Of a DNA stretch of 42,411 nucleotides, positions 1 to 42,411 are shown one piece after another (the stretch's first letter is position 1; each line of letters starts with the position of its first letter). Both the position numbers and the translations under genes were made by a program. Source of the DNA: Ameyamaea chiangmaiensis (GTDB lineage: Bacteria; Pseudomonadota; Alphaproteobacteria; Acetobacterales; Acetobacteraceae); the NCBI RefSeq assembly GCF_013376175.1, contig NZ_JABXXR010000013.1:1-42411 (forward strand). Reading direction: 5' to 3'. The notes under the pieces were generated by a model. It did no database searches and was not told where the DNA came from. It was given only the letters and a program-made list of their open reading frames with translations.

Positions 1-321
1 CCGGCCGATCCGCGCCAGAACGCGGCGGCAGTGCCCATGTCCGGCGAGCCCCCCAAGGCCACCGTCACGACGCCCGCCAGCAGGGCGCCGGTCAAGCCCG
101 GTCATATCGTGTTGCCGCGGCATTCGGAAACACCGAAGGGTGATCCGCAAACCCGGGCGCTTCAACTCGGTCTTTTGGCCGCGGGCGTGTATCATGGAAC
201 GGTGACGGGCAAGGACAATCTGGCAACGGCGAACGCCGTAAGGCTTTATCAAAAAAAACTGGGGCATCCGACGACCGGTCAACTGACGCCGGACGAACAG
301 AAGGCTCTGACGGGCGGATGA
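1..321 (+). CDS. Peptidoglycan-binding-domain-like protein, C-terminal part (5' truncated by window)
   Basis: The frame is open from base 1 and stops at 319-321, so the gene starts outside the window. An internal ATG at 31 is not a convincing start. The visible part begins with a Pro/Ala/Thr-rich linker. The last 55 residues resemble a small three-helix peptidoglycan-binding repeat (PG_binding_1-like): a pattern of A-L-Q-L-G-L...G-Y/V-H-G-T-V-T-G, then A-N-A-V-R-L-Y-Q-K-K-L-G, then T-T-G-Q-L-T-P-D-E-Q. Such domains usually anchor envelope proteins to the cell wall. Only 4 nt separate it from the next gene, so it is probably in the signalling operon. The rest of the protein, including any signal peptide or catalytic domain, is not visible. 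Confidence 0.6.
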   Translation, partial: PADPRQNAAAVPMSGEPPKATVTTPASRAPVKPGHIVLPRHSETPKGDPQTRALQLGLLAAGVYHGTVTGKDNLATANAVRLYQKKLGHPTTGQLTPDEQKALTGG

Positions 322-325
322 GAAA

Positions 326-1183
326 ATGACGCTTCGCGGGAAAATCTATGCGGCGACGGGTGCCGCAACCCTGATCGCTTTTCTGGCCATGTGGGGGCTT
401 ATCCACCACGAGGGCAGGGCGGCCCGGGTCTCCGCCGCGGAAGCGTCGGCGCGGCTTATGGTCGCCCAGGCGGACGTGACCGATCGCTATACGCGCGAGC
501 AGGTGGCACCGCTTCTCGATCGCGTGGCGGGGGCAAAGGTCGTCTTCATTCCGCAAAGTACCGGTTTTTTCACGATCGAGAGCGAGGCCCGGCTTCTGGG
601 CGATGCGCTGCCGGGCTATGGACTCCGGCGTGTGGTGCTGGATTCAACCGGCGTGACGGATGGACCCGATAGCTGGGAGCGCGATGCCATCATGCGTCTG
701 CGCGGCGAGAAAAAGGGCGAACCCTACAGCGAGATTCGCGCGCCAGGGCGCCTGTCCTACGTCATGCCGCTGACGATGAGCGATGGCGTTTGCGCAACCT
801 GTTACACCTCCAAGGCCAGCGCACCGATTGCCATTCGCGATGCGTTTGGCACGGCACACGGTTTTGACCGCAAGGCCGGCGAAATCGTCGGCGCGACGAT
901 CGCCACCGTGCCGGTTCCGCCCGCACCAGCCTCTGAGACAACATGCGTTCTCCTTGCTGCACTGGTGATCGCCGCGCTGGCGGCGGTCTTTTGCGCCGTG
1001 GTGGAAGTCGCGCTGCTGCGTCCGCTTTCGAGAATCGCCGCCGTGGCCGAGCATGTTTCTCTTGGAGTGGAAGGTGTGGAAGAGTTCGATACGCGCGAAC
1101 CCGGCGAGCTGGGCGCGCTGGCACTGTCGTTCAACCGTTTGCGCCGCAGCATGGAGAGCGCGATCGCCCTGGTCGAGTCATGA
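326..1183 (+). CDS. Membrane sensor with DUF3365 (Tll0287-like) periplasmic domain and HAMP domain, no output domain
   Basis: The 285-aa protein has an N-terminal membrane segment (about residues 6-24), a periplasmic region of about 175 residues, a second membrane segment (about 205-230, Ala/Val-rich) and a HAMP-like region ending at the C-terminus (PLSRIAAVAEHV...EPGELGALALSFNRLR). The periplasmic part resembles DUF3365/Tll0287-type domains, which in some members carry c-type heme. The expected CxxCH is present as C-A-T-C-Y, so the histidine is replaced by Tyr. There is no histidine kinase, cyclase or methyl-accepting domain after HAMP. The stop overlaps the start of a Ser/Thr kinase (ATGA at 1180). 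The inference is a signal-input protein acting on the co-expressed kinase or phosphatase. Domain naming is by motif recognition only. Confidence 0.7.
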   Translation: MTLRGKIYAATGAATLIAFLAMWGLIHHEGRAARVSAAEASARLMVAQADVTDRYTREQVAPLLDRVAGAKVVFIPQSTGFFTIESEARLLGDALPGYGLRRVVLDSTGVTDGPDSWERDAIMRLRGEKKGEPYSEIRAPGRLSYVMPLTMSDGVCATCYTSKASAPIAIRDAFGTAHGFDRKAGEIVGATIATVPVPPAPASETTCVLLAALVIAALAAVFCAVVEVALLRPLSRIAAVAEHVSLGVEGVEEFDTREPGELGALALSFNRLRRSMESAIALVES

Positions 1184-3009
1184 CGGCGATGGATATTCCC
1201 GCGCGCATCGGGCGCTTCCAGATCGAGGCGGTTCTCGGACGCGGCGCGATGGGGGTTGTCTACAAAGGACATGACGAGCATATCGATCGTCCGGTCGCCA
1301 TCAAGCTTATCCGGGCGGACCTGCTGGACGGTGAAGAGCGCGAGAGTTATTTCCGCCGCTTCCAGAACGAGGCGAAGATCGCCGGACGCTGCGTGCACGC
1401 CAACATTGTCGGGCTATACGATTTTTCGTTTCACGAGGGTAATCCCTATCTTGTCATGGAGTATGTGAACGGGATCGGCCTTCAGCAGGCCCTGCCGCGC
1501 GGCTCCCTGCGCAGCGAGGGAGAGGTTCTGCCGATTGCCTTGCAGGTGCTGGACGCCCTCCACTACGCGCATGAACGCGGAATCGTGCATCGTGACATCA
1601 AGCCGGCCAATATCCTGATTTCGGCTGATGCGAAGCTCAAGATTACCGACTTTGGCATCTCCCGGCTCCTGAGCACGGAACTGACCATGACGCCGCTGCT
1701 GATCGGCACGCCCAGCTATATGTCGCCCGAACAGTGCATGGGCGCGCCGCTTGACGGTCGTTCGGATCTGTTTTCGCTCGGCTGCGTGTTGTATGAGCTT
1801 CTGGCCGGTCAGCGTCCGTTCAAGGGGGCCAATTACACGGACACGATCCTTGGCATCATCAGTCGCTCCCACGTGCCCTTGCAGGACATTCGTGACGATC
1901 TGTCGCCGCAACTGATTGCGGCCATCGACACCGCTCTGGCCAAGAAGCCTGAAGATCGTTTTCCGGATGCCGACACGTTCGGTCGTACCCTGGAACAGGT
2001 CATCGGCGGCTCTTTCAGGGTGCCCGCGTTGCCGCCGATTTTCGCCGAAGCGGTGGCAATGTCGCGGGGACGGCGTACCCCGGAGCACGCGCCTCGTTCG
2101 GACGAGTGGAACGACGCCTTCCCGATGGCCGCTGTGGGTGACGATGCCGACACGGTGGTCGTGAACCGGGCCGCGAGCAAGCTGGAGATGCCGGCTCCCG
2201 CTCTCGACCGTTCTTCTGCGGACCGGTCCGGACCGCAGGTGTCGGATGTCTCGGACGACACGCTGGTGTGTCCGACATCCACGGTGCCGGAGCGGCCCGA
2301 ACCAGACCACATGAACGTCGCGGAGGCCGTTGGGACGGTCTCGCCACCGGAGGCGGGCGTCGACGCAACGCCTGATGTCTGGCGGCCCGGGCATGCTGTC
2401 GCCCAGCCTGACGCACCTGCGAGCGTCACGGCCACAGGCGACGCGACCGTGGAGGAGACTTCGGACGGCACGCCACTGACCGACGATGGCGTGCCGGAGT
2501 CGCCCCCCCCGTTCACAGCCGTTCCCGATGCGGCCGAGGACGCGCCGCGCGATTGCGTCGATCCTCCGCCCCCCGATACGGCGCAGACGGCTGTCGTGGC
2601 ACGATCGGCGTCGGACGATCCAGCTGACCCGACATGTGGAACGTCGATTGGGGTGCCGTTGCCGCATCCTGCCGGGGAGCCTGTGGCAGAGCCAGTCGTG
2701 GGCCACGCCGCCGTGGACGCGGTGGCCGCGACGAGAGGCCCTGTGCCCGTTCAGGCTGTGGCAGAGGTACGTGCCAACGGGGTGGCGGACGCCGACGACC
2801 GGCACGCGTGGCAGGAATGGACGACCATGTGCCTGGTGCGTGTCATCGGCCCGATCGGCCCACTCGTCGTCTCCCGGCTGGGACGCGACACCGACGCGGA
2901 GACTCTTGTCGAACAGTGCTCCTTGTTCATTCGCAATGCGGACGAGCGGGCATCGTTTCTGAGCCTCGTCGCCGAAGGACCGAACCGGACCGGGAGGCCA
3001 GGGCCATGA
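1180..3009 (+). CDS. Hanks-type serine/threonine protein kinase
   Basis: The 609-aa protein starts at the ATG that overlaps the upstream stop (ATGA). The frame is open further upstream but homology begins here. The kinase domain spans about residues 12-275: Gly-rich loop G-R-G-A-M-G-V-V, VAIK lysine near residue 42, catalytic loop HRDIKPAN, DFG, and activation segment GTPSYMSPEQ. It is therefore predicted active. Next comes a roughly 270-residue Pro/Ala/Asp-rich, probably disordered stretch with no membrane helix. The last 70 residues (W-T-T-M-C-L-V-R-V-I-G-P-I-G-P-L-V-V...) resemble a short conserved C-terminal module seen in some proteobacterial Ser/Thr kinases. It is co-transcribed with a PP2C phosphatase and a response regulator. 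Kinase/phosphatase pairs of this kind (PpkA/PppA) often control type VI secretion, but no secretion gene is in the window. Confidence 0.93.
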   Translation: MTAMDIPARIGRFQIEAVLGRGAMGVVYKGHDEHIDRPVAIKLIRADLLDGEERESYFRRFQNEAKIAGRCVHANIVGLYDFSFHEGNPYLVMEYVNGIGLQQALPRGSLRSEGEVLPIALQVLDALHYAHERGIVHRDIKPANILISADAKLKITDFGISRLLSTELTMTPLLIGTPSYMSPEQCMGAPLDGRSDLFSLGCVLYELLAGQRPFKGANYTDTILGIISRSHVPLQDIRDDLSPQLIAAIDTALAKKPEDRFPDADTFGRTLEQVIGGSFRVPALPPIFAEAVAMSRGRRTPEHAPRSDEWNDAFPMAAVGDDADTVVVNRAASKLEMPAPALDRSSADRSGPQVSDVSDDTLVCPTSTVPERPEPDHMNVAEAVGTVSPPEAGVDATPDVWRPGHAVAQPDAPASVTATGDATVEETSDGTPLTDDGVPESPPPFTAVPDAAEDAPRDCVDPPPPDTAQTAVVARSASDDPADPTCGTSIGVPLPHPAGEPVAEPVVGHAAVDAVAATRGPVPVQAVAEVRANGVADADDRHAWQEWTTMCLVRVIGPIGPLVVSRLGRDTDAETLVEQCSLFIRNADERASFLSLVAEGPNRTGRPGP

Positions 3010-3215
3010 TCACGCGTGCTGGCCCGACGCCTGAGGAATGGATGCTTGTGCACGTTGAGCCGTCCGCGCCGCGCCGGTGTTTGCCCAGCGGCCGTTCCGG
3101 CCGATGCGGCGGCCGGTGCCGTTCGGATCGGAGAGGGTTGAGCGGCACGGAACGGCGCGGGGCACCCTGCGCGCCAGCGGGCTGGTCGCGGACCAGTGTT
3201 CCATGTTCGGCATGA
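3006..3215 (+). CDS. Possible translationally coupled small ORF (69 aa) between kinase and phosphatase
   Basis: This ORF starts at an ATGA overlap with the kinase stop and ends at an ATGA overlap with an in-frame ATG of the phosphatase (3212). It therefore exactly bridges a 200-nt gap in an otherwise tightly coupled operon. The product is Arg/Cys-rich (5 Cys, 15 Arg) and I recognise no domain. Codon use looks less typical than in its neighbours. It may be a real small protein, a ribosome-relay ORF that keeps translation coupled, or chance. The downstream phosphatase frame is also open across this gap from 3077. Confidence 0.3.
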   Translation: MITRAGPTPEEWMLVHVEPSAPRRCLPSGRSGRCGGRCRSDRRGLSGTERRGAPCAPAGWSRTSVPCSA

Positions 3216-3949
3216 GAAAGGCTCGAGACCTCTCGATGACGAATTTGCAGGAATACAGCTATTACGCGACCCACAAGGGGCCGTTCCGGACCGAGAACCA
3301 GGACGCGCTGGTCTGTCGTCCGGATCTGGGCGTCTACGCGGTCGCCGATGGCGCCGGCGGTCACAAGGGAGGCCGTTACGCGGCCACGACGATTATCGAC
3401 GCGATCGCAACGATCCCGCCGGATGTGCCCCCCGGAGACAGGCTTGGAACCGTCCGGCGCGCCGTCAACGCGGCGCACCAGCACCTGCGGGAGCACACGG
3501 CGGTCACCGGGGACGATGCCGTCTCGACACTGGTCGTCCTGTTGCTGGCTGGCGATTACTTCGTCGTTCTCTGGGCCGGGGATTCGCGCGTTTACCTCCG
3601 TCGTGACGGCGAAATGATCCAGTTGACCCATGACCATAGCCTTGCGCAGCAGATGGTCGATTCCGGCTCGCTGTCCCTGATCGAAAGCCGTCACCATCCG
3701 AATGCCAACATCATCACGCGCGCGGTTGGCGGTGCGGAGGCGGAGCTCAAGCTCGACAAGCGTACGGGCGTCGTTCTGCCGCAGGATCGCTTCCTGTTGT
3801 GCAGTGATGGCCTGTTGAAGACGATGGACGAGGACGAAATCAGCTATTTCCTCGGACAGGACGGCGACGTTGCGGAGCGTATGCTCGCTACGGCCCTGCG
3901 GCGGCGTGCGCGCGACAACGTGTCCGCCGTGGTGGTCGTGCGTCCATGA
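3212..3949 (+). CDS. PP2C-type protein serine/threonine phosphatase
   Basis: This is a 245-aa PP2C/PppA-like phosphatase that would reverse phosphorylation by the upstream kinase. Motifs in order: T-E-N-Q-D-A, V-A-D-G-A-G-G-H-K-G-G (metal-binding Asp), W-A-G-D-S-R-V-Y-L, L-T-H-D-H-S, I-T-R-A-V-G, L-L-C-S-D-G-L and R-D-N-V-S-A-V-V-V. The metal-coordinating Asp set is complete, and the length matches minimal bacterial PP2C enzymes. I chose the ATG at 3212 because it forms an ATGA overlap with the preceding small ORF, as at the operon's other junctions. ATG 3236, closer to the first homologous residues, is the alternative. The stop overlaps the next start (ATGA at 3946). It is predicted cytoplasmic. 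Confidence 0.92.
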   Translation: MRKARDLSMTNLQEYSYYATHKGPFRTENQDALVCRPDLGVYAVADGAGGHKGGRYAATTIIDAIATIPPDVPPGDRLGTVRRAVNAAHQHLREHTAVTGDDAVSTLVVLLLAGDYFVVLWAGDSRVYLRRDGEMIQLTHDHSLAQQMVDSGSLSLIESRHHPNANIITRAVGGAEAELKLDKRTGVVLPQDRFLLCSDGLLKTMDEDEISYFLGQDGDVAERMLATALRRRARDNVSAVVVVRP

Positions 3950-4776
3950 CGGAGGTGGAGCTGTCCTCCGGGGCCGGCACTCTTCCCAGGACGGACGGGT
4001 TGTCGGTTGTCCTGATCGACGACGATCACGAATTCCGTTCGGCGATCGGCAATTATCTGGCGATGAACGGGATAGAGGTGTGGTCGTCCAGTGGCCCCGA
4101 AGGTCTGCACGACGCGGCACCGGACTGGTCCCGGACCGTTATCGTCCTCGACCTTCAGCTGGGCGGCCTGGACGGGATTGATGTCATGCGCTCCCTGCGG
4201 GCCGCGACGGACGCGCCGATCATTCTGGTGACGGGCCATCGAATTTCGGAGATGGACCGTGTCATCGGGCTCGAGCTGGGAGCTGACGATTACCTTGTCA
4301 AGCCGTTCGGGCCCCGGGAACTGCTTGCCCGGATCCGTGTTCAGGCGCGCCGGTATCAGGAATTTTGCTCTGTCCGGGACGGACAGGGCACGCGCGCGGA
4401 GCCGGAGGACCTCAAGAGTGCGGGCGGCCGACGCATCTATGCCTTCAGTGGTTGGGAACTCGACCGGCGTCTTCGGATTCTCAAGGATCCGTCCGGCCAT
4501 GTCGTCAAACTGACAAAAGGCGATTTCGCGCTTCTGCTGGCGTTTCTCGACGCCCCCGGCCGGCCGCTATCGCGCGAATATCTGCTGAACGCCACGCGGG
4601 TGCATGAAGACGTGTTCGACCGCAGCGTCGACGTCCAGATCCTCCGTCTCCGGCGACGCTTCGACAAGGGCGGGGGCGCCGGAGGACGGAGCGGGCGCGA
4701 GATCATCCGGACTGATCGCGGCTCGGGCTACGTCTTTACGCTTTCGGTCGATGTGGAGTCCGGCGACGGTTCGTGA
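3946..4776 (+). CDS. OmpR/PhoB-family response regulator
   Basis: The 276-aa protein has a receiver domain (about residues 19-135) with acidic pocket I-D-D-D, phospho-acceptor Asp near residue 69 (V-L-D-L-Q-L), a conserved Thr in L-V-T-G-H and Lys in Y-L-V-K-P-F. A C-terminal winged-helix DNA-binding domain (about 165-268) contains L-T-K-G-D-F-A-L-L and the D-R-S-V-D-V-Q-I-L-R-L-R-R recognition helix, ending R-T-D-R-G-S-G-Y-V-F. No histidine kinase is nearby. It starts at an ATGA overlap with the phosphatase, so it belongs to the operon. It may be phosphorylated by a distant histidine kinase or modified by the operon's Ser/Thr kinase; the latter is inference from context. It is the last gene of the operon. 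Confidence 0.93.
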   Translation: MTEVELSSGAGTLPRTDGLSVVLIDDDHEFRSAIGNYLAMNGIEVWSSSGPEGLHDAAPDWSRTVIVLDLQLGGLDGIDVMRSLRAATDAPIILVTGHRISEMDRVIGLELGADDYLVKPFGPRELLARIRVQARRYQEFCSVRDGQGTRAEPEDLKSAGGRRIYAFSGWELDRRLRILKDPSGHVVKLTKGDFALLLAFLDAPGRPLSREYLLNATRVHEDVFDRSVDVQILRLRRRFDKGGGAGGRSGREIIRTDRGSGYVFTLSVDVESGDGS

Positions 4777-4904
4777 TTTTGGTAATGGGCGGTGCGTCAC
4801 GCGGACGCGTTGACCACCGGATGCCTATAACGCTTCCGCGGCGAGAGGTGTCCTCCCATAGGTGGCCGGTATCCTGACAGCCGCCACGCTGCTTTCAGGC
4901 CCAC

Positions 4905-5888
4905 TCACGGAATCAACACGGCGGCGCCGTCGAAGCGGCCGTATCGAAGATCATCCAGCGCCTGGTTGGCGTCTTTCAGGGCGTAAGGCGTGTTCGTGAC
5001 CCGGATCCCGATGTCCGGCGCGATCCTGAGGAAGTCCAGACCGTCCTGTCGGGTGAGGTTGGCGACGGAGACGATTTCGCGCTCCTCCCACAGCGCGTCG
5101 TAGGAAAACGCCGGGATATCGCTCATGTGAATCCCGCCGCAGACGACCTTTCCCCCCTTGCGGACGGCCTTGAGGCCAGCGGGCACCAGAGCGCCGACGG
5201 GTGCGAACAAAATGACGGCGTCGAGCGGGTCAGGCGGTTCCTCGTCCGAGCCCCCGGCCCAGACGGCCCCGAGCGAACGGGCGAAGGCCTGCTTTTGGGT
5301 GTCCCCCGGCGACGTGAAGGCGTACACGTCGCGTCCCTGCCAGCGGAGAACCTGCGTGATGATGTGGGCGGCGGCGCCAAAGCCGTACAGGCCGACTTTC
5401 TGTCCGGAGCCGGCCTTGTTGAGGCAGCGCCAGCCGATCAGCCCGGCGCAGAGCAGGGGGGCCAGATCCCTGTCGTCGCCCTTGTCGCCCATCGGAAACG
5501 CATAGCGCGCATCGGCGACCGTCATCGTGGCGTAGCCGCCATTGCGGGTGAAACCGGTGAAGAGGGGATGATCGCACAGATTTTCCATCCCGTGCGTGCA
5601 GTAATGGCAGCGCCCGCAGGTATGACCGAGCCACGGCACACCGACCCTCTCGCCCACGGACAGGCCGGTGACGTCCTGGCCGATCCGGTCGATCCGGCCG
5701 ACGATCTCATGACCCGGGATGACGGGCAGCATTGCATGGGCCAGCTCGCCGTCCGTGACATGCAGGTCCGTCCGGCACACGCCGCACGCGCCGATGCGGA
5801 TGCGGATCTCATTCGGCCCGGGCTCCGGGTCCGGAAGCTCGACCCACTCGAGCGGCGTGTGATGGGCTTTCAACTGCATGGCAAACAT
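4905..5888 (-). CDS. Zinc-dependent alcohol dehydrogenase family protein
   Basis: This 327-aa MDR-superfamily oxidoreductase would interconvert alcohols and aldehydes or ketones with NAD(P). Catalytic zinc ligands are visible as C in A-C-G-V-C-R-T-D and the G-H-E motif. The structural zinc lobe is the four-Cys set in C-G-R-C-H-Y-C-...-N-L-C. The Rossmann motif is Y-G-F-G-A-A-A-H, a variant of GxGxxG with Ala for the last Gly. The length is typical of the short AdhA-like 'zinc-binding alcohol dehydrogenase family' proteins. It stands alone, minus strand, between the signalling operon and the pnt operon. The substrate cannot be read from the sequence. An internal ATG three codons in is a possible alternative start. 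Confidence 0.9.
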   Translation of the reverse strand: MFAMQLKAHHTPLEWVELPDPEPGPNEIRIRIGACGVCRTDLHVTDGELAHAMLPVIPGHEIVGRIDRIGQDVTGLSVGERVGVPWLGHTCGRCHYCTHGMENLCDHPLFTGFTRNGGYATMTVADARYAFPMGDKGDDRDLAPLLCAGLIGWRCLNKAGSGQKVGLYGFGAAAHIITQVLRWQGRDVYAFTSPGDTQKQAFARSLGAVWAGGSDEEPPDPLDAVILFAPVGALVPAGLKAVRKGGKVVCGGIHMSDIPAFSYDALWEEREIVSVANLTRQDGLDFLRIAPDIGIRVTNTPYALKDANQALDDLRYGRFDGAAVLIP

Positions 5889-6106
5889 GGGTAGTGACTC
5901 CCTGTGCTTTCACGGCGGCACGTCGGGCCGTCCTGTGCCGCGATCACGTCCGGCCGCACGTGTCCCACGCCAACGTGGACGGCAATGCGGCCCATCGTCG
6001 ACGACAACTCTGACCCCGACCGGTCCGGGGGACGTCGTGCCGAAGCCGGTTACACGCGTGGCCTCTGGGGGCAAAGGCCGTTCTTGGCACGCCCATGTCG
6101 CAGGCC

Positions 6107-7531
6107 TTACGACGACGTCGCGAGGCCCTTGACCGTCTCGACCATTTTGGACAGCACGGCCTGCGCGTCCCCGAAGACCATAGCGCAATTGTCCTGAAAG
6201 AAGAGCGGGTTCTGAACGGCGGAATAGCCCATGCCCATGCCGCGTTTGATGACGAACAGCTGACGGGCCTTGTCGGCGTTGAGAATTGGCATGCCATAGA
6301 TCGGAGACGACTTATCCGTCCGCGCGGACGGGTTGACCACGTCGTTCGCCCCGATGATGAGGGCGACATCGGTGTCGCCGAAACTGTCGTTGATGTCCTC
6401 CATGTCGTAGATCATGTCGTACGGCACACCGGCTTCGGCAAGCAGCACGTTCATGTGGCCGGGCATACGGCCCGCGACCGGATGGATGGCGAATTTCACG
6501 TCGACGCCGGCCGCCTGGAGCAGCTTGACGAATTCGTACAGCTTGCCCTGGGCCTGCGCGACCGCCAGCCCGTACCCTGGCACGATGATGACCGTGGAGG
6601 CATAGCGCATCGTGGTCGCGGCGTCGCCGGGGCTGACCGACTTGGCGTCCTTCTGCGGACCCGCGGCCGCGGTCGCCGCGACCTCGCCGAAATTGCTGAA
6701 CAGAACATTGGAGATGGACCGGTTCATGCCCCTGGCCATCATGACCGTTAGCAGCGTGCCCGCCGAGCCCACGACCATGCCCGCGATCATCAGGGCCGGC
6801 TCGGCCATGACATACCCCTCGAGTCCGACCGCAAGACCGGTGAAGGCGTTATACAGCGAGATCACGACCGGCATGTCCGCGCCACCGATCGGAAGGGTCA
6901 TGCAGATGCCGCACAGCAGCGCGCCGGCGAAGAACAGCAGGGCCATCAGGCCGCCCCCGGGCTGGTGATACTGCGCGACCGCGAGGACGCCCAGTACGAG
7001 GGTCAGCACGAACACGACCGCATTGACGATGCGCTGGCCACCAAAGCGCAGGGGCCTGTTCATCCGGCCATCGAGCTTGGCCCACGCGATCAGCGACCCG
7101 GAGAGGGACATACTGCCGATCAGGCCACCCGCGACCGTGACCAGAAGCTGGCCGATGCCCGTGTCCGTCGGGCCGGTCAGCGCGATGACCGACACGGCCG
7201 CCGCCGCACCGCCGCCCATGCCGTTGAACAGGGCGACCATCTGCGGCATCGCCGTCATGGCGACGCTGCGGCCTTTCCAGCCGGCCCAGCCCCCACCGAT
7301 GACCAGCGCGAGGATGGCCAGGAAGACGTTCACCACGATGTGCGGGCGCGCGGCGTCGGACACGCCGAAAATCTGCAGAAAGCTCGCCGCGACGACGAAC
7401 AGCATTCCCCACCCGGCCGTCACGATCCCCGATACGGCCGTGACCGGGGACGACATGCGCTTGAGCCCGTAGACAAGCAGCCCCGAGGCGATCAGGCCGC
7501 TGAGCGCGACACAGTAGGCAAGGACGATCAT
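6107..7531 (-). CDS. pntB: NAD(P) transhydrogenase subunit beta
   Basis: This 474-aa membrane subunit of the proton-translocating transhydrogenase, with the alpha subunits, uses the proton gradient to reduce NADP+ with NADH. The N-terminal half is a set of hydrophobic helices. The C-terminal dIII NADP-binding domain shows V-I-I-V-P-G-Y-G-L-A-V-A-Q-A, the G-A-N-D-V-V-N-P motif and G-M-G-Y-S-A-V-Q-N-P-L-F. The length is normal. Its start overlaps the stop of the upstream subunit (ATGA read on the minus strand), and it is the last gene of a three-gene operon. In acetic acid bacteria this enzyme balances NADPH against heavy periplasmic oxidation; that is family knowledge, not seen here. Confidence 0.96.
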   Translation of the reverse strand: MIVLAYCVALSGLIASGLLVYGLKRMSSPVTAVSGIVTAGWGMLFVVAASFLQIFGVSDAARPHIVVNVFLAILALVIGGGWAGWKGRSVAMTAMPQMVALFNGMGGGAAAAVSVIALTGPTDTGIGQLLVTVAGGLIGSMSLSGSLIAWAKLDGRMNRPLRFGGQRIVNAVVFVLTLVLGVLAVAQYHQPGGGLMALLFFAGALLCGICMTLPIGGADMPVVISLYNAFTGLAVGLEGYVMAEPALMIAGMVVGSAGTLLTVMMARGMNRSISNVLFSNFGEVAATAAAGPQKDAKSVSPGDAATTMRYASTVIIVPGYGLAVAQAQGKLYEFVKLLQAAGVDVKFAIHPVAGRMPGHMNVLLAEAGVPYDMIYDMEDINDSFGDTDVALIIGANDVVNPSARTDKSSPIYGMPILNADKARQLFVIKRGMGMGYSAVQNPLFFQDNCAMVFGDAQAVLSKMVETVKGLATSS

Positions 7532-7866
7532 GATCTGGCTCCCGTCACCGGCATACCCTGCGCAGGAGCGGCAGGTTTGGTGCTGGGCTTGAACATCGCG
7601 AGCATCCGGTCGGTGACGACATACCCGCCGACCACGTTGCCGGCGCCGAGCATGACGCCCAGAAAGCCGATGACTTGTTCCAGAACGGATGACGCGTTGA
7701 ACAGGGCGCCCAGCGCGCCGACCACCACGATGCCATGGACGAAGTTCGAACCGGACATGAGGGGCGTGTGCAGGATCGACGGCACGCGGCTGATGACCTC
7801 GTAACCCGTGAAGGCCGCGAGCATGAAGATATAGAGGGCGATGACAAAGGTCATGGCGGTGATCAT
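7528..7866 (-). CDS. pntAB: NAD(P) transhydrogenase subunit alpha part 2 (membrane)
   Basis: This 112-aa protein corresponds to the C-terminal membrane part of the alpha subunit, encoded separately as in Rhodospirillum-type three-subunit transhydrogenases. It has about three to four hydrophobic helices, including an N-terminal one (V-I-A-L-Y-I-F-M-L-A-A-F-T-G-Y-E-V-I) and the conserved T-P-L-M-S-G-S-N-F-V-H-G segment. It overlaps its neighbours on both sides by ATGA, which indicates tight translational coupling of the three subunits. Confidence 0.95.
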   Translation of the reverse strand: MITAMTFVIALYIFMLAAFTGYEVISRVPSILHTPLMSGSNFVHGIVVVGALGALFNASSVLEQVIGFLGVMLGAGNVVGGYVVTDRMLAMFKPSTKPAAPAQGMPVTGARS

Positions 7867-9083
7867 CGGACGGTCTCCTTCCCGGTATGGCCGGTGTCAG
7901 GCGTCACGGCAGGGGCGGGGGCAGGCGGGGCGACGGGGGGCGGAGCGGGCGACGTCGGGTCGATCGCGGCGCGGACGCCGTCATTGGTGATGTAGCCGTC
8001 ATGCGTCAGGGCGGTGCCGGCGATGACCTCGTCGGTGAAATCGGGGGCTAGACCATGCTCTTTGGTGATGAGCTGCTGAAGCAGATGCATGATGTTCTTG
8101 GCGTAGAGTTCACTGGCCTGTTCGGCGAGCATGGACGCCACGTTGACGGGTCCCACGATGGTCGCCGGGCCGACGCGCACGGTCTGCCCCGCCACGGTGC
8201 CTTCGCAGTTGCCGCCGCCTTCCGCGCCGAGATCGATGATAACGGCACCGGGTTTCATGGCGCTTATCTGCTCCGCGTCGATCAGGCGGGGCGCGCGTTT
8301 GCCGGGAACGGCGGCGGTCGTGACGATCAGGTCCGAGCGGGCGATGTGCTCGCTGAGAATCGTGCGGACCTTGTGTTTTTCGTCGTCGGTCAGTTCCCGG
8401 GCATAGCCGCCCTGGCCTGTGGCGTCGACGCCGGTATCGACGAACTTCGCACCCAGCGACTGGGCCTCCTCCCGGGTTTCGGGGCGAACGTCATAGCCTT
8501 CCGTGACGGCTCCGAGCCGCTTGGCGGTCGCCAGGGCCTGAAGCCCGGCCACGCCGAGGCCCATGACCAGCACCTGTGCAGCGCGCAGCGAGCCCACGGC
8601 GGTGGTCATCATGGGCAGAATCTTGGGCATGTGCACCGCGCCCATCAGCACGGCGTAATACCCGGCCAGTGTGGCCTGACTGGACAGGGCGTCCATGGCC
8701 TGCGCGCGGGAGATGCGGGGCACCAGTTCCATGGCGAAGCCGGTGATTTTGCCGTCCCGCAGGGCTTTCACCAGATCGGGATTGTTGCGTCCGTAGACGA
8801 AGGACACAAGGACGGAGCCCGGCTTCATGGCCCTGACGGTGTCAAGGGATGGCGGCTGCACGGCCAATACGATATCCGCGTCCGCCAGCAGCGCGTTCCG
8901 GTCCGGTGATACGGAGACACCGGTGTAGGCATTGTCGGGATAGGACGATGCCAGGCCGGCACCGGTCTCCATCGAAAAGGCGATTCCGAGCGGCGCCAGC
9001 TTTTCGACGACTTGCGGGATGAGCGCCACGCGACGTTCGCCGCCTTCGTCGCGTTCCTTGAGGACGGAAATCTTGACAGTCAT
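7863..9083 (-). CDS. pntAA: NAD(P) transhydrogenase subunit alpha part 1 (NAD-binding)
   Basis: This 406-aa cytoplasmic dI subunit binds NAD(H) and passes hydride to the dIII domain of PntB. It begins V-K-I-S-V-L-K-E-R-D-E-G-G-E-R-R-V-A, the alanine-dehydrogenase/PntA N-terminal signature. The Rossmann motif is V-M-G-L-G-V-A-G-L-Q-A, followed by Y-D-V-R-P-E-T-R-E-E. The last 35 residues are a Pro/Ala-rich tail that probably links to the membrane part. It is the first gene of the operon. The complement of 9087-9092 (AGGATC region) offers a short Shine-Dalgarno-like purine stretch upstream of the start. Confidence 0.95.
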   Translation of the reverse strand: MTVKISVLKERDEGGERRVALIPQVVEKLAPLGIAFSMETGAGLASSYPDNAYTGVSVSPDRNALLADADIVLAVQPPSLDTVRAMKPGSVLVSFVYGRNNPDLVKALRDGKITGFAMELVPRISRAQAMDALSSQATLAGYYAVLMGAVHMPKILPMMTTAVGSLRAAQVLVMGLGVAGLQALATAKRLGAVTEGYDVRPETREEAQSLGAKFVDTGVDATGQGGYARELTDDEKHKVRTILSEHIARSDLIVTTAAVPGKRAPRLIDAEQISAMKPGAVIIDLGAEGGGNCEGTVAGQTVRVGPATIVGPVNVASMLAEQASELYAKNIMHLLQQLITKEHGLAPDFTDEVIAGTALTHDGYITNDGVRAAIDPTSPAPPPVAPPAPAPAVTPDTGHTGKETVR

Positions 9084-9465
9084 TGGCTATGATCCTGGGT
9101 CTGTCGTCATGGCGCGGTGTTGCCGGAGAGTGGCACAACATCGAGGTTGCGCCTTGCTTGGTACGACGATGCCATGGCCCCGGGTCCGAGGGCATTGATG
9201 GAGGTCAAGGCTGTGACGCCTCCGGGCACGGGCACCGTTTGACGTCGGTGTCGCGATGACGCGACTTTACTGTCCGGCCGCCGACCGTCCATGCCGCGTG
9301 ACGTGCCCGATCCCGCATGCACCTGATCGACACGCGGCGAACAGGCCACCAGTTGAAACGGTGTGCCGGAACGAGGGCGGACGGAGGCGCTGCTCCCCCA
9401 TACGATAGAAGCGGATGTGGCTCGACTGGCTTTTTACAGGGGCTCGCCGCACGGGGTGTCCTGCC
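9084..9465. other. Intergenic region upstream of the pnt operon; no gene supported
   Basis: This is 382 bases between the transhydrogenase operon and L-serine dehydratase. Both flanking genes are on the minus strand, so it should contain the pnt promoter and the end of the sdaA transcript. Only short, compositionally poor ORFs cross it, and I recognise no protein, RNA gene or clear hairpin with a T-run. Confidence 0.5.
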
Positions 9466-10836
9466 TCAGCACTCCGGAAAATTGACGGCCAGACCACCGA
9501 GCGAGGTTTCCTTGTAGCGGTGGTTCATGTCGCGTCCGGTCTCGGCCATGGTGCGGATGACCTGGTCGAGGGAGACATGGTGCGTGCCGTCGCCATGCAT
9601 GGCGAGCGAGGCGGCGTTGATGGCCTTGACCGCTCCGAAGGCGTTGCGTTCGATGCAGGGGATCTGCACCAGGCCGGCCACGGGGTCGCAGGTCATGCCC
9701 AGATGGTGTTCCATGCCGATCTCGGCGGCGTTTTCCACGTGCAGCGGGTCGGCGCCCAGTGCGGCGGCGAGCCCGGCGGCGGCCATGGAGGACGCGACCC
9801 CGACTTCGCCCTGACACCCGACCTCGGCGCCGGAAATCGAGGCATTGAGCTTGAAAAGGCCGCCGATAGCGGCCGCCGTCAGCAGGAAGTCCCGCATGCC
9901 CTGACGGGCCGCAACGGGCGAAGCCTGGGGGCAAAAATCCCGATAGTAGCGCAGGACGGCGGGAATGATGCCCGCCGCGCCATTGGTGGGGGCGGTGACC
10001 ACGCGTCCGCCCGCCGCGTTCTCCTCGTTCACGGCGATCGCGAACAGGCTGATCCAGTCCATGATCCCGTGGGGTGATTGGGCGTTGACGGACTCCTGCG
10101 CGCGCAGTCGCTGGTGCAGCGCGGCAGCGCGGCGCCGCACTTTCAACCGGCCCGGCAAGGTACCGCCATGGCTCAGTCCGCGTTCGATGCACGCCATCAT
10201 CACGTCGATAATCTGGTCGAGATAGGCTTCGGTCTCAGCGCGCGGGCGTAAGGCGCTCTCATTGGCCATGACGATGTCGGCAATGCTCAATCCGCTGCGC
10301 TTGGTCTGGTCCAGGAGTTGCGCCCCGCTGACGAAATCGAACGGCACGTCGGGCTGCACGTAGCCCGCGCTCTCGGTCGCATCTTCATGGACGATGAAAC
10401 CACCCCCGACGGAGCAGAATCGGGCGTGCTCCAGAAGGTGGCCTGCGCTGTCGAGGGCCTCGAACTGCAACGTATTGGGATGGACAGGCGGTGTCGTCTC
10501 GCGGTCGAGAACCAGATCCACCGCCGGGTCGAAAGCAATGCCGTGCCCGTGAATGCTGATATAGCGGCAAGCGTGCACGTCCGTCACGATGGCGTCGGCC
10601 GCGTCCGGATCGACCGTCTGCGGACTTTCGCCGCACAGCCCCAGAATAATAGCCTTGTCCGTAGCGTGCCCCTGCGCGGTCCAGGCGAGGGAACCATACA
10701 GCGTGACCCGTAGCCGGGCGACCCTGTCGGCCTGTGTCAGCGACGCGGCAAAGCGCTGTGCGGCGCGCATGGGCCCGACCGTGTGGGACGACGACGGACC
10801 GATACCGACTTTGAAGAGGTCGAACAGACTGATCAT
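9466..10836 (-). CDS. sdaA: L-serine dehydratase, iron-sulfur type
   Basis: This 456-aa single-chain enzyme deaminates L-serine to pyruvate and ammonia with a [4Fe-4S] cluster. It begins [21 protein letters not shown], the family signature. Cluster-region motifs are [32 protein letters not shown] and A-V-K-A-I-N-A. The last residue is Cys (A-V-N-F-P-E-C). In the Legionella homologue the C-terminal Cys folds into the active site as a cluster ligand, so this tail is functionally meaningful. It appears to be monocistronic. Confidence 0.96.
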
Positions 10837-11401
10837 GCTTCTCTCGGCAAATGGCGCTTGGGAACCTTAGCGCCGAAAGTACAAAGCGCGAAGCGGTCAC
10901 CGCATGCCCTAACCTTGGCCCGCGTATGATTTTCGTTGGTGGCGGCCATGCGGCGGATGTCAGTGATGCTCCGATCTCGCTGGCACCCACGCCGCCGGTG
11001 TTCAGGCCGGGCCGCCGGACGTGACGGACAGTCAGGCATCGTTCCGCTGTTCGCGTTACGCCGCGTGGCCTTACCGTGTTGTGTGACGGGTCGGGCACAG
11101 CGGCATGCGCTCGGGTCAGGAGCGGCTTGCGGCGGTGTATACGGCGAGAGAGCACCGCGTCCCGTGTGTCCGCCATGGCGTCATGCCGGCGATTATCGTT
11201 GGACATAAGGGCCGCCGGCTCGACCTGCGATCGGTGGCCCCAATCCAGGCAGGGATTCGAGTGCTTTTGCGCAAGGACGCACACCGCACGTCGCGGCTGT
11301 GTCCAGCGCGAGACTCGGTCGTCGGTGTATCGGGCCGTTTTGCCGGTCCGACACACCTGGAGGTCATGAGGGCTGAGCCCTGTTGCCGGGGACGGTGCGT
11401 T
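10837..11401. other. 565-base intergenic stretch; no gene supported
   Basis: This lies between sdaA and the TonB receptor, both on the minus strand. Several overlapping short ORFs exist on both strands (for example 11105-11581 plus), but their translations are Arg/Cys-rich and resemble no family, and the longer ones run into the antisense of the receptor gene. A small perfect inverted repeat (AGGGCT-G-AGCCCT, about 11369-11381) lies just past the receptor stop. It lacks a following T-run on the minus strand, so I do not call it a terminator. Confidence 0.5.
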
Positions 11402-13786
11402 TTAGAAGCGGTACGAAATGTTCATGTAATAGAATCCGCCGTTGAAGCCGATCTGTTGTCCATAGCGGTCATATTTGGCCTGCCCATAATAGGTGGCGGC
11501 ATAGGGCACGCGTGTGGGATACGTGTTGAACAGGTTGTTTGCGCCGGCCGTGACGGTCCAGCGGTCGGCGGGGCTGTATGAGACGGCAAGGTTCGTGATG
11601 AAACGGGCATGCGCCGTGTAGGGCGCGAACACACTGGTCGAGTAGGCGTTGGCACCCTGCTGGATCGTCATCTGGTCGAAGATATGACCGTAGCGCATCT
11701 CATGCAGGTTGATGTTCCAGCGTCCCTTCGTCCAGTTGCCGCCGAAAATCAGCACGTTACGCGGTGCATCGGTGGTCAGGTACGCAATCTGCTGAAGGTT
11801 CAGCAAGGAGCGGCCCAACGCGTTGGTTCCGGTATGGCGAATGCTGGTCTCATTCAGGTTCAGGGCAACGTCGAGGGCAAGCCGGCCGTTTTGTCCGAGG
11901 TCGATGCGATAATTGCCCGTGATGTCCACACCGCGTGTGCGGGTGCTCGCCGCGTTGGTCAGATACGAGGCCGAAATACCGGAGAGGGATACGTTGGTAG
12001 GCAGGGAACGACCGTTCGCCTCGAAGGCTGCGACGGCCATCGCGCCGCTATACGTCCCCCCATCCATGATGCGGTCACGGATGTCGAGCTGGTAGGCATC
12101 GACGGCAATATCAAGATTGTGCAGCGGGTGCAGGACGAACCCGGCGGTGACGTTCGTCGAACGTTCGGGTTTCAGATCATTGGCGCCGAGTAGTTTTGCC
12201 CCGGGTGAGCTGGGTGCGAGTTCACCCGTGGCACCTGTGGTCGTGACCGTCGCTGACGTATGGTACTCTTCCGCAAGCGTCGGTGCACGGATCGAGTTGT
12301 TGATGGTGCCGCGAATGCCGAACCATTTCGTGATGTCGTAGCGTGCCGCGACCTTGCCGGCCTCGGTATTGCCGAAGTCCGTGTAGTGTTCGAAGCGGCC
12401 GGCCATATCAACCTGCAACTGTCTGGTCAGGTGCGTCGAGACGTCGCCATAGACGCCGTACACCACGCGCGAATGTGTTCCCGCACTTTGCGGCTGCACG
12501 CCTGGCACGGCCTGCGAACCACCCAGAGTATAGGACTGGTAGCTTCCGCTGCCGATCGAATAGGTTTCGAATCTCTGTTCCGCGCCCAGCGCTACGTTGA
12601 CCGGGAAAGCCCAGAACGAAGGCCTGAAGCTGCGCTTGAGGTCGAAATCGTTTGTCAGCTGCGTGGAGGCGGAGTCCGTGAGGTGAAAGCTGGTGTCGGT
12701 GGCGCCGGTTGCCGCGTAGATACCGGTATTCGCCGACTGCTGCATGCCGATATTGGTGCGATCGCCGCCGTAGGTGCTGCTCAGGTCCCAGTTCCAGCCT
12801 AGAAAGTTTCCGCCTCGCAAGCCCAGGGTTGCCGCATAGTCGTTTTCGGTGATGCCAAGGATGGGAGAGAAGCCGTTTGGATAGACTGTGGGCAGCGTGG
12901 ACGGCAGACGATAGATCTGGAACGTGCTGGCGTTGCGGTGTGCGTAGGTCAGCGTCGTATACGCCTCGATCCCCGAGGTGACGTGGTAGCCCGCATTGAT
13001 CGCGGCGGAAATCCGGTCGCTGAGGGGATCGCCGATCCAGTGGCTGTCCAGCAGGCCCGTGCGTGTGTCCACACCCGTGCGATCGGTACGCTCACGATGC
13101 TGATAGCTCAGTCCGGCATGCAACCAGCCCCGGCTTCCTAGCGCGAAGCCGTGGTCGATGTTCAGGTTCTCGGTAAAGCCGTCACCGGCACTGTACGCTC
13201 CGGCCTCGTTCGACAGGGTGCCGCCATGATCGTCGCTTTTCAGGATGATGTTGACGACGCCCGCCACCGCATCCGAGCCGTACTGCGCTGATGCGCCGTC
13301 GCGCAGCACTTCGATATGGTCGATCATCGACATCGGGATCATATCGATGTCGACCGGCGTCGACCCGCGGAAGGGGCCTGCATCGGTCTGGATGTTGGTG
13401 GTGGTGTGACGGCGCTTGCCGTTCACCAGGATCAGCGTCTGGTTCGGGCTTAGTCCACGCAGGTTGATCGAATCCGTCAGCGCGCCGACGGTCGTGCCCT
13501 GCGTCTGATGATTGACGGACGGCAGCAACTGCATCAGGGCGTCGCGCACGTTCGTCTGCCCGGTGCGGGCCAGTTCCCGGGCGGAAATGACATCAATGGG
13601 GTTAAGGCTTTCGCGCGCCTTTTTCCCGGTCTCGCGGGTGCCGGTCACGATCACGGCTTCGCCGGCGCTGTTCTCATAGGCCGTTTTCGCGACCGACTGC
13701 GTACTTTGCGCGTGTACCGTTGCGGCAGGAAGGACGCAGAGGGCGGTAAACGCCAGGAGGACGAAACGTTTGGATGCCGTAATCAT
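11402..13786 (-). CDS. TonB-dependent outer-membrane receptor
   Basis: This 794-aa protein has an N-terminal signal peptide (about 26 residues ending V-H-A-Q). A plug domain (about 45-170) follows, with I-V-T-G-T-R, N-V-R-D-A-L-M-Q-L-L-P, S-I-N-L-R-G-L-S-P-N-Q-T-L-I-L-V-N-G-K-R-R and V-L-R-D-G-A-S-A-Q-Y-G-S-D-A-V-A-G-V-V-N-I-I-L. A 22-strand-type barrel follows, ending in N-I-S-Y-R-F with the terminal Phe expected of an outer-membrane barrel. It imports a ligand using TonB energy. The ligand is unknown; the neighbours (racemase, hydrolases, peptide-type ABC importer) suggest an organic compound rather than iron. The AT-rich gap upstream of its start carries a dyad also found in the catabolic operon. 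Confidence 0.95.
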   Translation of the reverse strand: MITASKRFVLLAFTALCVLPAATVHAQSTQSVAKTAYENSAGEAVIVTGTRETGKKARESLNPIDVISARELARTGQTNVRDALMQLLPSVNHQTQGTTVGALTDSINLRGLSPNQTLILVNGKRRHTTTNIQTDAGPFRGSTPVDIDMIPMSMIDHIEVLRDGASAQYGSDAVAGVVNIILKSDDHGGTLSNEAGAYSAGDGFTENLNIDHGFALGSRGWLHAGLSYQHRERTDRTGVDTRTGLLDSHWIGDPLSDRISAAINAGYHVTSGIEAYTTLTYAHRNASTFQIYRLPSTLPTVYPNGFSPILGITENDYAATLGLRGGNFLGWNWDLSSTYGGDRTNIGMQQSANTGIYAATGATDTSFHLTDSASTQLTNDFDLKRSFRPSFWAFPVNVALGAEQRFETYSIGSGSYQSYTLGGSQAVPGVQPQSAGTHSRVVYGVYGDVSTHLTRQLQVDMAGRFEHYTDFGNTEAGKVAARYDITKWFGIRGTINNSIRAPTLAEEYHTSATVTTTGATGELAPSSPGAKLLGANDLKPERSTNVTAGFVLHPLHNLDIAVDAYQLDIRDRIMDGGTYSGAMAVAAFEANGRSLPTNVSLSGISASYLTNAASTRTRGVDITGNYRIDLGQNGRLALDVALNLNETSIRHTGTNALGRSLLNLQQIAYLTTDAPRNVLIFGGNWTKGRWNINLHEMRYGHIFDQMTIQQGANAYSTSVFAPYTAHARFITNLAVSYSPADRWTVTAGANNLFNTYPTRVPYAATYYGQAKYDRYGQQIGFNGGFYYMNISYRF

Positions 13787-13813
13787 GACGAAATAACTAC
13801 CCTACCAGGTAAA

Positions 13814-13831
13814 ATATGTCTCGTGAGATAT
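13814..13831. promoter_or_regulatory. Candidate operator A: ATAT-N10-ATAT dyad upstream of the TonB receptor gene
   Basis: ATAT at 13814-13817 and ATAT at 13828-13831 are separated by exactly 10 bases. They lie 28-45 bases before the receptor start (minus strand) in an AT-rich gap. A TACCAG starts at 13803; counted from there, the spacing to the first ATAT (TACCAG-N5-ATAT) is the same as in the racemase/GntR gap. The same ATAT-N10-ATAT layout occurs at 14722 and 24662. Binding by the nearby GntR regulator is inference. Confidence 0.4.
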
Positions 13832-14005
13832 CAGAAAGAATACCATTAAAAATATCAATTAGTTCGATGCCGCAACGCTGCCCTCGAATCTGCCCGACCA
13901 TGTCGGGAATGATCAATTATATCCTTGCATTTCATGTACTTAGAGATGAATGTGATAAATATGATACAGGCCGACGTTTTTTATCGGTCGGGATCATGCA
14001 CCCTT

Positions 14006-14653
14006 TCAGATGCGCATCAGGAGTTCCGTCGCGGCCTGCGCGATCGATGCCATGACCGGGTCGATCACGGGCATGCCCAGTTCGGCCTGCAACGGCAGGC
14101 GATAGCGCCCGAGCCCCGCGCAACCCAGGATGACGACCTCGGCACCGTCGACGTCGCGCAACATGCGACCAACCGAGACCAGTCGGTCCAGCACGCCACC
14201 GCCCGCGAGCTCCGCGACGCCAAGGTCCAGCGGCCTGTCGCCCGCCATAAATGACGCGATCCCGAGCTGATGCAGATGAGTGCGATGACGCACGACGGAG
14301 GCTTCGACGATCGACAGGACGCCGAAGCGACGGGTCTGCGTCATGGCGTATCGATAGGCGGCCTCCGCGATGCCAATGATCGGCCGGCCTTGGGTCTCGC
14401 GCAAGGATGACACGCCGGGATCGGAAAAACATCCAATGACGAAAGCATCGGCGACCGCGTGCCCGACAATGTCACTCATCTGGGAGGCAACCGCGTGCAC
14501 GTGGGCGTCCGTCTCGATACCCGGCGGCCCACCCTGATTGGTGATCCAGTCAAGGGTATAGGGAAGCGCGCGCGCCATTGCCGATACGCTCTCCCGCATC
14601 GAGGCCGTGACGTCGGCGGACGAGTTCGGATTGATGACAACTATCTTGGGCAT
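14006..14653 (-). CDS. Asp/Glu/hydantoin racemase family protein
   Basis: This 215-aa protein interconverts D and L forms without cofactor, using two cysteines. I chose the start M-P-K-I-V-V-I-N-P-N-S-S because this is where family members begin; the frame extends 22 codons upstream without likely homology. The catalytic Cys pair is visible in I-G-C-F-S-D-P-G and L-G-C-A-G-L-G. The N-P-N-S-S and E-A-A-Y-R-Y-A segments fit the HyuE/hydantoin racemase branch. It is divergent from the GntR regulator and faces the catabolic operon. With a cyclic amidohydrolase and an N-carbamoyl amino acid hydrolase nearby, it probably supplies the L isomer of a cyclic ureide or thiazoline-type substrate. The exact substrate is not determinable. 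Confidence 0.88.
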   Translation of the reverse strand: MPKIVVINPNSSADVTASMRESVSAMARALPYTLDWITNQGGPPGIETDAHVHAVASQMSDIVGHAVADAFVIGCFSDPGVSSLRETQGRPIIGIAEAAYRYAMTQTRRFGVLSIVEASVVRHRTHLHQLGIASFMAGDRPLDLGVAELAGGGVLDRLVSVGRMLRDVDGAEVVILGCAGLGRYRLPLQAELGMPVIDPVMASIAQAATELLMRI

Positions 14654-14721
14654 GTCACTCACAACGTACTCCGGCGCAAAGCCTGTTTCGCATGCGGGCG
14701 GTATACGCATGAACGGCATTG

Positions 14722-14739
14722 ATATACCAGTGGGAATAT
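14722..14739. promoter_or_regulatory. Candidate operator B: ATAT-N10-ATAT dyad in the racemase/GntR divergent gap
   Basis: GATAT (14721-14725) and ATATC (14736-14740) form a 5-bp dyad with a 10-base spacer containing TACCAG-N5-ATAT, as at operator A. Also in this gap, GGTATAC (14700-14706) faces ATATACC (14722-14728), and an imperfect hairpin AGGATAACGG/CCGTATCCT (14761-14795) sits directly before the GntR ATG. The position between divergent genes fits autoregulation by the GntR protein. Confidence 0.45.
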
Positions 14740-14796
14740 CTTATGATACGTTTCTGCTGCAGGATAACGGTTCTATAGTCCAGGGACCGTATCCTG

Positions 14797-15519
14797 ATGA
14801 AAGGCTGGACGTTGACCAAGATCGCTTTAAGCCCGTTGCCCCGCATAGGGCCACGCCGCGAGCCCTCGCTTACGGATCAGGCCTACGCAACGTTGCGCCG
14901 GGAAATCATCACCTGTCAGCTTCCGCCGGACAGCGACGTGTCCGAACTGGAACTCGCCGAACGGCTGGGTACCAGCAAGACCCCTATTCGGGAGGCCCTC
15001 GCACGGCTGTCCATGGACGGGTTTCTGGATATCTTTCCGCGGCGCGGGTATCGCATCCGTCCGGTCACGATCAAGGACATCAACGATCTCTTCGCCGTTC
15101 GATCGGTTCTGGAGCAGACGGCGGCATCGCTGGCCGCGCGGAACATGACCGAAGAGGACCTCGATCTTCTGGGTCAACTGGCCCGGGCGTCCTACAGTGT
15201 GACTGAAGAAAACAGCATCGATTATTTCATTGACGCCAATCGCCGGTTTCATATCGCGATTGCCCATGGCTCCAGAAATCCACGGTTGAGTGCGTTGATC
15301 GTCAGCCATCTGGAGGAAAGCGAGCGCTTTTTCTATATCGGCGCGCGCCAACGCGACATCAATATGGAAACCAATCAGGAGCATGTGCAGATCGTGGACA
15401 TCCTGCGCGGTCGCGATCCCGATGTCGCCGGAAAGACCATGGCCCGACATATCGAGAGCACCCGAGCCGGCCTGACGGCGTCCATTCTCAACGACCATTC
15501 CTCATCCGTGACACTCTGA
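14797..15519 (+). CDS. GntR-family transcriptional regulator, FCD subfamily
   Basis: The 240-aa regulator has a winged-helix domain (about residues 24-90: A-Y-A-T-L-R-R-E-I-I, L-S/A-E-R-L-G-T-S-K-T-P-I-R-E-A-L, F-P-R-R-G-Y-R) and an all-helical FCD ligand domain. The domain carries likely metal/ligand His and Asp residues (D-A-N-R-R-F-H-I-A-I, E-H-V-Q-I, M-A-R-H-I). It is the first gene of the long operon, 18 nt before the rhodanese gene, and divergent from the racemase. It is therefore the obvious local regulator, probably released by a pathway intermediate. The start is uncertain: ATG 14797 has a weak purine stretch, whereas TTG 14812 lies 7 nt after GAAAGG, a better Shine-Dalgarno site, and would drop 5 residues. 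Confidence 0.92.
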   Translation: MKGWTLTKIALSPLPRIGPRREPSLTDQAYATLRREIITCQLPPDSDVSELELAERLGTSKTPIREALARLSMDGFLDIFPRRGYRIRPVTIKDINDLFAVRSVLEQTAASLAARNMTEEDLDLLGQLARASYSVTEENSIDYFIDANRRFHIAIAHGSRNPRLSALIVSHLEESERFFYIGARQRDINMETNQEHVQIVDILRGRDPDVAGKTMARHIESTRAGLTASILNDHSSSVTL

Positions 15520-15537
15520 CTGTAGTCTGGGACCGCC

Positions 15538-16398
15538 ATGCCTGCCGATCGCCGTGAAGACGTTCTGATTTCTGCCTCTGCGCTGGCTGGGCTGCTGGCA
15601 TCGGACCAGGCGCCGTCCGTACTGGCGATCAGGTCGCCCGATACCGTCTGTCCGCGCCCGTTTCAGGCAGCCCCCCGTATCCCCGGCGCGCAGGATGCCG
15701 AAATGACGGTGGATTTCGCCAGCCCAAGCCATCCCCGCGATGGCGCGCGCCCATTGCCGGACGTTGCAGCACTGCAGGAGACGGTGCGCCGGCTCGGGTT
15801 GCGGAAAAATCGTGCTATCGTCGTCTACGATCATGACGGCAACCTGATGGCCGCGCGTGCGTGGTGGGTGCTGCGCTGGGCGGGTTTCACGCGTGTCGTG
15901 ATGCTGGATGGTGGCTTTGAGGCCTGGGCGTCTGCGGGCTGTGCTGTGGTCACGGAGGCGTCCCCGCCACCGGTTCCAAGCGATGTCGCCATACAGCCGG
16001 GCGGGATGCCCGAACTCGACGCGGACTCGGCGGCACGGCTGGCGCGGAGCGGGGTGTTGCTGGACACGCGCATCGCCCCGAACTATCGCGGCGGCGATGT
16101 GCCGCCGGGGACGCCAGCGCGCGGTCATATTCCTGGTGCGATCAACGTCCCGGCCCCTGATACTCTGACGCCGGACGGCCATTTCGCCGATCTCGCGACC
16201 CTTCGATCGCTCTATGCCGCGACCGGTGCGGATGGCAACCGACCGGTGGGCGTCTACTGCGGGGCTGGCGTGTCGGCAGCCCACACGGTCGCGGCGCTGA
16301 TGATGCTGGGGATCGACGCGCCCATGTATCCCGGATCGTGGTCGGCCTGGAGCGCCGACCCGTCGCGCCCGGTGGCCACCGGCCCCGAGCCCGGCTGA
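15538..16398 (+). CDS. Two-domain sulfurtransferase (thiosulfate/3-mercaptopyruvate type rhodanese)
   Basis: This 286-aa protein has tandem rhodanese domains: an inactive N-terminal one (about 8-130, with V-Y-D-H-D-G-N...A-R-A-W-W-V-L-R-W-A-G) and an active C-terminal one (about 155-275). The catalytic loop is Y-C-G-A-G-V-S-A-A-H, with the persulfide-forming Cys. The typical loop is C-G-S-G-V-T-A in mercaptopyruvate sulfurtransferases or C-R-K-G-V-T in thiosulfate enzymes, so this is closer to the former. It would transfer sulfane sulfur to an acceptor. Its place beside a PatB-type C-S lyase suggests handling of sulfur released from a sulfur amino acid. The donor is not proven. Confidence 0.88.
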   Translation: MPADRREDVLISASALAGLLASDQAPSVLAIRSPDTVCPRPFQAAPRIPGAQDAEMTVDFASPSHPRDGARPLPDVAALQETVRRLGLRKNRAIVVYDHDGNLMAARAWWVLRWAGFTRVVMLDGGFEAWASAGCAVVTEASPPPVPSDVAIQPGGMPELDADSAARLARSGVLLDTRIAPNYRGGDVPPGTPARGHIPGAINVPAPDTLTPDGHFADLATLRSLYAATGADGNRPVGVYCGAGVSAAHTVAALMMLGIDAPMYPGSWSAWSADPSRPVATGPEPG

Positions 16399-16447
16399 CG
16401 GGTCGCGAGTCATCATGATCTTACCAGCCTGAAACGGAAAAAACGTT

Positions 16448-17806
16448 ATGGATCGCATTATCCTGGGGCGCATCGTAACGCCGTCGGACATTATAGAAAA
16501 TGGTTGGATCGGGATCCGCGATGGGGTGATCGCCGCCATCGGGCAGGGGCCGGCCCCTTCGGCGCTTGATGTCGTCGATGCCACCGGCAGCTATGTCATG
16601 CCCGGTGTCGTGGACGGGCAGACACATGCCGGCAGCTATGCTGGGCTGGCGGGTCTTGAATCAACGACGCGTTCGGCCATCGCGGGCGGCGTCACCACTA
16701 TTGTCGACATGCCCTATGACAATCCGGAGCCCCTGAGCACGGTCGAGCGCCTGCGGGAGAAAGTGGCGGCGATTGAGACGCTGGCACATTGCGATGTGGC
16801 ATTGTACGGCACGGTCATGCCGGGACAGGGGACGGCCGACATGGCGCCCCTGATCGACGGTGGCGTGGTTGCGTTCAAGATTTCGTCTTTTGAAAGCAGC
16901 CCTACGCGTTTTCCGCGCATTGCCGCTGACCAGACGAGCGACATTCTGGCAGCACTTGCCGAAACCGACATTCCGCTCGGCCTGCACAACGAAGATCAGG
17001 AGATGGTTCGGTCGGGGATCGCCGCGGCGCGGGCTGCGGGTCGGGACGGGATAGAGGCCCATTCGGACAGCCGCCCGATCGCCGCTGAGATGACTGCATC
17101 GGCTGCTTTTTTCGAACTTGGGGCAGCACACGGCGCGCACGCGCACATCGTGCATTTTACGACAGCACGAGGCATGGAGTTGGCGGATCAGTATCAGGCG
17201 CTCGGCTATCGCGCGACGGGTGAGACCTGCGTTCACTATCTGGTTCTCGATCCGCAGGAGCACGGACCGGCGCTGGGCGCGCGCATGAAGGTGAACCCGC
17301 CCATTCGTCCCGGGGCTCGAGATGGTCTGTGGAATGAAATCCTGCACGAGCGCGTGGCCTTCGTCAGTTCCGATCATTCGAGTTGGCCGATCGACAACAA
17401 GTTCACGCCCTCGATCTTCGACGCCGGCGCGGGCGTTCCCGGACTCGAAACACTGCTGCCCGCGTTTTTTACCGAGGCCGAGCGACGCGGTTATGACGCG
17501 CCCGCGCTGACGGCGGCGCAGTTGAGCGAGCGTCCGGCGAAGTTTTTCGGTCTGTGGCCGCAAAAAGGTGGTTTGTGCGTCGGGGCGGACGCCGATATCG
17601 CGATCTTTACGCCGGGCGAGCACGTCTGGGACAGCGCGGCGGCGCATGACGACCTGAAATGGAGCCCGTTCGATGGGCACCGTTTCACCGGGCGTGTCTC
17701 GCGCACGTATTTGCGCGGAGAAACGGCATGGGACGGCAGCGACGTCGTTAACAGGCCGGGGGCAGGTGAATACGTCCGGCGCGGCCTGTGGCACTGGTTC
17801 GCCTGA
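16448..17806 (+). CDS. Allantoinase/hydantoinase-like cyclic amidohydrolase
   Basis: This 452-aa member of the amidohydrolase superfamily (dihydroorotase/allantoinase/dihydropyrimidinase branch) would open a cyclic amide or ureide ring. Recognisable elements are P-G-V-V-D-G-Q-T-H-A-G near residue 60, A-G-G-V-T-T-I-V-D-M-P, candidate carboxylated Lys in A-F-K-I-S-S-F, G-L-H-N-E-D, H-I-V-H-F, G-E-T-C-V-H-Y and the Asp in F-V-S-S-D-H-S-S-W. The first metal His of the usual D-x-H-x-H is Gln (D-G-Q-T-H), so metal binding may differ from classical allantoinases. With the racemase and the N-carbamoyl hydrolase it forms the core of a three-step racemise, open and decarbamoylate route. Substrate unassigned. 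Confidence 0.85.
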   Translation: MDRIILGRIVTPSDIIENGWIGIRDGVIAAIGQGPAPSALDVVDATGSYVMPGVVDGQTHAGSYAGLAGLESTTRSAIAGGVTTIVDMPYDNPEPLSTVERLREKVAAIETLAHCDVALYGTVMPGQGTADMAPLIDGGVVAFKISSFESSPTRFPRIAADQTSDILAALAETDIPLGLHNEDQEMVRSGIAAARAAGRDGIEAHSDSRPIAAEMTASAAFFELGAAHGAHAHIVHFTTARGMELADQYQALGYRATGETCVHYLVLDPQEHGPALGARMKVNPPIRPGARDGLWNEILHERVAFVSSDHSSWPIDNKFTPSIFDAGAGVPGLETLLPAFFTEAERRGYDAPALTAAQLSERPAKFFGLWPQKGGLCVGADADIAIFTPGEHVWDSAAAHDDLKWSPFDGHRFTGRVSRTYLRGETAWDGSDVVNRPGAGEYVRRGLWHWFA

Positions 17807-17829
17807 AGACGAAACGGAGGGCGAACCCG

Positions 17830-18984
17830 ATGACATTCGATTTCGACGCGACCATCGATCGCCGTGGGACCGGCAGCAACAAATGGACGCGCTATCCCGC
17901 TGATATCCTGCCCATGTGGGTGGCGGATACCGATTTCGCCGTCGCGCCAGCGATTGTCGATGCCGTCCGCAGACGCGCCGAACACCCGGTTTTCGGCTAC
18001 GCCGTCGCGCAGGACAGTCTGCGCGCGCAGATCGTCACGGAACTGCGCGCCCGTTTCGACTGGGTGATCAGTCCGGCCGATATCGTTCTGCTGCCGGGGG
18101 TGGAACCGGGCTTCAACATGGCGATGAAGGCGTTTCTACGCCCGGGCGATTCGATCGCGGTCCAGACGCCGATATACCGCCCGATCCTGCGCGCGCCGGG
18201 CCACTGGGGGCTTACGCGGCGTGATATTCGCCTCGATCCGGGTGCGTCGGGGGACTGGGCACTCGATCTTGCGCAGTTCGAGACGCAGATGGCCGGTGCG
18301 GGGGCGTTCCTGCTGTGTAATCCGCATAACCCGTCCGGAAAAGTCTATTCCCGGACGGAGCTTCTGGGGATTGCCGACATCTGCGCACGACACGATGCGT
18401 TGATCATCTCGGATGAAATCCATGGCGATCTGGTGTTCGACGGCCGAGTTCACACGCCGATCGCCAGCCTGTCCCCCGATATCGCGCGGCGAACCATCAC
18501 CCTGATGGCGGCGAGCAAGACGTATAATATTGCGGGTCTGAAAACCGCTTTTGCCATCATCACCGATCCTGACATCCGTGTACGGTTCGAGGCGCATCGC
18601 CTTGGCATGGTCGACAGCGTCAACCTGTTCGGCCTGGTGGCGACCGAAGCGGCGTTGGCGGGCGGCGCCGAGTGGCGCGACGCGCAGCTTGCCTATCTGC
18701 AGGCCAATCGCGACGTTCTGGTCGAGACGATCCGCGCGACCATGCCCGGCATCACGCTGCATGCGCCGCAGGCGACATTCCTCGCATGGCTCGACTGTTC
18801 CGCACTTGAACTGGGCGAGGAGCCGCACGCCTTTTTTCTGCGCCATGCCAAGGTCGCACTCAGCGCCGGGAACGAATTTCATGAGACTGAAACGAAGGAT
18901 TTCGTCCGCCTGAATTTCGGCTGCACGCGGGCGACCCTGCTTGAGGGGCTGGACCGCATGCGGCAAAGCCTCCAGCGCCGCTGA
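17830..18984 (+). CDS. PatB/MalY-type PLP-dependent C-S lyase or aminotransferase
   Basis: This 384-aa fold-type I PLP enzyme begins F-D-F-D-A-T-I-D-R-R-G-T-G-S-N-K-W, the PatB/MalY family signature (cystathionine beta-lyase-like). Other motifs are L-P-M-W-V-A-D-T-D-F, L-L-C-N-P-H-N-P-S-G-K, I-S-D-E-I-H-G-D-L-V, the PLP lysine in A-A-S-K-T-Y-N-I-A-G-L and R-L-N-F-G-C. Family members cleave the C-S bond of cysteine conjugates or cystathionine, giving pyruvate, ammonia and a thiol. The start at 17830 follows CGGAGGG by about 9 nt; an in-frame ATG at 17788 overlaps the previous gene and is unlikely. The stop shares one base with the next ATG (TGATG). Confidence 0.92.
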   Translation: MTFDFDATIDRRGTGSNKWTRYPADILPMWVADTDFAVAPAIVDAVRRRAEHPVFGYAVAQDSLRAQIVTELRARFDWVISPADIVLLPGVEPGFNMAMKAFLRPGDSIAVQTPIYRPILRAPGHWGLTRRDIRLDPGASGDWALDLAQFETQMAGAGAFLLCNPHNPSGKVYSRTELLGIADICARHDALIISDEIHGDLVFDGRVHTPIASLSPDIARRTITLMAASKTYNIAGLKTAFAIITDPDIRVRFEAHRLGMVDSVNLFGLVATEAALAGGAEWRDAQLAYLQANRDVLVETIRATMPGITLHAPQATFLAWLDCSALELGEEPHAFFLRHAKVALSAGNEFHETETKDFVRLNFGCTRATLLEGLDRMRQSLQRR

Positions 18985-19973
18985 TGCAGCCGCATCCGCC
19001 TGCCGGCACTAACGCATCGGTCCTGGATGTGGCCGCACTGACGGTCGCGACGCGGGACAACGCCGTCGTGATCGTGAACGACCTTACGTTGCACGTGCGG
19101 GCGGGGGAAATGCTGGCACTGCTGGGGGAGTCGGGTTGCGGCAAAAGCATGACGTCGCTGGCGTTGATGCGGTTGGCGGACGGGCTGAACACCAGCGGCC
19201 GTATTACGCTGCTGGGTCGGGATATCGCGACCTTGCCGGAGAAAGCGATGTCGCCGATCCGTGGGCGCGAGATCGCGATGATCTTTCAGAACCCGATGTC
19301 GGCCCTCAATCCGGTGCGCAGCGTGGGCCAGCAGATTTCGGAAACGATCCGCCGTCATAAGGGCCTGTCGCGCAAGGCCGCCCGACAGCGGGCGATCGCG
19401 TTGCTTGGCGAGGTGGGATTGGCCGACCCGGTGCGCTGTTACGATGCCTATGCGCACGAATTGTCGGGCGGCATGTGCCAGCGCGTGATGATCGCAATGG
19501 CCATTTCCTGTGATCCGGCGCTCCTGATTGCCGACGAACCGACCACGGCGCTGGATGTGACGATCCAGAAGCAGATCATGGACCTTCTCCATGCCTTGAA
19601 GATCCGCCGTGGCATGGGGATTCTCATGATTACGCACGATCTGGGCGTTGTCGCGGCCTATGCCGATCGGGTGGCCGTAATGTATGCCGGGCGCGTGGTC
19701 GAACAGGGCGATGTGCACGCCCTGTTTTCGGCCCCACACCATCCTTACACGCGTGGGTTGATGGATTCGATGCCGGATCTGGCGGATACGTCCGATCGCT
19801 TCCATGCCATTCCCGGCATGGTCCCGGAGTTGCGGGCCCTCCCGCCGGGATGCAGTTTCGCACCGCGCTGCACCCGCGCCGACGTGCAGTGCACACACGT
19901 TTTCCCTGGGCACACGATGGTCGACCGGAATGGGTTCGTGCGCTGCTTTCACCCCCTGCAGGTGGCGGCGTGA
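18984..19973 (+). CDS. Dipeptide/oligopeptide-type ABC transporter ATP-binding protein (DppD-like)
   Basis: This 329-aa ATPase of a peptide/nickel-type importer has Walker A G-E-S-G-C-G-K-S, signature L-S-G-G-M-C-Q-R, Walker B L-L-I-A-D-E-P-T-T-A-L-D and switch His in I-T-H-D-L-G. The C-terminal oligopeptide-type extension has the Cys cluster (P-P-G-C-S-F-A-P-R-C...D-V-Q-C). It pairs with the next gene as a heterodimeric ATPase and serves the permeases at 26316-28150. It overlaps the C-S lyase by one base. Confidence 0.95.
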   Translation: MQPHPPAGTNASVLDVAALTVATRDNAVVIVNDLTLHVRAGEMLALLGESGCGKSMTSLALMRLADGLNTSGRITLLGRDIATLPEKAMSPIRGREIAMIFQNPMSALNPVRSVGQQISETIRRHKGLSRKAARQRAIALLGEVGLADPVRCYDAYAHELSGGMCQRVMIAMAISCDPALLIADEPTTALDVTIQKQIMDLLHALKIRRGMGILMITHDLGVVAAYADRVAVMYAGRVVEQGDVHALFSAPHHPYTRGLMDSMPDLADTSDRFHAIPGMVPELRALPPGCSFAPRCTRADVQCTHVFPGHTMVDRNGFVRCFHPLQVAA

Positions 19974-20926
19974 CGGCCCTCCTGCGGTTCGACGCGGTGA
20001 CGAAGTCCTACGGCCGCCCCTCGCGCTTTCCCTGGCGAGGGCCGGCCGCGACCCCGGTCCTGCACGGTATTTCGCTGACGGTCGCGCGCGGCGAGACCGT
20101 TGGGATCGTGGGTGAAAGCGGCAGTGGAAAATCCACACTCGGCCGCATGGCGCTGCGGCTTGTCTCACCGACGCGGGGGCGTGTGCTTTTTGACGGGCAC
20201 GATATCACCGCGATGTCCGAACGCGAGTTTCGGCCGTTTCGGTCGCGGGTGCAGATGATTTTCCAGGATCCGCATAACGCGCTCGATCCTGCCATCAGCG
20301 TTGGCGATTCGGTCTCCGAGGCGCTGGAGGCCACGCAACCCGCTCTGTCGCGCTCTGAACGGGGTGAGCGCGTGGCAGCACTTTTGCAGCAGGTGGGGCT
20401 GAACCCGCTGTCCGCCGGGCGTCGACCGCACGCGTTTTCGGGCGGCCAAAAGCAGCGCATCGGCATCGCGCGGGCACTGGCGACGAGGCCGGAGCTGATC
20501 GTCGCGGACGAATCGGTCTCGGCGCTCGACGTCTCGGTGCAGGCGCATATTCTTAATCTCATGCACGATCTTCGCGAACAGCTGGGCCTTGCCTATCTGT
20601 TCATCGCGCATGACCTTGCCGTCGTGCGGCGTGTCAGTCACCGGGTCGCCGTTCTTTATCGCGGGCGCATCGTGGAGGCAGGCGGCCGAGACGCGCTGTT
20701 CGACACGCCGCTGCATCCCTATACGCGGATGCTGCTGCGTTCTGTCCCGCGCACGCACCCCTTGTCGGAGGCGCCGGCGCCGGGCGCTCCCGCCGAGCCG
20801 CAGGAGCCCGTCGCCGGGTGTCCATTTTACACACGCTGCGCAGAGCGCATGGACATATGTCGCCACGTCGATCCGCCGGCCCGCACCGTCGTCGCCGGGC
20901 ACGACGTCGCGTGCCACGCGGCATGA
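19970..20926 (+). CDS. Dipeptide/oligopeptide-type ABC transporter ATP-binding protein (DppF-like)
   Basis: This 318-aa second ATPase starts at a GTG that overlaps the previous stop (GTGA). The frame is open further upstream but inside the preceding gene. Walker A is G-E-S-G-S-G-K-S-T, the signature F-S-G-G-Q-K-Q-R, and Walker B L-I-V-A-D-E-S-V-S-A-L-D, with Ser instead of the usual Pro after Glu. The C-terminal Cys cluster G-C-P-F-Y-T-R-C-A...C is present. Together with DppD-like it powers uptake through the DppBC-like channel encoded 5 kb downstream in the same operon. Confidence 0.95.
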   Translation: MTALLRFDAVTKSYGRPSRFPWRGPAATPVLHGISLTVARGETVGIVGESGSGKSTLGRMALRLVSPTRGRVLFDGHDITAMSEREFRPFRSRVQMIFQDPHNALDPAISVGDSVSEALEATQPALSRSERGERVAALLQQVGLNPLSAGRRPHAFSGGQKQRIGIARALATRPELIVADESVSALDVSVQAHILNLMHDLREQLGLAYLFIAHDLAVVRRVSHRVAVLYRGRIVEAGGRDALFDTPLHPYTRMLLRSVPRTHPLSEAPAPGAPAEPQEPVAGCPFYTRCAERMDICRHVDPPARTVVAGHDVACHAA

Positions 20927-21039
20927 CCGTCATGACAGACGCTTCAATTTTGCCAAAACCTGCTCTGACGTACGTGTGTGTCGATACGACGCGTGAACAG
21001 GGCGCGTCTTGCCACAAGGATCGGATCGCGCCGCGATGA
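20923..21039 (+). CDS. Possible translationally coupled small ORF (38 aa)
   Basis: This ORF starts at an ATGA overlap with the DppF-like stop (20923-20926) and stops in an ATGA overlap with the start of the following hydrolase (21036-21039). It thus exactly fills the 109-nt gap. The product begins M-T-V-M-T-D-A-S-I-L-P-K-P and shows no domain or signal peptide. It is either a small protein or a coupling ORF; chance cannot be excluded. Confidence 0.3.
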   Translation: MTVMTDASILPKPALTYVCVDTTREQGASCHKDRIAPR

Positions 21040-22286
21040 CCATTGACCTCGCACTGGCCCGACACCTGTTTGCCCGTCTTCACGAGATCGGGTTCGACGG
21101 TCGCGGCATGACGCGCGCATCGTACGATACCGGCGAAAATCAGGCCCATTCGCTGCTGGCGGCCACCGCCCGCGAGATCGGTCTGGAGGTCCACACGGAC
21201 TGGGCCGCCAATCTGTTCATCACGTTGCCCGGCGAAGACCGGACGGCGCCGGTCGTGATGACGGGCTCGCACGTCGACACCGTGCCGCTGGGCGGCAATT
21301 TTGACGGCGCGGCCGGGGTGTTGGCCGGACTGGCCACGCTGTCTGGATGGCGGAACGAGGGGTATCGGCCGCGTTGCGATGTGACGGTCGTGGTCATCCG
21401 TGCCGAGGAGAGCGCCTGGTTTCCGGTGTCGTATATCGGCAGCAAGGCAGCGTTCGGTGTGTTGGACGTGGCGTCGCTCCATGTTCGACAGCGGGGCAGC
21501 GGACGCACATTGTTCGAGCATATGCGCCAGTCCGGCGGACAGCCCGATCAGATGGGACAAGCGCGGGTGCTGCACGCGGCGCAGATCGCGTGCTTCGTCG
21601 AACTGCATATAGAACAGGGGCCGGTCCTGATCGGCACCGATACCACTTTGGGTATCGTCAGCGGGATATGCGGCAGCCTGCGCTATCGCACCATCACGAT
21701 CGAGGGCGACTATGCCCATTCGGGTGCCACACCGCGCGCGTTTCGTCGCGACGCGGTATTGGCGATGTCGGCGTTCATCACCCAACTTCAGCAGTGCTGG
21801 CTGGCCATCGAGGCCGAGGGCGGTGACATGACGTTGACGTTTGGCGTCTGCCATACCGATGCGGACCAGGCAGATTTCAGTACCGTCGCCGGCAAGGTTA
21901 CCCTGTCGCTCGATGTTCGGTCGCGCGATACCGCATTGCTGACACAGATGGACGGTCACATTCAGGCGGCGCGCGCCACAGTGGAGGCGGAGTACGGCGT
22001 GCGGGTGACGCTGGGGGCGGTCACCGGCAGCCAGCCGGCCAACATGGACACGGCGCTTCAGTCGGAGCTCACGCAGGCGGCGCATAGGCATGGTGTTGCG
22101 GTGCGTTCGATGCCCAGCGGTGCCGGTCATGACGCCGCGATATTTTCGAATCAGGGCGTTCCTACCGCCATGTTATTCGTGCGCAACGCGAACGGCAGCC
22201 ATAACCCGGACGAAGCCATGGACGAGGCCGATTTTGCCGTCGGCGCGGAGGTTCTCGCGACGGTGCTCGAAGCCCGTTCACGCTGA
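21036..22286 (+). CDS. N-carbamoyl-L-amino acid hydrolase / allantoate amidohydrolase family (M20 Zn hydrolase)
   Basis: This 416-aa M20-family enzyme removes the carbamoyl group from an N-carbamoyl-L-amino acid or a related ureide, releasing CO2 and ammonia. Metal motifs are G-S-H-V-D-T-V-P-L-G-G-N-F-D-G, the acidic pair in R-A-E-E-S-A-W-F, E-L-H-I-E-Q-G-P-V-L and the C-terminal His in S-H-N-P-D-E. Dimerisation-domain motifs are Y-A-H-S-G-A-T-P and P-S-G-A-G-H-D-A. The usual E-E-x-S-R-F reads E-E-S-A-W-F, a local change near the metal/ligand loop. I chose ATG 21036; TTG 21009 would add 9 residues. It is probably the third step after racemase and cyclic amidohydrolase. Confidence 0.92.
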   Translation: MTIDLALARHLFARLHEIGFDGRGMTRASYDTGENQAHSLLAATAREIGLEVHTDWAANLFITLPGEDRTAPVVMTGSHVDTVPLGGNFDGAAGVLAGLATLSGWRNEGYRPRCDVTVVVIRAEESAWFPVSYIGSKAAFGVLDVASLHVRQRGSGRTLFEHMRQSGGQPDQMGQARVLHAAQIACFVELHIEQGPVLIGTDTTLGIVSGICGSLRYRTITIEGDYAHSGATPRAFRRDAVLAMSAFITQLQQCWLAIEAEGGDMTLTFGVCHTDADQADFSTVAGKVTLSLDVRSRDTALLTQMDGHIQAARATVEAEYGVRVTLGAVTGSQPANMDTALQSELTQAAHRHGVAVRSMPSGAGHDAAIFSNQGVPTAMLFVRNANGSHNPDEAMDEADFAVGAEVLATVLEARSR

Positions 22287-22326
22287 ACCCACGCCGCCAT
22301 TTTCACCCCAGCACGGGAGACCTCCC

Positions 22327-23658
22327 ATGAAGATCTGCCTGACCGGCGATAGCATTCTCTTTCGACGCCTGAACAGCCTGACCGACCCCAAGATAGCGCC
22401 TCTGTTCGACAAGATCAGATCATGCGACGTTTCCTTCACAAATCTCGAGCTAGTGCCGAACGACTTCGAAGGTGATCCGGCACTCGATATGGGGGGGACG
22501 CATTTCGGAGCATCCTCGTGGGTCGTGGACGAACTGGCGGAAGCAGGCTTCGACCTGTTTGCTGCCGCGACAAATCACAGCCTCGATTACAGTATTTCCG
22601 GGTTGCGCAAGACGATGGAAGTTCTCGATCAGCGCGAGATTCTTTATTCCGGTATTGGAAAAAATCTCGAAGAGGCCCGTCGGCCGGCCTATGCGACGCA
22701 TCCGCGTGGTACGGTCTCCATGCTGTCGTGCGTCTCCACCTTTGCGCGCGGACAGGAAGCTGCGGATCAGACGCAGGCGATGCAGGGCCGTCCCGGCATC
22801 AACCCGCTGCGCTATTCCACGCTGCATCATGTATCGGCCGAGGAGTATGAGAGGCTCGGCGCACTCTACGCCCGGCTGGGATTGCAGCAGGTCCGCGACG
22901 ACAAGATCCAGCTCGGTTTCGCGTTTCCGACGCCACCGGGCATACTGGCGTTCGAGAACCTGAGCTTCACGATCGGAGACCGGACCGAAGTCCGCACCGC
23001 CCCCCATCCGGGCGACGTCGCGGCGATCGCCCGCTGGATCGGCGAGGCGCGTATGGTGTCCGACACGGTGATCGTCAGCGTTCATGCCCATGAAAGCGGA
23101 TATAACGAGTCCGGCGTCATCGATGTGGAAACGCCGGCCGAATTCCTTGTGGCGTTTGCCCGTCGGGCCATCGACGAGGGGGCCGATATCGTGGCCGCAC
23201 ACGGTCCGCATCTGTTGCGCGGCATGGAAATCTACAGAGGCAAGCCGATTTTCTACAGTCTGGGCAATTTTATCGGGCAGAACGAACTGGTCGAGCGTCT
23301 GCCGGTCGAATCCTATGCCGTCAATCGCGTCAGTACCGATCTGACGCCGCATCGTGTCTACAAGGCGCGGAGCAACAACGATGCGAAGGGCTTTCCCGCT
23401 GAAACCCGTTTTTGGGAAACGGTCATGCCAATCTGCACGTATGACAAGGGTGTGCTGACGGGAATCGAAATTCACCCGATCACCCTGAACCTGGGCCCGG
23501 CGGCCCACGTGAGAGGTGTCCCGTCTCTGGCGGGTAAGGAGGAAGGGCCGCGCATTCTGGAGAATTTCGCCCGTCTGTCGGCCCCCTTTGGCACGCGTTT
23601 CGAAGCGGGTGGCAGCGAAGGCGCGCCAACCCTGAGCTGCACTCTTTCGGGGGCCTGA
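22327..23658 (+). CDS. CapA-family protein (PGA_cap metallophosphatase-like)
   Basis: This 443-aa cytoplasmic-looking protein (no signal peptide) starts M-K-I-C-L-T-G-D-S-I, with the metal-binding Asp at the first strand. It continues with F-T-N-L-E, A-T-N-H-S-L-D-Y, V-S-V-H-A-H-E and A-A-H-G-P-H-L-L-R-G-M-E-I-Y-R-G-K-P-I-F-Y-S-L-G-N-F, all characteristic of the CapA/PgsA calcineurin-like fold. CapA proteins are best known from poly-gamma-glutamate synthesis, but no CapB/CapC is present. Stand-alone copies in catabolic operons are probably hydrolases of unknown substrate. Start by homology; the frame is open upstream inside the previous gene. Confidence 0.9.
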   Translation: MKICLTGDSILFRRLNSLTDPKIAPLFDKIRSCDVSFTNLELVPNDFEGDPALDMGGTHFGASSWVVDELAEAGFDLFAAATNHSLDYSISGLRKTMEVLDQREILYSGIGKNLEEARRPAYATHPRGTVSMLSCVSTFARGQEAADQTQAMQGRPGINPLRYSTLHHVSAEEYERLGALYARLGLQQVRDDKIQLGFAFPTPPGILAFENLSFTIGDRTEVRTAPHPGDVAAIARWIGEARMVSDTVIVSVHAHESGYNESGVIDVETPAEFLVAFARRAIDEGADIVAAHGPHLLRGMEIYRGKPIFYSLGNFIGQNELVERLPVESYAVNRVSTDLTPHRVYKARSNNDAKGFPAETRFWETVMPICTYDKGVLTGIEIHPITLNLGPAAHVRGVPSLAGKEEGPRILENFARLSAPFGTRFEAGGSEGAPTLSCTLSGA

Positions 23659-23662
23659 CCGA

Positions 23663-24610
23663 ATGGCGGACTGCTTCGTCGTGCAGCCGATCCATCCGGC
23701 GGGCGTCGACCTGTTGCGTGCCGCGGGCCACGACGTGCGGTTCGCGTCGTCGCCGGACATGGCCGTGGTGGCGCGCGAAATCGGCGATGCCCGCGCCGTC
23801 ATCACGCGCGACGCCGGGATGGATGCGCGCGCCATCGGGGCGGCGCGTGATCTGGGTCACATCGCAAGCCATGGCGTCGGCGTTAATCGCGTCGATCTGA
23901 TCGCCGCGCGTGCTCGCCAGATAATGGTGACGAACACCCCGCAGACCAACGTGCGGTCAGTGGCCGAGCACACCATCGGCCTGATGTTCGCACTGGCGCG
24001 ACGGACGCTTGACGCCGATGCGGCCGTGCGTGCGGGCGACTGGGGGTTTCGCTACCAGCCCGGCCTGCACGAACTGCACGGCAAGACGCTGGGCCTCGTC
24101 GGCTTCGGCACGATTGCGCGGGCCGTGGCATCGATGGCGCGCCATGGGCTGGGCATGACGGTCCTGGCATGGTCGCCACGCACGCCGGAGGCGGTTTTCG
24201 AAGCAGACGGCGTAGCGCGCGTGCCGGATCTGCCGGATCTGCTTCAGCGGTCTGATGTGGTGTCCCTTCACCGACCGTTACGTGCCGACACGATCACCAT
24301 GATCGACGATGCCGCGCTGCGCGTCCTGCGGCCCGGTGCGTTGTTGATCAACACGGGGCGCGGTGGCCTGATCGATGTGTCCGCGCTGGGCCGTGCGCTG
24401 GCCGATGGGCGGGTGGGGGCGGCGGCACTCGATGTGTTCACGACCGAACCACCGGCACCGGACGATCCGGTCCTGTCGCTGCCGCGCACTATATTGACAC
24501 CCCATATCGGCGGCACGACAGAGGAGGCCATGCGCGCGACGTCATGCCTGTGTGCCCGGCAGGTGATTGACCGGCTGGCGGGCCGCACGCCCGACCACGT
24601 CGTTGCGTAA
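23663..24610 (+). CDS. D-2-hydroxyacid dehydrogenase (D-isomer specific, NAD-binding)
   Basis: This 315-aa enzyme interconverts a 2-oxo acid and a D-2-hydroxy acid. The NAD fold shows L-G-L-V-G-F-G-T-I-A, the catalytic Arg is in L-I-N-T-G-R-G-G-L-I-D, the Glu in D-V-F-T-T-E-P-P-A and the His in T-P-H-I-G-G-T-T. The G-V-G-V-N-R-V-D segment is also typical. It starts 4 nt after the CapA stop. In context it could reduce the 2-oxo acid left after deamination of the pathway's amino acid; that is inference. The stop at 24608 closes the first block of the operon before a promoter-like gap. Confidence 0.93.
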   Translation: MADCFVVQPIHPAGVDLLRAAGHDVRFASSPDMAVVAREIGDARAVITRDAGMDARAIGAARDLGHIASHGVGVNRVDLIAARARQIMVTNTPQTNVRSVAEHTIGLMFALARRTLDADAAVRAGDWGFRYQPGLHELHGKTLGLVGFGTIARAVASMARHGLGMTVLAWSPRTPEAVFEADGVARVPDLPDLLQRSDVVSLHRPLRADTITMIDDAALRVLRPGALLINTGRGGLIDVSALGRALADGRVGAAALDVFTTEPPAPDDPVLSLPRTILTPHIGGTTEEAMRATSCLCARQVIDRLAGRTPDHVVA

Positions 24611-24640
24611 GCCCACAACGTCAAAATGGGCGTCGCGAAA

Positions 24641-24682
24641 TTGACCTGGAGCGGCATACTAATATATTACCTAGAATATTAG
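24641..24682 (+). promoter_or_regulatory. Internal promoter with overlapping dyad (candidate operator C)
   Basis: This lies in the AT-rich 104-nt gap before the first solute-binding protein. TTGACC (24641-24646) and TATATT (24663-24668), 16 bases apart, make a good sigma70-type promoter. A perfect 7-bp inverted repeat CTAATAT (24659-24665) / ATATTAG (24676-24682) with a 10-base spacer overlaps the -10 element. Its core is ATAT-N10-ATAT, as upstream of the TonB receptor and between racemase and GntR. A repressor bound here would block the promoter. Confidence 0.55.
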
Positions 24683-24714
24683 CTGACCCCTGTCCTCTCG
24701 CAGACGGAGCCTCG

Positions 24715-26319
24715 ATGTCCACGGCCGCCCCGCTTCGTCCCTGCCGCCGCGCGGTTCTGGCCTCGGGTCTCGGCATGGGGGCGGCCACCGTTCTGGACGT
24801 GGTGCCCGCAGGCGCAAGGCCTTCGCACGATGATATTCTCGTCGTAGCCATCGGCTCCGATCCTGTCGGGCTGGAGCCTGCGGACAATCGGGCGGAGCCG
24901 ATCGGAAGCGAAATCATTCTGAACGTGTTCGACCCGCTGGTGGCGTGGGCGTCTGATACGGACGCCGAGCCCGAAGGTCGACTGGCCGAGCGCTGGCGCG
25001 TTTCCGCCGACGGAACCCGTTACAGCTTCGTCGTGCGCGAGGGAGTGACGTTTCATGATGGCACGCCGCTGGACGCGGAGGCCGTGCGGTTTTCGCTCGA
25101 ACGTACACGGCGACTGAACCCCTACATGCGGGCGAGCCTGGATGCGCTGCAGTCGATCACGGTGACCGGCCCGCTGACGCTGGATTTCGAATTGTCCCGG
25201 CCGGTTCCGTTCTTTTTGTCGCTGCTGGCCCAGCCCCAAAGCGGGATCGTCAGTCCCACGGCGGTTCGGACGCTGGGGCGGGATTTTTCCACGCGACCGG
25301 TGGGGACGGGTGCCTTTCGTGTGGATCGCTACGTGCCGGACGTCGGACTGACGCTGTCGCGCAATCCGTCCTATTTTCGTGGAGCGTCGCGGCTGTCCTA
25401 CCTCGTGTATCGTGTGATCGCCGATGCCTCCACCCGCAGGCTGGAGCTCGAGCGCGGCGAGATCGACGTCTGCCAGCAGAACGCGCAGTTATCGTCGCTG
25501 CCGATGGCTGACATACTTTCCTTCCGCCGCAACCCCGATATTCAGGTGATCGAGGTGCCCAGCCAGATCATGCGGCAGCTGGACTTCAACAATCGGGCCA
25601 CCGGTCGGCCCGTCGCCGATCTGCGCGTGCGGCAGGCGGTCGCGCATGCGATCGATTATGACGCGCTCATCGATGGGGTTCTGGCCGGAACCGTTGATCG
25701 CGCCTTCGGTCCGTTGCCCGGCAGCAACTGGGCGTTCGACCCCTCGATGCGTGATCTAGCGCCCTGCTTCGATCCGGCCCAGGCCGTTGCGTTGCTGTCC
25801 GAAGCCGGGTTCGGACCCGGTGCGCTGCACCTGACCCTGTATACGTTCGAAGGGACATTCTGGGCCACGGTGGCGACGTTCCTGCAGTCCTGTCTGGCGG
25901 CCGTCGGGATCAGGACCACCATCGAACAGATGGAGTTTCCCTCCCTGCGCGCCCTTCACGTTTCCGGCCGCTTCGATACGGCGCTGGACGGCCGGGAGCC
26001 CTGGTATAACGATCCGGACGCCCACCTCACGATCGGTTATCTGTCCACACTTGCCGAAACCGCCATGACATTCCGCATGCCACCCGATCCCGCCATGGAC
26101 GGCCTGATCCTTCAGGCACAGGTCGAGACTGATCCGTCACGGCGCAAGGCGCTGTATGCGACGCTTCAGGCGCGGCTTCTGGCACGCCTGCCCGCCGTGT
26201 ACCTGTTTACCAACAAGGTGATCGTGTTCGCGCGTCGCAATGTGCGGGGACTGGTGGTCAAATCCACGCCACCGCTGAGCGAATACTGGGGCGTGTTCAA
26301 GGAGGCGCGGTCGGGATGA
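24715..26319 (+). CDS. ABC transporter substrate-binding protein, family 5 (peptide type), probably Tat-exported
   Basis: This 534-aa periplasmic binding protein has an N-terminal C-R-R-A-V-L-A-S-G-L-G-M-G-A-A segment, a twin-arginine-like signal ending near P-A-G-A-R. The mature part shows the SBP_bac_5 pattern: D-P-V-G-L-E-P, N-V-F-D-P-L-V, L-A-E-R-W-R-V-S-A-D-G-T-R-Y-S-F-V-V-R-E-G-V-T-F-H-D-G-T-P and A-V-A-H-A-I-D-Y-D-A-L-I. It delivers ligand to the DppBC-like permease encoded directly downstream, which it overlaps by ATGA. SD-like CGGAG at 24705-24709. Ligands of this family range from peptides to opines and other small amides. Confidence 0.94.
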   Translation: MSTAAPLRPCRRAVLASGLGMGAATVLDVVPAGARPSHDDILVVAIGSDPVGLEPADNRAEPIGSEIILNVFDPLVAWASDTDAEPEGRLAERWRVSADGTRYSFVVREGVTFHDGTPLDAEAVRFSLERTRRLNPYMRASLDALQSITVTGPLTLDFELSRPVPFFLSLLAQPQSGIVSPTAVRTLGRDFSTRPVGTGAFRVDRYVPDVGLTLSRNPSYFRGASRLSYLVYRVIADASTRRLELERGEIDVCQQNAQLSSLPMADILSFRRNPDIQVIEVPSQIMRQLDFNNRATGRPVADLRVRQAVAHAIDYDALIDGVLAGTVDRAFGPLPGSNWAFDPSMRDLAPCFDPAQAVALLSEAGFGPGALHLTLYTFEGTFWATVATFLQSCLAAVGIRTTIEQMEFPSLRALHVSGRFDTALDGREPWYNDPDAHLTIGYLSTLAETAMTFRMPPDPAMDGLILQAQVETDPSRRKALYATLQARLLARLPAVYLFTNKVIVFARRNVRGLVVKSTPPLSEYWGVFKEARSG

Positions 26320-27329
26320 GCGCGTATATGGCACGCCGGATCATGGCCATGATCCCTGTTCTGGGGCTGGTGTTGCTGATCGTCTTCGGCCTGACGCGGA
26401 TGATTCCGGGCGATCCGGCGGTGACCCTGCTGGGCCCGGGTGCCACGAACGCCCAGATCAGTGCGTTGCGCCACGAACTGCGTCTCGATCGGCCGGCTGC
26501 GTTGCAATTCGTCGACTATGTTGCGGGGCTGGCCCGCGGTGATCTCGGCACGTCCATCCGGACCGGGCGTCCGGTGACGGACGCGTTGGCCACCCGTCTG
26601 CCCGCAACGATGGAGCTGGCGGTGATGGCCTTCGTGCTGGCGCTGACGGTCGGCGTGCCCGCCGGTGTTCTGGCCGCGCGGCGCCCGGGCGGCGGTGTGG
26701 ATTGTGCGTTGCAGTTCTGTTCGCTGTGCGGAGTGTCGATCCCGGCCTTTCTGCTGGCGTTCGGCTTGCAATATGTGTTCAGCGCGTGGCTGGGGTGGCT
26801 GCCCGTCGCGGGCCGCACCAGCGCGTTCATGATCGATGACGGGCGTGGCGGCTTCCTGCTGCTGGACAGTCTTCTGCGATGCGATGTCGCAACCTTTGCC
26901 GACCTGCTCGCGCATATCATTCTGCCGGCCATGGTGCTGGCGGCGTTTCTCACCGCCATGCTCGGCCGTTTTCTGCGCAATGTGATGATCGAGACCCTGT
27001 CGGAGGATTATATCCGAACGGCGCGGGCCAAAGGCATGAAAGAGGGGCAGATCCTGCTTGCGCATGCGCTTCCGAACGCGGCCGGACCGGCCATCATGAT
27101 TCTTGGCGTGCAGTTCGGTGATATGCTGGGGGGCGCGATCCTGACCGAGACCGTGTTTTCCTGGCCGGGAATCGGGCGCTACATGTTCGAAGCCATTCGC
27201 GATCGCGATTATCCTGTCATTCAAAGCACGACGCTGGTCTTTGCGATCATCTTCATGACCGTATCCCTCGGCGCGGACGTCCTGAGCGCCCGGATCGATC
27301 CCCGTTTGCGGCGCGAGCGTGCGCGATGA
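26316..27329 (+). CDS. ABC transporter permease (DppB-like)
   Basis: This 337-aa inner-membrane permease has about six hydrophobic helices and the N-terminal family signature Y-M-A-R-R-I-M-A-M-I-P-V. It also has R-M-I-P-G-D-P-A-V, L-D-R-P...Y-V-A-G-L-A-R-G-D-L-G-T-S, and the EAA coupling loop R-T-A-R-A-K-G-M-K-E-G-Q-I-L-L-A-H-A-L-P-N-A. ATGA overlaps link it to the binding protein before it and to the DppC-like gene after it. Confidence 0.95.
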   Translation: MSAYMARRIMAMIPVLGLVLLIVFGLTRMIPGDPAVTLLGPGATNAQISALRHELRLDRPAALQFVDYVAGLARGDLGTSIRTGRPVTDALATRLPATMELAVMAFVLALTVGVPAGVLAARRPGGGVDCALQFCSLCGVSIPAFLLAFGLQYVFSAWLGWLPVAGRTSAFMIDDGRGGFLLLDSLLRCDVATFADLLAHIILPAMVLAAFLTAMLGRFLRNVMIETLSEDYIRTARAKGMKEGQILLAHALPNAAGPAIMILGVQFGDMLGGAILTETVFSWPGIGRYMFEAIRDRDYPVIQSTTLVFAIIFMTVSLGADVLSARIDPRLRRERAR

Positions 27330-28150
27330 CGCGCTGTCTTCGCCATATGCTCGCCCATCGCGGTGGACGGGCGGGAGTGGTCATTCTGGGCATCATGATT
27401 GCCCTGATTGCAATCGCGCCGCTGGTGACACCGGGCATGCCCGACCATATGGACGTGACCCGGATGTTGCAGGCGCCGAGCCGGACGCATCCTCTCGGCA
27501 CGGATCTGTTCGGGCGTGACGTGCTGACACGCACCCTGTATGGCGGTCGTCATACGCTGGCGATCGGGCTGGGTGTGGTGGCGATTGCCTTTGCCGTCGG
27601 GGTGGGTGTGGGGACTGTCGCCGGTTTCCGGGGTGGACTGTTCGATGCCGTGGCGATGCGTATCGTCGACGCGGTCCTCAGTTTTCCCGCGCTTGTTCTG
27701 GCGATCGCGCTGGCCGCTGCCCTTGGGCCGGGACTGCTGGACGCGATGCTGGCGATCGCCATCACGATGACACCCCAGTTCGCCCGTCTGGCACGGCGTC
27801 AGGCGCAGCATATTTCGGGCATGCTCTATGTCGAGGCTGCGCGCGTGCTGGGGGTCGGGAGCCTGCGGATCATGGCGCGCCATGTGCTGCGCAACGGTAT
27901 CGCGCCGATGGTGACACTGGCATCGTTGTCGGTGGGATCGGCGATTCTTCAGGTGTCCAGCCTGGGGTTTCTGGGGCTGGGGGCGCAGCCGCCGTCGGCC
28001 GAATGGGGTGCGGATATTGCGGCCAATCTGGATTTCGTTCGCGTCGCCCCGTGGGTGTTGATGAGTGCGGGTGCGGCGATCATGCTGACGGTCCTGTCGT
28101 TCAATCTGATCGCTGATGCGATGTCTGATTACCTCAACCCGAAGGTATGA
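27326..28150 (+). CDS. ABC transporter permease (DppC-like)
   Basis: This 274-aa partner permease has about six hydrophobic helices. Family motifs are H-P-L-G-T-D-L-F-G-R-D-V-L-T-R-T-L-Y-G-G-R near residue 50, and the EAA loop E-A-A-R-V-L-G-V-G-S-L-R-I-M-A-R-H-V-L-R-N. The C-terminal segment S-S-L-G-F-L-G-L-G-A-Q-P-P-S-A-E-W-G is also typical. It forms the channel with the DppB-like protein. The ATPases are encoded in the upstream block of the operon (18984-20926). Confidence 0.95.
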   Translation: MTRCLRHMLAHRGGRAGVVILGIMIALIAIAPLVTPGMPDHMDVTRMLQAPSRTHPLGTDLFGRDVLTRTLYGGRHTLAIGLGVVAIAFAVGVGVGTVAGFRGGLFDAVAMRIVDAVLSFPALVLAIALAAALGPGLLDAMLAIAITMTPQFARLARRQAQHISGMLYVEAARVLGVGSLRIMARHVLRNGIAPMVTLASLSVGSAILQVSSLGFLGLGAQPPSAEWGADIAANLDFVRVAPWVLMSAGAAIMLTVLSFNLIADAMSDYLNPKV

Positions 28151-28153
28151 GCG

Positions 28154-29569
28154 GTGGACGCCCGAATGACCAACACACGCCCTGATGACGTGCATATCGT
28201 GCAGGAAAAGGTGGACTTTCTGCCACCCGACCGGGTGACGGACGACCGCAGTATCCTCACGCTCAAATCCCTTGTGATGGAACCGCTGTGCGCATGGACC
28301 GACGGGCGTGTCGAGGCCGGCCTGTTCGACCGGTGGGAGGTGGACGAGACCGGCTGTGTCTGGACGTTTCATCTCCGCCCGGATCCGGTTTTTCATGATG
28401 GGCACCGCTGCACGGCTCGGGACGTCGTCGATTTCGTGGACGCGATCAGCGCATCCGTTGATACGTTTGGCATGAAGTGGTCATATGCGCGCTACTTCGC
28501 ACATGCACGGTTCGTGGCGGCATCGGAATCGACAATGCGCGTGACGACCGCGCGTCCCATGGGCGATCTGCCGGAAATTTTCACCGAATTCTATCTGTCC
28601 CGTACCGATCCGGAGGGAAACGCGACCATCGGCACCGGCCCCTTTCGTGTGGACGCTTTCACGCGCGCCACATCGGTCCGGTTGAGCGATGCCCAGGGAC
28701 GCAGAATGAGGATCGACGCCCTGCCGAACGCGGAGGCGCGTCTGGCGGAGGTCGTGGCCGGGCGTGCGGACATCGCGTGCCAGCTCGATTGTCTGGAGAG
28801 GCTGCCCCGCCGGGAGGGGCCGTTGCAGTGGATTCACGCCACGCACTGCCTGTCGGTGATGGCGTATCTGAATTGCGCGCGCGGGTTGTTCGCGTCCGAC
28901 GTGGCGCGGCGGGCCGTGAACCTGGCGATCGACAGGCAGTCCCTGTGCCGGCAGGTTTATCACGGCCTGGCGCGCCCTGCGGCGACGATCGTCAGCCCAT
29001 GGCACTGTGGTGCTTCGCAGGCCGGGCTTCATCCGATCGACTACGATCCCGACACGGCGCGCGCGATGCTTCGAACGCTCGACTTTCGCGAGGAACTGGT
29101 GCTGCGGACTCCGACATATATGCCTGAACATGCCGTCGGGATCGCGCATGTCATCAAGGACGCACTTCAGCATGTCGGCCTGGAAGTACGCATCGATGTG
29201 GCGGACGACAGGCCGGGCTATGCGCGCGCGATAGGACGCAAGGACATGGGCGATATCGCCATATTCGATTCGTCGCCGCATAGCACATTCCGTGTCCTGA
29301 ACGACAAGATCAGCAGTTCCAGCCGGGGCGTCTGGTGGCAGGGCTTTGACGACCCCGCGCTTGAGGGCCTGATCACCACGGCGAACGAGACCATCGATCC
29401 GCAGCGTCGGGCCGTAGCCTATGGTCGGTGTCTGTCGGCGCTGCAGACCAATCCTCCTTGGCTATACCTGGTTCATCCCGAGACACTGGCGGCCGCGCGG
29501 GCCGGACTGGGCGGACTGTCCGTGGATCATAAAGGTATCATGCATTTCACGAAGGAAGCGTTCTCATGA
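28154..29569 (+). CDS. Second family-5 substrate-binding-like protein, no visible signal peptide
   Basis: This 471-aa protein has the SBP_bac_5 pattern: W-E-V-D-E-T-G-C-V-W-T-F-H-L-R-P-D-P-V-F-H-D-G-H, G-T-G-P-F-R-V-D-A-F, R-R-A-V-N-L-A-I-D-R-Q-S-L and P-W-L-Y-L-V-H-P. Its N-terminus is polar (M-D-A-R-M-T-N-T-R-P-D-D...) with no hydrophobic core, Tat motif or lipobox. It is also about 60 residues shorter than the first binding protein, lacking that protein's leader and linker. Either the start is wrong or the protein stays in the cytoplasm. It starts at GTG 28154; ATG 28166 is the alternative. An ATGA overlap joins it to the VOC gene. Confidence 0.85.
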   Translation: MDARMTNTRPDDVHIVQEKVDFLPPDRVTDDRSILTLKSLVMEPLCAWTDGRVEAGLFDRWEVDETGCVWTFHLRPDPVFHDGHRCTARDVVDFVDAISASVDTFGMKWSYARYFAHARFVAASESTMRVTTARPMGDLPEIFTEFYLSRTDPEGNATIGTGPFRVDAFTRATSVRLSDAQGRRMRIDALPNAEARLAEVVAGRADIACQLDCLERLPRREGPLQWIHATHCLSVMAYLNCARGLFASDVARRAVNLAIDRQSLCRQVYHGLARPAATIVSPWHCGASQAGLHPIDYDPDTARAMLRTLDFREELVLRTPTYMPEHAVGIAHVIKDALQHVGLEVRIDVADDRPGYARAIGRKDMGDIAIFDSSPHSTFRVLNDKISSSSRGVWWQGFDDPALEGLITTANETIDPQRRAVAYGRCLSALQTNPPWLYLVHPETLAAARAGLGGLSVDHKGIMHFTKEAFS

Positions 29570-29952
29570 AGCAAGACTATACCATCACGTTTTTTTATTA
29601 CGAGAACATGGCGTCCGTCATTCCGTTTTACGAAGAGGTGTTGGGATTCGAGCTGGTGCTGGATCAGGGCATGGCGCGCATATACCGTGTCGGGGAAGGA
29701 AGTTACTTCGGCATGGTTGACGGCAATCGCGGTCATTTGCGGCATCAGCCACACAGTGCGGTGCTGCTGACCATCGTTGCCCAGGATGTCGAGGGCTGGC
29801 ATGCCCGCATGGTGGCCGCGGGGGTGCCGAACGTAAGCACTCTTCAAAAAGGACGCTTCTGCGAGCACTTCTTTTTTGAAGATCCCGCCGGCTATGCGAT
29901 CGAAATCCAGCGCTTTCACAACCCCTCGGTCGCCGCGCTGTTCCGGGGGTGA
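29566..29952 (+). CDS. VOC superfamily (glyoxalase/bleomycin-resistance-like) protein
   Basis: This 128-aa protein has two beta-alpha-beta-beta-beta halves: I-T-F-F-Y-Y-E-N-M-A-S-V-I-P-F-Y-E-E-V-L-G-F-E-L-V, then a second half ending F-F-F-E-D-P-A-G-Y-A-I-E-I-Q-R-F with the conserved metal-type Glu. The usual first metal His is not obvious, so activity or metal may be atypical. It sits between the second binding protein and the NTPase-FGE fusion, with ATGA and GTGA overlaps on either side. Family members are lyases, dioxygenases, epimerases or binding proteins; the function here is unknown. Confidence 0.82.
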   Translation: MKQDYTITFFYYENMASVIPFYEEVLGFELVLDQGMARIYRVGEGSYFGMVDGNRGHLRHQPHSAVLLTIVAQDVEGWHARMVAAGVPNVSTLQKGRFCEHFFFEDPAGYAIEIQRFHNPSVAALFRG

Positions 29953-32000
29953 CGTCTATGACCACTCTGTATGTCCGGGGGCGGGACCTGATCCGCCGCT
30001 TCGGGGATGCCCCTCTCGTCTGGGGAGCGGGCGGGGACTCTCTCGCCGTGCATCAGGCGTATATTCCGCTGCTGGTCAGCTACACGCAGGAGGATATGGA
30101 GGCCAAGGGTCTTCGCAAGCTGGACGATCCGACCGCGCCTCGTCCGCCCGTGCATTTCACGGCGCTGGACATGGTAAGCCGGGAACGCGGTTGTCTTCTG
30201 TCCGGAGACACCGGTTCCGGGAAAACGAGTTTTTCACTCGACCTGGCTCTCAATCTCGCCGGGGAACTGGTCGGGGACCGCCGCTATGGTCTGAAGGCTC
30301 TCACGCGGATGGTGGCGCGTAACGGGGCGGGCACGCGCCGGCAGGAAAGCTGGAGTGGGCCGGTCCCCGAGCCGGTCCTGTACAGGGTCGAAGACGGTGA
30401 CGACTGGGATCATGTTATCCGGACGTTGACCGATGAAGGTCTTCTGGAGGCAAACACGCTCCTGATTATTGACGGGCTGGAAAAATGTCCTGACCCTGAA
30501 TCTATCCTTCGTAACGCGGCGGCTTTGCTGGAGGCGCATTCCGCGCTGCGGGTCGTCGTGTTGGCGGATGGCTATTTCTGCCGGGGTCTGGCCGTGCCGG
30601 ACGCATTTGCCCCGTTCTCCCTGATCGCCCTGAACGACGCACAGAAGGCCGATGCACTGGCAAGGCGTGCGTGTCGGGCGGATGCGGACGGCATGCCTGC
30701 ACGACCGGACCTGTTCGTCGCCGCGATGGCCGTCGGCGGGGCGGCCGGTGCCGACCCGGTCGCGGTCGCCGACGCGTGGCTGCACGCACAGTCGGACGAA
30801 CGTCGGGCGGCACTTGCCACCGCCGCCGTGGCCGACGGCCAGCCGGTAGGCGCTGACAGGCTGATCACGTCGGATTTCGCCCGAACGATACTGTATCCCG
30901 TGTTGGCTGCACGTGCGTTTTCCATGCTGCCTGCGCACGATGTTCTGGTCCGTGTCGCGCAGTCCCCGCTCCGCTGGCGTTCCACGATCCCCCTTCTTGC
31001 GATGGTCCTGCGCGAACGTGGTCAGGGGACGACGGCACTGGCGCGGGGGCTGCTCGAGCTTTCCGACCGCTGGGCGATCGGGCTCTTGTCAGCCGCCGCA
31101 CTCTGCGTGACATCGACGGACGACGACGATCTGCTGCGGGCCGCGCGGCGCGCCCTGACCACGATGATCGCGCAAGGCGGGGCGACGCTTGCGCTGCGCG
31201 ACCAGGCGGCGCGATACCTCGCCCTCGTTGGTGACCCGCGTGCGCTGGATACGCTGATCGACGTGCCGCCCGGGCGCAGTGTCATCGGGTCGGACACGCA
31301 TCCGAATTCGCAGCCGGTGCACGCCGTTAGGCTGGCGGGCTATCGCATCGGCCGGTACCCCGTCACGGTGGCGGCCTACGGCGCCTTCGTGCGCGAGACG
31401 GGCCGCGCGTGGACATCGCCCGATGCTGCGAGAGCCGAGCGCGCGAACGCACCCGCCACGGACGTGACGTGGTATGACGCCTGTGCCTATTGTGCGTGGC
31501 TGACGCAACGCTGGCGTGCTGAAGGTCGAATTGCGGCCGACGAGGTGGTGCGGCTTCCCACCGAAATGGAATGGGAACGCGCGGCGCGGGGGGATCACCC
31601 CGACGAGTCCGGCGCCGTCGTGTATCCCTGGGTAGGAGCGTGGAGGGCGGGATGGTCGAATTCCGCCGAACTGGGCCTGAACACTCCGGTTGCCGTGGGG
31701 CTGTGTGCCTACGGGCGCTCTCCCTACGGCGCGGATGACATGGCGGGTAACATCTGGGAGTGGACGACGACGCTATGGGGCCCGGACATGGCGACCCCCG
31801 ATTTCGCCTATCCGTACCGCGACGATGGGCGCGAGGCCCCTGATGCGGATGTCTCGATCCGGCGGGTCCTCCGTGGCGGGTGCTTTTCCAGCAATCGCCT
31901 GAAAGCGTGTTGCACCTATCGCGGCAGTCTGGAGCCGAACGGCTTCTGGCGCGGGAACGGCTTCCGTGTCGTCGTATCGTCAGCGGATCCGCGAGCCTAA
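29949..32000 (+). CDS. P-loop NTPase (STAND/NACHT-like) fused to FGE-sulfatase (SUMF1/EgtB/PvdO) domain
   Basis: The 683-aa protein has, in its N-terminal half, a P-loop NTPase: Walker A G-D-T-G-S-G-K-T at 86-93 and Walker B L-L-I-I-D-G at 170-175. A largely helical region follows to about residue 420. The C-terminal 250 residues form an FGE-sulfatase domain: D-V-P-P-G-R-S-V-I-G-S-D, Y-R-I-G-R-Y-P-V-T-V-A-A-Y, D-V-T-W-Y-D-A-C-A-Y-C-A-W-L, R-L-P-T-E-M-E-W-E-R-A-A-R-G, D-M-A-G-N-I-W-E-W and R-V-L-R-G-G-C-F...N-G-F-R-V-V. The two catalytic Cys of true formylglycine-generating enzyme are not at their usual places (Cys residues lie nearby), so a binding or other role is possible. It starts at GTG 29949 (GTGA overlap) or ATG 29958. 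No signal peptide. Confidence 0.85.
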   Translation: MTSMTTLYVRGRDLIRRFGDAPLVWGAGGDSLAVHQAYIPLLVSYTQEDMEAKGLRKLDDPTAPRPPVHFTALDMVSRERGCLLSGDTGSGKTSFSLDLALNLAGELVGDRRYGLKALTRMVARNGAGTRRQESWSGPVPEPVLYRVEDGDDWDHVIRTLTDEGLLEANTLLIIDGLEKCPDPESILRNAAALLEAHSALRVVVLADGYFCRGLAVPDAFAPFSLIALNDAQKADALARRACRADADGMPARPDLFVAAMAVGGAAGADPVAVADAWLHAQSDERRAALATAAVADGQPVGADRLITSDFARTILYPVLAARAFSMLPAHDVLVRVAQSPLRWRSTIPLLAMVLRERGQGTTALARGLLELSDRWAIGLLSAAALCVTSTDDDDLLRAARRALTTMIAQGGATLALRDQAARYLALVGDPRALDTLIDVPPGRSVIGSDTHPNSQPVHAVRLAGYRIGRYPVTVAAYGAFVRETGRAWTSPDAARAERANAPATDVTWYDACAYCAWLTQRWRAEGRIAADEVVRLPTEMEWERAARGDHPDESGAVVYPWVGAWRAGWSNSAELGLNTPVAVGLCAYGRSPYGADDMAGNIWEWTTTLWGPDMATPDFAYPYRDDGREAPDADVSIRRVLRGGCFSSNRLKACCTYRGSLEPNGFWRGNGFRVVVSSADPRA

Positions 32001-32014
32001 ACAGGAGGTCGAAT

Positions 32015-32428
32015 ATGAAAAGCGTTTTTCATCTTGCCTATAACGTCGATAATCTTGACGAGGCACGAGATTTCTACGGACAAACACTGGGCTGCGCGGA
32101 AGGACGGAGCGCGCCGACATGGGTGGATTTCAACTTTTTCGGTCATGAAATTTCGCTGCATCTCGGAACACCTTTCGTGGCCCAGAACACGGGGCGTGTG
32201 GGCGAACATCTCGTACCGATGCCGCATCTGGGCGTGATTTTGCCGCTCGACGACTGGCGGGTTCTGGCGGATCGGCTTGTCGCGTTGCACGTCGATTTTG
32301 TGTTGCCGCCGACGGTGCGCTTCAAAGGGGAGCCCGGCGAGCAATGGACGATGTTCTTTCGTGATCCGTCAGGAAATCCGATAGAAATAAAGGGTTTTGC
32401 GTCGATGGATGCGGTGTTCGCGAAATAG
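32015..32428 (+). CDS. VOC superfamily protein
   Basis: This 137-aa protein begins M-K-S-V-F-H-L-A-Y-N-V-D-N-L-D-E-A-R-D-F-Y, with the first metal-type His at residue 6. A strong AGGAGG (32003-32008) lies 6 nt before the ATG. Further metal-type residues are H in G-H-E-I-S-L-H-L and Glu in S-G-N-P-I-E-I-K-G-F. The ligand set looks complete, unlike the VOC protein at 29566. It closes the catabolic operon; the next sequence is transposase debris. Confidence 0.88.
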   Translation: MKSVFHLAYNVDNLDEARDFYGQTLGCAEGRSAPTWVDFNFFGHEISLHLGTPFVAQNTGRVGEHLVPMPHLGVILPLDDWRVLADRLVALHVDFVLPPTVRFKGEPGEQWTMFFRDPSGNPIEIKGFASMDAVFAK

Positions 32429-32461
32429 ACAGTCTAGTTCGTGATGGTTCGTCTATCGCAT

Positions 32462-33439
32462 GAGGTTCTGTTGGCAGAAAGTCTTCTCAGACTGGCTTGG
32501 ACGTGATTCAAAGCTGGTCTTTACGGAGACCGTTGAATGCGTGGCGACCTGACCGACGAAGAATGAGCGATTATTGGCAATCTTCTGCCGCCTGAACGTG
32601 GTCTTTCGTCCCGACTATCGCAGGATAATCCTCTATTTTTCAACGGAATGCTTTATGTCCTGCATGTCGGTTGTCCATGGCGGCACATGCATGAGCGCTA
32701 CGGAAAATGGAACGCGGTGTATGTGCGGTTCCGTCGATGGGCAGAGCAAGGACAGCACGGTCGTTCGGGCTCACAGCCAGGCGGTTGGCGCAAAAGGGGG
32801 ACTCAGAAGGACGGCTTTGGTCGAAGCCGCGGCGGCTTTGCGAGCAAGGTCCACGCCCGTGCTGACGGTCAGGGACGCCCTCTTGGCTTTGACCTGACGG
32901 GTGGTGAAGTTTCTGCTTATTCCGGCGCTGATGCCCTGATGGACCTGCCGGTCGTGACACCGCGCCGACTTCTGGCCGACAAGGGGTATGATAGTGACAG
33001 GATACGGGAGACCCTGCTTTTTCGAGGTGTTCTTCCCGTCATCCCGCCACGTTCGAACCGGCCACCGGACATTCCCTGCGATTTCCGCCGATACCGTGAC
33101 TGAAATCGTTTCGAAAGGATGTTCAACACGCTCAAGAAGTTCTGCCGTATCGCCACCTGCTATGACAAAACGAGGAAATCCTTCGTCGCCTTTCTCAATC
33201 TCGCTACCGTCACGTTGTGGCTACCATCTTTTGTCAAAGGAGCCTGCCCGCTATCTGGTCGTCTCTTTGTCGAAGGGTATGAAAAACCTCTTATGAGCAC
33301 GAGATCCTTCGCGAGCATCTCGGACTGCCGGTTCCTGACAATCGCTGGTCGGTCGAACGATCGCGCGCAGCGGAGGCACGGACACCGGCGGCGTCCAGGC
33401 GTGTGGAGCGTCCTGTCATGCACGCCAACAGCCGTCCTC
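32462..33439 (+). mobile_element. Remnant of an IS5-family insertion sequence (ends uncertain)
   Basis: The transposase pseudogene marks an old IS copy. A possible pair of ends is GAGG-TT-CTGTTGGC at 32462-32475 facing GCCAACAG-ccgt-CCTC at 33424-33439, sharing 12 of the bases in inverted orientation. No target-site duplication is evident, and the right end lies about 200 nt past the transposase homology, more than usual. The boundaries are therefore a guess. Confidence 0.35.
32537..33243 (+). pseudogene. IS5-family (IS427-like) transposase, inactivated
   Basis: Read from ATG 32537 the frame gives M-R-G-D-L-T-D-E-E then TGA (32564-32566, probably once Trp). It continues with typical transposase sequence (P-P-E-R-G...F-F-N-G-M-L-Y-V-L, G-C-P-W-R, H-E-R-Y-G-K-W-N-A-V-Y). 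After R-R-W-A-E-Q-G a block of roughly 25-35 codons, including the segment before D-S-T-V-V-R-A-H-S-Q, is missing and the frame changes. D-S-T-V-V-R-A-H-S-Q and the slippery AAAAGGGGGA (about 32794) followed by T-Q-K-D-G-F-G-R-S-R-G-G fit the family's two-frame expression. A second stop (TGA 33101-33103) replaces an Arg codon before N-R-F-E-R-M-F-N. Similarity ends near P-S-F-V-K. It is not functional. Confidence 0.88.
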
Positions 33440-33542
33440 TGGTTGCCACCAGACAGCGTCGGTCGAGGTGAGGCACGGTAAGTGGAGATTATAAAATACC
33501 CCTCTCTGATCGCCAGACATCATGTCTCACCTGGTCGGGCGA
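33244..33542. other. Remnant region between IS debris and the MocR gene; no gene supported
   Basis: This is 299 bases with an open frame (33283-33471) lacking a start codon. Its translation (E-I-L-R-E-H-L-G-L-P-V-P-D-N-R-W...) looks protein-like but matches nothing I recognise. It may be the tail of a gene disrupted around the IS. The end holds an imperfect repeat, CTCTGATCGCC (33504-33514) and GGGCGATCAGAGG (33537-33549), a perfect 10-bp inverted pair CTGATCGCC/GGCGATCAG that could act as a weak terminator for the MocR gene. Confidence 0.35.
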
Positions 33543-33547
33543 TCAGA
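33506..33547 (-). terminator. Possible hairpin at the 3' end of the MocR-type gene
   Basis: CTCTGATCGCC (33504-33514) pairs with GGCGATCAGAG (33538-33548), giving an 11-bp stem with a loop of about 23 bases. It overlaps the stop of the minus-strand MocR gene. Read on the minus strand it is followed by a short mixed stretch (GGGGTATTTTATAATC) with a T-rich part, so it could terminate transcription. The long loop makes this uncertain. Confidence 0.4.
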
Positions 33548-34946
33548 GGATTCCATCCCGGCTATCGCTGAGGCCGCCGCGCACCACATCGGCAATGATG
33601 GTCAGGGCACGGGACAATTCGCTACGGCTGTGCGTCGCGCCCAGACACACGCGCAGCCCCGTATCGGCGTCGCCGGACACCACCGATGCGTCCGGCGGCG
33701 TGATCTCGACACCGGCGCGCAGCAGGCGCCCCGTGACACGTTCGGCGTCCAGCGCGCCCATCGGCATCCACGCATGGGGCGAATGGTCCGCCCCGCATGG
33801 TGCGATCAGGTCGCCTAGAGTGGCGCGCGCCAACGCCCAGCGCGCGGCGGCCTCGGACTGGACGGACTGGGCGATGGCGTCGATCCGGCCATCGGCGACC
33901 CACTCGTTGAACACAAGGGCGCCCAGCGCAGGCGGGCAATAGCCCAGCGCCCGCACGCCGCGCAGGAGGCGTTCATGTGGGACGGTCGGCGGAACAGTCA
34001 GGAACGCAAGGCGAAAACCGGCGCACACGCCCTTGGACAGGCTGGCGAGATAGAGGGTGCGCTCGGGCGCGTATGACGCGATCTGACGCGGCCGGCCGGA
34101 ATAGGCGTAATACGCGTCATCTTCCAGAATCAGCAGGTCCTGCGCGCGGGCGACGTCGGCGATGGCCTGTCGACGCCGGTCGGACATCGTGCGCGTGGTC
34201 GGGTTGTGCAGGGTCGGCAGGGTAAACAGAAGGCGGCTGCCGGTCTCCACCGCCGCCCGCGCCACGGCTTCGGGCAGGATACCTTCCTCATCCATTGGCA
34301 GGCCGTGAAGGGTGAGGCCGAAATGCTCGGCGGCCGCGCGCGCACCATAAAAGGTGGAAGACTCGCACAGGATGGTACTGCCCGGCGCGCAGAGCGATGA
34401 AAACACCAAGGCGATCCCGTGCTGGCCGCCATTGCACTGGATCAGGGCGTCGGGGTCGACGTCCAGGCCATACTGCGCCGCAAGCCAGCGGGCCCCGGCG
34501 GCGCGAACCTGCGGCAGGCCCGCGCCGGGTATGTAGTGAACCGCCGGTTCCAGCGCGTCGCGTGCCATCAGCGTCGCCAGCGCGGTCCTGAGATCGTCCA
34601 TCAGCGGCACCGGTGGCGGCGTGTTGCGGCGCAGGTCGATGGGCGCCTGGAGCGCGGACTCCGCACCGTCATGGCGCACAGGTGTCGGTATGTCCGGGGC
34701 GGAGGACAGGCGGCCGCGCACGAACGAGCCCCGGCCGACGTGGGCGGACAAAAGCCCCCGGCGCTCGGCCTCGGCATAGGCGCGCGTTACGCTGCCAACA
34801 CTAACGCCCAGACGGAACGCAAGATCGCGTTGTGGCGGCAGGCGGCTGCCCGGCGGCAGTTCGCCCGTCCGGATATCGCGGGCCATTGCGACGACCAGTC
34901 GCTCATAGAGCGGCTGGCGGCCGGACTCCAGTTCGGGCTGCCACAT
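33543..34946 (-). CDS. MocR/PdxR-family regulator (GntR DNA-binding plus aminotransferase domain)
   Basis: This 467-aa protein has an N-terminal GntR winged helix (about residues 12-78: L-Y-E-R-L-V-V-A-M-A-R-D-I-R-T-G-E-L-P-P-G-S-R-L-P-P-style start, F-R-L-G-V-S-V-G-S-V-T-R-A-Y). A linker joins it to a class I aminotransferase-like PLP domain (about 105-460) with Q-C-N-G-G-Q-H-G-I-A, L-E-D-D-A-Y-Y-A-Y-S-G and the PLP Lys in S-L-S-K-G-V-C-A-G-F-R. MocR proteins use PLP or its amino acid adduct as effector. The gene is divergent from the UrcA/PhzF pair, which it probably controls. A dyad candidate lies about 20 nt upstream of its start. Confidence 0.94.
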   Translation of the reverse strand: MWQPELESGRQPLYERLVVAMARDIRTGELPPGSRLPPQRDLAFRLGVSVGSVTRAYAEAERRGLLSAHVGRGSFVRGRLSSAPDIPTPVRHDGAESALQAPIDLRRNTPPPVPLMDDLRTALATLMARDALEPAVHYIPGAGLPQVRAAGARWLAAQYGLDVDPDALIQCNGGQHGIALVFSSLCAPGSTILCESSTFYGARAAAEHFGLTLHGLPMDEEGILPEAVARAAVETGSRLLFTLPTLHNPTTRTMSDRRRQAIADVARAQDLLILEDDAYYAYSGRPRQIASYAPERTLYLASLSKGVCAGFRLAFLTVPPTVPHERLLRGVRALGYCPPALGALVFNEWVADGRIDAIAQSVQSEAAARWALARATLGDLIAPCGADHSPHAWMPMGALDAERVTGRLLRAGVEITPPDASVVSGDADTGLRVCLGATHSRSELSRALTIIADVVRGGLSDSRDGIL

Positions 34947-34966
34947 CGCGCACCTCTTCGCCTGTA

Positions 34967-35057
34967 ATTGAAATAGGACAATATAGAGATTGAACTCTTT
35001 TTCTGGTTTGTCAAATTAGAGCAATCGATTCGATTTGTTCAATTGTCCTATGACAAT
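34967..35057. promoter_or_regulatory. Paired operator candidate between MocR and UrcA genes
   Basis: ATTGTC-CTAT-GACAAT (35042-35057) is a perfect 6-bp dyad directly before the AAGGAGG of the UrcA gene. On the opposite strand, ATTGTC-CTAT-TTCAAT (34982 down to 34967) repeats the first 10 bases exactly, about 20 nt upstream of the MocR start. The two copies are 59 bases apart, facing each other. MocR dimers usually bind paired sites of this kind between divergent genes, so self-control and target control are likely. Confidence 0.6.
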
Positions 35058-35069
35058 AAGGAGGATGTT

Positions 35070-35504
35070 ATGGCGCACTGCATTGCGCAGAGCCTCTCTG
35101 CGCATATGCCGGTCAGGTCGCCCAGTCTGATCCGGTGCTGGGGCCCCGTCGCGGGCTTTGCCGGGGCAATCCTCGGGGGACTGATGGTGCTGATGGCGCT
35201 TCATGCGCCCGTTCCGGCACAGGAGACCGACAATCAGACAGACCAGGTCATGGTGTCCTATGCCCGTGACGACCTTGCCGATCCCGTGCGGGCGCGCCGA
35301 CTGCTGGGTCGCATGAACGCGGCGGCCCTGAGGGCCTGCGGCCTTGTGACCGGCGTGTCGATCCCGATGCGCGAGCGTATCGAGGCCTCCCGATGTCATC
35401 GTGATGCGCTTCAGGGCGCGGTGGCATCGGCGCACGCACCGCTTTTGACGGCCATGGCGGATGGTGAATCCCGTCCGACCGACGCGTTCGCGGGGGAGCC
35501 CTGA
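35070..35504 (+). CDS. UrcA-family protein
   Basis: This 144-aa small exported or membrane-anchored protein has a hydrophobic segment at about residues 29-47 (G-F-A-G-A-I-L-G-G-L-M-V-L-M-A-L) ending near P-A-Q-E. It is followed by the UrcA pattern V-M-V-S-Y-A-R-D-D-L-A-D-P-V-R-A-R-R-L-L...A-A-L-R-A-C-G and C-H-R-D-A-L-Q-G-A-V-A-S-A-H-A-P-L-L-T-A. Two Cys (in A-C-G and R-C-H) may form a disulfide. I chose the start after AAGGAGG at 35058-35064; an upstream in-frame TTG at 35043 is inside the operator. The molecular function of the family is unknown. Two bases separate it from the PhzF gene. Confidence 0.82.
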   Translation: MAHCIAQSLSAHMPVRSPSLIRCWGPVAGFAGAILGGLMVLMALHAPVPAQETDNQTDQVMVSYARDDLADPVRARRLLGRMNAAALRACGLVTGVSIPMRERIEASRCHRDALQGAVASAHAPLLTAMADGESRPTDAFAGEP

Positions 35505-35506
35505 GC

Positions 35507-36355
35507 ATGGAGCTTTCGTTCCGTCAGGTCGACGTGTTCGCCGCCGCGGCCTTTCAGGGTAATCCGCTTGCCGTCGTGCTTGGCGCCGACGACCTGACCG
35601 ACGCACAGATGGCGCGCATCGCGAACTGGACCAATCTCAGCGAAACGACCTTTCTGCTGCGCCCTCGTCATCCCGACGCCGACTATCGGGTGCGGATTTT
35701 CACGCCGGACAGCGAACTGCCGTTCGCCGGTCATCCGACCCTGGGAAGCGCCTTCGTCTGGGAGTCGGCGGGGGGCGTGCCGAGGGCAGACGCCATCGTG
35801 CAGGAATGCGGCGCGGGTCTTGTGCGCATACGTCGTGATGCTGATCGCCTGTCGTTCGCCGCACCGCCCCGGCTGCGTTCAGGTCCGGTTGATGCCCATG
35901 ACCTCGGACCGGTTCTCAGCGGCCTGCGTCTCGCCCGCACGGACGTTCTCGATGCGGAGTGGGCGGACAACGGTCCCGGTTGGATGGTTCTCCGCCTGAG
36001 CGGGCGGCAGGCGGTGCTTGGCATTCGTCCGGACTGGGGTGCGCTGAAGGGGCACAAGGTCGGCGTGGTCGGGGCGTGGGATCCCGTCCATGACGGGCCG
36101 GACGCGCAGTTCGAGGTGCGTGCCTTCATCGGGAGCGGGCAGGGTTATGAGGACCCGGTCACCGGCAGCCTGAACGCGGGCATCGCCCAGTGGCTGGTGG
36201 GTGATGGCATCGCGCCGCCCCGTTACGTGGCCAGCCAGGGTACGGCGCTCGGCCGCGCGGGACGTGTGTTTGTCGAGCGGGCGGACGACGCGCTCTGGAT
36301 CGGGGGAGCCGTGGTCACGCGCATTGCCGGTCGTCTGGTCGTCACGGACGACTGA
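35507..36355 (+). CDS. PhzF-family isomerase/epimerase
   Basis: This 282-aa member of the PhzF/diaminopimelate-epimerase fold has two mirrored halves. Motifs are Q-V-D-V-F-A-A-A-A-F-Q-G-N-P-L-A-V-V, the catalytic Glu in N-L-S-E-T-T-F, R-I-F-T-P-D-S-E-L-P-F-A-G-H-P-T-L-G-S and the second-half E-D-P-V-T-G-S-L-N-A-G-I-A-Q-W-L. No other phenazine genes are present, so phenazine synthesis is unlikely. Family members isomerise varied substrates. Control by the divergent MocR regulator hints at an amino-acid- or PLP-linked role. Confidence 0.93.
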   Translation: MELSFRQVDVFAAAAFQGNPLAVVLGADDLTDAQMARIANWTNLSETTFLLRPRHPDADYRVRIFTPDSELPFAGHPTLGSAFVWESAGGVPRADAIVQECGAGLVRIRRDADRLSFAAPPRLRSGPVDAHDLGPVLSGLRLARTDVLDAEWADNGPGWMVLRLSGRQAVLGIRPDWGALKGHKVGVVGAWDPVHDGPDAQFEVRAFIGSGQGYEDPVTGSLNAGIAQWLVGDGIAPPRYVASQGTALGRAGRVFVERADDALWIGGAVVTRIAGRLVVTDD

Positions 36356-36383
36356 GGGACCGGCCGGGGCATCACCGCGTCCG

Positions 36384-37145
36384 TCACAGCGACGCGGTAA
36401 TGCCGCCGTCGACATACAGGATGTGGCCGTTGACGAAGCTCGCCGCGTCCGAGGCCAGAAAGACCGCCGCACCCCCGAGCTCGGCCACGTTGCCCCAGCG
36501 CCCGGCGGGCGTACGGTTGGCGAGCCACGCGCTGAACGCTTCGTCCCGCACCAGCGCGTCGGTGAGTTCGGTCTTGAAATACCCCGGCGCCAGTCCGTTA
36601 ACCTGAATGTTGTGTTTGCCCCAGTCCGTCGCCATTCCCTTGGTCAGCATCTTCACCGCGCCTTTGCTGGCGGTGTAGGGGGCGATGTTGGGACGGGCCA
36701 GTTCGCTCTGCACGGAGCACACATTGATGATGCGCCCCGCCTTGCGAGCGATCATGTGACGGGCGACCGCCTGCGCGACCAGAAAGACGCTGTCCACATT
36801 GGTGGACATGATCGTCTTCCAGTCCGCGACGGGGAAATCCTCCAGCGGCGCGCGGCGCTGCAGCCCCGCATTGTTCACCAGAACCGCGATGGGGCCGACG
36901 TCGCGCTCGATGCCGTCCACCGCCGTGCGCACCGCATCCGGGTCGGTCACGTCGAAACGCGCCGTGTGCGTGGTGAACCCCTCGGCCGACAGGGTGTCTC
37001 GCGCCGTGCCGAGCGCGCCTTCGTCGCGCCCGTTGAGCACCAGTGTCGCCCCGGCTTCGCCCAGTGCCCGGGCCAGGGCCAGGCCGATCCCACGCGACGA
37101 ACCGGTGACGAGGGCGATCCGCCCCTTCAGACTGAACAGTTGCAT
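36384..37145 (-). CDS. gno: Gluconate 5-dehydrogenase-like short-chain dehydrogenase
   Basis: This 253-aa classical SDR has cofactor motif T-G-S-S-R-G-I-G, N-N-A-G, catalytic Ser in C-S-V-Q-S-E-L and Y-T-A-S-K-G. The segments A-G-L-Q-R-R-A-P-L-E-D-F, S-V-Q-S-E-L-A-R-P-x-I-A-P-Y-T and N-G-L-A-P-G-Y-F-x-T-E closely match what I recall of Gluconobacter gluconate 5-dehydrogenase, which reduces 5-keto-gluconate with NADPH in the cytoplasm. The gene ends 28 nt from the convergent PhzF gene. A porin gene lies upstream on the same strand, possibly for uptake of the sugar acid. Confidence 0.88.
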   Translation of the reverse strand: MQLFSLKGRIALVTGSSRGIGLALARALGEAGATLVLNGRDEGALGTARDTLSAEGFTTHTARFDVTDPDAVRTAVDGIERDVGPIAVLVNNAGLQRRAPLEDFPVADWKTIMSTNVDSVFLVAQAVARHMIARKAGRIINVCSVQSELARPNIAPYTASKGAVKMLTKGMATDWGKHNIQVNGLAPGYFKTELTDALVRDEAFSAWLANRTPAGRWGNVAELGGAAVFLASDAASFVNGHILYVDGGITASL

Positions 37146-37274
37146 GCTAACCCCTCCGCTGCAGGTCGCGTATCAAACGATGGCGCAGTCTGGCCCATGC
37201 GCGCCCCGACGCCGAGGCGGCGGGGGATCACGTATCTGTCAGCGCACCGGGAACGCGCAGCCCGGCGCCGCCCG

Positions 37275-38990
37275 TCAGAAACGGAAGACGACGTTGTTCT
37301 GGTAGTAGCTTCCGCTTGATCCGCCGGCACGAGTGAGGCTGTCGGACGTGAAGAAACGTGCCGCGTATTGTGTCCAGGTCAGATGACGGTTGAGCTGGAT
37401 CGACAGTGAAATCTGCGGCACCACGCCGACATAGCCGCCGCTGAAGGCGTGACGGAACACGTAACGACCCGATGGGCCATAGATCGGGTCGTTGGTGCTG
37501 TCACGCCACAGGAACGGCGCCTTGAATTGAACGGTCAGATTGTTGCGCGGGGTCAGGCGGATCACGGGCGACAGGGCGATCAGGTTCGAGGGCGAGATAT
37601 AGGTCGTGGTGTCGAGGTAGTTGGTCTGCGGGCTGTAGGGGGCGATGTAGGTGCCGACCGTGCCATTCGTGCGCCGTGCGTCGCCACCGGAATAGAGATC
37701 GGCCTGCACCCCCAGAAACGGATGGACGGGCGACGGCGTGTGGCGGTAGCCGATGATGGTGTTGATGGCATAGGCACTGACCGGGCGTGGCAGGTTGGTC
37801 CGGGCATAGTTGAACGTGCCGCCCTGCCACAGCGCGCCCACGGAAAATTCAAAGGACGGCGCGGAGCCGTACCACCGCATCCCGAAATTGTTGCGCGTGG
37901 TCGCGCCCGAGGCGGTGGCGGTCCGGGTGGCGATGGCGGCCGACGACCCGGTCAGCTTGTAGCCGATATAGAACATATCCAGAAACGAACGGACTTTTTC
38001 CAGACCCAGATGAAACTGGCCGGGCGCCAGGGTCGCGTTAACGCCGTACAGGCGCGTGGCGTAGTTTTCGGTGTCGTGAAACATGGCGGCGGGCGTGATG
38101 TTCGTCTGGACGAAATCGTACGCGTCAAAGCGTATGCGGTGTCCGACGGAGTAGAGGCGGAACCCGTTCCACGACAGCGGCACGTTGGGCGTTTCGCGAT
38201 TGTAGAGAATGTAGGACGGCGCATCGAGAAACTGTTGTCGCCCGAAGATGAAGCCTGTCTGGGTACCGAGCACCGGCTGCCGCCATTCCACGAACGCCTG
38301 CTGCACGTCGAGCCGCGTCCGGTAGTTTGCGGTGTATCCATACCCGCCCCAGCCCCCGGCATCGGCGTTGATCAACTGGCCGAAGAAACGCAGATGCGGG
38401 CCGATATGCAGATCGGCGCCATACAGGTTGCGCACGCCGAAGCGGCCGGAGTCATTGGGCTTCTGGGTGCCGAGATTGGGTCGTTGTTCCCACCAGTTGC
38501 GCAGGCGCGTCTCGCCCGAAAAGCTCAACCACACCGAGCCGTCATTGTTCAGGGGGATGAATTTCAGCACGTCGAACGGGTCGTGGTCCGGTTTCCCGTT
38601 GCGCAGGCCGCTCCAGTCCTCCGCCCACGGTGCGACGGCATACAGCCCGATCGGGCCGAATCCCGCCGGCTCGCCGTTTCCGTAATTGAACACGCCCCAC
38701 GGACCGTGGGTGCTGAATCCCGGGGCGCCGGAGGTGCCCGGGATGCGGCGCGGCTGGCTGACGGGGCCGGCATGCGGATAGGTCTGGATGGACGGGAAGG
38801 TCGCCGCGCCGGCCCCGCGTGAGGGGGGCGAGTGCTGCACGCTGCGTACCTGTGCCGGGGTGGCCGTCTGAAGGGACGACACGGCGGATCGGGCGACGCC
38901 GGGGGCAAGGGCCACCATGGCCAGCACCGACAGACCGCTGCGACGAAGAACGGGGCTGGAACGGCGAAGCCGCACGATGGTGTCTCCCAT
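37275..38990 (-). CDS. Alginate-export-family outer-membrane porin
   Basis: This 571-aa protein has an N-terminal signal sequence (about residues 17-36, L-S-V-L-A-M-V-A-L-A-P-G-V-A-R-S-A), then a Pro/Ser-rich stretch of about 60 residues. A beta-barrel with alternating aromatic strands follows, ending Q-N-N-V-V-F-R-F with the terminal Phe of outer-membrane barrels. The segments S-G-E-T-R-L-R-N-W-W-E-Q-R-P and F-F-G-Q-L-I-N-A-D fit the AlgE-like 'alginate export' family. Such proteins in acetic acid bacteria and sphingomonads probably pass anionic sugars; transport of alginate itself is not implied. It sits upstream of the gluconate dehydrogenase gene, with 129 nt between. Confidence 0.85.
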   Translation of the reverse strand: MGDTIVRLRRSSPVLRRSGLSVLAMVALAPGVARSAVSSLQTATPAQVRSVQHSPPSRGAGAATFPSIQTYPHAGPVSQPRRIPGTSGAPGFSTHGPWGVFNYGNGEPAGFGPIGLYAVAPWAEDWSGLRNGKPDHDPFDVLKFIPLNNDGSVWLSFSGETRLRNWWEQRPNLGTQKPNDSGRFGVRNLYGADLHIGPHLRFFGQLINADAGGWGGYGYTANYRTRLDVQQAFVEWRQPVLGTQTGFIFGRQQFLDAPSYILYNRETPNVPLSWNGFRLYSVGHRIRFDAYDFVQTNITPAAMFHDTENYATRLYGVNATLAPGQFHLGLEKVRSFLDMFYIGYKLTGSSAAIATRTATASGATTRNNFGMRWYGSAPSFEFSVGALWQGGTFNYARTNLPRPVSAYAINTIIGYRHTPSPVHPFLGVQADLYSGGDARRTNGTVGTYIAPYSPQTNYLDTTTYISPSNLIALSPVIRLTPRNNLTVQFKAPFLWRDSTNDPIYGPSGRYVFRHAFSGGYVGVVPQISLSIQLNRHLTWTQYAARFFTSDSLTRAGGSSGSYYQNNVVFRF

Positions 38991-39035
38991 GATGCGAGCA
39001 TCTAGGGAGAAACGGATTAATTACGCAACAGGATT

Positions 39036-39053
39036 TGTTTTATGAATAAAACA
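39036..39053. promoter_or_regulatory. 18-bp AT-rich palindrome between porin and lipoprotein genes
   Basis: TGTTTTAT-GA-ATAAAACA is an 8-bp perfect dyad with a 2-base centre, in a 70-nt AT-rich gap 46 nt upstream of the porin start (minus strand) and just after the lipoprotein stop. It may be an operator for the porin or part of a terminator for the lipoprotein transcript. The tiny loop favours a protein-binding site. Confidence 0.4.
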
Positions 39054-39060
39054 CGTATTT

Positions 39061-39639
39061 TTATAGTTGTTTAAAGCGGACCGCCGGTAGATGCGCGCGA
39101 TTGTAGGTCAGCTGCCCGGGTGAGAGCTGGAAACCGATGTCCATGCCGTAGCTGTCGGGGTCCTCGCGCGCGGCGTCGGGCAGATCGATGATCAGCACGC
39201 GCGACGTGACATCGGTCTCCGACAGCGCCGTCGTGAAGGTCACGGTCTGGCTGAAGATCTTCTTGTCGATGATCTTGCCGTTATGCGTGACGGCCACGAA
39301 GAACGGGATCTCGGCCGTACCGGTGTGATTGGCCGGTCCACGCGTGACGTGCATGCGGACCGTCATGCGGCTGCGGACGGAGCCCTTGCCGGTCGGGCCA
39401 TCCTCGCAATCGCCGGTGAGCCCGCTGAGCGAGGCATGGACCAGCAGGGTCCGCAGATCGGTGCTGGTGCCGCTGTAGTCGAAATAATCGGCGGCCTCGG
39501 AGGGAATATCGGAGCGGGGACAACCCGGAGCAAAGGCTGTCGCGTCGTCATTGCAGCCCCCCAGTCCGAGCAGGCTTGCCATGACGGCGGTGCCGAGGGC
39601 CGCGCGGTGCGCGAAGCGGGGAAAGGTCGGGGTCGTCAT
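39061..39639 (-). CDS. Small predicted lipoprotein of unknown function
   Basis: This 192-aa protein has a lipoprotein signal: basic N-terminus with R-F-A-H-R, hydrophobic A-L-G-T-A-V-M-A-S-L-L-G, lipobox L-G-G-C at about residue 29. Asp at +3 (C-N-D-D) does not by itself decide membrane sorting. The mature part has two further Cys (A-P-G-C-P-R and G-D-C-E-D) that may pair, and a beta-rich pattern (R-S-R-M-T-V-R-M-H-V, F-F-V-A-V-T-H-N-G-K-I-I-D-K-K). The latter resembles conserved alphaproteobacterial lipoproteins, but I cannot name it. It is upstream of the porin gene on the same strand. Confidence 0.75.
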   Translation of the reverse strand: MTTPTFPRFAHRAALGTAVMASLLGLGGCNDDATAFAPGCPRSDIPSEAADYFDYSGTSTDLRTLLVHASLSGLTGDCEDGPTGKGSVRSRMTVRMHVTRGPANHTGTAEIPFFVAVTHNGKIIDKKIFSQTVTFTTALSETDVTSRVLIIDLPDAAREDPDSYGMDIGFQLSPGQLTYNRAHLPAVRFKQL

Positions 39640-39845
39640 CGTAGGATTCGAAGGCTCCGAGAGGCTGGGACGGCGCCTTCCGGCGACCCGGTCGGGGCGT
39701 CGGAAACGGGCGCGCCGCGGAATATGGCTTGCGCGTCTGTCGTACTTTGCGTAGGGGCGGACCAGACCACAAGTATGGGTGGACAGGCCCCACGGCCGGA
39801 GACAACCTGCTTCCTATACCGCCCGTTGCATGTTTGGGGAACACC

Positions 39846-40844
39846 ATGCCCGACCAGATGACCACGACCGCCGATTCCGCGACGACCGACACCGCAGTGC
39901 GGTCCATGCGCGTCCTCCTGGCAGGGCCGCGCGGCTTCTGCGCCGGCGTCGACCGCGCCATCCGCGTGGTGGAGGAGGCGATCCGCCGGTACGGCGCGCC
40001 CGTCTATGTCCGTCACGAGATCGTGCATAACCGCACGGTGGTCGAGACGCTCGAGGAGCAGGGCGCTATCTTCGTCGAGGAACTCGACGAGGTGCCGGCC
40101 GACGGCCATGTCGTCTTTTCGGCCCATGGCGTTCCCAAGACCGTTCCCGCCGAGGCCGAGCGCCGAAACCTGCTTTATCTGGATGCGACGTGCCCTCTTG
40201 TGTCCAAGGTGCACCGCGAGGCCGAGCGGCATTATGCCGACGGTGGTCCGGACAGCCGTCATATCCTGATGATCGGCCATGCCGGCCATCCGGAGGTGGT
40301 GGGCACGATGGGACAGCTTCCCGCGGGCGCCGTCACGCTGATCAACGATGCGGACGAGGCCCGCTCCGTCCAGCCGGCCGACCCGTCCCGGCTGGCGTTC
40401 ATCACCCAGACCACGCTGTCCGTCGACGACACGGCGGAGATCGTCTCGATCCTGCGCGAGCGCTTCCCGCAGATCGAAGGGCCCAAGCGCGAGGATATCT
40501 GCTACGCGACGACCAACCGTCAGGAAGCGGTGAAGGCGATCGCGCCGGAGAGCGACCTTGTGATCGTCATCGGCTCGCCCAATTCATCGAACTCGCAGCG
40601 CTTGCGCGAGGTCGCCGAGCGTTCGGGCGCCAAGCGCGCGCTGCTGGTGCCGCGCCTGAACGCGCTGGACTGGGCGGTGCTGGAAGGTGTCGATACGCTG
40701 GGCATTACCGCCGGTGCGTCGGCGCCCGAGTCTTTGGTCCAGGAGATGGTGGTCGCGCTGTCCAAGCGTTTCGACCTTCAGATCGAGGAGCGGACGGTTA
40801 AGGAAGAGAACGTGACCTTCCGTCTGCCCGCCCCTTTGGGCTGA
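39846..40844 (+). CDS. ispH: 4-hydroxy-3-methylbut-2-enyl diphosphate reductase
   Basis: This 332-aa last enzyme of the MEP isoprenoid pathway reduces HMBPP to IPP and DMAPP with an iron-sulfur cluster. The three cluster Cys are in [20 protein letters not shown] and [10 protein letters not shown]. Other family motifs are F-S-A-H-G-V-P and [14 protein letters not shown] chose ATG 39846; the frame is open further upstream but homology starts near residue 20. Three nt separate it from thrB. Confidence 0.97.
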
Positions 40845-40847
40845 GTC

Positions 40848-41813
40848 GTGGCGGTCTATACCGACGTCTCCGACGAGGCCCTGTCGGCGTTTCTTGAAGA
40901 GTATGAGATCGGCGGCCTTGTCGCATTTCGCGGCATCGCCGAAGGCGTCGAGAACAGTAATTTCGTTCTCCGCACCACGCAGGGCGACTTTATCCTGACC
41001 CTGTATGAAAAGCGCGTGAACCGCGACGATCTGCCGTGGTTCCTGGGCTTCATGCGTCATCTCTCGGCCCATGGCCTGTCCTGCCCGACTCCCGTCGTGG
41101 GGCGGAACGGCGAGGCACTGCGTGAACTCGCCGGGCGTCCGGCGGCCATTACGACGTTCCTGCCCGGTGTGTGGCCCCGTCGTGTGCATCTCTATCACTG
41201 TCGTGCACTGGGCGAGGCGATGGCACATCTGCATCGTGCCGGAGAGGCCTACGTGCCTGTGCGACGCAACGGACTCGGGGCCGAGTCGTGGGGGCCTCTG
41301 CTGGAGGCCTGCCGGGCGCAGGGTGACCGCGTGCACCCCGGTCTGGTGGCCGAAGTGTCGGCGGCACTCGATGGTGTGCTGCGGAACTGGCCGGCCGAGG
41401 GCGCGCTGCCGGTCGGGCATATCCATGCGGACCTGTTTCCCGACAACGTGTTCTTTCTCGACCGCGCCGTGTCGGGCGTGATCGACTTCTATTTCGCCTG
41501 CACCGACATGCTGGCCTATGACATTGCGATCTGCCTGAACGCCTGGTGTTTCGAGATGGACGGCTCTTTCAATGTCACGCGCGCGCGGCTTCTTGTGGCG
41601 GGGTATGAGTCGGTGCGTCCGCTGACGGCGGCGGAGCGCGCGAGCCTGCCGGTTCTGGCGCGTGGGGCGGCGCTGCGCTTTCTGCTGACCCGGCTGTATG
41701 ACTGGATCAACACGCCGCCGGACGCCATGGTGACGCGCAAGGATCCGCGCGACTACCTGCATCGGCTGCGCTTCCATCTGCAGGCCGATGGTCCGGGCGC
41801 CTATGGACTCTGA
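40848..41813 (+). CDS. thrB: Homoserine kinase, ThrB2-type
   Basis: This 321-aa APH/choline-kinase-fold homoserine kinase of the alphaproteobacterial type phosphorylates homoserine on the way to threonine. It starts at GTG ([12 protein letters not shown]). Motifs are [11 protein letters not shown], the catalytic loop [13 protein letters not shown] and the metal Asp in G-V-I-D-F-Y-F-A-C. The order ispH-thrB-rnhA is common in this bacterial group. It overlaps rnhA by 11 nt. Confidence 0.95.
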
Positions 41814-42294
41814 TCTCGAAGCGGCGCAGGTGGACGCTGGCGAAGGTGCGCGTCCCACGGTCGCGATCTGGACCGATGGCGGGTGCAAGCCCAACCCCGG
41901 ACCGGGCGGCTGGGGCGCGCTGCTGCGCTTTGGCGTGCATGAGCGCGAACTGAGCGGCTACGCGGCCGAGACCACGAACAACCGCATGGAACTGACGGCA
42001 GCGGCCGAGGCGCTGGAGGCTCTGACCCGTTCCTGCATCGTGACGCTTCACACCGACAGCGAATATGTGCGCAATGGCATTACGCGCTGGTCCACGGGGT
42101 GGGTAAGACGCAACTGGCGCAATGCGGCAGGGGATCCGGTCGCGAATATGGATCTTTGGCGTCGGCTTCTCGATGTCAGTAAGCGGCACGAGATCACATG
42201 GCTCTGGGTACGTGGCCATTCGGGTGACGAAAACAACGAACGCGTGGATCGTCTGGCCACCGCTGCGCGCAACGCCGGGGGTGACGCCGGATAG
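41803..42294 (+). CDS. rnhA: Ribonuclease HI
   Basis: This 163-aa enzyme cleaves RNA in RNA-DNA hybrids. The catalytic set is complete: Asp in [16 protein letters not shown], Glu in N-N-R-M-E-L-T-A, Asp in H-T-D-S-E-Y-V and Asp in N-E-R-V-D-R-L-A, with His in V-R-G-H-S-G. The start at 41803 lies inside the end of thrB; an in-frame upstream start at 41788 would add five residues. Last complete gene of the window. Confidence 0.96.
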
Positions 42295-42309
42295 ATCGGG
42301 GAGGGTCGG

Positions 42310-42411
42310 ATGAACCGCGAGAGCGCGCACACGGTCAAGAGTTACGAACAGGAACTGGGGCAACTCCGTGCGATCATGGCGCGGATGGGCGGTCTTGTGG
42401 AGAGCCAGACG
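42310..42411 (+). CDS. PhoU-like protein, N-terminal part (3' cut by window end)
   Basis: The first 34 codons read M-N-R-E-S-A-H-T-V-K-S-Y-E-Q-E-L-G-Q-L-R...M-A-R-M-G-G-L-V-E-S-Q-T. The pattern H-T-V-K-x-Y-x-x-E-L-x-x-L and M-G-G-L-x-E-x-Q is typical of the first helix of PhoU, the phosphate-signalling regulator. GGGGAGGG lies just before the ATG. Only the first helix is visible, so this is a probable call. Confidence 0.55.
   Translation, partial: MNRESAHTVKSYEQELGQLRAIMARMGGLVESQT

Follow-up and report, generated by a model that had tools for sequence, protein, structure and literature searches.

What does a protein that joins a P-loop NTPase to an FGE/SUMF1-type domain do in an ABC-importer operon? 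The question is raised by an open reading frame in a 42,411-nucleotide stretch of Ameyamaea chiangmaiensis DNA (contig NZ_JABXXR010000013.1; the window). Current work on bacterial NACHT proteins and their STAND relatives centres on an antiphage role. The first-pass annotation had thought of signalling and defence, and had called such an NTPase unexpected in a catabolic operon.

Domain organization of the NACHT-FGE protein

The reading frame is open at exactly 29949-32000 on the plus strand and encodes 683 amino acids. Its candidate start codon, GTG at 29949, overlaps the stop codon of the preceding VOC gene (GTGA); the ATG at 29958, 9 nt further on, is equally plausible. From the N to the C terminus, the protein consists of a conserved motif, a P-loop NTPase, a central helical region of HEAT-like type, and a domain with the FGE/SUMF1 fold.

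29949..32000, plus strand: NACHT-like NTPase/helical/FGE-fold protein, 683 amino acids; start perhaps ATG 29958
30066..30164, plus strand: N-terminal family motif, residues 40-72 (P-L-x5-ED-xx-AKGLR...A), matching no known domain
30171..30734, plus strand: NACHT-like P-loop domain, about residues 75-262, from hhalign to the NACHT set; sub-threshold in Pfam
30204..30227, plus strand: Walker A GDTGSGKT, residues 86-93; Lys in 13 of 14, Thr-93 in 14 of 14
30459..30482, plus strand: Walker B LLIIDGLE, residues 171-178; Asp-175 invariant
30735..31247, plus strand: all-helical HEAT-like region, residues 263-433, from the AlphaFold model and an alphaRep match
31248..31976, plus strand: FGE/SUMF1-fold domain, residues 434-676, from Pfam and fold match
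31875..31916, plus strand: segment GGCFSSNRLKACCT, with Ser-648 and Ala-653 in the catalytic Cys columns, from the alignment with L001

The combination of NTPase and FGE domain reported in the first-pass annotation is thus real, as the frame, the Walker motifs, and the Pfam match of the FGE part (see below) demonstrate. None of the homologues turned out to be a simple enzyme without a P-loop; both halves are present in all 14 full-length homologues. Because they are conserved across families, the observed features are not due to chance.

The P-loop motifs are well preserved. Thr-93 and Asp-175 are found in all 14 homologues, and the Walker A lysine is replaced only in L129 (by arginine), where the NTPase region is also shorter and the FGE part is retained. 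The Walker B aspartate is followed by Gly, Ala, or Thr in 11 of 14 rows, and an acidic residue stands at position +3 in every row. In Pfam searches with the single sequence, NACHT (15.2 bits, cut-off 26.7) and nSTAND3 (17.1 bits, cut-off 27.2) remain sub-threshold, as does AAA; NACHT/nSTAND scores span 15-21 bits against cut-offs of 26.7-27.2. We therefore compared profiles, using the family alignment around residues 64-290 as hhalign query and, as NACHT set, FGE-bearing proteins whose NACHT domain exceeds the Pfam cut-off (L019, L026, L042, and L055). The family profile matched this set with 98.2% probability over 202 columns, and with 97.5% over 141 columns when rerun with other settings, whereas 20 column-shuffled controls reached 0.2% or less. 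Other P-loop sets gave 0-15% (KAP and ABC 0.1-0.2%, nSTAND1 and AAA_35 11-15%), in a comparison of sets that are small and of unequal depth. When proteins were compared singly, L019 and L026 gave 95-97% and L042 and L055 only 4-23%; some other P-loop proteins reached up to 63%, over 19-30 columns only.

This whole-domain match to bona fide NACHT domains supports a NACHT-type assignment of the NTPase. Of the original STAND/NACHT proposal, the profile-profile comparison with its clean controls thus sustains the class, and the single-sequence Pfam scores do not. The AlphaFold model is poor over the NTPase part (pLDDT 30-80) and of low confidence where a STAND winged-helix domain would follow the helical domain; the winged-helix domain and the sensor arginine of a full STAND protein are putative here. 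A fold search with this model returned no NACHT structures, but FGE chains fill its list, which makes this negative uninformative.

The helical middle ends in an invariant GDPR linker (residues 428-431), and its family profile matches alphaRep solenoids (E 1.5e-5). At the other end of the protein, 10 of 45 columns are invariant over residues 30-74, around the N-terminal motif. Pfam recognizes no effector domain, the N terminus carrying only the conserved 33-residue motif, and no HTH or other DNA-binding domain anywhere in the protein. By Pfam, the protein thus lacks the DNA-binding output domain of a MalT-type regulator.

The FGE-fold domain has lost the catalytic cysteine pair

Pfam assigns residues 434-675 to FGE-sulfatase with 138.4 bits (E 4e-40), covering profile positions 3-254 of 255. 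The AlphaFold model superposes on FGE-fold chains with Z scores of 24-28; ToxD is the closest solved structure, and PvdO and CalU17 are also among the closest. As a positive control for the cysteine alignment we used L001, the other FGE protein of this genome, in which both catalytic cysteines are present. Aligned to L001, these positions are Ser-648 and Ala-653 in all 14 homologues, and the earlier remark that the cysteine pair is out of register thus holds, and does so for the whole clade. Cys-645 is invariant but out of register, and Cys-655 and Cys-656 are not invariant. Together with Cys-645, the residues Lys-652, Glu-662, and Trp-667 are invariant in the pocket.

Loss of both copper-binding cysteine columns throughout the 14 homologues rules out true FGE activity. 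An EgtB/OvoA-type sulfoxide synthase is likewise ruled out (68 bits against an equivalog cut-off of 360), and Pfam shows no DinB domain. In EgtB, the DinB-type domain supplies iron ligands; here, the NTPase occupies the N-terminal place that this domain has in EgtB/OvoA. Outside the clade, signalling proteins (TIR, kinase, nSTAND1, and NACHT proteins) are among those with the nearest FGE domains.

A rare clade with a conserved FGE domain and a variable NTPase

Full-length homologues are found in Gluconobacter albidus (75% identity), Gluconacetobacter, and other Acetobacteraceae; Allorhizobium, Rhizobium, Neorhizobium, Terrarubrum, and Alloyangia carry them on large replicons. They form one clade (support 100/99) that comprises Acetobacteraceae, Rhizobiaceae, Terrarubrum, and Alloyangia, with Hyphomicrobiales and Rhodobacterales represented. 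Since a class-wide sample of 385 genomes held no further copy, the clade is rare and patchy. The copy in Neorhizobium sp. EC2-8 (L119) is interrupted in its NTPase part as well as in its FGE part, which may reflect a pseudogene or sequencing errors.

Conservation is distributed unevenly along the protein. The FGE domain shows a mean pairwise identity of 66% with 91 of 243 columns invariant, whereas the stretch from the P-loop to Walker B shows 38% (7 of 106 columns) and the helical part 33% (13 of 200 columns). Identity rises to 81% in the last 43 residues of the FGE domain, the pocket-side segment 634-676. Judging from the fold, this segment corresponds to the part that is diversified by DGRs in related proteins (PMC10907252). 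No reverse transcriptase (RVT_1) was found in the genome assembly, which is 94.6% complete, and a DGR target is ruled out by this result and by a C-terminal FGE segment that is conserved rather than hypervariable. A frozen FGE domain on a loose NTPase is the reverse of a diversifying defence sensor. A conserved FGE domain, a drifting NTPase, and the failure to find a reverse transcriptase together make the clade appear suited to a single ligand or partner rather than to changing targets.

The gene is part of an importer operon

The NACHT-FGE gene is preceded by the following genes.

24715..26319, plus strand: SBP1, exported solute-binding protein with a normal signal peptide
26316..27329, plus strand: importer permease 1
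27326..28150, plus strand: importer permease 2
28154..29569, plus strand: SBP2, SBP5-fold protein without a signal peptide
29566..29952, plus strand: VOC1, directly upstream of NACHT-FGE and translationally coupled to it

The order SBP1, permease 1, permease 2, (SBP2), VOC1, NACHT-FGE was found at every locus examined; SBP2 is absent in L125, L127, and L129. Where the start could be called, the NACHT-FGE start overlaps the VOC1 stop or lies within 18 nt of it, and the translational coupling read from the GTGA overlap is thus an arrangement kept in homologous loci. Of 397 Acetobacteraceae genomes, 7 encode SBP1 (at E 1e-110 or better), and these are precisely the 7 with full-length NACHT-FGE; no SBP1 at that level lacks NACHT-FGE. 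As the genes are physically linked, this co-occurrence counts as one shared unit and not as independent evidence.

VOC1 is less strictly bound. At an identity of at least 60% it occurs in 14 genomes, 7 of which lack NACHT-FGE, ruling out an obligate partnership in both directions. Orthologues in L166-L172 have neither importer nor NACHT-FGE nearby; in L167 and L169 the orthologue lies beside SBP2 and a rhodanese gene, and L169 additionally has isochorismatase-type and PuuE-like hydrolases. Metal-dependent VOC enzymes usually have histidines in the first and fifth strands. These are missing in 22 VOC1 orthologues, with ligand positions assigned from the general VOC pattern, and VOC1 may therefore be a binding protein. 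For VOC1, AlphaFold with three input sequences reached a mean pLDDT of only 56, and this poor model was discarded.

SBP2 begins a few residues before its first strand and is leaderless, unlike SBP1 of the same operon. Orthologues are found in L003, L113, L115-L117, L119, L121, L167, and L169. A conserved SBP2 without a signal peptide is, by prediction, a cytoplasmic solute-binding protein, which is unusual.

Downstream of NACHT-FGE, at 32015-32428, comes another VOC gene, preceded by a good ribosome-binding site; no orthologue stands at the corresponding place in the other loci. Transposase-like fragments (32574-33103) lie just past it, and in Alloyangia (L118, 10727-11899) an annotated IS5 transposase directly follows NACHT-FGE.

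Further upstream in the window lies a catabolic gene cluster.

15538..17806, plus strand: rhodanese and ErtD-like hydantoinase of the same cluster
17833..18984, plus strand: PatB/MalY-family C-S lyase (404 bits, cut-off 340)
18984..20926, plus strand: two Opp/Dpp-type ABC ATPase subunits

The C-S lyase matches MalY itself with an E value of 1e-52; it is missing from the neighbourhood retrieved for several NACHT-FGE loci. Together, positions 15538-24610 encode a sulfur/hydantoin catabolic set of rhodanese, ErtD-like hydantoinase, PatB C-S lyase, and N-carbamoyl amidohydrolase, in addition to an MslH-like PGA_cap protein and a 2-hydroxyacid dehydrogenase. The rhizobial clusters add rhodanese, ATPases, a GntR regulator, hydantoin racemase, ErtD-like hydantoinase, a DHDPS-family protein, an SDR, and a PatB/MalY-type lyase. 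An ergothioneine-degradation cluster, considered because of the ErtD/ErtE-like enzymes, was not supported (ErtD 502 against a cut-off of 600), and a literature search was of no help here. In a separate set (326-4776), the open reading frames read as a HAMP-type sensor, a Ser/Thr kinase, a PP2C-like phosphatase, and an OmpR-type regulator in consecutive order.

Proposed function and alternatives

We tentatively propose, with a probability of about 0.4, that the protein is a NACHT-type STAND nucleotide switch that acts as the cytoplasmic partner of one SBP5-type ABC importer, with an FGE domain specific for a single, fixed ligand. Its function, comprising ligand binding, ATP switching, and contact-mediated output, is what we infer from the domains and their context. 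The FGE-fold domain would be a retained binding pocket rather than a formylglycine enzyme, and one conserved ligand or partner is proposed because of its high identity and many invariant columns compared with the NTPase. Most likely, this pocket would accept the compound taken up by the importer, one of its degradation products, or a partner protein. The helical linker would connect binding with the exchange of ATP and ADP by the NACHT domain. The N-terminal motif may pass the output on by contact with another protein, perhaps VOC1 or the transporter; contact is proposed because no DNA-binding or toxic effector domain is recognized, and for the same reason the output is a guess. An unlikely extension of this proposal sees a domesticated sensor of NACHT immune architecture that gates uptake or catabolism of one importer by contact, with two neighbouring gene products, the leaderless SBP2 and the VOC protein devoid of the usual metal ligands, serving as further cytoplasmic and apparently non-catalytic binding folds.

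The frozen FGE pocket would also suit an enzyme of other chemistry, and the main rival to the switch, which we consider rather improbable, is that the FGE domain acts in this way on an imported sulfur or hydantoin compound, the NACHT/HEAT part being left over from a regulatory or scaffolding role. PvdO-type proteins are supposed to use non-FGE chemistry. PvdO, CalU17, and ToxD of the toxoflavin cluster, all among the closest structures, are FGE folds of small-molecule pathways, and the rhodanese, C-S lyase, hydantoinase, and racemase genes would fit such a role. So would the persistence of segment 634-676 while the NTPase drifts, and L129, which keeps an intact FGE part without the Walker A lysine. 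However, the copper cysteine pair is missing in all homologues, there is no DinB-type domain in Pfam to provide EgtB-like iron ligands, and an enzyme would have no need of the P-loop that 13 of the 14 homologues conserve.

Alternatively, the protein could be an AAA-like chaperone or assembly factor that docks through its FGE domain and uses ATP to remodel or load VOC1 or the importer. In favour are its translational coupling to VOC1 and the strict importer linkage. Yet VOC1 does not need NACHT-FGE, because half of the genomes with VOC1 lack it, and the NACHT comparison is better than that with the other P-loop classes tried; we regard a chaperone as quite unlikely. Very improbable is an antiphage or conflict protein (of the bacterial NACHT/Avs type or a DGR target) that sits in a metabolic cluster by chance, even though DGR targets and presumed conflict systems are known in which NACHT or nSTAND domains are joined to FGE (PMC10907252, PMC7159879). 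PADLOC gives no solid match, only weak P-loop-level similarity (13 bits for the window), and the segment that DGRs would diversify is the most conserved part here. One fixed importer context is kept across Acetobacteraceae, Hyphomicrobiales, and Rhodobacterales. Importer linkage, a frozen sensor, and a genome in which no reverse transcriptase was found thus argue against a defence role, one of the two contexts named in the first-pass annotation.

The conservation of NACHT-FGE in an uptake-and-breakdown cluster suggests that immune-type switches serve nutrient metabolism and not defence only. If the proposed switch is real, this importer-locked clade with its frozen sensor would be the same machine put to metabolic use, as MalT is in another STAND class. 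The clade is also a small and tractable system in which the search for the ligand can be rational, since the importer and the adjoining catabolic genes restrict the candidates.

Comparison with known systems

The architecture, which had been taken as unusual, is known; its importer context is new. NACHT/nSTAND-FGE proteins occur in putative conflict systems and as DGR targets (PMC10907252), and FGE effectors (PMC7159879) and caspase-FGE proteins (PMC3501461) have been described. In the open-access literature searched, we found no description of this clade or of an obligate importer partnership. With the C-type-lectin-fold proteins of DGR and conflict systems (PMC10907252, PMC7159879), the clade shares the order of STAND NTPase, often a linker, and C-terminal FGE domain, and relatives such as L011 and L019 likewise have a GDPR-type linker. 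Unlike them, it has no known effector or adapter domain, its pocket is frozen, and it is tied to an importer; the genome of the window yielded no reverse transcriptase.

FGE/SUMF1, EgtB, and PvdO share the fold, but here the cysteine pair and the DinB domain are absent and P-loop and helical parts are added. ToxD (PDB code 7spq) from the toxoflavin cluster is the closest solved structure by both sequence and fold, including part of the helical linker, but it has no P-loop domain and belongs to another pathway.

Contrary to what had been expected at this locus, STAND proteins do occur close to catabolism. The nearest functional precedent, MalT, runs the maltose system; MalK, the ATPase of the importer, and the C-S lyase MalY restrain it in the absence of maltotriose (PMC10427625). 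The NACHT-FGE protein differs from MalT in its NACHT-type NTPase, in an FGE fold in place of the TPR sensor, and in having no DNA-binding domain. Nevertheless, it would resemble MalT of Escherichia coli (PMC10427625, PMC6468293) as a STAND-class NTPase in a catabolic system linked to an ABC importer, and the cluster of the window, though not the surroundings of all NACHT-FGE genes, likewise includes a MalY/PatB-family lyase.
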